Below, one piece after another: positions 1 to 64,000 of a stretch of DNA of 64,000 nucleotides. The position numbers were made by a program, and so were the translations under genes. The notes beneath the pieces were generated by a model. The model saw only the letters and a list, made by a program, of their open reading frames with translations, was not told where the DNA came from and ran no database searches. Positions within the stretch are counted from its first letter, which is position 1. Each line of letters begins with the position of its first letter. Source of the stretch: Owenia fusiformis (lineage: Eukaryota; Annelida; Polychaeta; Sabellida; Oweniidae); contig CAIIXF020000003.1 in the NCBI GenBank assembly GCA_903813345.2, positions 5,851,815-5,915,814 on the forward strand, read 5' to 3'.

Positions 1-1914
1 TCAATTTTCGATGACCAAAATTATGCTGTAAACAATGGATAGCACGAGTTTTCCCTATGGGAAAATAACATGGGATATGTGATTTTTAACTTTTAACGCA
101 TTTCAATACCCGTTTTCAGAAGTTGTTTATGGTTAAATCGAGAAAAACAAGATCCTCTTTTAAGAAAATAATCCTAACATTTTTTAAAAAGTGCCCAGAT
201 GGGGTCCTTAAAACCATAATTTTGAGAGTGGGATTGATATTTTACTATCACGGGAACTTCACTTGAAAGAAAACATATTGTTTTTTATAAAAACCACTGT
301 ATTTATTGCCAGAAAGTAATCATGGTGAAAGATATGACCGTCTAAAATCACTTGCCATACTGCACATGGACCTTTAACAAATTAGACACTGATGCAGTAA
401 AGTAAATATTAAACATATATAGTACTTATTAATACAGTTTAGTCAAATATTTGGCCACACCATACTGTCTCTGAGCATCCTTTAAGTACATGTGTGCAAG
501 CAGCAATTTAAACAATTTAAAGGGGCCATAAAGGATAAGAGATGAGCTGAATATTTCAATTGAATTTGGATATTTTAGCACTTTACATCAAATCTTTTTT
601 AATTTGATTCCACATTTTGCAGCATACATTGCTACCAAATTCATTATTCATAAGCCCTGTCACTATCATTACATTAGATGAATATGTAGAATATTATTGA
701 ATGACATGTTAACATCAACTTTCACAATTGGTAATTGCACAGGGTGTCCAACAGTCCATAAAGTCTCTTTACAATTCCAATACACTTTATGGACACCATG
801 TATAATCACTTTGCTTAGACCTGATGCAATCTTACAACATGGTAGCTAAATCATGTTAGCTACAGCAATTCTTGTTGCATACATAAGTCATAAGATAGCA
901 CCAATTTTTAATATCTTGTTTTGATTATGTTTGAACCATGTTTCATGTACTGTCTCTTCTTATGGCTTTATATATACAATATCTAATCACTACAATAAAA
1001 TAATAATTATACTAATGTATACATATCTACATTAATACATACACTACACTACACTACACTTCCTTAAATTCCCTGCAAGTAAACATAAATACTTGTAAAT
1101 AGTACATTGTACTATTTATGGGATGAACGATGAATGAAACTAAAATATGCAATACTATAATGGACTGCGTTTGCAATAACCAATTAATAAAGAAGGCCAT
1201 ATTTTGTTGTCCTATTTTGAAGCAACAAGATTACAAACTTGTATATAAAGCACTGAATAAATGAAAACAAGAAGAACCAAAGATGCCACTGAACTTTCAG
1301 TTTAAGTAATGAGTTACTGCTGAAAGCCAGCTTAACCCCAGACCCATAGCTAGCTTTTGCTAAGGGGGTGGGTCAGTTTTCAAAAAAATCCAAGGGGGTT
1401 ATTTGACAAGTTTGGATCAAGATTCAAAATAACTTCAAAAGTGTTCAAAATGGTGAAAAATTGCATGATTATGAACAAGTTTTTGCCCAGGGCCCCCTGG
1501 CTATGGGGCTTTACCTCAACCAACATCAGAATAATGACATATCCCATTTAATGACACAGTCATCATAAAGTAACATAACCAATCATGAAATGATATGCTC
1601 TAATAAATAAAATAAAATATTTACAACAGACTTTTTACATATAAAACTAAGGACAAAATGTATCTAAAACTAAAGTTATATTGGGAGATTATGAATACCT
1701 GTAATTTTTATATAGTTCATGCGCTTATATGACACAAAGTATAATACATGTATATAGAAGAGTTGTGGACTGGGAGGTTTTGGATACAGGTAGATTTATC
1801 AATTTAACCAAATAAAGTCAATAAATTCATCAAATATAATTAAATAGTTATTGAGATTTCCTTTTGTGAAGTTATAGTAGAGAATAATACATATTAACAT
1901 GTTAAAATACAAGA
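1..1914. other. 3' flank of the ZNF507-like gene, no gene seen
   Basis: This stretch is AT-rich and I find no coding exon in it on either strand. It presumably holds the 3' UTR of the zinc-finger gene that ends at 1915, but I could not fix a polyadenylation signal. Visible structure includes a short ACACT repeat near 1038-1060, an imperfect hairpin at about 742-800 whose arms share GGTGTCCA and TCCATAAAG, and a possible short inverted-repeat element at about 1335-1515 whose ends read CCCCAGACCCATAGC and GGCTATGGGGC. Confidence 0.5.
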
Positions 1915-4900
1915 TTAATCTAAACTAGATCTAGCCTTCCTTCTGTCATGCATCAGTTTTCTTTGCGACTTACGCACCAATAAATTTGGTTTTTTACTCG
2001 ATCTCATGTTCTCTTGTGGCACTTCAATATCTGATTTCCTCACACGTTTTCTAGATTTTCTTTCTGATGGCGACTTTTTGGTTTGTGCTTCATGTAATGG
2101 TGATTTTTTGTCCTCAATAGAGTTAATGTCCTCATCATCTTTGGCATCTTTATTAAGATCTGTGGTATCAGTTTGTACACTAAGAGGCAAAGCCTCTTGG
2201 TGTTTTATTTCCAATGTGTGTCTTATCACATCAGAGTGTGATTTCATATGGTCGCTAAGCAATGGTTTATCTATAGTCTCAAAACCACACTGACAACACC
2301 TAAATGTCACAAAACAATACTTTTCTTTGCCCTTATAATCAAATGGTTGCTCTGGCATTTTATCAGGTTTTAATTCTGATTTTTTCAACTCAGCAACGGA
2401 TGTCATGTTGTCAAAATCAATTGCTGCATTTATGATTTCATTTGTGATTTCGTAACTATAGTTTTCATCACTTGCGTGACGCCACATGTGTGACTTGAGG
2501 GAGGGGAGATGGTGACACACATAACCACACAAGTTACATTTGTACTGTTCTAGTGGTTGCTGGACATATCTCTGGTCATTTATGTGACGTTTCATATGTG
2601 ATTTAAGACTCCGTAAAGACATGGCAGAGAAGTCACATTGTCCACACTTGAGTATGCTGGCCTCATCATGTACTTTCATGTGAAGCTTAACAGCAGGGTA
2701 AGTAGTGCTGGTGTACTCGCAATGTTCACACTTGTATTTTACATTATCGCTAGATCCTTCCTCCTCCTTTTGTGATTTGTTCCCTAGATGGCACTCCTCT
2801 GCATGTTCCCGAGCCTCGTTTTCATCTCCTGCGACAAACCTACACTGGTTACATTGATACGCCGTATTAGATGTAACACTTTTACGACATTTTTCAGAGT
2901 GTGCTGACAGATCAGAATATTCCATTAACTGGTGACACACTGAACACTTGAACATCTTCACTTCATGGTCTAACATATGGACACGAAATTTCATGGCATC
3001 CTTTGTTTCAAAGTCACATAGATCACACATGAAGGATTCTAAGTAGTTATGTGCCCTGAGATGGGCCCTGAGTTGACTCTTATAACTGAACACAGAGTCA
3101 CACAGCTTGCAGGAATATGTTCGAACCTGAAATACAACAGGAACAGTGAAATAATACGAAGTTGAGATCAACCATGAGAGACATACAAACTGTAAACTGA
3201 CACTTCCATGTAAGATAAATTTCTTTGTGAGTATACCTGTTTTTGATTTTAAAAAATAGCTCAAAATTTCACAATAAAGCAATTGTTAAAATCACACAAT
3301 CTAACATTACTCAATCGAAACTTTTCTTGTTTCCCATTTTTGTGACATATTTTGTTTTTGAGCCAGAGCTCTCAGCCCAATCAAAGTTTTCCTGAAACCA
3401 AAAATCAGGCAGCTTTCTTACATGTATATCCCAAAGGAGAACAGTAATATTTCAATTTCAGGTGAAATGATACAACATGTACATACCTTGCAATGAAGTA
3501 ACATGTGGTCCTGCAAACTCTCACTAGATGGGGCTATATATGTACAGAGGGAGCACTCAAATGGTTTCTTTGACTTGTGGAATCGCATGTGTTGCTTCAT
3601 ATAAGAAACACTGGCACTTGTATAGTGGCACAGCTTACATCTACAAGTGATAAAAATGAATAAATAGTCTAATTTTGAAGCTACAATAAAAAAGTAGTGA
3701 GAGAAAGTACAAGAGTCTACAAGTATAAAATGCACATGTAAACAATATAACAGCATTTACACTGCTTAATGGACACAAAGAAAATTTAGGAAAGAGAAAA
3801 ACAATCCCTCTTTAAAAACTACAATTCCAACACATGATGAGATATCCACTTATGGACATGTCACACTTCACACTGTATAGCATGTTACACTTCACACTGT
3901 ATGACATTCATCACACTTATGGACATGTCACACTTCACACTGTATGGCATGTTACACTTCACACTGTATGACATTCATCACACTTATGGACATGTCACAC
4001 TTCACACTGTATGGCATATTACACTTATGGACATGTCACACTTTACACTGTATGGCATATTACACTTATGGACATGTCACACTTCACACTGTATGGCATG
4101 TTACACTTCACACTGTTTGACATTCATCACACTTATGGACATGTCACACTTCACACTGTATGGCATATTACACTTATGGACATGTCACACTTTACACTGT
4201 ATGGCATATTACACTTATGGACATGTCACACTTTACACTGTATGGCATATTACACTTATGGACATGTCACACTTCACACTGTATGGCATGTTACACTTCA
4301 CACTGTATGACATTTATCACACTTATGGACATGTCACACTTCACACTGTATGGCATTCATCACACTTATGGACATGTCACACTTCACACTGTATGGCATT
4401 CATCACACTTATGCTTCACACTGTATGGCATGCTACACTTCACACTGTATGACATTTATCACACTTATGGACATGTCACACTTCACACTGTATGGCATGT
4501 TACACTTCACACTGTATGACATTTATCACACTTATGGACATGTCACACTTCACACTGTATGACATGTTACACTTCACACTGTATGGCATGTTACACTTCA
4601 CACTGTATGACATTCATCACACTTATGGACATGTCACACTTCACACTGTATGGCATATTACACTTATGGACATGTCACACTTTACACTGTATGGCATATT
4701 ACACTTATGGACATGTCACACTTTACACTGTATGGCATATTACACTTATGGACATGTCACACTTCACACTGTATGGCATGTCACACTTCACACTGTATGA
4801 CATTTATCACACTTATGGACATGTCACACTTCACACTGTATGACATGTTACACTTCACACTGTATGGCACGTTACACTTCACACTGTATGACATTTATCA

Positions 4901-7900
4901 CACTTATGGACATGTCACACTTCACACTGTATGGCATGTTACACTTCACACTGTATGACATTTATCACACTTATGGACATGTCACACTTCACACTGTATG
5001 GCATGTTACACTTCACACTGTATGACATTTATCACACTTATGGACATGTCACACTTCACATGCACACTGTATGGCATGTTACACTTCACACTGTATGACA
5101 TTCATCACAGTCACTTATGGACATGTCACACTTTACACTGTATGTCATGTCACACTTTACACTGTATGGCATGTCACACTTCACACTGTATCGCATTCAT
5201 CACACTTATGAACATGTCACACTTTACACTGCATGGCATGTTACACTTCACACTGTATGACATTCATCACACTTATGGGCATGTCACACTTCACACTGTA
5301 TGGCATGTTACACTTCACACTGTATGACATTCATCACACTTATGGGCATGTCACACTTCACACTGTATGGCATGTTACACTTCACACTGTATGACATTCA
5401 TCACACTTATGGGCATGTCACACTTCACACTGTATCGCATTCATCACACTTATGGGCATTTTACACTTCACACTGTATGGCATTCCCTATTTCCAATTAC
5501 CTAAAGAATCCCAATGTGTCACTGTCCCTGATCCACTCCACTTTGTCATTACTCTCAAGTACGTCATCTTTTGGTTTACGGGAGAGTGACACTTTCTTGT
5601 TACGCCCCCTGGCACGAGGAACTGACACCACAACTTTTTCCTCCACAGATTCCTCAGCACTCTCACCCCCTGCAAGCCAGTTTAGTTTATAATATAACAA
5701 CAATAGGCATTTTGCCATTACAATGAAACAAGGATATACTGATAACATTCATCGGTCATAGTTTAGCTTTCAGGTAGCAATGTTTCCAAGCAAAACTAGA
5801 CAACAGCAACGCCAAAGCGTAGCAAATCCCATCGAACAGCCATGGCTGGTATTTTTACAAACAAAGTATATAGCAAAAATGGCAGCCATTTTTCAAAATG
5901 GCCACTTTCTACCAAAAGTGTCCACCCGTGTAGCTCAGCGGCAGCACAGGTACCTCTTACGCAATACATGTAGGTCCCGGATTCGATCCCCGGTTCAGGC
6001 AAGACTAAATTTGCTTGTTTGCGTGAAGTACTTCAGGGTGTTTGACTGAGTGGTCCGCAACTCGTACAAAAAGGCTGTGGTGTGTACTTATATGCCTATG
6101 TATAAGTGCACATAAAAGAACACAGGGCTCTTTCAAGGAGGGCTTTCTGGGTCTATCTTCCATGTTAATTATGTTAATTACGACCGTATATACGGGACAT
6201 ACCCAAGAGGTATTGCTCACCTTCATTGGTGGTAAACAAAATACAATACAAAAAAAATTAGACAGTGTGCCATGCTTATAGTATTCACATACCAAATATG
6301 AACAAAATCGCTCCACTACTTTTCGAGTAAGAGTAAAATATGTTAAAATGGTGGTCATTTTTCAAAATGGCCACCTTTAACCAAAAGTGTCATTAGACAG
6401 TGTGACATGCTTATAGTATTCACATACCAAATATGAACAAAATCACTCCACTACTTTTCGAGTTAGAGCAAAAATGGCCATCATTTTAAATGAGTGGCGA
6501 TTTTGAAAATAGCCTTTCGAGCAGAACTTCTACCCCCATAGGGTATATGTATACAAAATATGAACAAAATTGGGCCAACGGTATTTGAGTTATTGCCCGA
6601 ACAGACGTACGGAGGGACAGATGGACGGACGGAGGCATTCCCTATATCCCTCCTAACTTTGTTCGATGGGATAAATAGAATGTGAAATATGATTAATTAA
6701 ATATAAGTTTTACAGGCAGTCAATGAAAACTCAGAGGAACGAAGATACAATTTAGAATTTTTGTTATCAAACATGTCAAAGAGAGAACTTTAGAACATGC
6801 AACACTTGACTGACCTGGAAAGGTTGCTTTTACTTATTCATCTAATCATTTATCTCTTAAATGAAACAATAAATGATAACTATACCTGATTTCGACCTCT
6901 CTCTTAGTTGCTCAATGACAGCCAGTAACGAACTACAAATCCCAGACTTTGGTTTAGAGTCATCCGTCCCCTGGGAGTCAGTAACACTCACTGGTGGGCT
7001 ATTACGATCAGGCTCATGGTCCCCCTTTTGAGAGTCTTCTTGTTTTAAAGGCTGTCCAACAGGGTAAGCTGGGTTATAATTGGGGCCTTTTTTAAGTAAG
7101 GAAAGAAGTGTCAGGGCGGAGTCATCATCAGGAAGGGGTTTGTAAGGGTGTCGGGAAATCGGCTGTAAAGCCACATAGGCTGGGAGATCACCATGCTGTC
7201 CAATGTCAGGGGCTCTAGGGCTGTTATGTCTGCTGTCAACCAGGGTAAACCTAAAAAACAGATAATCATTTCAAAGATAATTCAAACATTGAAGTTTGCT
7301 TAAGCATTTGTTCTAAACACACATATTTATTATTTTACCAGAAATGTACAATAGGTCTGGTCATAATGTAAAGTACATTCTCGCATATAATTTTGATATT
7401 CTAAATTCATATTTCGACATTATGACCGATGAATACATACCTTAGGGCTAGGCACAAAAGCTTTCGAACCCACTCCCTTCAGTCATTTGGGGTACAGAAA
7501 ATATTTGTGCCTAGCCCTGTGGTATGATTTGTCGATATAAGACCTGCTCTTCGGTTAATATTTCTTAATTCAATACAAGGGAAAAGTGTTCTCTAAGACA
7601 GGCCTCTTAATACATAATTTAGAATAAATTGACTTTGGACATTGAACCTTCTTTTCTGTAATTACTGAAACTCATGTGTGGGTATACTTTTCAATTATGG
7701 AACCTGTCATACTGCTCACTAGATGAGCATTTCATTTCAAGCTTTCTTTTACATTTTCAGAATAGAAAGTCAATGTCAGTTAATGTCCAAGTCTATTGAA
7801 CATGTAAGTTTCAATTAGGCCTATCATGATTGTAAATTTTAAAAGAAATTCTGGTTACTAAAGGGGCAAAATTACAGCTACTGTATTTAAGATTTATAAT

Positions 7901-10900
7901 CCAGTGATATTATTATTTCATACCTGGGTGTGTTGTAGCCCTCTGTGACATGTTCTACAACAACATTGTTCTCTTGATTCTGAAATTCAAACATCATATT
8001 GCATGTTTTGTTAAAACCATAGTGTTGTCATACTGTGTATTGGTGCTGTCATTATACTACATATGTATAAAATGTAGAGAAACCTTCGAGGTCTTTGATT
8101 TAATGAATATAGAAATGAGGCATGTTTTATTCTTAAAATAATTCTGTGTGAGGTCAATTAATAAACATCAAGTTGCCTGCACACTTTGTTAGCCAAACAG
8201 TGAGTGTTCTTGAGATATCAAAGGTAATATTTTTCCATAAGTCAATATGAGGTTCACCCATCTAATGTTTAGTACATGTACTGTACAATAATTATGGAAT
8301 GTGTTTTACTAGCATCTAATTGTTCATCATAACATTGTAGCAATGCTACTAGTATATTCTTTGGTTAGAAGACTTATAAAAGAGGATTTACCTTCACAGT
8401 GGCTGCTGGAGGAATAAATGCTTCCTGAGATGTCTTGGTGCAATTTTCCAAATGGTGGCAATCAACATCCATGTCATGGCCCTCAAGTTCATCCTCCTCC
8501 TCTTCATTATCAGCTTCCCCTTCATCAGTATGGGTGTTATCTTCATAAACCTCCATCTCAAGTGCTTCTTCATTGTGTTCTTCAATGCTATCATCTTGTG
8601 ATGTCACAATATGCTGCTCACTGTTAGCATGAATGCTTATGTCACATTTGGTTTCTCTACAATCTGTTGGCTTGCTTTTATTGTGTACATTTACATGCTT
8701 GCTGGGTTCTTTATTTGACTTTGATAAATCAGCTGAATCTGAACTAGCATATATTGCCATCTGTTCATTTATTTTTTCTGTATCCCTTTGTGCATTTATA
8801 TGGCTTGTGGGTCCTCTGTCCTCTCTGTTGATCATTGGTTCAATATTTAAAGGAGACTGTTTCCCAGAGTACTCATTTTCACTTGGTATTGTTTCAATGT
8901 CCTGGTTTGGTTTGAGGTCCCTAATTGTGACCTGCTGCTTCTTGGGAACCATTGTAACTATCATCTGATTTTCTGGTGTCTCTTGGTCTTTGGAAGGTGT
9001 GCTCCCTTGTGGTTCATTCATTTCTACCTTTATGGGTTCATCCACTTTGAGAATTGCTGTATGCTGATCAATTAATTTAACTCTTGTGTTCTTTCCAATT
9101 GTAAATATATTGTCATGTGGATTACCAAGAGCTTCAGGCTTGTTTCTTGTACCAGTTGAAGGGGTCTTCCTAGTCTGAGCGAGTGGAGTGCCCTCATAGA
9201 TGCTAAGGGGTCCATTTTGAAACATGGGATAATCTATGTCTTTATGACCAGTATGCTTCCATATGTGGGACTTGATTGTACGTTGGCTTTCACACTGATA
9301 TCCACAAACCCTACAATAAAACATTCCAATTGTGGCATTGAAGCTAAAGGCCTTTGATGTATTTTCTTTGGCCATTGTGCACTTTGTAGTGGAAGGTGCA
9401 GGGGCGCCTGAACTGACTGGAGAAGCTGGGAGTTTAGGCTTGTGGGACAACATGTGTGTGATGAATGGGTACACCTGGGTGCTTTTGAAACTACAGTCTC
9501 CGCATAAGTATTCTGTGGGGTCAGACCCAGTTGCCTTTGGAGTACCTCTTGTGGAGTCAGAACTACTTAACCCTTGGGTCCTTCTTATGGGGTCAGATCC
9601 ACTTGTCTTGTTGCTTTCTCCTCTTGTGTTGGGGGCTAAACCAGAAAAGCTTGTCCTAGGAGCTTGACTGAGAATAGTCCTGAGGGTACCTGTTGCATCA
9701 GATGTGCTAGGTAACTCCCCCAGGGGCTTCCCAGACATGTAAGCCTTAGGACTGCCTGTTAATCTCACACTCTCATGTATCTTTGAGTTGATGCTTAACC
9801 TTGGGGAGGATCTTTCACCACTTTCCCTGTTTCTTGGCACTATGGATGGGCTGTTCTCGCATGGGGCATTTACAACCTCAGCTTTGCTGGTATTTGGAGC
9901 GAGAGAAATTTGGGCTTTGTTGTTGCCTGTAGGGGTCAATCTGTCACTAACTGCGCTCTTCTTATTGGTATCAAGCATAGCAAAGGTGGGGTTGCTTGCT
10001 GAAGCACTCGGAGTATCACCTTGGACATGTTGCCACATATGCTGTTTCAACTCAGACTGATTTTTAGTCTCATAACCACACACTGAACATTTCATAATGA
10101 GTGACTTGTTGCTCCCTGGTGCAGGTGGTGACTTAAGAGTCAGGGGAGCCTTCAAGGGAACTGATCCTTTTTTAGGGAAAACTTGAGGAGTTGGGACATG
10201 CAGTTCTTTTATATGAGCGACCATATCTTCATTCTTGCTACACTCATGATCACATATACTACACTTGTAGAGAAATTCAACCGGTTTATCAGCTTGTTTA
10301 GCTGCCCTGCTTGGTGACTTCTTGTGACCAGTATCAATATGTGCAACAACTCTCTCTTTGGCCACTGTGAAGAAGTTGCACTCGGAGCAAAAAAAGACCT
10401 CTTGTTTTCCATGTGCAGATCTCATATGCTCAACAATGTTTTCTTTAGATTCACATTCAAGTTTAAAGTCGCAGATCTCACATCGTGTTGCATGCATTTT
10501 AATATGGTTCGTTAAATGTCCCTTTTTGCGAAATGTAGCATTACACTGAGTGCACTCAAACGGTCGATCATTGCTGTGTATAATCAGATGTTCTTTTAAA
10601 GAATGGCTTCGCTTACCAGCATAGTCACAAAAGGGGCACTTGTATATACGAGAGGCATTATGCACCAAATCAATATGCTGTTTGAGATAGTGTTTGTTTG
10701 CGCTTGAATAGTCACATTCTTCACATTTGTGAACTGATTCAACGACAACAACAGAACTAGCATCAAGGTTATCTTTGGCTTGAATATCTTCATGATGCAT
10801 CACCTTGGTAACATCTTGACTAGTGCCTTTTAAAGCTGATGAGATTTGACTATCAAGGTCACAGATCTGTTTTTGGTCTGCAAGATCAGACAAGATTCTT

Positions 10901-11127
10901 ATGGAAATCTGAGATTGGCCCGCAGGTCTAGTTGGAACATTTGGTGCTTCTTCTATAATTTCAACAACAATCTCTTGTGGTTTCCCATCAGGAGGTGTTA
11001 CTGAGGCAGACTGGCTAGGTCCTACAGATTGTGGATTCTCAACAATCTCTGTCAACTTGTCAATGACAGCAGATAGTGCAGCTTCACCAACATGGATATC
11101 AGTCACCTGATCTAGTTGATCAGACAT
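1915..11127 (-). CDS. ZNF507: ZNF507-like multi-C2H2 zinc-finger protein, 6 coding exons, 1563 aa
   Basis: This is a probable nuclear DNA-binding regulator. Coding exons in transcript order are 11127-8392 (continuing 5' as UTR to the acceptor at 11177), 7979-7924, 7250-6886, 5669-5501, 3640-3487 and 3126-1915; the phases agree throughout and give 1563 aa. I count about 19 C2H2 or C2H2-like fingers: nine in the first coding exon, two in the fifth and eight in the last. Family-specific stretches recalled from vertebrate ZNF507 are present: GYVCHHLPSLKSHMWRHASD, a CHYTSASVSYMKQH finger, the linker SLLAVIEQLRERS just before the fifth-exon fingers, and a C-terminal CCQCGFETIDKPLLSDHMK finger. An acidic run and an SPSERKSRKR basic patch lie outside the fingers. 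The start at 11127 was chosen because the longer reading frame begins inside an intron, upstream of a TTTATGTTGCAG acceptor. The introns hold a 1.65-kb minisatellite and a SINE. Orthology is inferred from remembered sequence. Confidence 0.88.
3839..5490. repeat. 1.65-kb higher-order minisatellite in a ZNF507-like intron
   Basis: The array is made of related subunits of about 17 to 24 bp that mix in changing order: CATGTCACACTTCACACTG, CATTCATCACACTTATGG, CATATTACACTTATGG and CATGTTACACTTCACACTG. Larger blocks of several subunits recur, so it is a higher-order array. It produces overlapping long open frames on the plus strand in more than one phase, which reflects the repeat rather than coding. 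It ends about 12 bp downstream (in transcript sense) of the 5' splice site of the exon at 5669-5501. Confidence 0.95.
5826..6672. mobile_element. Non-autonomous DNA element with internal repeats, TCCCATCGAAC ends
   Basis: The ends are inverted copies of ATCCCATCGAACA, and the interior consists of degenerate repeats containing AAAATGGCC and AAATATGAACAAAAT followed by a GACGGACGG run near the right end. The same architecture appears in a second, longer copy at about 41484-42772 and as a fragment near 20040. A SINE is inserted in it. No open reading frame suggests a transposase. The exact left boundary is uncertain because both copies share a further GTAGCAA to the left of the inverted repeat. 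Confidence 0.7.
5921..6258 (+). mobile_element. tRNA-derived SINE
   Basis: A tRNA-like head carries a pol III A box (TAGCTCAGCGG, 5931-5941) and a B box (GGATTCGATCC, 5979-5989) at normal spacing. A roughly 240-bp unrelated body containing AAAAGAACACAGGGCTC follows, then an A-rich tail with AAAATACAATACAAAAA. The insertion interrupts a repeat unit of the surrounding DNA element: ACCAAAAGTGTC lies on its left and TTAGACAGTGTG on its right, and these are contiguous in the uninterrupted neighbouring unit near 6380-6405. Confidence 0.85.
7438..7524. repeat. Short hairpin element in a ZNF507-like intron
   Basis: The arms AGGGCTAGGCACAAA and TTTGTGCCTAGCCCT are perfect inverted repeats bracketing about 50 bp, with TACC and GGTA just outside them. 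It looks like a miniature foldback element or a stable intronic hairpin. Confidence 0.6.
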
Positions 11128-11252
11128 TTTCGCACCACTATACGAAGGTGAACTTACATAGCTTTCTTTCTTATCAACTGCAACATAAATCAAACAAATA
11201 CTTGATTTTAACATTCTGAAGTGACTTTGTCAAACTACATGTATCATCATTG

Positions 11253-11500
11253 TCAAGGCCAGAGTGCACTTTGGAATTTTTTTGCAATTTTGAAAAGTAA
11301 ACCACTGAATATTCTAGTTATTCAAACATTCTGAAGAATTATCAACCCTCAATTAATAGTCTTAGTACACTAATACATCTTTTGTGCAAGAATGAAAGAT
11401 GTATATGATGTGTGGAATGAGTTATGTTTATCTGAAAATAGCACATGGTCATGAAAATAGCACATGGTCATGAAATTTCATCAAAGTGCACTCTGACCTT
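11253..11500. mobile_element. Miniature inverted-repeat element upstream of ZNF507-like coding exon
   Basis: Inverted ends AAGGCCAGAGTGCACTTTG and CAAAGTGCACTCTGACCTT differ at one position and lie about 245 bp apart in the intron between the 5' UTR exon and the first coding exon. It has no coding content. The interior contains a tandem duplication of ATAGCACATGGTCATGAAA. Confidence 0.6.
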
Positions 11501-12192
11501 TAACCGTTCGATGCCATGGTTCTTTGCCATTTATCGTTTGGAAGGTTTTGATTCAAGAATAACAATACTGGGAGTAAGACTAACAATTACACTGTCTTTA
11601 AATTAATTGGTGTCAATACCAGTACATGTAGTTGCGCTGACAAAGGGTTTGAAAATCAAAATACATGTTTCAATGAGTATAGTCTAGACTTGTAAATATA
11701 ATAATGTTTTTGGCAATGTATTTGGACTTCTCGGTTCTTTTCGATACACCTATTTTAATGGATGGAATTCTCTGGGGATTTGGAAAATGCTAATCAAAGT
11801 AACAGCTTTGTTCAATGAATCTTTGTAGATCTACATGTACGTTGTACAATGCATGGAAAGCGGTCTGTCGAATCGGTTTTTACAATAATATATATTCACA
11901 GTAGACTTGGTACTGGGTAATAATGGACTCAAATAGATGTTCATATTAAATGGTATGCAATACTATTTATAATTATTTCACACAGAAATCCTTCCAACCA
12001 TGCTCTTTTGCATTGACACAGATGCAGACATTGCTTGTGAACTGTCTGTGAAGATGAAGACCAGATCACAAGCACGGATTTCTAACCATAAATATCAGCC
12101 AATAGAAAATTGATCGTCTATAAAACAATTTGGATTAATAAAGCACATGATAATCTTATTTAGATAACAATAACATAACAATCATATCTTAC

Positions 12193-12570
12193 CGAATCAT
12201 TGCAGATATTGGATGAAATCTGGCTCGAATTTCATCTATTTTCTGTTCAAGATGGCGACTGAGGGATCACGTGACTACTTCGTACGCCAAATTAAGTCAC
12301 ATGACCGTCCGAGACTTATAGATAATCTATTTTAGACTTTCTGAAGTCATTGATAATTCCATTCTATACTATGTGAGAAAAATTGTACCAAGCCTCATTA
12401 GTTCTTCTCACTGGAAGGATGTTCCTTCAGGTAATATCTCCCTGTAATAGGAGAATCGAATTTTAAACATAAAATTAAATTTCAAATCTCGAAATTTCTC
12501 CCGAGATTACACCTTTTTAATATTTTTTGAAAGTGCCACGTTTGTGCAGAAAAATTCCACAAAACACACT
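12193..12570. promoter_or_regulatory. Probable bidirectional promoter of ZNF507-like gene and DAD1
   Basis: The two genes are head to head. On the minus strand a likely 5' UTR exon ends at a GGTAAGA donor at 12193 and includes a CCATCTTGAACAG segment near 12245-12257 (minus-strand sense). On the plus strand the DAD1 start codon is at 12571. Less than 400 bp separates the two. The interval has CACGTGAC at 12270-12277, an E-box/CLEAR-like site, and ATCACGTGACTAC around it. Transcription start sites are not visible; the shared promoter is inferred from spacing. Confidence 0.55.
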
Positions 12571-15500
12571 ATGCCCGAGTCCGTTGGTTCCGTGATTGGT
12601 AAATTTTGTGATGAATACATCAACAGCACTCCCAAGAAGCTGAAGATCGTTGACGCATACCTTCTTTACATCATGTTGACTGGGATAATTCAGTTCCTGT
12701 ACTGTTGTTTGGTTGGCACTTTCCCCTTCAATTCATTCCTCTCTGGATTCATTTCAACAGTGGCATCTTTTGTACTTGGAGGTAAGATATTCACAGTTTT
12801 GATTTCATGATGTAATGTATTTATGTTCTTTTTTCAAAATGGTTTTCGTGATCTCCTCTGTCGTAAGTCAGGGCCGTCAGATGGGGGGGGGTGCGATGGG
12901 TGCGACCGCACCCCCCTTTGTCACCTAGTCAAGTGAACTCGACTTAATGTTGTTGTTTCACGTTTCTTTTTGACGATTTGGATATTTGTTTTTTATTTTT
13001 GTTTTCAACATTTGCGTCGAGGATATTAAGGCCCGAATATTGCGGTAAATGCTTTTCTGCCCTCTATGCCCAACAAAAGTTACACAGATAAGATAATGGA
13101 TCCAATGCTTCAACTAGAATGTATTAAATCTTACCTTAAACACAGGAAACACTTGATAATTGAAGAAATGTAATCATTTTCGTATATGTTTGAACCAATT
13201 TCCAATATGGCTCTCAAGGTCACTCAAGGTCACTGAATACAGTCTAAATGTGAAACCATGCAACCAAAACGAAATCGTAATTATTTATTACCAACATATC
13301 TGTTTTCGGTTTCTTCACCCTCCTTGGTGTCTGAGAAGGCGATTCAATTGTCATAAGATGATGATAAACTTTTTCGAGTTGAAATCTCGATCTCAATATG
13401 GCTGCCGTAATTTATTGTAATTTCGTTTTTTCGCTTCACCTAGAGTTTTACTTTTACACAATCATTACCCAGAATGCATCTACACATGGGGAAAAAATTT
13501 GTTTCTAGAAAAATTCTTATACTTCTTCAATTATCAAGCGTTTGACGTGTGTAAGGTAGGATTAAATACATTATCGACGAAGAGCATATTCTAATACATA
13601 ATTTGTGTGATTTTGGTTGCCTAAACAGGCCAGGAAAGCATTTCCCTCAATTTACAACCGGGAAGTGTGTACGACCCTAGTATGCAAGAAAATAACAAAA
13701 AATAAATATCCAAATTATCAAAAAATAATGACAAATAAAGCATACGATGGTCGGATTTATATGACTATTGTCACCCCCCAAAAAAAATTTGAAAAAATTT
13801 TTTTTTGAAAAATATATTTTTTTGTAGATCTAATTTTTTTTTCATTGACTCATACACTTTGAAAGTACCCAGAAAGCACCCCAAATAGCATCTTAAAATT
13901 ATAAAATTTTCTAGGGGTATTAACCACCCGTCACACCCCCCCCCCCCCGCACAAAACAATGGAAAAGTTCTAAATTTATTTTAGAGTTTTGTCTCAGACA
14001 CTTTTTAAGTGCCCAGATATCATCAAATAGCTCCTTGAAATAGTTAGTGTTTCTGGTAGTCAAGTGAACTCGACTTAATGTTGTTGTTTCACGTTTCTTT
14101 TTGACGATTTGGATATTTGTTTTTTATTTTTGTTTTCAACATTTGCGTCGAGGATATTAAGCCCTGTATATTGCGGTAAATGCTTTTCTGCCCTCTATGC
14201 TCAACAAAAGTTACACAGATAAGATAATGCATCCAATGCTTCAACTAGAATGTATTAACTCTTACCTTAAACACAGGAAATACTTGATAATTGAAGAAAT
14301 GTAATCATTTTCGTATATGTTTGAACCAATTTCCAATATGGTTCTCAAGGTCACTCAAGTTCACTGAATACTGTCTAAATGTAAAACCATGCAACCAAAA
14401 CGAAATCGTAATTATTTATTACCAACATATCTGTTTTCGGTTTCTTCACCCTCCTTGGTGTCTGAGAAGGCGATTCAATTGTCATGAGACGATGATAAAC
14501 TTTCGAGTTGAAATCTCGATCTCAATATGGCTGCTGTTATTTATTGTAATTTCGTTTTTCGCTTCACCTAGAGTTTTACTTTTACACAATCATTACCCAG
14601 AATGCATCTACACATGGGGAAAAAAAATTTTTCCAGAAAAATTCTTATACTTCTTCAATTATCAAGCGTTTGACGTGTGTAAGGTAGGATTAAATACATT
14701 ATCGATGAAGAGCATATTCTAATACATAATTTGTGTGATTTTGGTTGCCTAAACACCTGCCAGGAAAGCATTTCCCTCAATTTACAACCGGGAAGTGTGT
14801 ACGACCCTAGTATGCAAGAAAATAACAAAAAATAAATATCCAAATTATCAAAAAATAATGACAAATAAAGCATACGATGGTCGGATTTATATGACTATGT
14901 TTCTGGGGGACTTACTCCCCCTCTTGCATCTTGCACTTGCATAACCCCCCCCCCCCCCCTCTGGCACCCCCCCCCCTTGACCCCCCCCAAAAAAAATTGT
15001 GATTTTCTCAAATTCTTTAATTGACTCATACACTTTGAAAGTGCCCAGAAAGCACCAAATAGCGTCGTAAAATTGTAAAATTTTCTAGGGGTATTAACCA
15101 CCTGTCACACCCCCCACAAAACAATGGAAAAGTTCTAAATTTATTTTAGAGTTTTGTCTCAGACACTTTTAAAGTGTCCAGATATCATCAAATAGCTCCT
15201 TGAAATAGTTAGTGTTTCTGGGGGACTTACTCCCCCTCTTGCATCTTGCACTTGCATAACCCCCCCCCCCCCCCCTCCTTGACCCCCCCCCCCAAAAAAA
15301 ATTGTGATTTTCTCAAATTCTTTAATTGACTCATACACTTTGAAAGTGCCCAGAAAGCACCAAAAAGCGTCGTAAAATTGTAAAATTTTCTAGGGGGAGT
15401 GGGCCACCCCTCACACCCCAAACAAAACAATGGAAAAGTTCTGAATTTGTCTTATGTATTGTCTCAGACACTTTTAAATTGCCCAGACATCATCAAATAG

Positions 15501-18011
15501 CTCCTTGATAAAGTTAATGATTCTGGAAGACTAACACTTACTCGCCCTCTGGCATCCCCACTCCACCTCCCCCTCTGGCAGTCCCCCCTCCCTTAACACC
15601 CCCCCCCCCCCAAAAAAAAAAATTGAGATTTTTTTTATTGACTCATACCCTCTGAAAGTGCCCAGAAAGCACCAAATAGCATCTTAAAATTGTAAAATTT
15701 TCTTGGGAAATAGGCACTTTTAGGCACAGACACTTTTAAAGTGCCCAAACTTCATCGAATACCACCTTGATATTGTAAATTTTGATATGGGGGACAAACA
15801 CTCGCTCCCCCTCTGGCACCCGAGCGCCACCTCCCCCTCTGGCACCCCTCCCCCCCCCTTTGACACCCCCCAAATTTGAAAAAAATTGTGATTGTTTTTC
15901 AATGTTTTTATTGACTAATACACTTTAAAAGTGCCCAGAAGCACCAAATATCATCTTTAAATTGTAAAATTTTCTAGGAGAGTTAGCTACCCCTCACATC
16001 CCCCACAAAACAAAAGAAAATATTCTGAATTTCATGTATTGTCTCAGACATTTTTTAAGTGCCCAGACATCATCAAATAGCACCTTGATATGGTCAATGT
16101 TTCTGGGGGACAACCCATTGCTCCCCTACTGGCACCCCACCCCACTTCACCCTCTCATCCTCTTTGACACCCCCAAAAGAATTTGAAAAATTTCACATTT
16201 TTCTTATTGATTTACGCACAGGCGTACCAGATGGTTGCAAATTCGCTCCAAATACAACCAAATTTCAAAATTTTCCTGGGGGAGAACCCCCAGACCTCCC
16301 TGAATGCTCGGTTTTTTATTCACTCAACTCTTATTCTTGTGGTGGTGGCGTACTACTTAGAAACTTACACTTTGTAAGTGCCCAGAAAGCACCAAATAGC
16401 ATCTCAAAACTGTAAAATTTTCTAGGGGGAGTGGACCACTCCTCACACCCCCCACAAAACAATTGGAACGTTTGGAAGTTGCCATGCATTTGTTAATTCC
16501 AAACCAATATAGGGAGTAACTGACCCCCCCCCCCCCCCTCTGTCTTACGCGATTTGATTTACGCGGCAAAAAAAATGACAATTTTTTTATTCTCTTTAGT
16601 AAGCTAAAAACCGCACCCCCCTTGGAGAAAAGTGTCTTACGGGCCTGTAAGTCATCCACAAGCAGTTTGTGATAGCAATATCGTTATGATACACACTCCA
16701 AATACTCTAGCGTAGCCAGGATGAGGCAGACGAGGTGCTTTGAATAATATTCAAAATAATTCATGTTTCCCGCGGTGTTAGCAATCTTGGATTTAGATCC
16801 CATCCATTGGAGATTTCGATATATTTTTGAAATTTCCTTACACAAATATGGCTGACTGGGTGAATTGAAAATATAAGCCGATGTCAAATTAGCCCCATCA
16901 AACTCCCGTGCAGTGATATATCACTGCGGCGGGCAGGTATCTCACCGCAAGCATGGTAACTTCGTAATAAACAACTGACGTGATTGGTTCTAGTCCTATG
17001 CTCAGGTCGCGTGATTGTAAAATTTAGACAATTTCATTGGTTGAATTGCGCGTATTAACTAATAAACAACATGTGCGGTAAACTATTATCAACAAAACTT
17101 TTACACAGAATTCCTTCCGCGGTGATTTTTTCTCATATTTCAATAATTTTGAAATATTTTGACAAAATAATGTTTGGGGAACATTCATGAATACATATTT
17201 TATAAGTTGTGTGAAAATTGACCACATATGCGATGAAAAGGGGAACTATTTTCCCCAAATTTTGGGGATTTCCTTCATCTGCCCGCCGCAGTGTCTATAC
17301 CAATAGTCGAAATAGCCCCATGCATGACGAATGATTAATTTCCCCTACACTCTTCGAAATGAATTTCTGGAATAAGCTACCATCATATTTTTGATAATAT
17401 TGTGATAGTATTGTGATAATAATGTCCCTTATACCTAATTATTACAGGTCGTGTAGACCATTGTTGCCCGATTTATAGCAAAAACATTGACTTTTGCACG
17501 TTGGTGATGATGCGCCTTTTTTAATAGATCTCATATCTTTGAAGGGTATCAGTTCAAAAAAATACTCCATGACCTAACATATTTTGCAATGCACTGCACC
17601 TATTCATTTGTCTTTCCATCCATTTTGTACGATCACAGAGCATGAATACTACTTTAACAAATCCCCAGGGATTTAAAAGACACATTTCGCAACAATAAAT
17701 GTTCGCAATTTACCATGATCGCAAACAAAGCGAAATTAAAATGCAAGCTAACAATACCGGGATTACAGTAGACTTATACGCGATATCGTTCAGAATGTCT
17801 GTTGTTCTTGTAACAGATTATTTACCATGGTACTTTGAATTAATTTAACATATTAACATTGTTACAATTTTTTGTTTCAGTTTGCCTGAGAGTTCAAGTT
17901 AACCCACAGAATAAAAATGACTTCCTTGGCATTGCACCCGAGAGAGCCTTCGCTGACTTCATCTTTGCACACATCATTCTCCATCTAGTCGTCATCAACT
18001 TCATAGGATAA
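12571..18011 (+). CDS. DAD1: DAD1, oligosaccharyltransferase subunit, 2 coding exons, 113 aa
   Basis: DAD1 (Ost2 family) is a small multi-pass ER-membrane subunit of the oligosaccharyltransferase that N-glycosylates nascent proteins; its loss triggers apoptosis. Coding exons are 12571-12781 and 17881-18011, joined through a GGTAAGA donor and a TTTGTTTCAG acceptor in phase 1, and they give 113 aa, the length of the human protein. Nearly invariant family stretches are visible: [36 protein letters not shown] and [10 protein letters not shown], ending in INFIG. The Met at 12571 is preferred over the in-frame ATG at 12544 because it gives the conserved N-terminal length. A GTATGG donor after 18020 leads to an untranslated third exon. 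The 5.1-kb intron holds a large composite repeat. Confidence 0.97.
12926..13767. mobile_element. 0.84-kb non-autonomous DNA element, copy 1
   Basis: It begins TAGTCAAGTGAACTCG and ends TATATGACTA, sharing only a 6-bp inverted terminus (TAGTCA/TGACTA). The flanking TTGTCACC (12918-12925 and 13768-13775) is an 8-bp target duplication. It is nearly identical to copy 2 at 14057-14897. No long frame is conserved between the two copies. The 8- to 9-bp duplications fit hAT or Mutator-like families. Confidence 0.75.
14057..14897. mobile_element. 0.84-kb non-autonomous DNA element, copy 2
   Basis: It has the same ends and interior as copy 1 with scattered substitutions and small indels. It is flanked by TGTTTCTGG at 14048-14056 and 14898-14906, a 9-bp target duplication that differs from that of copy 1. 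The two copies are therefore independent insertions rather than a local tandem duplication. It sits between units of the roughly 300-bp satellite. Confidence 0.8.
16922..17293. mobile_element. 372-bp inverted-repeat element with CAC/GTG ends in the DAD1 intron
   Basis: Perfect 15-bp inverted termini CACTGCGGCGGGCAG bound 372 bp of AT-rich DNA with no transposase frame. The flanks are TATAT on the left and TCTAT on the right, a possible 5-bp target duplication with one mismatch. The CAC start and 5-bp spacing resemble the larger elements at 33011-37540 and 61452-62341. Confidence 0.65.
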
Positions 18012-18054
18012 ACATCTCAGGTATGGTTTGTCATATTGCAACTAGCATATATAT

Positions 18055-18550
18055 AAGGGTTATGTACTGGGAGGTTTGGATATAGGGTATATCCTGGGGG
18101 ATATGTTTATATCTCCCCGAGGGACTGAAGGGACCAAGGGGAGATATAAATATTTCCCGAGGGATATACCCTATATCAAAAACCGACCGTACATAACTGG
18201 TGTATCTCATACTTGAGTGGGTTTGGGGTAGATATAACCTTTACCATTTTTTTCAAATGACAAGATAGGCCTATACTGTAAAAGCACAATTTATATTTAA
18301 CATTTCCATAATATTCCTCCAGCTCAATACAAAAGAATTGTAACATTTAAACTTTTTGAAAAATTTTAAACTTCTGAAATTTAAATTTTAAATTTTTTTT
18401 AAACTTTTGAAAAAATTCCCGGGAGCGGGATGGATATATTATATCTGCCCGCATTTGGCCTAGAGCGGGACATATACAATATATCCTGCCCGCTCCTCAG
18501 ATATGATATATATTCCCGGGTGATATCTACCCCAAACCCACTCAAGTATG
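18055..18550. mobile_element. Two adjacent palindromic MITE-like elements in DAD1 intron 2
   Basis: The first, about 18058-18200, folds on itself: GTTATGTACTGGGAGG and GGATATAGGGTATATCC on the left reappear reversed as GGATATACCCTATATC and GTACATAAC on the right. The second, about 18203-18550, has inverted ends CATACTTGAGTGGGTTTGGG and CCCAAACCCACTCAAGTATG. Neither codes for protein. A GGGAGGTTTTGGATA-like fragment also occurs near 1770. Confidence 0.65.
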
Positions 18551-19420
18551 AAATACTTATACAGTTTTTTTTTTACAGTTTTGATTTTGATACAATCTTA
18601 TCTTAATGATCTCAAATGAAACATTCATTGCCTTTTATGGGAGCTTGATGCTAGCTGTTTCGAGGCAGGAATGTAGTTATGGGATTTACGGAATATAATG
18701 ATTTGACAGGGTAGATTGAATACCTCTCAATTATAGACTATGCATATAGTCAGGCTCTTACAAAGGGCACATTCAAGGGCTTCTTCTATTGGGATTAGTT
18801 AAGGGAAAACCAAAATCATTTTCTCTGATTTAGAAAAGTCATAAAATTACTGACATATCAGTGAAAACAAGATGTGTTTATTTTGTATTAACCCTAATAT
18901 ACCCAAACATCATCTCTACAGATCAAATATCACTAGAGCAAGTATCAGAATGGACTTTTGATTTGAAATTCGAGCCACTTCAAGCACATATGTTTATAAA
19001 CATATTTCACCTGAGAAATGCTCCCTATCTTATATAAGGTGTATAAAGTCCCAATCATTCAAAATTTTTGATCAAACATGGTACTTTTCCAAATCATATC
19101 CAATAGCATACAAAACAAGGTAATAGGGTAAGGGAGATTATGTATTTATATACATGGGCAGCAAATCTCCTCAGTATTAGATCAGCCAAGTGCTGTACCC
19201 TGCTTCCAAAAAGGGACATTTTGAAATATTCTGGCCAAAATTGGTAAAATTGCGATTCATCACTCTGCTATGAATTTCTTTCTCGGAAGATCACCCTAAG
19301 ATGTGAAAGCCTATTACACATATCCTATCCTGTATATTATGTTTGTGAGTCTGTCATACTAACTACCTCTACTTTGTAATTCAAATCATAAGTTGTAACA
19401 GAAAACATTTTGTCTTTCAG

Positions 19421-19785
19421 TTTGACCACTCATCTTACTCACCATGGCAACAATGGCACAGACTGGTAGACTACAATAACTCGAGCAAGGAACAACCAGT
19501 ATTCCTTTCCAGTTTCCATGGCAACATAACAAGAGGGAACAACAGCAATAAGCTACAACAAACTAGCATCGTTTAGAAGACATGGACTTGCTCATAAGAT
19601 TCTAAAATAACATTTTTATTATTCACTTATTAATTATAAACTGAGAAACAATATTGAACTGGACATCATGTTTAAGTGTATTTTGTTGTAATTGTTGTAT
19701 TTAACTATGAGTTCTGTCACGACTGTGTCATTGTTTGTATCATTCACCATTCACATTCATCATCATTAAATAAAAATAAAGGCTA
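19421..19785 (+). other. DAD1: DAD1 untranslated last exon with polyadenylation signals
   Basis: A TGTCTTTCAG acceptor at 19411-19420 opens an exon with no extended frame. Two AATAAA signals lie at 19769-19774 and 19775-19780. Together with the donor after 18020 this gives DAD1 a spliced 3' UTR, with the stop codon 9 bases before the last exon junction, too close to trigger nonsense-mediated decay by the usual rule. Confidence 0.7.
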
Positions 19786-21522
19786 GATATTGTAAAAATT
19801 AAATATGAATTTCTGTGAAATATTAAAATGACATGGGCCAATTGAAAACTTATCTAAAACTTATTTTCGGCTTGTAAATGTTTCCTCTTTTGAACCATAA
19901 TTCAGTTTACCCATGGACATGAATAGAAGGAATGAACATTTTTAGGAAACTGGTTTCTCCCAATTTAGTTGTGATTCAAACCAAAAGATGGACATGCAAA
20001 ATTCTTCATTCAAATATCTCACTATCTTGTAAAATGGTTTATTATCCCACCCTTTGAACGAAGTTTTGGGGATAGAGAACAACTATGTCTGTCAGTTCAA
20101 GTACCTAATTAGTCATAAACCTCTCAATAGAATAGGATAAATGAGTAAAATCTGAAATTGGCCGTTCAATTATTTTGGCAGGTAACAACTCAGTTACAAA
20201 AAATTGGCGAAATATCATAAATCTAGTTCAATGTTCATTATTCACAGGATATTTTAATTGATTTAGATTAGCGTCCACTGTTCAAAGAGAAAAGGTTTTG
20301 CTGAATAAAAATGCTCATTGTATCGAGGAGTTCACTAGAGAGGTGTTCACTAACAAAGGTTTTACTGTACATGTACTCATTGTATTTCAATGCCAAGCAG
20401 AACTAGAACATGAGAAGGGGCTGTCCCAGTTCTGAAGAGTTAGACTGTTGGAGTTTTGATCTACATCAGATGTTAATAAAGACACCACAAATGCATCTGT
20501 ACACCTTGGCTGAACACAATTATTGCATGGTTCCATACAACCCTTGGATATTCAACATTTTGATATTGATCTTCAATTTAAAAAAATCTGAATAAGTTTT
20601 GAAAATAATAAGGGAAAACAAGACTAGGAGGCTTTGTACCTTTAAGAACAAAAAGTATAAAATGTGTTCATGAGACCAACGGTTTCAGTCCCTTCTGATC
20701 ATTCATATTTTCCAATAATAACGTACATATACATGTTGAATTGGGAGTCAAGAGGTACTAAAATTATTTATTTAGTTACCTAGGGTGATTATCTAATAAA
20801 CAAACAGATACAGACAGATTTAAAATATTTATTGTGTACTGATGTGCTTAGCATTGCTTAGGTCATATTCACTGTCAGATGACTGTTACCTTTGACATTA
20901 CGGAGTGATGGCCTAGTGAACGCCATGAAGGGTAACAAATTTGTTCTAAAGAATTTGGTACACTAACATGTGGTCTTTAATCATTTATTAAAAAGAAGTT
21001 AGAGAAGTTAACCTCTTTTGAATAAGATTTTCACATCAGATCCAAAAATAATCTTTTGATACCAGTAGTGGTTTGGACCCTAGGATACCTCACATTTGAC
21101 TCCTTATTTGCTCACGAAATTATAATACTAAATTCAGTTTTCAATTTATTTATTTCCTCCTAAAAACATGATTTCATATACTAGAACATCGTACAATACA
21201 CACTGTAATATAAATATTTTAATACAAAACTTGTTGTTTGATATTGCAAAAGTATTTTTATGTAAATAAGAGGACATGTAATTGAGTGAATATATAAATA
21301 ATATCAACATTGTTACTGTATATTGTACCCTGATTTAGTTCTCTAATGCTCGGATCCTTTGATGGATCCATGCATTATATATGTACTAATACACATAGCA
21401 CTAAAAGGTAAGTCAGTGGAAGGATGTCCATATTCATGTAGTATCCTCAGTCTATCTCATCGACATGTATACACAGCACTACAAGTTTTAACATCAGATA
21501 CAGTTTATTTGAATAGTTCTGA
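19786..21522. other. Intergenic, DAD1 to GST
   Basis: No gene was found here. A fragment of the ATCCCACC element family lies near 20040-20100. At about 20270-20370 is a degenerate copy of the GTGAACACC/GTAAAACC repeat seen at 23784 and 25838. AATAAA motifs on the minus strand, such as TTTATT at 21504-21509 on the plus strand, could serve the GST transcript. Confidence 0.5.
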
Positions 21523-24500
21523 TTACATGTTAGTTTCAGGGCGTTCTTTCACCCATTTAGCAATATTTGGTGCAGCGGCAACACGTTCAACGAGCTGTAT
21601 GAGTTTGGGGTATTTGGTTTTTGTTGCATTTTTTTCCTCCTCGTCCTGCATGCGTTCTTGTAATCCAGACACCAACTGATAGATGCCGATATCTGCCCAA
21701 GTCATCTGAAATCAGAATGACCATGTTGATTGATTTGTGTTCAAGACCAATCCTTATTATATAAAATCAATGGTAAAGGAAAGGACCCAATTTTAATAAG
21801 ACTGAAATAAACTTCACACTGTTCTCTATGTCAGGACTAGGAGTGGTAAATTGGCAAAGCAAGAATGAAGAAATTTAGTTATCAGTAATCCTGTTTAAAG
21901 GTGGGGTGAAGAATTCAAGTTTGATGTCAGTAATCCTTTAGACTAGATTAAAATAGACAATACTTTTAAGATAACATAATTGGTACTTAATAAATTGGTA
22001 CTTATACAAATTGGCCCCCAAAATTAGGTTATATTTGATGACCAATAAAGTCATTGTAATTGAAGTACATGTAGTTGTGACTTCACATGTTATGCCATGG
22101 TGCATGAATGAGGAGTAATGGATAAGTTTGTATTCTTTTTACATTGATGCTTCTTATAAACCAATCACTTGCATCATTTAAGTATCTTAAAACTTACTTG
22201 AAGACAAAATATGCTGGATATCTTTGTATAAAAATCATTGTTTATTGATCACCTCTCATATAAGAGTGATTCAATTAGAAGTTTTTGCATACTGACGCTT
22301 AAAAGGTAAACTTACTTTGCTTCCTACGACGTAATCGCCTGCAATTAGTTTCTCCATGGCTGCGCACCAGTTAGGCACAGTCTCTGACTTTATTTTTTTC
22401 ATCATCTCTGCCTGGAAAGACAAATTTGCAAAATATCACAATTGAGGTGATTCCCTTGCTGTATACATAGTTATTAACGGTTTGAAAGCATCCGAAACTC
22501 GCTGGAATGGCAGAACTCCACAAGATGGAATCTTGAAATAGCCTCTGAAAATGATTTGGAAATTTTACAAAAATCTTGCCAATCTTGAAATAACTTCAGT
22601 GAAAATTTAAAAAAATCTTGCCAATTTATATCCCATAATTTCCTTTAATCTTGCAAAGCTAATCAGCTATATTGTAAATATTTCCTACCTTCTTGGCATC
22701 ATCTTTCTCAAAGTGTGCCTGGTAGAGACTTTGTGAGACATCTCCTACTGAATCAACAACAGAGTCAGCTACTGCCATATCAAAGCTGTTTTCTCCAAGC
22801 ATACCTGGAAAAAGTTAAGTGCAACATATCAGCTTTTGGCTGCTAGCATATTCCTCAGGAGAACAAAATACTTGTATAATATTTATAGGATATCCTATGA
22901 TTTTGAGGAATATCATTTCTATCTACAAGGTGATATTAAACATAGATATTACAATAGATTAAACTGATATTTTGAAAAATCAGGATGTTTTTATCCTACA
23001 TTCAGTGAGGTGATATTTAGGTATCAATATATCACTGAGTGAATAAAACTGATATTCTGAAAAAATCAGGATGTTCTTATCCTACACTCAGTGTTTTAAA
23101 TAAATCAATAAGAGGAGGATATATCATCACAATATCCTCTTTATATTGGTTTTCTGGAGTACCATGTCGATAACCTCCAATTATTTATTTTGCCAATAGA
23201 TATTTTTTAATGTTACTAATTAGTACACTAAGTGTAGGATAATAAACTATTTGGAACATATTATAGCTGTAGGACCAATTTGATTTTCCAGATTTTATCA
23301 TGCGTTTTTGATGTTGATACTATCTTTAATGTTCTCACATGAATGACCTTATTTGGGAATTTGAATACAAAATGCATATTTCTGTGCCACAGGGCGGTAA
23401 TTTACATCATTTGAAATGCCTTGATGATGGTCTGTTGATAAAGCAGTTTAAGTCATGATTTAAATACAGATTCTGTTTGTATATTGGCTAAAAAATATCT
23501 AAATCTGAAAAGCAAATAATATTTACTTTATAGTAATAATCTTACCTGTTTCTCTGGCAGCAAATCTGGCAATTGCCACACTTTGTCCAAGCACTTTTCC
23601 ATCAACCTCAAGGATTGGTAGTTGCCCATATGGTGCAACTGAAAATATATTTCAAGTGACAACTTATGAGGGACACAATGAGCGTTTTTAAAGTTAATCT
23701 AGTATTTGTGTTTAAATGTTTTGCTCAAACAGAGAAAATGATGAACTTCACTCTTGATAAACCAAATATTTATTTTTCATGGAAGTACAGTAAAACCTGT
23801 TTTAGTGAACACTGATTCAGGACACATTTAACATTGGCTCCTGTATAAAATCCCCTCTCTGTGGTACACCTACCTACAGTGAACACTTTTTGTGGCTCCA
23901 TAGGTGTTCAATATATACAGGTTTCCCATTTTGAGGAAAACGTAGACTTCCTAATTATTTTTAGATTATTTCATTTCAAATATGAGCCAATATGAATAAG
24001 ACTTGACATTTATTTGATATTTATTACATGTATAGCCTAAGTCAAATTTTTTAGATCAACATTTTTAGAAAAAGAGGTAAAAGTTAGTTAATTAAAACAT
24101 TACATTTTCATGTGTTATCTTCAAATTTATACTATAAAATCTCATACAGTCTACATCTTTCAGTTTTGCACAAAGAATGCATTTATATGTAACTGTCAAA
24201 GAGAGAATACTGTTTTCATAAAATGTTTCAAAATGAGAAAATTCAGTGACCTACTCATTTTTCTCATTTTTTATACATTTAAAAAAATCTCTTCACTCTT
24301 CTATATAGGTACATAAATGCGCTCTTTGTGCAAAACTTAAAAAGTACAGGAATGAGTTGTGTGTTCCTCAAAATAACACAAAGCTCCAATGAGGTTTACA
24401 TAAAAATTCCAAACGTACACCTTTACAGTTTTATGATAAATGTATCTAATTATTTTCTTCAATACTTTTCAGCCCATCTTTCATTTTCTTAATAATACCA

Positions 24501-24686
24501 TGTCCAGAAACACAGCCCAAATGGATAAAATTAACCATTATACATACCTCCTGTTCCCTTCATAGCTCCCCATGCTTCCCCATCTATTCTGACATCATCA
24601 AACTCCACTCCACCTTGCTTGAAGATGAGCCTTGCAGCCTCAGCACGGCCACGGGCGTTGAAGTAGGTGAGTTTGTAGTTTGGCAT
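21523..24686 (-). CDS. Sigma-class glutathione S-transferase, 5 exons, 208 aa
   Basis: This is a cytosolic GST of the sigma/HPGDS/S-crystallin group, which conjugates glutathione to electrophiles or isomerises prostaglandin H2. Exons in order are 24686-24548, 23638-23546, 22804-22689, 22411-22316 and 21705-21523; all junctions are GT-AG with matching phases, and the total is 208 aa, normal for the class. The N-terminal thioredoxin-like domain starts MPNYKLTYFNARGRAEAAR, with catalytic Tyr8, and includes the glutathione-binding stretch YGQLPILEVDGKVLGQSVAI. The helical C-terminal domain follows in exons 3 to 5, with the conserved TWADIGIYQLV near residue 150. Nothing looks broken. Which sigma-class paralogue this is, and its true substrate, cannot be told from sequence alone. 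Confidence 0.94.
22960..23105. repeat. Direct repeat pair in a GST intron
   Basis: A block of about 55 bp is present twice, at roughly 22964-23015 and 23048-23095. It contains AAACTGATATT, AAAATCAGGATGTT and TTATCCTACA followed by TCAGTG. No coding content is visible. Confidence 0.55.
23784..23935. mobile_element. CAGTAAAACC-type MITE, diverged copy
   Basis: It starts TACAGTAAAACCTGTTTTAG and contains repeated GTGAACAC words, ending near ATACAGGTTT. A better preserved copy at 25838-26020 shows inverted ends. The TA-CAGT start suggests a Tc1/mariner-type non-autonomous element. Confidence 0.5.
24162..24337. mobile_element. 176-bp inverted-repeat element in GST intron 1
   Basis: The ends GTTTTGCACAAAGAATGCAT and CGCTCTTTGTGCAAAAC are inverted repeats, the terminal GTTTTGCACAAAGA being perfect. 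The interior is AT-rich and non-coding. Confidence 0.6.
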
Positions 24687-25837
24687 CTTCTCTATGGACC
24701 TTGTCTTGGGGGTGTGACTTGGTGTAGTGTGGCTTGGTAAGTAATGCCAAATGTATTGCAGGATTTATAAGTACCTAATCTTGGTTGAATAAGAGAAGGG
24801 TCAATACAAATTGTCAATATTACTGCAGAGTCATATTCCAATAAAGTCTAATAAGACAGCCATATATTATACATAAATGTACTACTTGTGCAATAATCGT
24901 GATAATACTCAATAAATATGGACTATTTCTTTTATACAGGAAATGTAGTTATTTTTATATGTGCTCTGAATGTTTGAATGAAAATAGGAAATCGATTTAG
25001 GAATATTGCAAAATAAATGTCTGTCATTCTTGTAGGTGCTGTAAAGATCTGACCAGTCAATAGTTGTATGTGTGTACAAAGCATTACATTTTGTATAAAT
25101 ATTGTAAGTTGCTGAATCATTGAGCAGACCTTGGATATCATAAGTGAAATCACATTCATGGTGTGATGGGAGTCATTGTCTAAAGTGTGATGGTTATTAC
25201 AGTATTATATTCTTTACATTAATGGACATTGTAGTGACAATCCCCTTCCCCTTCTTTATGCCTTTTAACATGTTTAAGCATAAGGTAATCACCACAGTCT
25301 TCCAACAATTACAATTATATTTCTGAATCAAAATCAGTCTCACATAAAATGTGTGTTCGTTTATCTTCAAATAATTTGTATTTAATTTAATGACAGTAGC
25401 TGTATTACATTGTTTTATACATGTATGTGTAAGCATTATCATATTACAAAGCGTGTATCACATCTAATGTTTACTGCTGGTAAGACTATTGATAAACATC
25501 ATTAATTCATAAACATGTATGTACAATTTGTACATGTATTTCATTCTGTCATAGTTATTGCATCTGTATTGCAATGCAAAATGAATTGAAAAGCAATATG
25601 CCATGTATTTTACTGTACAATACATGAATACATGTACACTTAAATATAAACATTTAAAATGACTTAGTAGTTCTGTCAGACAGTTAAATTCCTCAAGTCA
25701 ATGAACATATATTTATATACATCTTTTATATTTATGTACATATACATGTATAGAAAACATTTAGAATGTCTTTAGATTGTTATAGTTGTTACAGTCAAAC
25801 ACAAAATCCTTTAGATCACTTGGGGCAAGTTTAAAGT

Positions 25838-26020
25838 ACAGTAAAACCTGTCTTAGTGAACACCTCTCTCTAGTGAACACCTGTCCCTAGTGGACACCCT
25901 TCCTACGCACATAGTCCACTGACTTCTGTATAAATTACCCTCTCTCTAGTGAACACCTTCCTACAGTGAACGTTTTTTCTTGGCAAAAAAATGTTCACTA
26001 TTCACAAGTTTTACTGTATC
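25838..26020. mobile_element. CAGTAAAACC-type MITE with inverted ends
   Basis: The ends TACAGTAAAACCTGT and AAGTTTTACTGTA are inverted. The interior is a string of AGTGAACACC repeats on one strand. The TA at each outer edge fits a Tc1/mariner TA target duplication. Confidence 0.65.
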
Positions 26021-27300
26021 CTTGAACATTGACACCATGATTGACATGATTACTACAATGTCATTATAATTTTAACAAAGATGGGGTTATTTCAACCTGG
26101 CCCCTCTCTTACTTACATTTCAAGTTAACCCAACCAAAGACAGAGACAGCTTGACCCAACACAACATGACTCTATCTTCATGTAATGATATATTTCTATG
26201 ACTGAAGTAAATCACATCATATAATCATTGCTGATTGCTTGAAAAAACATTTATAAGCACAAATATAAATAGCTTACTTCCTCTCTTTACTTAACCAATA
26301 ACATTTGTTCTAGAGTAATCTCAAAGTGTCATCACAGTTTTATCTTAGGCAGGATTTATTGCAGTGACAAATATTACTCATAAACATGTCAACACTGGGC
26401 AAACATAATGTATAGCTACATTTGTACAAGCTAGAGTATATGTATATTATGTCTGGTCTCAGTGCAATGTTTGCCCAAGTACTCTCTTAAGGCAATCAGT
26501 TTAATTAACTTATTGGAATTTGCACAGTATTAACAGACACCTCATTTCTTTCTTTAGATTGTTTTTGTCTCTCTTAGTGGCCCAGTGATTACCACCATCA
26601 GCCCCAGAGCTTATTTACTCCAAGTGTTGCATGTGTATGTACCCTCAATATTGGAAAATGAAAATATTTGCTGTGTCATTACTGAGTTGGCTCACTATCA
26701 ATATCATGTGACATTTGGCAGTTTTAAAACATACATGTACACATCATCGACTTCCAAAGTGTTATAACAAGTTGGAGCAACTGAAACCATGTGAATCTAG
26801 ATGACATATACATGAATATGTAACTTCTCAGAGCACCTCTCACTTGCAAAGCTTACATGGAAGGAACTGATAGATGGCTCTGATCTCTAACAATGATCTT
26901 ACATTGATGTAGAAGAATTGTAAATTATATAACAATTGAGAAACATATACATTTGCAACAATGTTTGAAGATTTTAATCTTCTTTATTAAACATTATGTA
27001 ACTCAATATATATTTGACTACTGTTAAGTAAAGATGGTAATCTCTTCACATTTTGAAGAATTCAACCAACTGTACATAGTTGTTTATCAAGCTCAGTGAG
27101 AATTCATTCTATCATTTGTATTGACTCTTCCTACAAGTGGTGATCACCATCATTACTTTGAATATTTTACACTCTTCATTCTATGCTGGCACTTTAATTG
27201 TGGCATGACACAAACTAGTCCTTTTTAAAATAAAATAATAAACTCACTTCACATCTGTGGTTTTGTGAATTAAAAAATAGACAAGGCATTAACATGCAAA

Positions 27301-27672
27301 ATGTCACTACCTGTCATTTGTTGCACTCACCAAAGCACTGAACACAAACCACCATCCACAAAAAGTTGGAGACTATAACAATATGTCACCACTTGTGATG
27401 GTGACATAAAATTGATGTATGAAGATAAAGCCTATTAGAGTTTGGCTAGTGTAGAAAATTATGCCCCTTTATTTAACACAGTATGTACAATGTACATACT
27501 GTAAAATTATGTACATTGTACATAACTTACTTAAATTAGATTTGCAACTTTTAATTTACCATCACCACCTGTCATTTGTTACAGATACCGACAACCAAAC
27601 ACCAACCCCTGAACACCGTTTACAAAATGTTGGTGACCGTAACAATATGTCACCACTTGTGGTGGTGACATA
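27301..27672. repeat. Two copies of a 115-bp GGTGGTGACAT repeat
   Basis: Copies at about 27301-27412 and 27556-27672 share TCACYACCTGTCATTTGTT, an AACACCAACC-like centre, and a right end TAACAATATGTCACCACTTG followed by TGGTGACATAAAA. A third copy lies at about 39432-39560 in CYLD. The ends GTCACNACC and GGTGGTGAC are inverted, as in a miniature DNA element. Confidence 0.65.
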
Positions 27673-28205
27673 AAAATAAATCTCAAAATTATTATACAGT
27701 AAAATGTCCTGGGGATTTTGAGACTTCTATAAAGTTTGCTTGAAGTGTCCTAATTCTAGAAATACTGCACAAAAGTCAGAATTGATTTATGTAAGGTGAA
27801 CATGCAATATGTTTGTTACTCTCTCTAGCTGCACATTGTAACATGTTACAATGCTATAACACCCAATCATAGCATGGTATATTGGAAATGTCTGAAAGAA
27901 TTAACATGACAAAATGACACTATAAGCTTATAAGTTTTTGCAAAAGTTTACAAAAGTGTAACAATTTGTCACAGATGCCAACCAACCACACATTAAAAAC
28001 TATATCTTATTAATGTACGGCATACATGAATAGTGTACAATAAATATTATTTAAATATAATGTATTATTGCCATATACTAATCAGTCTAACCATATCACT
28101 CTGCCTTTATCAGTGAGCCTTGAATACCTCCCTTCCTCCCATACACAATCACAACCACCTTAGCTTGCATTTTGATTTAAGTATAATGTATATATCTATT
28201 ATTCA

Positions 28206-31200
28206 CTACTTATACATCATAGCCTCTGTGCTTTGGTACATGCACATGTAACCATCACATAACACTCGTCTTATATTCTCTGGTAGTTGTTTATTGTCTT
28301 TGATGCCAATAATGCGGTTATGATTTGACTCCTCTAGCCACTGTGGTAGTTCTGGCACTGGTTTCACTTCTGGGATATTATAGCCATTCTCAGCCCCTGG
28401 AAATAATAAAAGTTACTAAAGTCATTGTGTCACACAAATTTGCATGTATGTTACATATTTCAGTAATTAGCTTTGGAAAATAAAATTTTAATTGATTCTC
28501 TCTTTATTGATTCCCCAGTGACTAAAATTCAGAGTATTCACGCATAAAATAATAAATACATATGAACAGGAAACACAAATATGTTTCTTCCATACTGGAT
28601 TACTAGTAAGCCCTTAATACTGGTGAGCCATGTATTTCCATCCTGATGAGCCATATAATTCCAAACTGGTGAACCATATAATTCCAAACTGGTGAGTCCT
28701 ATAATTTCATACTGATCATGATATATCTCATCTATAATTTGAGCCCTATAATTCCATACTGTTGACCCATATCATTCCATACATTGTGCCCTATAATTCC
28801 ATACTGGTGAATAATATTATTCCATACTGGTGAATAATAGTATTACATACTGGTGAACCATATAAGTTCATGCTTTGATACCTGCATTGCGCTCTATAAT
28901 TCCATACTAGGGAGCAATATTATTTTAATTGTGATTTTATTTATGAGTGATGTGATTTCCTACTGGTGAACAATATGATCTCATACTGGTGATTAACATG
29001 ATTTAGCCTCAATATTTTATACTGGCAAGCCATATAATCCATACTGGTGAGCCATATAATTCCTTTTACTGAGTCATATAATTCAAAACTGATGAGTCAC
29101 ATAATTTCATTGGTGAGCCATATAATTTCATACTGATTAGGCATACAATTCCATACTGGTGAGCCATATAAGTTCATACTGAGCCATACATATGTATTAT
29201 GATTTCATACTGGTGAGCCATGCATACCATATGAGCCGTAATTGGCACCAATGTCACTATTAGTGCCTCTACAGACTTTTGGATGCCTGAGGGTGAGTCC
29301 CTGGGTGGAGAATCAACAATCAAATTTTTTCCAATTTTTTTTCTTAACTGAAAGTGAAACTCCGGCAAGCCCCGGGCGCCAATCACGGCTAATACGGTAT
29401 ACATTATGATTTCATACTGGTGAGCCATTTAATTTCATATTGGTGAGTCAAATAATTCCATACTTTCATATGGTATGCATGGCTCACCAGTATGAAATCA
29501 TAATACATATGTATGGCTCAGTATGAACTTATATGGCTCACCAGTATGAAATGTGAGCAATATCATACTATTCTTAATGTAATGAAAAATAATAAAGTTT
29601 TTATCTCTCAAAATTCAAACTTATTTATGGATATTGTTAGGTTCCAGTAAACCTTTGTTATAACAGTCAAGAGCTATAACTTACCCACACGATCTGCCAT
29701 GCTATCAAAAAATACCCATGGGGCATCAGGACCAGTGCCACATCTGACGAAACTGACATAATGACTGGTCTGGATACAAACTACTGCAAACAACTCTAGC
29801 TCTTCTCGCCCAATCTCAGGGCTATCACCATTTGGCAAATTACGTCTCTGTTTTTCAAAACATTCCCGGAAACCCTCTTCAATATGCAACTTCAAAGGCC
29901 TGTGTTTACTGCGATCTCGATGAGTGTGAAACTGTAAGAGGAATACAGAATATGCTACAGATAATATTATAATATTTGCCAATTGCAATGCTTTAAATAT
30001 TATCCCTTGAGAAGAATATCAGATGGAAGAGTTAATCTCATTAAGGGCATATCCAAAAATCTACCTCACACCCAAATTTTAGTGATCAAATGACTAAGAG
30101 ATGTTTCAAATGTGTAAGTGCATCAATATATTTGAATCCCTAATGGTTACTTGTTACATGTATAATATATTAACTGGTGATCCACTTGATTACGCTGGTT
30201 ACCGAAAGGAAATGTGGGAACCTCAAAGGTACGATTTTTCCTTTTTCTTCATTTCACGTATTGTAGGCCGAATTTTCTTAAACATAATGATATGATACTG
30301 ACATACATTACATTTTGTGATAAAAATGTTGTGGGAATTCTGCCTAACAATGTGTGAAATAAGGAAAAAAGAAAAATAGTACCTTCAAGGTTCCGACATT
30401 TTGTTAACGAAACGAACTGTTTCAGTAACCAGAGCAGTCGAGTGGATCACCAGTGATATTTCAATATTCTGACTTCTTTGACCTCAACTGTCAGCCACCT
30501 CAAGGTCAGAGAAGTCAATGTCAAAATCTGACACTAGGGTAGGTAGTTTTCAAAATGTTCTGGTCATACCCAAAATGTACCTATTCAAAACTGTCAGATA
30601 GGCAAAAAAGGTAAATGCTGGTCTCATTCTTACAAATGTGCACTTACTTTTTGAAAGCATTCGGAGCAGAATGACCTATATGCACTTGGCTCTGCATTCA
30701 ATTGATTAGAGCAATCAGGACACTCCATCTCAGAGATTTCAAGACCACAGACATAGCACAACCTGGGGGCTGAAATGTAGGAAATAAACAATCAGCTAAT
30801 CTTAAGAGGAAAGAAAAACATGTATGCCCTGTGTAGAATTGGGTAACATAATACTTGATACTGCTATTCAAATCAAATTCAACTGTTTGCTCCAATAACC
30901 ATGAAAATGAAAAAGGCAAGAGAAATAAAGTTTTTTCAAAATAGGAGTCACATTTTTGGGTCACCCTCTATCAGGCTTTTTCAATGAAGTTCTTAGAAGG
31001 ATGTTTTGCAATTTTGCCAGTTAGCGACATAATTCATCAAAATCATCAAGTTCACAACTGATTTCAAACCCCCTTGCATGCTTACTGAGGTTGATTTCCT
31101 TTTGGTTGACAGTACCCTGATTGAATATACATGTATCTCATCTAATCTTTCTCATGGGTAGTTAACCTCTTTAACACTTAATCTTTTATTTTTCCCCATC

Positions 31201-34200
31201 CTGAGTATGAATAGCATGGGGAATTTGATCATGGTAATTAAGATAAAAAAGTTACTCAGAGGAAAGACATCCTCCTAAGCAGGAGTCCAGAATCCGTACC
31301 TCCTTCTTCCCCCTGCTATAACCAATTTGGAAGCGCCTGATTAAACTGAATCTCATGATCTAATTATGCGCAATGACTTATACATGATTTCTGTCGCAGT
31401 GTTGCGACAGCCAATCAAATTGCGAGTTCTAATCGGGGATATGCTAACTGCTTATCGCAGGGGGTAAAAAGAAAGAATATATTCTAAAGGTATTCATTTC
31501 TTGAAAATATATTTGTACTTACCATCCTGCAGTATGTCAGTGATGTCTAGTTTCAAGCTTGGTACTATACGGTCATACATCTTGTAGTCCTTGCCAAAAC
31601 GTGGCATTTGGATTATGAAACACGATGGCACCTGAAGAATATGAACATTTCTAAAAATTAGTGCCAAGTTTTTCATAGTTAAACAGAAACATAGAGGGAA
31701 GAATAGAATTAGTCTAAGATTTTAAGAATCCACTGGTTAAATAAACATTCACTAATAGTTACAAGTTAAAAAAATGAAAATTCAGAAAGTTAAATATTAT
31801 ATTAAGTAAAATGAAAATTCAGTAAGTTGAACGAAAATTCCCTGTACTAAATAACCTTTTACCAAATCCATGTGGTCCAACTTTTTTTATATCTCTTTAT
31901 TGTTTTGACAACAAAAGTCATATGTCTCTTTTCCAACCTTGCTCTACAGTGCTTTTCTATATAAATCTTGCTCTACAGTTAGCTTACCTCTGCAAGTTTG
32001 ATATTGGTTGTCTGAAGGAAACTCAGACCTACAAGTTGTTGAGTTGTTGGAAGCACAATTCTGTTGTCTTTCTCTACAAACAGCTGGTAGAAGAATGAAT
32101 TCTGGCCTGAACTGAAATATGTATCAAGAGCATTTTATAATGGAGTGTCTCATGCACTCCAATTAGGCCTACTTATTGAAATAAGAAAATAGCAAAACAG
32201 AAAATGGAAAATAATCAATTTACAAAGTAGTTCTCTCAAATCATTAATTGGGAGGTTAATTTACACGATTGTTTTAAGAGAACTTGTGCATGAATGTGTA
32301 ATATTAGTCTTGCTTCTGACCCCCCCCCCCCCCCTATCTTCTTTTCTCATCAGGTAATGTAATGAAATGTTGTCTATGTCTATGTCAATAATCTGCAAAA
32401 GGCTAATAAGCCCATATAAAGCAGATATATAATTTAACAGTGATAGAGTTTGAATAGAATATAATTTAAAACCTTAACATTTAAAAATAGATCTATGGTT
32501 TGCAACTCATTAAAATGGAAAGGAACTTTCCTTATGTTGAAATACCCTGGGGTGACTGTCAGGCTAACCGCGTTGACATCACCCCTCTTTACCAGTAGTG
32601 CAGGCTTGTTGCTGTGCACTGGGGACCTTTTACATTAAAACATAGATCTATATTAAAAACACACCTATTTAATTGCAGTTATTGACATAGGCATAGTATG
32701 ATGATTTAAAACTACTTAGACTGTCACAGTCTAAGATGTCACCAGGTAGAGTGTTCCATTTAGCTATTGTCCTAGGGAAATAGCTAAATTTGTATACATC
32801 CGTTCTAGTTGATGGTTGTATGAACTTAGAAGGATGATACAGCCTAGTGTTGGTATTGATCTGTTGGCGGAAGTATGGAGGCACGTCGATGGCTGCTAGG
32901 TTTTGCTTTCCTTTGTAGAAAAGGAAAACTCTAGCAGCCTCTCGACGCTCCTTCAGTGGCTCCCACTGTAGGTCTTGAAGAGCTTTGGTGACGCAGCCTG
33001 GTTCCCTTGACACTGGGGATGAACTGGAAACGAGGGAGGTTTTGCCTCGTATCAAAATGGCGGCGCGTGAAAAAATTTCATTCGGTAAGATTTTTGTTTT
33101 TTACAATTTTCGTGCTTTTATCCTTCAAATTAAAACTTAATATTTGGCAAGTAAATAGTTCATAAGTTCAGGTTTTATAATATGATTACAAATTAGAAAT
33201 CAATACTGGCATTGCTAAGATATTTACATATCAATTCTCTCACTTAGGAAACGAGGCATGTTTCTCAAGGAAACGAGGCAGCTATATAGCATTCTTAAGA
33301 ATGAAACGAGGCAACCATATTTAATTAAAAATGTTTTGTTTTTATAACAGAACGGGGCCTACAAAAAGAAGCGTCCCTGTTCAAATGCTATTTCTGTAAC
33401 ACAGGAAACGACAACGTTGCTGATAATTCACGATAGCGACATCATAATATTTATGCCATCGACCATTAACATTTTTCATATGGCTAATAATCTAGAAAAT
33501 TTATGAATATTTCATTTACAAATGCATTACCATTTCTAGCATTTAAGAAAATACAAGGCATTAACATATGACACGTGTTGTAACTTAGTAATAACAAATA
33601 AGTCCATTTATCTGCTACCATGGTAACATACATGTATGTTCTAAGAAATACTTGGAAGTCATAATAAGTTTATAATTGTTCACAGTAAAATATGATGTCA
33701 GTCTAAGCGGTACGCATTTGTTCAGTTTTTGAAAGTTACTAAAATTGCTAAAGAATTTGCTATTGACGCAAAACGCCAGACGCCGAACTCCAGACGTCAG
33801 ACGCCGAACATTTCCACATTTCGTTGGACTATATGCAGAATAATTAACATAATTGATAGTGACATAATAAGGAACATACAGACATTAAAGAATACAAACA
33901 GTAAAATCCAATGTACACCAATGAGACAATGCCAGTGTGCTCCTTGACTCTGCTATTTTTGTAATATAGGCGAGTCATTTAATTATTACCATGGTCATTC
34001 GTTTTTTATCGTATCTGGAATTATATTCTATCAAATATAGCCATCTCGAGCAACAACAATGCCCCATTTGCGCACGATTAGTAGGGAGGTTTAACGACAC
34101 ATTTTTTAAAGAGAAGTGTACGTAAACGTGTAAAATTGCAATCTTCAGAGAACTAGTTCTTGTCTTCAACGTCTTTATTTGCATGAATGATTACAAAGGT

Positions 34201-37200
34201 ATCAGCTAAACTGTTTTAATTGGGTCTTTGTATAAGTCAATCCAGAACGGAACTATAGTTCCCAGTGGTCATTTCACGTTTACGTTCGCCATTTCTAAAA
34301 TACGTGTAGCTTAAGCCCGGTATACACCAATGGGGCAAAATCCCACTTGCCCCATCGAGTCCCATCTTGCCCCATCGAATCCCAATTTGCCCCATCGAAT
34401 CCCACGAAGTGCCATGGGACCTTGATGACTTTGGCCCATCGTGCCCCATGGAGTCCCATCAAGCCCCATGGAGTCCAATCAAATCCCAAAGTGCCCCATT
34501 GGTGTATGTCGGGCTTCACACAACACGTCATATGATCGAAAATCCCACGATGCCCCATGGAAAGAATGAACATGTTCATTCTCGATGGGACTTCGTGGGA
34601 TTTTGCCCCATCTTGCCCCATCGAGTCCCACCGAGCCCCACGTGGGACTTCATGGGACCTCGTGGGACTCGATGGGGCAAGATGGGGCAAAATCCCACGG
34701 ATTCCCATGGAGTCCCACGGACTTCATGGGGCAAAATCCCAAAAGGTCCCACGCAATGTTAAGTCTATGGAGGTCCCAACTTGCCCCATTGGTGTATACC
34801 GGGCTTTAAGCTCCCTATTAAAATAGCACTTCTTTGAACGAAATTTTTCTTATTTGAGAGAACATTTTGACGATATATGCGCTACCATTGATAGCTCGGA
34901 TAGCTGGCTCGTTTATTGGAATTGACACTCAAAGCAATGCTATTTAACGTTTTAGAAATATTTAAAAAATAAAACAGTATAACTCCTTAGCATAAATTTT
35001 AAGCTGCAGCAAAGAATGAATCGAGTGAAGTGCATTGGCATTTTCTGTTCTTAAGGATGTTCCCTGGTCAGATAGGAAAATATTCAATAGTATTTAACTT
35101 TTTCTCAAAAATGGTTTTCTGGGATTCTCACGGGCAACAAAGAATATTAAAACTTTAAAAACCATATGTTAGTGTGCTTTTTTCTGAGCAAGAGGCCTCT
35201 AAAGTGTCAATATTTGACAAAAGTGGGCGTGGCACTTTCTCATTGAAACCCATGTTAAAAATCAGGTTTTCACCCCAAAACACACTTTTGAATATTTAAC
35301 TTTTTCTTAAACTCACAGAAACACTTAGTTATGCTATGTACTTCACATTTTGAAAAGAAAAATTAGGGGTTGGTGTTCATCGTTTTCAACTTCGTCCAGG
35401 GAACATCCTTAAAGATGAACCTTAACAACATGTAGCTTAACTAAATTGGTACAGTTAGACTTTTCTTTGCTGCAACTTTAATCATTCAATACCTTCGGCT
35501 GTATCATCAAGTTCCTTTATCAAACATTCAGATTGTACAGATTATCAGATAGGCCTACATGCTTATCAGACATTCTTATTAGCTCATCATGTCATAGCCT
35601 AATATGTATAACTACATTTGGAATGTGTACACGTGTACCATCATTGTACCTGTATATGATGTGATAAATGATAAATGGAAGATAAATGACCAGTGTAGCG
35701 CTATATGAACAATATGGTTATTCTTTTTAACTCTTACATATATAATCAAGGGAAAGATCAATACCCGGTGATTTCAGCGGGAAGTGGCGTTTCGTTCAGT
35801 GGATGAGCTGCGCGCGCACGCATAAATGTGATTATCCAATATAATTAGGGGCAAGGAGGATTGGAAGCCAGGGTTCCAACTCGATATTCTTTAATCTCCA
35901 CGCATGCGTCATTTGCTATTCGTGTCTGTATAATTTGTACGACTGCATGGAGAATGACCCGATACTCTCCAACAAAGCTATCGCTAAGTGATTGTTTTGC
36001 AGAATATCGGTGTTGCATTCTGGGAGCCAATCCTCCTTGATTAGGGGAGGGCTATTTGAAATGGTTTTTGGTCTCAGGCGCGACCCAGGGCTGTTGTCTT
36101 AAGGACATTTCGTTGAAAATGAGCCATTCGGCTGATAATTGGTAAGAGTTTGCGATCTTATAATGTATAACTGTTACTCAGACACATATTTTGACACGAT
36201 TCTGTTGGAAATAAGCTTTCGAACCGAGAGATATTCACGATTGATATGCACATTTTTGATTGTGCCATTGCTTTTCTATTGCACAATCCATGTATTGATA
36301 GTAGAAACATTAATAATGCAGATTGGTTTACCTTCAATACATGGCAGACACTACATATCGGTCTATTAATACCAGTTTGTGCCTTAAATAGTTTTATATT
36401 TCCATCCACGGCCTGGAGCCTGGGTGTGTTTGTCTCTTATGTGTATGCTTGTGCATGGACTTCTAATCACTAGCAGAATTTAACATGATGCAAACTCGAC
36501 ATTATAACTCATGCTGTAACATTTTGACTTCGCTGGAAAACAATAGGAATTATTTTTCTTGCCAATCAATCATGAATCACAATCAAAATTTCAGAATGAG
36601 CAATCAGGCAATGATCCAAATCAAGTTATAACATTATATGATATTCAGCAAGAAGTCCGGTAGAAATACAGAATATTTAAACATCAAAGCTGAAAGTTAA
36701 AAGCTAATCTGTCAATTTTCTGTCTGCAAAAGAGCGTTTACATTTGACACAATAACAGACTGAGGCTTTGAAATCTAGGATTCCCCAGGAAAATATGACG
36801 TCATACTAATTACCATAAGGATTTCCCTATTGGTTTGGGTCGAGCCTTGTTCGAAAACACAATCCATAAATACATGCTAATTTCTAAGGAGATAGGAAGT
36901 GTATAACGTGTTTATCGATTTTGTTTAAATATTTAATCAATTATCAAATTGTTTAAGTGGATAAAGTGGTCACACTTGCTTCAATTCATAGCGAAATCGA
37001 CGGATAGAAACTGACCAAATTCCCGATATCCTACCCCGTATTACTGTAGGCTATAAGCACAGTGACCTACAGAGGGCGCTATCACAAACAAGTACTGCAC
37101 GAACCGATAAATTCCCGGGTATTGTAACGCCCTTGATATAATCATGTATATCGTGTAAAACGTAATCGGTCGTATGTGACCAGAACGGTGGAAATAATAA

Positions 37201-40200
37201 GATCATTAAATGTAGACACTATCACAGAAAGAATAGTTGCCTCGTTGCAAGTCAAACATTGCCTCGTTTCATTGTTACAAAATGTAGACAGGTGCCTCGT
37301 TTCCTAAGTGAGACAATTGAAATGTAAATATCTCAGCAATGTCTGTATTGATTTCTAATTTGCAATCATATTATAAAACCGGAACTTATGAACTATTTAC
37401 TTGCCAAATATTAAGTTTTAATTTGAAGGATAAAAGCACGAAAATTGTAAAAAACAAAAATCTTACCGAATGAAATTTTTTCACGCGCCGCCATTTTGAT
37501 ACGAGGCAAAACCTCCCTCGTTTCCAGTTCATCCCCAGTGCTTGAGTGACATTTGGTTACAAACCTTGCTGCTCTTCTCTGTACCTGTTCCAACATATCA
37601 ATATCTTTTTGTCGGTATGGATCCCATGCCGAGCTGGCATACTCTAAATTAGGCCGGACAAGTGACTTATACGCCTGAGCCTTCACTTTTTCAGGGCATT
37701 GATGGAGGTTGCGCCTGAGAAATCCAAGCATCTTATTGGCTTTGGATACAATAGTTTGAATATGTGTAGTCCAGCGTAAGTTGTTTGTGATGTCAATACC
37801 TAGGTATGGGATGTGTGTTACCGACTTAAGGTTTTCCCCTAGCATGGTGTAATTGTGAATGATAGGGGATTTACCTTTGTGAATATTTAGCACATAGCAT
37901 TTTGATGGATGGAATTTCATTTGCCATGTTGATGCCCAGGAGACCAGTTTATCTAGATTCTCCTGTAGTGTTAATGCATCTTGCTTGCTTTCGACTGTCA
38001 TGAATAAAAGGCTGTCGTCAGCAAATAGTTTAAGACTGGCTGAGGATGATATGTTGTTGCCCATATCATTGATATAAACAAGGAAACAGAGTGGTCCAAG
38101 AACTGTTCCTTGAGGAACTCCTGATTTTACTGGAGTTTTTGAACTTGATTCACCATCGAGCACTACCTGCTGTGATCTTCCCACAAGCCAGGATCTGAAC
38201 CAGTTCAAGTTATTTTTGCGAATTCCATAATAGTCGAGTTTGAGCAAGAGGCGTTCGTGAGCCACCGTGTCAAACGCTTTGGAAAAGTCTAATACCAACA
38301 TGTCTGTTTGTTTATTGTTGTCGAGGGCCCGAGCTATATTCTCTATTGTATTGACAAGTTGGGTTTCACATGAGTGCTTTGACCTGAAGCCATGTTGGAA
38401 ATGTACTAGAATTTCATAGAGGTCAAAATGGGCCATAACATGATGGAATATAATATGTTCCATTATTTTACATGGAACTGACGTCAGAGATACAGGCCTG
38501 TAATTCACAGCCTCATCTCTGCGTGTGTTGGAGAAATAGATAAGGGTGGGGGAAATAGATAAGGGTGGGGGGTCTACAGTCTTGAAGTAATACTAACGTT
38601 ATATGATGACCCAAAAGGATCTATGTCTCTAAGTTTTTCCAAGGGCCATAAACATAACTTTTAAAACCCTATCCCTCAAAATTGGTCAAGTGCACATTAG
38701 TGGTGAAAATGCACATCAATTTATTTTTGGGCATTTCTTATCAATATCTAGGGCAACTAAATGTATACCTGAGAGTTATGAAAGGATCTGCCTTCATGAT
38801 TTGTTGCAGTAATGAATTCAGAAATTCTTCAGGGTCTTTTTCCTCTCCCATCATGCCTTGCACTGTTCCAAGCTGATCGAGAAGAGTCCGCAATTTGAGC
38901 ACCTTGTCTGCACGCACATAGAAATTCCTGTCAAAGAAAAAGTATGATTTTGAATTCAGCATCTCCATACAGATATGTTTAAGGAAGCAACTCCATAACA
39001 GGTGCTTTTATATCATTGTTGCATGTAAATGCATGTTCTTAAGTCTTAATGTCCATCTCATCATATGGAGTTTCAATCAAAAGCAAGTATTTTCTGGTTT
39101 AGTTCAGTCTACAAGGCAGGATTGCATTAAATATGTTAGCTAGAATTTTTTTAAATTTGTGTAAATGGTTATGCCATTGCCCTTTTCTAAGGAATTGGAA
39201 CTCACTTTCTGAGTGGGTTTATGATTCCCTCCTTTAGGACTGTCTGCACCTGGGAATATTGTGGGAGATCACTACTCTGTTTCTGGCGAAATAATATTGA
39301 GTCAAACACCTGGGTGAATGCAAACATACCTAAAAGAACAGTATGGAGAATTATATGTATTATGTTCATACTATTACATGGAAGCTCTGACAGATCAACT
39401 AAAAAGTCTAACTTGATTTGAAAAAATCAGTCAAAAATGTCACGACCTACCATTTGTTACAGACACTATTTGCTACAGATCCTGACTGCCGAACACCAAC
39501 CACTGTCCACAAAAAATATGAGACTATAACAATATGTCTCCACTTGTGGTGGTGACATAATAATGATCACAGTTTAGATGCAATTTACGCAATGACATTC
39601 ATTTTAATGTTGATTAATCTAGTACAGCATTTAAGCCCCTGTCAGTTGCTTGATTGCATCAGGACTATCTAGAAGGCATACACCCCCAATTTGCAAAACA
39701 ATTTTGCAGCACTGTACAGCGCTGTAAACAGTACTGTACATTGCAGATTGAGTACTGCGCTGTATAGCGATGTACAGTGCTATTCTAACATCACTTTTTG
39801 AACAGCATAGAACAGTACTGTTTTTACAGTATCGTACAGCACTGTTTTAGAAAACAGCAATGTACAGTACTGTTTTTACAGGGCTATCCAGCACTATTTC
39901 ATAAACAGCTCTGTATAATACTGCTTGAGATCGGCAGTGATGAGTCAACAAGAACAAAAGTAGTATACAAGTAAACTAACATGTATATAAAAGAATAGAA
40001 ATATCAGTGAATAAATGAAGAAACTTACTGAAAAGAGAAGCATCTAAATAGCAGGAATTATGATGGCCTTGTATGCCCTTCTTTCTCCCACATATCTCTT
40101 CTAAATTATTAAAGCACATAGGTGGCACTGTCCCAGGTACATCAGGGGTCTCTATACTACCAAATGCTGAAATACACAACAAAATATACTTTATATTTCT

Positions 40201-43200
40201 AGATCATTCAACTGCTCCCTTTGTGGTTTGAGGAAACGAAAATTATGAGGATTTTATCCTTATTTTCAAATTTCCATATTTTAGCTTGATTTAATATGGC
40301 CAAATAATAATGCTGAATGGTCAATCCTGTTATTAAATTGAGGGCTAAGGTCACTATGAATAAATCCTCACAAAAGTAAATGTCTTTGGGGCCTCTCAGT
40401 CAAACATTAAGACATTATCACCATTTTTCTGTTGACCATAACCATTATAGATAACCTCAATAGATAATCATCATTGAGGGATTTTGTATCAATATAATTG
40501 TAAGTAATAGTAAAATATGATTACAAAATTCAATTGTCATAGTTACATGTATGTCATAGAAAACAATTAATAAGGAATAACAATTGAGAAAGTATGAAAT
40601 ACTATTGAAATCAATAAAAATACTAGAGTATGCTCACTTTGGACCCCTGGGTTAGAGGTATCCTCAGCTACATCAGAAAACCTTGAATCTTTGTAACATT
40701 TGTCTAAGTACATGAAGAACCCTTTATTTGGGGGGCATGTGAAGTAACGCTCGTTGCCAAATGTTCCATCTGTGTATGTTGGAGATTCTTCCTCCTGAAG
40801 AAACATTAAAGCAATTAATCAAAACTAAATTACAAATTGATAGGATTGATGGCGGATCAATATTTTGACATGATTTTCACCTGAACTTTTTGAAAAATTT
40901 GAAATTTTTCTGCAATGCTTTACATTTAGCTCTGCATTTGATGTGAATTTAATCAGTTTTCAGGGACTCATAATCATAATAGTAATGGGAGTGAACTAAT
41001 GTAGTATATCACAACAATTCTGAAAACTATAGAATTTTTCATTGTTAATAAGATTAATATTTAAAGCTTCTTCATAATATTCACCATTTCCAGTCCAGCT
41101 ATAGGTTGCTTGCTTTTTGACGTTGGGAGAATGCCAATCCATCGAATGACTCCATACACCACTAGCCTGCCCCGTACCTCTACCATGGAGCCCACAGCAA
41201 GGTCACCATTGTATGTATAAGCTTCAGTGTCAAACTTGCCCTCCTCAGGGGGTCCTACTTCTCTAGATGACTTGAATCTGTTCTGATCTGAGAAACTGTT
41301 TTCCACTGTAAGTTTAGGAAATAACATGTTGTAGCCTTCTCTAATGAATGACAGCATCATTAAATGAAGCAAATGTTTGAATAAGTCCATGAAATCTTTT
41401 ATCAACTGATCAAAGTCTAAGAGCTTTTCTAAGTAATATGACATCATTAATTTACAAAACAGAAACAACTCCACGGAGTAGCAAATCCCACCGAACGGCA
41501 GTTGAGTTACCAAAGATTACGAAAATGAAAATGAAAAATGGCAGCCATTCTGAAGATCAGCCGCCATCTTAAAATTTTTTTCTCGAACAGAGCTACTGTG
41601 TTTCTAGGCATCAGCATATAAAATTTGAACCAAATCTGTTCACTGGTATTTGACTTATCAAATATTATGTTTTTTCTTATGAAAAATGGCTACCATTTTG
41701 AAATTCAGCCGCCATCTTGAAAAGATTTTCTCAAACAGATCTACTGTGTCCCTAGGAATCATCATATAAAAAATGAGCCAAATCTGTTCGCTGGTATTTG
41801 AGTTATCAAAGATTATGTTTTTTACGAAAAATGGCGTCCATTTTGAAATTCAGCCGCCATCTTGGAAATTCTTTCTCGAACAGATCTCCTTTGTCCCTAG
41901 GTATCATCATATAAAATTTGAGCCAAATCCGTTCACTGGTATTTGAGTTATCAAAGATTACCTTTTTTACGAAAAATGACCGCCATTTTGAATATCAAGC
42001 CGCCATCTTGAAAATTCTTTCTTGAACAGATCTATTGTGTCCCTAGGCATTATCATATAAAATTTGAGCCAAATCCGTTCATTGGTATTTGAGTTATCAA
42101 AGATTACGTTTTTTTATGAAAAATGGCTGCCATTTTGAAATTCAGTGGCCATTTCGAAAATCCCATCTTGAGCGAAGCTCCTTTGTCCCTAGGCATCACC
42201 ATATAAAATTTGAACCAAATCCGTTCACTGGTATTTGAGTTACCAGAGATTACGTTTTTTTACGAAAAATGGCCGCCATTTTGAAATTCAGCGGCCATCT
42301 TGAAAATTGTAACTTGAACAGATCTACTGTGTCCCTTGGCATCATCATATACAATTTGAACCAAATCCGTTCACTGGTATTTGAGTTATCAAAGATTAAG
42401 TTTTTTTACGAAAAATGGCCGCCATTTTGGAATCTAGCCGCCATCTTGAAAATTTTTACTCGAACATATCTACTGTGTCCCTAGGCATCAGCATATAAAA
42501 TTTAAACCAAATCCGCAAACTAGTATTTGAGTTATTAAAGATTAAATTTTTTACGAAAAATGGTGGCCATTTTGAATTCAGTGGCAATATTGAAAATTCC
42601 TTCTCGAGCAGAGGTCCTACACCCATAAGGCATAAGCCTATAAAATTTGAATCAAATCCGTGAAACGGTATTTGAGTTATCGCCCGGACAAACAGACGGA
42701 CGGACGGACAGACGAACGGACGGATGGACGGACGGCTTTCCTATATCCCTCTCGAACTTCGTTCGGTGGGATAATCACTATAGTAACCACAATATACAAG
42801 AAATATTCAGAACACCTTCTTTCTTTTATGATTAGACAGATGATTCTGAGTATAAAAAACAACAATTTCTGCATGATCAGAGTCAATCCAGGAGCAATTT
42901 TAATGTGAAATTTCATATTTTCTTCTCTATGAGAACCAAGGGTTAATTCTGGACATAAATGTTAAATGTAACATCATGAAATTATTTGACTTTTGATATC
43001 AAATTCAAATTGTCTGAATTTTCCTTGAAAGAACCGTTGTACATTGCTATAACATTCAAATATGGGAGGATCATAAAAATCATCTTACAATCAAATCATA
43101 TTTTCTGGTGGTCAGTACAAAAGAAAAGAAAGCTAATGATAAGTAATCACCATAAGTTTTGTTCTGATAGTATAATGGGTTATAGCGGAATAAATGAGTT

Positions 43201-46200
43201 CAACATCAGTGTGCTTTGTTTGGGTGACTGGTATTTTAACTAATGAACAGTGAGACATAAAGGCACATAATGACACATTTTACATATGAGGCAGTCACCC
43301 CCATTGATGACTAATATAGTCCATTTGTCACCCCTATACATACTATAGTGAACCTATGAATTGTTAAAAACACGATGTTTTATGGTTAATTTATAATAAC
43401 AAGGGTTTTCTGAAGTGTTTTAACTGGGTTGAACAAAAAGTTAGTTTGGGGAAAAAAGTATATCGGCTAATTAGGGAGGGGTGCATTGGCTTAACATGGC
43501 GTTGACTATTGACTTAGCGTCGGGATACCACCATGTACCTGGCATGTCACCATGGTGATAGATACAAAAATTTTCCCCAACGTTAATTTTTTGGCAACCC
43601 AGCTAAATCACTCCAATAAACCCTAATGATAGTATTTGCACAGAAAAACATCATGTTTTTAAATATTCATACGTCAAGAAAATGACAAATGGACTAATAT
43701 TATTTTATGGCTAATTAGAACACATTTTAAAACATATTATCACTCTATTACAAATACAAGTTTATCACTTTATTACACATGTTAAGAAGTCTGAAGTTAT
43801 ATTCCACTCATTTACATTGAGAATCTATAATCACTACTGATCATGACATCATGTCCCATCAAATAATATTACATATATGACAAATTAAGACATACGCTCC
43901 AACTGGTTTAGTCAGACTGGTTAATACAATGATTTATAACCAAAATTAATATTACCTTCTCTTCTCTCATTCATTGGATTGGCAGCACTGGGCATTGGAG
44001 GGTTAACTGGACTAGATGCAGGGGGATTGACTGGCTGTGAACTGTAGAGGGCCCTGTCTGACGAATTTCCATAATGAGCACTATGACCTGTTTCCACTCT
44101 AGTGTCTCTACTAGTGTCAATATTTTGTGTTATCATAGGCTCTGCTCTGTCTTTGTCACGAAATGTACTCCTTCCGTGTTGACTGGACTGACCTCTATCC
44201 TGTAACTCTCTATTACGATTGGATCTATATTTTTCATATTGTTCATCTTCACGTTTACGAACGTCTTCAAATTCTCTCCGTTCACGTTCAAATTCCTTCA
44301 TTTTGAGCTCCTCTTGCTGTAAGTAGTTGTCATCTACTGTACTGCTAGCTGTTGTTCCAGGACTGGACTCTGAAATTGTGGAATATCCTGTTAGTGGGAT
44401 ATTTGGAATGAATAAAAGCCACCTGCATAAAATTATGAAAGAGTACTCCGCATCTCATGTAATATAATAGGCATTCTATATTTTACAACAGAGGAACAGT
44501 TATTTTAAGATTCAGTGAAATTGATTATCCTCATCAATTCCAAGTTGAGTGAAAATCTAGGAGTAGTTTCATAATGATTAGCCAAGTAGGTGCTTCTGCA
44601 GACAATATGCAGGTCAAAATGTTGACCTTACAAAATCCCTTGCTCCCCTCATTCAAATTCTGATATCTGACCATAATGCTTAAAATAGTTAACAATTCAA
44701 TGAGTCCTTGGCCAAATCTTTTAATATATCATAACTCAGATCCTTCACACTAAACTCTTGAAAGTTTGATTTGGAATACTTACCATTATGCAGTAAATGT
44801 GGCCGACGCCTACCATGCCAAGTACTATACATGCCATATGATGGGTCTACAACTAGTGGGACAAAATAAAAGACAACATATAATTCACAATAATGCACAA
44901 CAGAGAGTATAAGCTACATGTACAGTCAAACAACAATGAGAACCAAATACAAAAGTGATCTTAATGTGCACAGTTGACACAACTCAAAATTCTCCCAACT
45001 CAGTGCAAGTTTATCATTCTCCTAAGCAGGTATCCAGAATCAGTACCTCCTTCTTCCCCCTGCTATAACCAATTTGGAAACGCCCGCTTAAACTGAATCA
45101 TGTGATGTAATTATGTGCAATGACTTATACATGATTTCTGTCGCAGGATTGCGACAGCCAATCAGATTGCGAGTTCTTAATTGGAGAAATGCTAACTGCT
45201 TATCACAGGGGGTAAAAAGAAAGAATATATTCTGGATTTTGAAGCCCTGTGAATGTGATCGGAGGATGAAGTTTATCAGTATACCCCAATTCTGACAGAA
45301 AAATGCATCAAAACTGATAAACCAGGATTTGACAAATTCTTAACTGGACTCTAATGAATTTGCACACGAGTTCAACAGTAATTTTCAAATCTATATCTGG
45401 GCCATTGGCCTAATTAGTGTTGTTCATGTTGTTTGACTTGTAGCATTTATACAAATTATAAAAATTCTAAAAAACTAAGAAACACACATGCAAAGTGAGC
45501 AGCATTTTCTGTTAAGAATTCTGGTTTAACATCTTGTCTCATTTTAATGTGAATTGAAATAAACCAGGCAATAATACCACAAAAGTGTGACAATTTGTTA
45601 CATAAATAATTTCTGTAACACTATGTCAACTCATCCTGTCTAAGTGATGACACTATGATTGAATTTAGAATACTAGTAATGGTGCACACAGGGAGATATG
45701 CCGAGTACTAAAATAGTACTCATGGCATTTTAACGCTAACTGAGTACTCATTTCAGTAAATATTAGTACTAAATGAGCACTTATGACATGAGTATTGATT
45801 TATTGCATATTTTAGTACTAAATGAGTACTCATATGATGAGTGATAAAATAGCAGTAATTTCATTGAGTTTTTAGCGCTAAATGAGTACTCATATCATGA
45901 GTGATGAAATAGTACTAATAAAATTGATTTTTCAGCACTAAATAAGTACTCATATCATGAATTAGTACTAAATTAGCACTTGTGGCATGAGTGCACTTTT
46001 GCCAAATTGCTAATTTAGTACTAATTGAGTAATCAGTATATCATTCTCCCTGTGTACATGCCTTGAACTCTACAACTAATAATAAAAGCTAAGAGAGATG
46101 CTTGAAAAAGAGGAATAGCACATCCACATTGATGATGCAAACAGTTATTCAAAGGAACTAAAAAGGATAAAAACAAGTTGAGTCTAAATAATTGAAACAT

Positions 46201-49200
46201 TGTCACAATTTTTTGTTTCACTATATCTGTCTCATGTCTTTTTTCTAAAAAGTTCAACAGTTCTTTATTTTAAGGTTATCTGGTAAAAACTAAAATTGGA
46301 CATTTTTACACCTTAAATCTTCAACAACTTTTATATTTGCTTAGATTGATGGATCATTTCTAGAAAAGAAAATTAGGATTGTAAGAAAATCATTGGATTG
46401 GAGATTTTGAAGATTTCTTTCTTCTAATATTTACACTCTGTACTCCTTTAATTTATTTAATGCAGCATTTCTATGTGTCAGCTACTCATTGTACAGACAT
46501 TGGGTATTAAAACATTTGCTGCATGATATGTTGATTTTGTAGGAATTGTGAAAGTGGTGTGCAATAGTTAAAAGCAAGTTACTGCCAAAGTCAGACATTT
46601 CACAATTAAAAATCATGCAACTAAAAAATAATCAATATATTTGAGAGCACAAAAGTTGAGCTTATCATGAATAAAGTTCTTGGGGTTATCCTCTATAACT
46701 CTTGTCCTTTGAAACTTTGGCTGGTCATAATTGAAAAAAGGTTTTGCTAATTGCTTCTTTTACTGACAATGGCAACCTGCCATGCACTTGTATAAAAACT
46801 ATTTTTACAAGTTAGCTTGCCAATAATACACTGTGGATCATGCAGACAACACTTGTAATGTATTATGAATGCAAACTGAAACTTACCAGCTGGGTTGGTG
46901 TTGAATTCATTCTCTTTTACAAGTCCACATACAGGAATGAGAGAGGCATGGTTGTGTTTTGTCTTGAAGAGTTGCTGGTCATTGTATTTACCTGTGCCTG
47001 AACCCACAGGACGATCCTGAAATATCAGTAGCAATAATATATAGGTCATTGATCTGAACCCACATGATGATCCTGAAATATCAGTAGCAATAATATATAG
47101 GTCATTGTATTTACCTGTGCCTGAACCCACAGGACGATCCTGAAATATCAGTAGCAATAATATATAGGTCATTGGTCTGAACCCAAAGGATGACCCTGAA
47201 ATATCAGTAGCAATAATATATAGGTCATTGTATTTACCTGTGCCTGAACCCACAGTATGATCCTGAAATATCAGTAGCAATAATATATAGGTCATTGGTC
47301 TGAACCCAAAGGATGACCCTGAAATATCAGTAGCAATCATATATAGGTCATTGGTCTGAACCCACAGGATGATCCTGAAATATCAGTAGCAATATTCATT
47401 GTATTTACCTGTGCCTGAACCCACAGGATGATCCTGAAATATCAGTAGCAATAATATATAGGTCATTGTATTTACCTGTGCCTGAACCCACAGGACGATC
47501 CTGAAATATCAGTAGCAATAATATATAGGTCATTGGTCTGAACCCAAAGGATGACCCTGAAATATCAGTAGCAATCATATATAGGTCATTGGTCTGAACC
47601 CACAGGATGATCCTGAAATATCAGTAGCAATATTCATTGTATTTACCTGTGCCTGAACCCACAGGATGATCCTGAAATATCAGTAGCAATAATATAGGAA
47701 CATTTTCTGATCCCAAAGATTTCAGAAACTAATAGTGATACTTCCTTCCACTGAGTATGTTTCTCATATGCTCTCCGTGCAATGCTTCAAAATTGTGACA
47801 ACTTAAATTACATCTTTAACTTTGTTTGTTGGAACCATCGTAAGTTAATTGATCTTGAAACTTAACTAACTTAAAGACAACTCTCTAATTTATCTGTAAA
47901 GCAACAGATTTGCATGATACAGTATTACTGATATACTCACAAATTCAATGCCGGCAGTGAAATCAGTTCTACTGTTTTCTTCCCCCTCATTTATAGGCAG
48001 GAACCCTAACCATTTCACTACACCATGTTCTGGGCCATCATCACTGTACCATACAATCCTGTCTCCAACCTATGCAAGTAAAATTTAGAGTTAAACTTTG
48101 CTTGTCTTTTTCAAGCAATAGACTGGGTCTATGGTCATTGGAGAGATGTTGATATTCTATACTTCAATTATTCGTAACAATAAAGGCTTTGATTACAGGC
48201 TACTCTTGAAAGGTATTACCAGAGCTTAAAATAAGCATGACATCAGTTAAATTAGGTTACAAATAAGGCTAGGAAAGGTTATATACATTATAAACTCTAT
48301 ATAGGTTTAATCCATTAATTAGGAACAACTCCTTTAACTACTCTGTTGTATCTCAAGACCAAGAGTCAAACTGAATAACATATCAACCCGACTAACTTGA
48401 ACCAATTCAACTGATTTATTATAATATAGAAATACAATAATGTGTCATTTACAACATGTACTTGACAGTGTTAATGTGAGTCCAGATTTTATATATTATT
48501 CACTTTTAAATAGGTCTCACTGAAGTACAGAAGAAGGATTTACCCAGTATCTTACCTTTAAAGTACATTTATCAAGTTCATCTTCTTGGGAAATTGACAG
48601 TGGATTTTTTCGACTCCTATGTTCAGATCGTCCCTCTGCATTCTGTGAAATGTGATCTTTTGGATGTGGGTTATTATCATGAGGGACCTTACTACTGGGT
48701 GGAGATTGCGGTGATTGGGGATTGCGACTTCGAACTGAGCTACTTTGAACTGGCAGTTTATGGCTAGCATGTACTTTTGGAACAACATCAGATGTTACAG
48801 CATTGCTATAAGATTTCTGAGACAAAGACTGTGAGTCAGTTAAAGAAGGGGATCGCCTTGGTAATGAACTGCTTGATCTTGCGGTATAATGTGCAGATTT
48901 TGTTGCAACATGTTTCTGATTATGGGCTCTTATCTTGTTCATTGGGACAAATACCCCACAGTCTTTTGGACAATGAAAGTAATGATTCTTCTTTATAGTT
49001 CCGTCTGTGTTTCCTTTACCTTTTGCCGAAGGTGGGTCCTGAAAACAGAATGACCAAAATATTTATTTGACAACAAAAACAAGTCTTTGAAATAGGTAAG
49101 CCAGGCCGCTACTTAACAGATGGAACTAGGCATCAGAGTACCAGTAAATTGCAGCTACTATATACATGCGGTACTAACTTCGACCGTTAATTTGTATTTT

Positions 49201-49726
49201 TGACCTACCGCGTGATATATAAACAAATAATTGCATAGACATAAACTTGACTAACCATAATTTCTAATCCAAAATGCCACCCTTTATAATTTGGAAATGG
49301 TCCGATATATCTTATTGCACAGACAACTTTTTCTGGCAGGTTTTGCTGTTTCATCAAATGCACAAAATTTCCTATTTTTAATGAAGCCACCTCTTTCAAC
49401 CAATGTGGATCTTTCAAAATCTGCATTCGTTCGTTACATGTGTTCACTGCCAATAGAAGATTACATTCGTGTTCCGTGATAAAGGAAACATCACGATGGA
49501 GACAGGACAACTCTGTGTTATCTCCTTCAAGAAAAATCAAGTTCATAAATGTCCCATCAACACTTTTGTGTGACGATTCCTCCCAAAGGCTCCCGGCCAA
49601 AACATTTATGTCTTCTTTTTCTTTGCTCTTGAAAACAGCTTTGATTCCTGTATTTTCCTTCTGTGCTAAACTGTCTTTAATAAGAATAAATTTGTTCTTT
49701 TTCGTTTTATGTACATCACTAGACAT
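28206..49726 (-). CDS. CYLD: CYLD deubiquitinase, 16 coding exons, 1095 aa
   Basis: CYLD removes K63- and Met1-linked ubiquitin and restrains NF-kB and innate immune signalling. Exons in order: 49726-49256, 49038-48556, 48069-47941, 47016-46887, 44852-44784, 44369-43956, 41305-41085, 40794-40638, 40166-40029, 39329-39206, 38927-38769, 32111-31988, 31631-31523, 30769-30648, 29931-29685, 28396-28206. Phases agree at every junction and give 1095 aa, against 956 in human. CAP-Gly modules lie at about residues 115-200, 319-395 and 595-680 (for example [13 protein letters not shown] then [14 protein letters not shown]). The USP domain starts at [15 protein letters not shown], with catalytic Cys near 730; the His box is QTSHYVSF (His near 1007) and VFFDSMAD follows near 1026. 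A CxxC-rich insert in exon 14 matches the B-box position of human CYLD. The C-terminus [10 protein letters not shown] ends in MYK as in vertebrates. A charged [17 protein letters not shown] stretch in exon 6 may be coiled coil. The catalytic residues are intact. Confidence 0.96.
28600..29551. repeat. Degenerate tandem repeat with large inverted repeat, CYLD intron 15
   Basis: From 28600 a 20- to 24-bp unit recurs in degenerate form (ATAATTCCATACTGGTGAGCC and variants). About 85 bp of it (29150-29232) reappears as a near-perfect inverted copy at 29463-29551, for example CATGCATACCATATGA against TCATATGGTATGCATG. Inside the loop a smaller element at about 29234-29392 has its own inverted ends, AGCCGTAATTGGCACC and GGCGCCAATCACGGCT. 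Confidence 0.75.
30173..30454. mobile_element. 282-bp foldback element, CYLD intron 14
   Basis: Imperfect inverted arms of roughly 90 bp start ACTGGTGATCCACT on the left and end AGTGGATCACCAGT on the right. Further in, they match through GGTTACCGAAA/TTCAGTAACC and AAGGTACGATTTTTC/AAAATAGTACCTT. No coding content is visible. Confidence 0.7.
31255..31490. repeat. 230-bp interspersed repeat, copy 1 (CYLD intron)
   Basis: It runs from CTAAGCAGGAGTCCAGAATC to AGGGGGTAAAAAGAAAGAAT and includes TGTCGCAGTGTTGCGACAGC, itself a small hairpin. A second copy with a few differences lies at about 45020-45235. No target duplication was recognised. Confidence 0.7.
32640..33010 (-). mobile_element. LINE 3' part (C-terminal coding end and 3' tail)
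   Basis: On the minus strand this encodes the C-terminal part of a non-LTR retrotransposon ORF2: [20 protein letters not shown], then [18 protein letters not shown], ending [11 protein letters not shown] and a stop at 32669. It continues the reverse transcriptase part at 37541-38560, from which it is separated by the 4.5-kb element at 33011-37540. The reading joins naturally at the 5-bp target duplication (CTTGA on the plus strand). It lies in CYLD intron 11 in the same orientation as the gene. Confidence 0.85.
34314..34805. mobile_element. Element packed with ATGGGGC/GCCCCAT words, nested in the 4.5-kb element
   Basis: Inverted ends AGCCCGGTATACACCAATGG and CCATTGGTGTATACCGGGCT are flanked by TTA on both sides, as for PIF/Harbinger; a TTAA reading is nearly as good. 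Between them the sequence is built almost entirely of GTCCCA, CCCATGGAGTCCCA and GATGGGGCAAAATCCCA words in both orientations, so it is self-complementary at many scales. An extra internal terminus-like copy, GTGCCCCATTGGTGTATG at 34490-34507, suggests two half-elements. Open frames here are by-products of the repeat. Confidence 0.75.
35055..35408. mobile_element. 354-bp element with TTAA target duplication
   Basis: The ends GGATGTTCCCTGG and CCAGGGAACATCC are perfect inverted repeats with TTAA immediately outside on both sides (35051-35054 and 35409-35412). TTAA duplications are typical of piggyBac and Kolobok. There is no transposase; it is a non-autonomous copy. Confidence 0.85.
35852..36039. 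mobile_element. 188-bp hAT-like MITE
   Basis: Inverted ends CAAGGAGGATTGG and CCAATCCTCCTTG are bracketed by ATTAGGGG (35844-35851 and 36040-36047), an exact 8-bp target duplication typical of hAT elements. A 61-codon open frame inside it on the minus strand has no recognisable similarity. Confidence 0.85.
37541..38560 (-). mobile_element. LINE reverse transcriptase part, 5' truncated
   Basis: The minus strand encodes a non-LTR reverse transcriptase: [57 protein letters not shown] and the catalytic FADDSLLF, then a thumb/C-terminal region with [16 protein letters not shown] and [15 protein letters not shown]. These are hallmarks of the CR1/Jockey/L2-type LINE group. It is truncated at its 5' end near 38516-38577, where AGATAAGGGTGGGG is duplicated in tandem. 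Its 3' part is at 32640-33010. It sits in CYLD intron 11 in the sense orientation. Confidence 0.88.
39432..39560. repeat. Third copy of the GGTGGTGACAT repeat, CYLD intron 9
   Basis: It matches the copies at 27301-27672, with ACCAYTTGTTACAG, AACACCAACCACTGTCCAC and TATAACAATATGTC, ending CACTTGTGGTGGTGACATAA. Confidence 0.6.
39690..39930. repeat. Degenerate palindromic tandem repeat, CYLD intron 9
   Basis: About 240 bp consist of recurring self-complementary words such as ACAGTACTGT, GTACAGCGCTGTA and AACAGCACTGTAC. The repeat is degenerate, and each unit can fold on itself. Confidence 0.65.
41484..42772. mobile_element. 1.29-kb DNA element with internal ~118-bp tandem array, CYLD intron 6
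   Basis: Inverted ends ATCCCACCGAACG and CGTTCGGTGGGAT enclose about ten tandem copies of a roughly 118-bp unit. Each carries AAAATGGCCGCCATTTTGAA, CTCGAACAGATCTACTGTGT, ATAAAATTTGAGCCAAATCC and TATTTGAGTTATCAAAGATT. A GACGGACGGACAGACG run lies just inside the right end, as in the related copy at 5826-6672. There is no transposase frame. Confidence 0.8.
43308..43705. mobile_element. ~0.4-kb inverted-repeat element, CYLD intron 6
   Basis: The left end contains CTAATATAGTCCATTTGTCA and the right end TGACAAATGGACTAATATTA, inverted repeats with one or two mismatches. The interior is non-coding and includes CCACCATGTACCTGGCATGT. Confidence 0.6.
45020..45235. repeat. 230-bp interspersed repeat, copy 2 (CYLD intron 4)
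   Basis: It is a diverged copy of 31255-31490: CCTAAGCAGGTATCCAGAAT through TGTCGCAGGATTGCGACAGC to GGGGGTAAAAAGAAAGAATA. Confidence 0.7.
45683..46057. mobile_element. Foldback element filled with AGTACTCAT repeats, CYLD intron 4
   Basis: The ends CACAGGGAGA and TCTCCCTGTG are perfect inverted repeats. The interior repeats TTAGTACTAAATGAGTACTC and ATATCATGAGT, which are nearly palindromic, so the element is self-complementary along its length. No clear target duplication was found. Confidence 0.65.
47017..47695. repeat. Minisatellite made from the start of CYLD exon 4 plus its 3' splice site
   Basis: The array lies in CYLD intron 3 directly against the acceptor of exon 4. In transcript sense the unit reads ATTGCTACTGATATTTCAG, the intron end, followed by GATCATCCTGTGGGTTCAGG and ACAGGTAAATACAATGACC, the first ~38 bases of exon 4. 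About five near-complete and six partial exon-head copies are present. The full period is 123 bp (copies at 46991, 47114 and 47237). The minus-strand frame is open through the proximal copies into exon 4. Confidence 0.9.
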
Positions 49727-50905
49727 CTTGCGTGTTTATTTTATCACAAATAATTCTACGATATTAGTCTACGTATCAGGAAGCGAAACTAATTTTCAGA
49801 AATTCCAAAATAACACTTTCTGTAACCTAGCCTAACAACACATTCTCAATTTAGTTCCTAGCCTGCCTAGAATATAGTGCGTGACGGTTTTAAACAAATC
49901 AGTGATCAAAATAATATCATCATTGTATCAATACGAATTGAAATAGTGCATCAGATCTGGCATTAGGTCCCATTTGTATCCAATTTTGAATTAAATGACA
50001 ATATAAAAAGTAGTTCTGAAGTATATGCGTATGGATTTAAGATGGCGTAATCCTGCTGAGAATATTTCCTTGTTCAGTTTTCAAGAACATGTCTTGATAA
50101 ACATGCGGCATGTTTAGTATTATTGAACTCAAACAGTGATAGAGTGATTCCATTGAATGTTATACGCGCAAATATAAAAATAGAGTCTTGAAAATACTGA
50201 TTTAGTAGACAAACTGTACACTTCCGGTACAATGTTAAAATGAAACTGAAATTCACGGGGTGGGATCGCAAAATGTCCGCTATCGGGGATCGTGCTATTT
50301 TCCTTAAAATATGAAGAAAAACTCACATGTTGTCAAACACAAATGTTGCGTTATATCAAAATAACCTATTCCATGTATTATTTATATAATTTGAAATAGT
50401 CTTGCTGCTAGTAAGCCTATGTGGACTAGAACCCTCCCATCTAGTTTCGACCGTGGGGAGGTGAGTAAGCTTAGTCCGGGGGGGCTACAACGTTGAACGT
50501 TTCACTTCTGTTTGTACACAAGTAGGCCTAAATAAAAATACTCCCAAGGCCCGTAGCAAGGTGCACCCCCGGCCAAAAATTCTAGCCTAAATGACACCCA
50601 AAACCGATGGATTCGAGAAAATGATGGTGCTAACAAACAATACTGTTACACGTCGCACGAAACTGGGGACAATTATTAGCAAGATCTCGAGAACACAATG
50701 TTTTTCGTGGTTTTTGAAAAACGGTCAGGATCGAACGGTCGAAGCGATAGCATGGGCTTTCAGTTGAAAGCCCATGGCGATAGTAAAAATTAATTTGCAT
50801 GGAATTTGAGGTCAAAATGGCTAAATCAGCTCTTATTTTGATATTGTTTGTAAAATCCATGAACCGATATTATTGTTTTATAAATTCCGCAAGGACAATG
50901 TTGTC

Positions 50906-51589
50906 ACACCGGAATAGCCTGACAACGGATAGGCCTGTCAGATACCGTTGTCACAAATGGCGGATATAACCGTCGCTTCAATTATAGATTTTCATGAACT
51001 GTGTAGGGCCTATGTTTAATAGAGCGACTAGATTAGATTCCTTTGTTACTGCATCACTCAAAGTGTTTTTCTACCGATCATATAGTTAAATATGTTTTAC
51101 CATCGAAATAAAGGCTTTAATTTTGTGATTGGAATATGATACAGGACAACGGATACTGTATAAATGACAACGGTAGGTTTGGGTCAAATGTGATGTATCG
51201 AGGTGACAACGGAAACATTTGACAACGGTAGGCTATTTGTTTATTTACCGTTGTCATTTTCCTATGCTCCAATGCAATACATCCACCATACTCCATTGTC
51301 ACATCTTACCATATATGCCGTTGTCTTTGTACATTGTTTTAAATTCAGATTCCGTTGTCATTGACGATATCGAAGACACTATATTGTGGCGATTCACAAC
51401 CCCACTTGATAGAAATTGGGATTTCATATAATACATCATCACACGAGCTTAACACATGCACAGAATTAGCGACGATAAAGTCCCATGAAACGAGGACCAA
51501 GTGATTAAAGAGTTGAAGCGACGGTTATGTCCGCCATTTGTGACAACGGTATCTGACTTTACCGTTGTCAGGCTATTCCGGTGTGGCAG
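50906..51589. mobile_element. ~0.68-kb inverted-repeat element with repeated GACAACGG words
   Basis: Arms of about 85 bp are inverted: CACACCGGAATAGCCTGACA on the left and TGTCAGGCTATTCCGGTGTG on the right, continuing through CAGATACCGTTGTCACAAAT and GACGGTTATGTCCGCCATTT. The interior repeats GACAACGG or CCGTTGTC about ten times in both orientations, like subterminal binding motifs. No target duplication or transposase frame was seen. Confidence 0.75.
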
Positions 51590-53369
51590 TTAATTTTTTA
51601 TTCAAGTCAGACTTAAATTAGAAGGGTAGATAAAGGTACACGTATCGCCCATCCCCTTCGCCTTCAAAACCTTACACAATTTTGAAAATGTTAAAGTGTC
51701 CATATTAGAAAGTTCGAATTGTGGTCGTACGCAATTGTGATGTTATGAATGTACGTCCATTGAACATTGAAATGAAATTTTAGTGGTGTTCTGATTATTA
51801 TTTCAAATTAAGGTTCACTCAGTTTCAACTAACAGTGCAAGGGTTACAAGTGTTACGTCTTACAACATACAGGGTGGTCCAAAAAAGTGAACCCCTGCAA
51901 CAGTTTCCTTAATACTTGCATGAATAGGCTCATATTATCACATGTTGAAGAGAAAGATCTAAAACTTTGGTCGATGCCATAACTTATTCCCACTCTTAAT
52001 TTCAGGAAATTACAAGAGTTTAACAAACATGCCTGAAAATAAAATTTTACCAATGTGATTCACGGAAATTGTTGAACACATTGAATGATTTTAAAAGAGC
52101 TTCCAGCAAGTTTAAAATACTACCATATGCCAAAAGGGACACTATTTATGCAGGAAACACATTTCACACTTTCATTGATCATTTTGAAGCAGTTTTAACC
52201 ATTCAACAGTTCAGGGGTATGTTACCTACATAAACAGTTAGAGGGGGGCCTCTTGTGGAAGGAAGTTGCCTCCTGTGACCAGGAATCTGAGAAGTCCTTC
52301 ATCAAATATCTTAAAAAATCTAAAGAAAATCTAATATTCCATGTTTTGAGCCATATCTCATTTGAATTGGTCCATGATTTATGAAGATATTGACATTTCA
52401 AGATCATAAGGGGTATGTTCGCGATTTCACTGGAAAATGTTTTTGTCTAAGGACGCTTAGAACATTTCTTTGGATCACAATAACTTTGCAACTAACTAGG
52501 GTAGGATGCTAGTTTTAAGCCATAATGTGCAGGATTCAGAAAATCAAATTAGACTGCATGCACTTAAAACAATGTGAGCTAATAAAAACAAAATCGGTGA
52601 CATCCATTTTTACGTCTGATTAGAACGATGTTAGGAAGATTTTAATACAAAAATGCACGATTGTAAATAAATTTTAAGCTCTATGTAGATACAAGCACCT
52701 TAATTTCAACATGACGCACGATGCGAAGACATTCCGATTTGAAACGAATTTGAACAAATGATAGACAAAACTTTTCTTCGCCCGAAAAATATCAACATAC
52801 TAAGTATTTTCCGACGAACTTGCATCCATACGAACTCCACGTGCACTGAACAACGATGTACAACGTACTGTCCTCTTCCGACTCCCACTACATAATCTAC
52901 CCTGGCATTTTCCTTCTACTCCCAGTAGACCCCAGACCCCCTCCCTTAGTTTTGCTTTTACAAAAATGTTCCCGAGACACAAATCCATTAAGGTAAGGTT
53001 TGTTTCAAAGTAGGAAAGTCCCAATAAGACGATACAAACCCAGATAAAACCCGGAAGACTGCAGATTTCATGTAATTATTTACGTTCATGTAAACAAGTA
53101 AAGTTCTGTATGCTCTGGAACACTTTTGTAAATATTTTTCACAAGCAATTTTGTTTGTGAACGTCAAATTTTGTCTTCCCGATTTCAGATATATACATTT
53201 TTAAGTCAATTTCGCGTGCAAACGTTGGGTAGACATTGCTATTCTCGGACGCCCAAACGTGTCAGGAACACGTAGATACTTGAATAATCTTGATTGGACA
53301 ACAGGTTGCAGAGAAATCGTAATTTTACTGAGTGGCTTCACGAAAAAATAAAAAGGCTATACGCCTCGT

Positions 53370-53800
53370 TAACTCTAATAGAGTAAAACTACCGCATTTT
53401 TCAAAATATTCCGCAAAAGTGCAGTTTTTTCAAAAATCTACCGCAAAAACTACCGCATTTTTTCAAAATCTACCGTAAAACTACCGCATTATTTCAAAAT
53501 CTTCTGCAAAACTAGCGGTTTTCAAAACTCAACCGCAAAACTACAGCATTTTTTCAAAATCTATCGTAAACTACCAAACTTCATTTTTTCAAAAATCTGC
53601 TGCAAAATTACTCTCTTTTCAAAAAGCTACCCCACACCGCTAAAACTGCAGTACTACTAAATCTACCGCTAAAAGTACCACAAAAAATTAATCTACCGCA
53701 AAAACTACCGCATTTTTGTTAAAAACTACCGCAAAACTACCGCATTTTGAAAAAATCTACCGCAAAAATACAGCAATCTAAAATAAATCTACTGCTTTTC
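53370..53800. repeat. Degenerate AAAACTACCGCATTTTTC array
   Basis: About 430 bp of loosely repeated AAATCTACCGCAAAACTACC words with TTTTTCAAAA spacers, period roughly 30 bp, strongly strand-asymmetric. No coding signal. Confidence 0.7.
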
Positions 53801-54102
53801 GTCTTAGATTGGCAGGTATGTCTTTATTCCCGTATCAAAAAATACCCGTACACTATCTGGAAAGTATCTGTGACTTTCATTACTTTAATGGGTCCAAACT
53901 GAAGTTCATGGCCCGGCCCCCGGGGCCCGGCCCGAGCAAACATCTTTTGATAAGAAACCAATTATGAAATGTCGCCATCTTTCAAGAACGGATTCTTAAC
54001 TTTCACAGCTATAAGGATTGAAACACCATTGGACCAAGAAGGCACGGCGCATGGTTTTACGCTTTTCAAGGACGGGATAGGACGTTTTCAGAACTACATG
54101 TA

Positions 54103-54580
54103 CCGGATTTTCTCGCATATAAGCCCTGGGCGTATAACTGAAAGAAGGGGTAATTTCGTCTGTTATTTTACCTCTTATTTTTCGCCCATGGGCGTATAAG
54201 TGTACTACTTTCGATTTTTGGCCCAGTGGGCGTAAAGGTGGGCATCAGCCATCTTCCTCAAAGACTACCGTACCTACTGTTGTAGTCCTACCGCATGTTT
54301 TGTAAGAATTTTAAAGGAAATGTCACCTACAACCTTGGACTTAATGTTGAAACAAAGTAACAACAGAACGATCCACCACTGCCACTTACGGCACAGCGTT
54401 GAACTTAATGTTGAAACAAAGTAACGACAGAACGATCTGCCAGTGACAAAATACCCTTGAATTTATTCAAAAAATCAATAAATAGTCATTTTTATAGGCC
54501 CATGGGCGTATAAGCGTTCTACATTCGATTTTTGGCCCATGGGCCTAAATTTAGGGGGGCGTATATGCGAGAAAATCCGG
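54103..54580. mobile_element. TA-flanked MITE with CCGGATTTTCTCGC ends
   Basis: Inverted ends CCGGATTTTCTCGCATATA and TATGCGAGAAAATCCGG lie between TA dinucleotides (54101-54102 and 54581-54582), as in Tc1/mariner or pogo-like elements. Inside, GGGCGTATAAGTG-like words recur, and a ~65-bp block with TTAATGTTGAAACAAAGTAA is duplicated. Confidence 0.8.
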
Positions 54581-55032
54581 TAGTTTGATGTTACTGCAGG
54601 GTAAGGCAGCAAGTTGGTCTTCAAGTGCATTTAGAACCTTTCTTCATTGACTGCTCTCAGGGATTCCCTCGACGGAGTGTGGGGGGGGGGTGTAAATAGT
54701 TGAAAATAATGGACAATGAGCCATAATTTTTATTTTCAAAATGTGAAGCATACTAAGTTTTTCTCATTGTTAAAGAAAATGTTTGTTTTGAGGCAAATAT
54801 CTTCTTTATGTGTGATCCAACGGATCGGTATTAAATTGGAAATCTTTGAGCAATTTTGTAAGACATATGTGATATTTTGTGAAAAGTGTTCAGATTAGAT
54901 TTCAAAATTAATATAAGGTTCACTGTTCGAATTAGAAGGTGTTAAGAAAACCTTGTGTTCGAATATACAGTTTTCACAGTAGCTACTTGCAAAAACTAAA
55001 GCAACAGAATCATATTTGCGTTGCAAGTAGAA

Positions 55033-55038
55033 TTTATT
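55033..55038 (-). terminator. Candidate polyadenylation signal of the choline transporter
   Basis: TTTATT on the plus strand is AATAAA on the transcript strand, about 75 bases past the stop codon. It is the nearest canonical signal downstream of the coding region. Confidence 0.45.
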
Positions 55039-55111
55039 GTATGATCGTATTAAATCGTGGATGATGACATATAGACAGATTTCTAAGTATTACTAGAAAT
55101 TAAAACGTGTC

Positions 55112-58100
55112 TCATAAGTCTTTATTGTATCCTAAATTATCACTGGTTATATAAGCACTTTGGATCTCAACATTTTCCTTCTCTTTGTTTACTTTCATCT
55201 CCTCATCATTCATGGAATATGAATTTACACCAGAAAATTGATTAAGCACGTCAAGCTTTCTGGGAAAGACTCCCTTTTCAAATAATAATTTGGTTAATTC
55301 TGAGATTAAAACAGTCGTTAAGATGGCAACAATGATACTAAATATTCGCACAGGGAAAAGTTGTTCTTCAAACCCATACGGTGGATAAGGGATGAAAGGT
55401 GCAAGGTTCATTAGTGACTCCCCTCCTCCAATACGAAGTACTAACGCTAAAGATGAGCCAATCAAAGCACCGTATCCATTTGACACCTCAATATACATGC
55501 TGCATACCAACTGGGGAAACACTGTCACCAAGGTGATATCAGTACCAAAGTTAACAAGTCCATATATGCTGTCTCCAAATATGGCAGTGATCGACGCCAG
55601 TACTCCGATTATAAATATTGCTCCGCGTTGTACCCAAAGTAGTTCTTTCTCAGACGCCTAGAATGCAACATGTTCTAAATTAAATCTTTCTTGGTAATAA
55701 CTACGAGTATGAACGCTATAATAGTGCTTGTTAAAAAGTCTATATGTGCCGCTGAGTCGGCGGGCAAAGCTCCTTTTACCATCCGTATGTTATGCGTGAC
55801 AACCACTAAAGTGTGCAATTTGAATTCTCTTTTGAAGGAAAACTCTGTATATTATGTGACTACCTTACCTTTTTGCGTATAATAGCTCTGTATATATTGT
55901 GGGAGAACATTGATGCTGATCCTAATAAGGCAGAATCAACTGATGACATCACAGCTGCAGCCACGCTACACAATCCTGGAAACCCGAATAAAAGATTTTT
56001 GTATTGAATAGACTTTTCAATGTGATACATCACTAGTGGCAGCAACAAAGAAGATATTACCCACCAATTATTGTACCTGGTCTTAGCGGGAGGTGATACA
56101 TCACTAGTGGGAGCGACAAAGAAGATATTACTCACCAATGATTGCACCTGGTCTTAGTGGGAGGAGATACATCACTAGTGGGAGCGACAAAGAAGATATT
56201 ACTCACCAATGATTGCACCTGGTCTTGGTGGGAGGTGATACATCACTAGTGGGAGCGACAAAAAAGATATTACTCACTAATAATTGCACCTGGTCTTAGT
56301 GGGAGGTGATACATCACTAGTGGGAGCGACAAAGAAGATATTACTCACCAATAATTGCAACTGGTCTTAGTTGGAGGTGATACATCACTAGTGGAAGCGA
56401 CAAATAAGATATTACTCACCAATGATTGCACCTGGTCTTAGTGGGAGGTGATACATCACTAGTGGGAGCGACAAAGAAGATATTACTCACCAATGATTGC
56501 ACCTGGTCTTAGTGGGAAGTGATACATCACTAGTGGGAGCGACAAAGAAGATATTACTCACCAATGATTGCACCTGGTCTTAGTGGGAGGTGATACATCA
56601 CTAGTGGGAGCGACAAAGAAGATATTACTCACCAATAATTGCACCTGGTCTTAGTGGGAGGTGATACATCACTAGTGGGAGCGGCAAAGAAGATATTACT
56701 CACCAATGATTGCAACTGGTCTTAGTGGGAGGTTATCCATCATTAGTGGGAGCGACAAATACCAATTATTGCACCTGATCTTAGTGGGAGGTGATACATC
56801 ACTATTGGGAGCGACAAATAAGACATTACTGACCTATGCTTGTAACTGGTCTTGGTGTGAGGTGATACATCACTAGCGATGGCGACAAAGAAGAAATTAC
56901 TCACCAATGCCAGCAACAAAGAAGATATTATTACTCACCAATGATTGCATGTCTTGGTGTGAGGAGATACATTACGAGTTTAGTCTACATTAGCTTTATT
57001 GTTATTTACAGTGGTAGGTTTACATCAGTTAATTCAGTACAATATAAAAAGAAGTAATGAAATAACAACCCAGCCCACGTAAGCTTATCAACCCCTTAAA
57101 GTAAAGATGCTCATTTATGAATACTAAATCTTTTTGAGTATAATTCATTAAATAAATTTTATAAATTGCATTTCTTTTAAAATAGTCAATATTAACAAAA
57201 TGAGCAGCTTTTCAAATAAATACTGGAACTTAAGTTCCACAGTAGATTCTTTTTCTTCAAAAATTTGGTGATTTTGTAAATATTTTTCCCTTATTTCCTA
57301 TGATAGAGCCCATGGCCAGATTTACATAAAGTACATTTTCCATTTTCCAATTTTTCCTTTTTAAATTTACCCGTTTCAATTTCCAGTGGCAAAATTCCCA
57401 TACGTACAGTAATTGTGGAATTAAAGATCTTTCTAACTTAGATTTAAGCAATAAATATGACTCGATCAGTCTTGTATAAGGTTTCTTGTGAATTAAATCA
57501 TTCCAAGTTTTCTTATAAGTAAAGAGTAGTCTCTTTTTGGCATTTTTATATAACAATACTTTAAATTCTCAAAATTCTCTTGACAACCACATCTACTAGT
57601 ATTTAAAGAGCCCTTGACTCCATTTACTATTTACAGTTACTAGTGGGAGCAACAAAGAATACATCACTCACCAATGATTGCAATTAACTGGTCTTGGTGT
57701 GAGGTGATACATCACTAGTGGGAGCAGCATAAAATACATCACTCACCAATGATTGCAACTGATATAGGTGTGAGGAGATACATTACTCGTGGGAAGAACA
57801 AAGAAGACATCACTAACCAATGATTGCAAAGGGTCTGTTGATGTGATGTAATACATTACTAGTGGGAGCAACATAAAATACATCACTCACCAATGATTGC
57901 AACTGGTCTTGGTGTGATGGAATACATTACTAGTGGGAACAACATAAAATACATCACTCACCAATGATTGCAACTGGTCTTGGTGTGATGGAATACATTA
58001 CTAGTGGGAACAACATAAAATACATCACTCACCAATGATTGCAACTGATATAGGTGTGAAAAGATACATTACTTGTGGGGGGAACAAAGACGACATCACC

Positions 58101-60807
58101 CACCAATGATTAAAAAGGGTCTTGATGTGATGTAATACATTACTAGTGGGAGCAACATAAAATACATCACTCACCAATTATTGCAACTGGTCTTGGTGTG
58201 AGGTGATACCTCACTAGTGGGAGCAACATAAAATACATCACTCACCAATGATTGCAACTGGTCTTGGTGTGAGGTGATACATCACTAGTGGGAGCAACAA
58301 AGAAGCATCACCCGTTGCAATAGGATCTCTTTCGTACTTGGTACTATTCCAATCTGTCGAAACTCCAATGGCTCCAATAGTGAGTGGGAAGATGCCCAAG
58401 ATGAACGTAATAATTCCCCCGACAATTCCAATTATTTTAGCACCTCTTACGGACTTTGCTGATAAGAATCGTTGGAATGTAGATTGCCATGGTATAGCTC
58501 CTAGACTCTAGAAAGAGTATATATTTATAATTGGAAACCACTCTACCAATCATTCTAACAATACCATCTCAATAGGATTGAATTTTACCTCTGATTCTAT
58601 AAATTTTTTCTTTCACAAGCCTAGCAAATTACACGCGACACAATATTTCAAGATTATCAATTGATCTCTCATAATGAAATAAGAATAATGTATAAGAATA
58701 CACATTTACCGTTAATACAAAGAAGTCTATCCATGCGCCAATCTGAATCGGTTTAATGTTACCTAACCATTTGTCCTGCGCTTCACTTAGGTTAACATGT
58801 TCATTGGTGGCAGCGAATGGGATAGCAATACCCTAAAGAGATGAGGAGGCAGAAGGTTGTAAACTGTGAATTAGCTAGTCACTAAGTGAAACCAAACATC
58901 ATACCTCATTGTCCATTGTGGAGTAAATCAACCAACGAGAACGTTTTTATTGTCAGAGGGCGTACGGTACGAAAAATATCTTCATTAGGTATAAGTGTGT
59001 ACATACCATACCCACAACAAGTAAAGCTAACTCTACAATGTCTGTGTATGCCACGGCGACCATCTGCCCGACCATGGTATAGAACACTGCTATGGCCGCT
59101 GATATGACGATGGACACAACCTTGTCTAACTCAATTATAACACTAAGACTGGTGCCTGGAAGCGAAAAATATTTTTGAAATACAACCTTAAGAAAAAAGA
59201 AAATAATGGGCAATTTTTGTGTTGTTTGGACTGACTGCTTTGGGATGAGAGAAATGCGTGCAATTAAAACTATGGCTGACTTCAGATGAGAGAAATGTGC
59301 GCAATTTAAACGATGATTGACTTCAGATGAGAGAAATGTGTGCAATTAAAACTATGGCTGACTTCCGATGAGAGAAATGTGTGCAATTAATATAAAATGA
59401 TGACTGAATTTTGGCCCAGTGGAAGGTGTACAATAAAATAAGAGTTCAGAATGACTGAAATGTCTGCAATTAAAGCAATGACTGCATGGCTTCAGAATGA
59501 GAGAAATGTGTGCAACTGAAACAATGACTGGCTTTGGACAGAGGAAGTGAATGCAATTAAAACAAGACTGACTTCAGAATAAGAATAAGAAAAATGTGTG
59601 CAATTAAAACAAAACTGACTTCAGAATAAGAGAAATGTGTGCAATTGAAACGATGACCTTAACTAAGACAATAGTGTGCATTATATTGGATTAATGGTTG
59701 ACTTTGAACTAAGGTATAGAGAAATGTGCGCAGTTAAAATCATGGCTGAATTTAGGCTGTTAAAATGCTTGCAATTTAAACAATGACTTACTTTGGACAG
59801 AGAAAAATGTTTTTAATTAAAGCGATGGCTGATTTCAGAATGAGAGAAATGTGTACAATTAAAGCAATGCCTGTCAAAGAATATGTATTCAATTAAAACA
59901 ATGACTGGCTTCAGACTGAGACTAAATGTATGCCATTAAAACGAGACTAACCTAGGGCTGATAGAATTGCCGCTGACCAGAAGATATCTGCCAGAAGAGT
60001 CGCGACGAACAAGCATGCGGTTGCCTCTCTTCCATATTTTGCGTTGAATGGGTCCAGAAACGTCAAATATTCTTTTTTACGCATCGGTCCTCCAAATAAA
60101 AACGAAGCTAAAAATTGAAGAGAACACAGCAATCATAAATGCATTGGTTGCGAAATAAAACAAAATTATATTCATACATGAAAGAATGAATTATCAGTTA
60201 TTAATCCACTTACACAGGAAAAGTCCACACATTATTCCTAAAGGCGGGATCGTCCAGGCAACCCCACCTAAAGCCATACCCTCAGCTAGTCCGTTCAAGA
60301 AGCCACCGCCGATGTACGTCGCTTAAATTTAAAAAAATTGAATAGTGAACATTTATCTAAGAGACTGGGCTAACATAATATCTTTCTATATTTCATGTAA
60401 AGTAGAATATGGTTGACCGAATAGCCGATCGGACAGGGTTGGACACAGATACTGTGAGTGCATATAATATTCTTAATTTACCTTTTAATCTTAATAGAGA
60501 AACATTGTTACAACGTGGCATCCAAATTACTCATTGTTTGTGATGCAATGTAAGATATTGTGTACAATGAGAGATCTTAGTTATTACAATCAAGAATTAA
60601 TAATGGCACTACCCAAAATGACAAATTCGACATACCTGACATTGTTAAAATCCCAACTCCCAGTCCCAGCTTCCTTCCTGCCACCATTGACAGCTCTGTC
60701 TCTGATGCTCCGGGGGCTTTGAAACATCTCCCTGCTACTATTCCAGTCACAAGTACAATCACGTAGAAAACAACCAGAACTATCACTCCTACTACATCAA
60801 CTGCCAT
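55112..60807 (-). CDS. SLC5A7: High-affinity choline transporter (SLC5A7-like), 8 exons, 540 aa
   Basis: This is a sodium/solute symporter family protein; SLC5A7 (CHT1) imports choline at cholinergic terminals for acetylcholine synthesis. Exons in order: 60807-60636, 60321-60214, 60107-59952, 59155-59007, 58832-58710, 58507-58246, 55975-55869, 55657-55112; phases agree and give 540 aa (580 in human CHT1). Family stretches include VAGRKLGLGVGILTMS, TYIGGGFLNGLAEG, MRKKEYLTFLDPF, FWSAAILSALG, GAIPWQSTFQRFLSA, LTIGAIGVSTDWN and SVAAAVMSSVDSALLGSASM. The sequence is hydrophobic throughout, as expected for a 13-segment membrane protein. The exon 6 end at 58246 was chosen because it completes LLLPLVMYHLTPRPVAIIG, which lines up with human CHT1; an earlier GT at 58311 would delete it. 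Introns 3 and 6 are full of minisatellite. Several paralogues are likely, so the substrate is inferred. Confidence 0.93.
56025..58245. repeat. Minisatellite made from the end of choline transporter exon 6 plus its 5' splice site
   Basis: In transcript sense the ~71-bp unit reads TTGTCGCTCCCACTAGTGAT, TATCACCTCCCACTAAGACC, then GCAATCATTG followed by GTGAG, the same as the last ~60 bases of exon 6 (LPLVMYHLTPRPVAIIG) plus the donor. About twenty imperfect copies fill intron 6 in two blocks, 56025-56985 and 57640-58245, split by a LINE fragment. Units near the real exon match it best (TCACACCAAGACCAGTTGCA); distal units have drifted to CTCCCACTAAGACCAGGTGC. This gradient points to growth outward from the exon edge. 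Confidence 0.9.
56990..57640 (-). mobile_element. LINE 3' fragment inserted in the exon-6 minisatellite
   Basis: On the minus strand two phases together resemble the C-terminal end of a non-LTR retrotransposon: KKPYTRLIESYLLLKSKLER in one frame and RMGILPLEIETGKFKKEKL then GKCTLCKSGHG, a zinc-knuckle region, in another. It is frameshifted, short and 5' truncated. It interrupts the array after GATACATTAC, and the array resumes with GTTACTAGTGGGAGC, sharing TTAC at the junctions. Confidence 0.6.
59200..59950. repeat. Degenerate ~43-bp repeat filling choline transporter intron 3
   Basis: The unit contains GAGAGAAATGTGTGCAATTA, AAACAATGACTGACTTCAGA and variants, about 16 copies. It runs directly up to the 5' splice site of exon 3: the intron begins GTTAGTCTCGTTTTAATGG in transcript sense, matching GCCAGTCATTGTTTTAATTG in the array. 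Confidence 0.8.
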
Positions 60808-63000
60808 CTTGATAACCAGCCCTATGCATTCACAGTTTGTTATTCATGCTATTCTGCCATTGAATTCGTTTGTTGAAATACTCTCAATATCAATGTGTGG
60901 TTAAAAAATGCATATGATTTGAGGTCGCATTTTATTTTAAAGTCTCAATTCGTTCAAACAAGTCTTAACTGGATGTCTGCTTACTTACACGATGAACTAC
61001 TATATAGTACTTCAACAAACATAAATTATGACAATTCTTTCAGACATTCATCTTTATAGAATTACGTTTATGATAGTACATATCCTTGTTATATTCCTAT
61101 ACTGTATACATGTAAGTGCGTTTCATTGCTGTTCTACTGTTTTGACTTTAAACGAATACTAATCCTCTTTTGTCAGTTTCGTATGAAAACGGTATGTTTA
61201 AAATTTTAATGTTGGTTAATGTAACGTTTGGTACATAAATTAAAACGTTTCTTTGTGTATACTTGAACTTAGGTTTCCTTTAATTTTCTAAAGAAAGGAA
61301 ACCTGCCCTTACAGACGATTATAACTGCATACTGCTTTCATATATTTTAGGAAACATTCCTGTGAATAGAGCGAAATTTGGAAGGCCATATACTGGCACA
61401 ATACGATGGATCAAAAGAATGTGTGCAGTAGCAGTTTGTTTTTCACTTCAACACCCTTGGTATACGCAGCTAACGAAAATTGACCGGTACGGGTCAAAAG
61501 CTGGACCGGTACGGGTTAACGGTTTTATTTGAATTTAAAATAGCCATAACTTGCTCAATATTGACTTCCTCGTGTCTAATTTGAAATATATGATGCCTCC
61601 CGATGCTTTTAAGTACCCCAATTTTTTACAGATTTTTAAACGGACCAAAACTCTCTAAATGCGCATTTATGCTCTTTTCTCTCGAGAACGACTGTCTCAT
61701 TTTCACGATAACTTTTATTTAGTACTTCTAACATATAAGATCTATTTTTCCCCATCAAGGTATGATGTAAATGACATGCTATTCACATCTTGTGAGTTTC
61801 AATGACGCGCGTTTGATTTTATAAAAAATGCCAAACTTTGTGACAAAGAATTTCATCAGCTATTGTCCCGAACCGGTCCGTCTTCTCGCTGCAAGCAGAT
61901 TGCCCCGAACCGGTCCGTCTTCTCGCTGCAAGCAGGATGAAATTCTTTGTCACAAAGTTTGGCAATTTTTATAAAATCAAACGCGCGTCATTGAAACTCA
62001 CAAGATGTAAATAGCATGTCATTTACATCATACCTTGATGGGGAAAAATAGATCTTATATGTTAGAAGTACTAAATAAAAGTTATCGTGAAAATGAGACA
62101 GTCGTTCTCGAGAGAAAAGAGCATAAATGCGCATTTAGAGAGTTTTGGTCCGTTTAAAAATCTGTAAAAAATTGGGGTACTTAAAAGCATCGGGAGGCAT
62201 CATATATTTCAAATTAGACACGAGGAAGTCAATATTGAGCAAGTTATGGCTATTTTAAATTCAAATAAAACCGTTAACCCGTACCGGTCCAGCTTTTGAC
62301 CCGTACCGGTCAATTTTCGTTAGCTGCGTATACCAAGGGTGTTCAATAGTGTTTATTGTAGTTTAACACATCCTGAATGATGACGAGGTAAACACTGCAT
62401 GAATTAACATACCTTACTGACTTAGCAATAGACTGTACCGATCAACATACATTTTAAGGCATATACTCCTAAAATATTTGGCCATCATCAATAGATTACA
62501 CTGCCTTGTGAGAGGACTTGAACAAAAACACTCCATTGAAAGCATTTTCAATGACACATCTTGGAATAAGGCTCGGGGTTACAAATTTGAAATCGACTTC
62601 CGATTCAGGATCTATGACCTTTTGAAATCTCTAAATAATCTCACCAACTGCAACCAAATTAGCAATCAGATGCTGTCAAGAATAGAACATACATTTTCTT
62701 TCTCATTTTCTCATCAATGTGAGATATCAAAATCTTTTTTTTTTTATTAAAAAGTCTGAATCTGGAGTCTTGAGTGGAACTTTGTTCGATTTCACCAACC
62801 TAGTTTAAATTGATTTCTCTAAAGAAATGATAATATATCATATGAACAAGAGAAAATGAACTTACATATAATGTCACAATAATTTTGAAATTATTGCGTT
62901 CAAATTAGTTTTTTGCATTGAACTGATTAAAGAACTGAACATATTGTACCACTTGTGCGATGGAAGGTACGCTTACAGAGATGTTCCACTTAGCAGGTTT
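60808..63000. other. Intergenic upstream of the choline transporter
   Basis: Apart from the 890-bp palindrome at 61452-62341 no feature was recognised. A 90-codon plus-strand frame at 62478-62750 has no similarity that I know and no splice context. The transporter promoter presumably lies just above 60807. Confidence 0.45.
61452..62341. mobile_element. 890-bp near-perfect palindromic element with CAC/GTG ends
   Basis: Two arms of about 410-430 bp are reverse complements with almost no mismatches, from CACCCTTGGTATACGCAGC at 61452 to GCTGCGTATACCAAGGGTG at 62341. They meet at GAATTTCATC/GATGAAATTC around an ~80-bp centre holding two direct copies of CCCGAACCGGTCCGTCTTCT. TTCAA flanks both ends (61447-61451 and 62342-62346), a 5-bp target duplication. 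Subterminal motifs GACCGGTACGGGT occur twice near each end. The high arm identity implies a young insertion or arm homogenisation. No coding content. Confidence 0.9.
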
Positions 63001-63114
63001 TACACTGTACTTACTTCTACATTATTTTTGAAGTTGTCGTGCAGTATAAACCCATACTTTTGAACCAGTGATGAAAGAATAGATGATTGATATTGTATAA
63101 AATGTTTATCTGTC

Positions 63115-63265
63115 TTAAAATGTCTCAACTGTCCTAAACTATCACTGGTTATATAAGAGCTCTGGTACTTAACATTTCTCTTCTCTTTGTTTACTTTCAT
63201 CTCCTCATAATTCATGGAATATGAATTAACACCAGAACATTGATCAAGCACGTTAAGCTTGCTAC
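63115..63265 (-). pseudogene. Remnant of a second choline transporter copy (exon 8 tail)
   Basis: The minus strand encodes KLNVLDQCSGVNSYSMNYEE and KVNKEK, close to the C-terminal tail of the gene at 55112 (KLDVLNQFSGVNSYSMNDEE). By eye the DNA is close to 88% identical over about 130 bp, including TTCATGGAATATGAATT. The membrane-spanning part of exon 8 is missing on its 5' side, where unrelated sequence follows. Just beyond lies an array derived from the exon 7 edge. This is a decayed tandem duplicate, or the 3' end of a rearranged paralogue continuing outside the window. Confidence 0.7.
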
Positions 63266-63429
63266 GCGATTTCGGTCTTTTAACAATGAACAGAATAAAA
63301 CTTTCGGTCATATATTGCGCCATAAATCATAGAATCTCGGTCTTTATTCCTTAAATAAAATTTGTCTTCGTCCAAAACCTGAATTCCGATCTGACAAATC
63401 TAATATTCCATATCTATGAGCAACAGTGT

Positions 63430-64000
63430 ATATTTTGCATCAACCATGCAAATAATAACTCTATATATTTTGTAACAACCATACCTTTGTACAAAGAATA
63501 GCTCTGTATATTATGTGACTACCTTACCCTTTTGCAAATAATAACTCTGTATATTATGTGACTACCTTACCCTTTTGCAAATAATAACTCTGTATATTAT
63601 GTGACTACCCTTACCCTTTTGCAAATAATAACTCTGTATATTATGTGACTACCTTACCCTTTTGCAAATAATAACTCTGTATATTAGGTGACTACCTTAC
63701 CCTTTTGCAAATAATAACTCTGTATATTATGTGACTACCTTACCCTTTTGCAAATAATAACTCTGTATATTATGTGACTACCTTACCCTTTTGCAAATAA
63801 TAACTCTGTATATTATGTGACTAGCTTACCCTTTTGCAAATAATAACTCTGTATATTATGTGACTACCTTACCCTTTTGACAAATAATAGTTCTATATAT
63901 TATGTGACTACCTTAGCTTTTGACAAATAATAACTCTGTATATTTTGTGACAACCATACCTTTTTACGTATATATATATTGTGACAACCATACCCTTTTA
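63430..64000. repeat. 43-bp minisatellite built from a choline transporter exon 7 end plus 5' splice site
   Basis: The unit in transcript sense reads CAGAGTTATTATTTGCAAAA, GG, then GTAAGGTAGTCACATAATAT. The single-copy exon 7 border at 55869 reads TACAGAGCTATTATACGCAA, AAAG, then GTAAGGTAGTCACATAATAT. About eleven copies run to the window edge, with more degenerate ones at both margins. The array belongs to the second, broken transporter copy. Confidence 0.88.

Follow-up and report, generated by a model that had tools for sequence, protein, structure and literature searches.

Tandem copies of an exon end and its 5' splice site in intron 6 of a CHT1/SLC5A7-like gene

The 64,000-nucleotide stretch of DNA analysed here (hereafter, the window) carries on its minus strand a complete CHT1/SLC5A7-like gene, whose eight exons join into a 541-aa open reading frame (540-541 codons) with a single terminal stop. 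Joining of the coding sequence placed exons 1 to 5 at 60807-60636, 60321-60214, 60107-59952, 59155-59007 and 58832-58710, exon 6 (262 nt, ending ...VAIIG in phase 1) at 58507-58246, exon 7 at 55975-55869 and exon 8 at 55657-55112. The predicted protein matched human CHT1 (8j74) over nearly its full length (phmmer, E=9.6e-123), with a gap-free alignment at the exon 6/7 border. The authentic exon 6 donor region (58237-58248, minus strand) reads TTG|GTGAGTGAT, the donor GT starting at 58245. The full coding sequence was obtained from this first donor only, and protein conservation suggests that it is the one used. Introns 1, 2, 4, 5 and 7 measure 106-314 nt, while the two introns that bear arrays, 6 and 3, measure 2270 and 796 nt, respectively.

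Intron 6 carries 22 tandem 71-bp copies of the exon 6 end and its donor. Each unit reproduces ~55-60 nt from the 3' end of exon 6 and runs on through the donor a few bases into the intron; the array together with one 652-nt insert covers all of the 2,270-nt intron except 46 nt. A tandem-repeat search, as proposed in the initial annotation, recovered two 71-bp arrays, at 57632-58299 (9.3 copies, 84% matches) and 56022-56909 (12.7 copies, 90% matches). Combining TRF with a unit table and an alignment, the proximal block (57632-58245, minus strand) was resolved into eight decoy units of 71-75 bp, with their last exon-like bases at 58175, 58104, 58033, 57962, 57891, 57818, 57747 and 57672. The distal block (56022-56979, minus strand; TRF, unit table and tree) contains 14 decoy units, one of them a 34-bp rearranged partial unit, and forms a separate, mostly homogenised subfamily, the edge of which ends in mid-unit. 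Between the blocks lies the non-repeat, AT-rich insert (approximately 56980-57631; 652 nt, 28% GC), bordered by TTACGAGT and TTACTAGT, which possibly represent an 8-bp target-site duplication; no terminal inverted repeats were seen on it. The 46 nt at the 3' end of the intron (55976-56021, minus strand) are also non-repeat and include the acceptor TTTCCAG. The minisatellite described in the initial annotation is thus real in that copies of the exon 6 end with their donors are present in 22 units, but it is not continuous, as the 652-nt stretch splits it.

With the exception of the rearranged 34-bp unit, the units were 0.83-0.96 identical to the last 46 nt of exon 6, whereas the 122,690 other positions of the window gave a mean identity of 0.256 and a maximum of 0.543. 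The similarity is thus far above chance and, together with the coding nature of exon 6 and the gap-free human CHT1 alignment at its border, it upholds the earlier proposal that the array originated at the exon 6 edge. As to direction, exon 6 is conserved and protein-coding, while the divergence of the units from it is similar at codon positions 1, 2 and 3 (0.20, 0.20 and 0.15) with no codon-position constraint; thus the units are non-coding copies and exon 6 is the original. In a scan of CHT exon edges in which exon 4 had no separate query, exon 6 alone showed copies in its intron above the level of shuffled sequences. The 71-bp unit found no match in viral and prokaryote collections, and an Rfam scan of 55-64 kb gave no matches.

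The donor has indeed been multiplied about twenty-fold, as had been stated before. Among the 22 decoys, 16 retain the exact 9-mer of the real donor, TTG|GTGAGT, and the remaining six are altered to GTGGGT (twice, including the last decoy, which is thereby weakened), GTTAGT, GTCAGT, GTATTT and TTA|GTGAGT. In pairing with the U1 5' end, the real donor and its 16 identical decoys share the same predicted energy, -8.7; the position weight matrix used alongside for these donors is generic and meaningful as a ranking only. Strong donor-like sites occur at 7.6 per kb in the array versus 0.66 per kb elsewhere on the minus strand (~12-fold). In the pooled array, the mean minority-base frequency was 0.048 in the donor columns versus 0.134 in the rest, and 5% of other 9-nt windows were as low, which might hint at constraint; in the distal block alone there was no such effect (39%), and no sign of selection keeping the distal donors was found.

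The initial annotation had further held that similarity to the exon is highest in the closest units and had read a stepwise expansion from this gradient. Neither claim was supported. Unit identity did not fall with distance from exon 6 (Spearman rho +0.29, P 0.19), and the same best value, 0.957, was reached by the nearest unit and by a unit 2,039 nt away; the mean identities were 0.880 for the proximal and 0.854 for the distal block, the latter including the rearranged unit. Instead, the tree and the identity matrix revealed homogenised blocks. Distal units D13-D20 are 92-100% identical among themselves, with the edge-side units D09-D12 diverged, and the proximal block is diverse, with duplicate pairs (P04 and P05, 100%; P02 and P06, 94%; P03 and P07, 92%). 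In addition, the exon's CTTCTTTG is retained in many distal units while most proximal units have TTTTATG, which speaks against equating near with young. This two-family pattern is best read as local duplication and homogenisation within blocks, rather than copies peeling one by one off the exon.

A second array in the window multiplies acceptors rather than donors. It lies on the minus strand at 46977-47696 (TRF) in a CYLD-like gene, identified by its matches to 2vhf (E 2.5e-42) and CAP_GLY (E=8.9e-12), and comprises 11 decoy acceptors with exon starts, CTGATATTTCAG|G. Including the true site, 12 of 12 acceptor and exon-start copies have an intact CTGATATTTCAG|G, with identities of 32-36/36 against a background maximum of 22/36. 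The true start of the CAP-Gly exon, at 47016, is the most downstream copy, and the decoys, which are TTTCAG acceptors, all precede it. The real site thus heads the exon 6 donor array and closes the CYLD-like acceptor array; in both cases the array would stay hidden in the intron through normal use of the outermost exon copy. If used, nine of the 11 decoy acceptors introduce a stop, whereas two (47139 and 47262) keep the reading frame open and would lengthen the protein by 41 or 82 residues. CAG|GTAAAT is also present in the exon and in five of the decoy copies; paired with the acceptor, it would mark out micro-exons of 25 nt.

A third array, of 12 units of 43 bp (63447-63965, minus strand; TRF), matches the end of CHT exon 7 and its donor (27 exonic and 16 intronic nt), the best units agreeing at 39/43 positions with the exon 7 border of the CHT1-like gene against a background maximum of 25/43. 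It adjoins a truncated version of the exon that encodes the CHT C-terminus (63132-63263, 89% identical to 55130-55261) and so appears to sit in a partial CHT paralogue with its last exon mostly missing; we infer that it is linked to the paralogue's own exon 7, which would lie outside the window. In the intact CHT1-like gene, ATATACAGAG occurs once on either side of the exon 7 donor, at a spacing of 43 nt, and this pair at a single-copy exon 7 locus could seed such an array. Overall, three of nine long arrays span splice sites versus 0.6-1.3 expected (P 0.03-0.14, with 50-100 splice sites assumed), a post hoc enrichment within the 64-kb window that is suggestive at best and too weak to claim.

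Two further intronic arrays were noted. A diverged 41-bp array (59245-59937, minus strand) occupies most of CHT intron 3; it was rejected as a case of the same kind, as the similarity starts ~8-15 nt past the donor and the donor is not spanned. In a C2H2 zinc-finger gene, one intron is filled by a 1.6-kb array of ~24/67-bp units (3847-5485, minus strand) that begins ~19 nt beyond the donor; inspection by eye revealed no resemblance to the exon.

Splicing from any of the 22 decoys of intron 6 would lead to an identical 325-aa product ending ...VAIIGE* at a TGA stop that precedes the new junction by 63 nt or more. A decoy-spliced message would thus yield a truncated product, probably non-functional and NMD-prone. 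As every decoy gives the same truncation, array-dependent protein isoforms are excluded. The most distal decoys would leave introns of 89-302 nt, comparable to the gene's other introns, and intron-definition splicing could therefore in principle favor them.

Arrays of this type resemble the mirages of amphioxus, of which the one in Adh3 was reportedly described by Canestro in 2002. Mirages are minisatellite-like tandem repeats across exon-intron borders in which the AG/GT signals are repeated; they are found in Adh3, in the globins BflGb6 and BflGb9 and in TnC, with similar repeats in PGBD5 (PMC3087553, PMC3902484). They affect both 5' and 3' borders, evolve in concert and differ in length between haplotypes, and no interference with regular splicing was reported (PMC3087553, PMC3902484). 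Similarly, the CHT 71-bp unit extends across an exon-intron border and carries the GTGAGT signal; both border types are affected in the window, at the CHT exon 6 donor and at the CYLD-like acceptor at 47016; and the diverged edge units (D09-D12) beside the uniform D13-D20 indicate a concerted evolution that left out the edge. The CHT array is larger, with 22 units of 71 bp compared with three to six units of 150-160 bp in BflGb6, and is described here from one sequence. It carries every mirage feature that sequence by itself can test and, as judged from these, belongs to this already known class.

Taken together, we consider it very probable that the intron 6 array is a mirage, in which the exon 6/intron 6 border was tandemly duplicated and the array then grew and was homogenised block by block. 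The founding event would have been a tandem duplication of a segment straddling this border, presumably between short direct repeats ~70 bp apart. GTGATG is located 66 nt before the exon 6 end and again at intron +5, within GTGAGTGATG just past the donor, and a slip between these copies would yield a unit of ~70 bp (71 with one extra T). The exact founder junction is blurred by a second word shared by exon and intron, AGTGATGTAT, 41 nt from the exon 6 end, and by the mid-unit distal edge. Growth and block-wise homogenisation may then have proceeded by slippage or unequal exchange. All extra copies lie downstream of the authentic donor and would be spliced out with the intron when the first donor is used; for this reason array growth would be nearly neutral and the array could persist, probably as a harmless by-product of DNA slippage.

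The initial annotation had also suggested that the decoys shift splicing or sequester U1, which is speculation. In the first of these alternatives, the decoys would compete with the real donor, and the immediate stop that decoy use would place in the message would reduce CHT output by way of NMD, with an effect proportional to the length of the array. Several of our observations fit such poison splicing: the 16 decoys that equal the real 9-mer in sequence and U1 pairing energy, the common VAIIGE* product with its stop ahead of the new junction, and the ordinary size of the introns left by the most distal decoys. There is also a precedent in the minisatellite of human IFI6 (6-16/G1P3), two downstream repeat units of which serve as donors and give rise to protein isoforms, according to a passage of PMC4526556 citing Turri 1995. 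However, normal splicing is reported for the published mirages in Adh3, globins and TnC (PMC3087553, PMC3902484), the last decoy has the weaker GTGGGT and the distal donors bear no mark of selection, and we therefore regard poison splicing as unlikely. A broader proposal, that exon-edge tandem growth is, in this genome, a recurrent route of intron lengthening through both donors and acceptors and that array length sets the rate of CHT poison splicing, with copy-number alleles tuning transporter dose, appears very unlikely.

A string of strong 5' sites might alternatively recruit U1 snRNP, which would either deprive other sites of it or keep the lengthened intron from being polyadenylated prematurely. 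The ~12-fold density of donor-like sites would suit this idea, but the cellular U1 pool dwarfs the 22 donor sites of one gene, and the CYLD-like array multiplies acceptors, such that a cause shared by the two arrays would not be U1; we judge it extremely improbable. Equally hard to credit is an assembly artefact or a chance similarity. Misassembly is frequent in tandem arrays, and a draft genome apparently contained a misassembled version of one published mirage locus (PMC3087553); however, the unit-exon similarity is far over chance, and a simple assembly error would not produce diverged units in two ordered subfamilies with a unique stretch between them. The array copy number given here nevertheless depends on the assembly and could still be wrong.

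Repeats and splice sites coincide in other known systems as well. Like IFI6, the CHT gene has repeat units at the end of an exon that provide several splice donors; however, the IFI6 donors reportedly give isoforms, whereas all 22 CHT decoys would truncate at the same residue, which excludes IFI6-type isoforms that vary with the decoy chosen. Intron gain by tandem duplication in Drosophila (PMC2891723) likewise begins with a duplicated segment that crosses or carries a splice site, but at CHT an existing intron was lengthened; intron gain was rejected here, since the coding sequence is intact and unchanged and a single intron occupies the intron 6 place. Dual-specific splice sites in UBC (PMC10809524) also occur in every tandem repeat unit, although the UBC repeats are coding and stochastically spliced while the CHT units are intronic.

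The CHT array thus offers a large and clear natural case of choosing among many identical 5' splice sites; with 16 decoys that match the real donor exactly, strength alone cannot account for donor choice. Its acceptor-side twin in the CYLD-like gene permits a mirror test. The array further illustrates a simple route from a short intron to one of 2.3 kb with the protein unharmed. Should the host be something other than a lancelet, mirages have a wider distribution than PMC3087553 and PMC3902484 describe.

Other repeats were also observed in the window. Upstream of the CHT gene, a near-perfect inverted repeat (61447-62346) has 411-nt arms, 99% complementary, around a 78-nt spacer consisting of a 37-bp tandem pair, and looks like a foldback element. 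A 393-aa open reading frame within the CYLD-like gene (37414-38592, minus strand) resembles a non-LTR retrotransposon reverse transcriptase, and a 248-bp stretch at 37293-37540 recurs inverted at 33011-33258 (97%). An array of eight 146-bp units with a GACG tail (41533-42735) may belong to a dispersed repeat family with its own tandem repeats, because the tail region resembles 6470-6674. Finally, an 845-bp direct duplication with 97% identity occupies 12926-13768 and 14057-14898.
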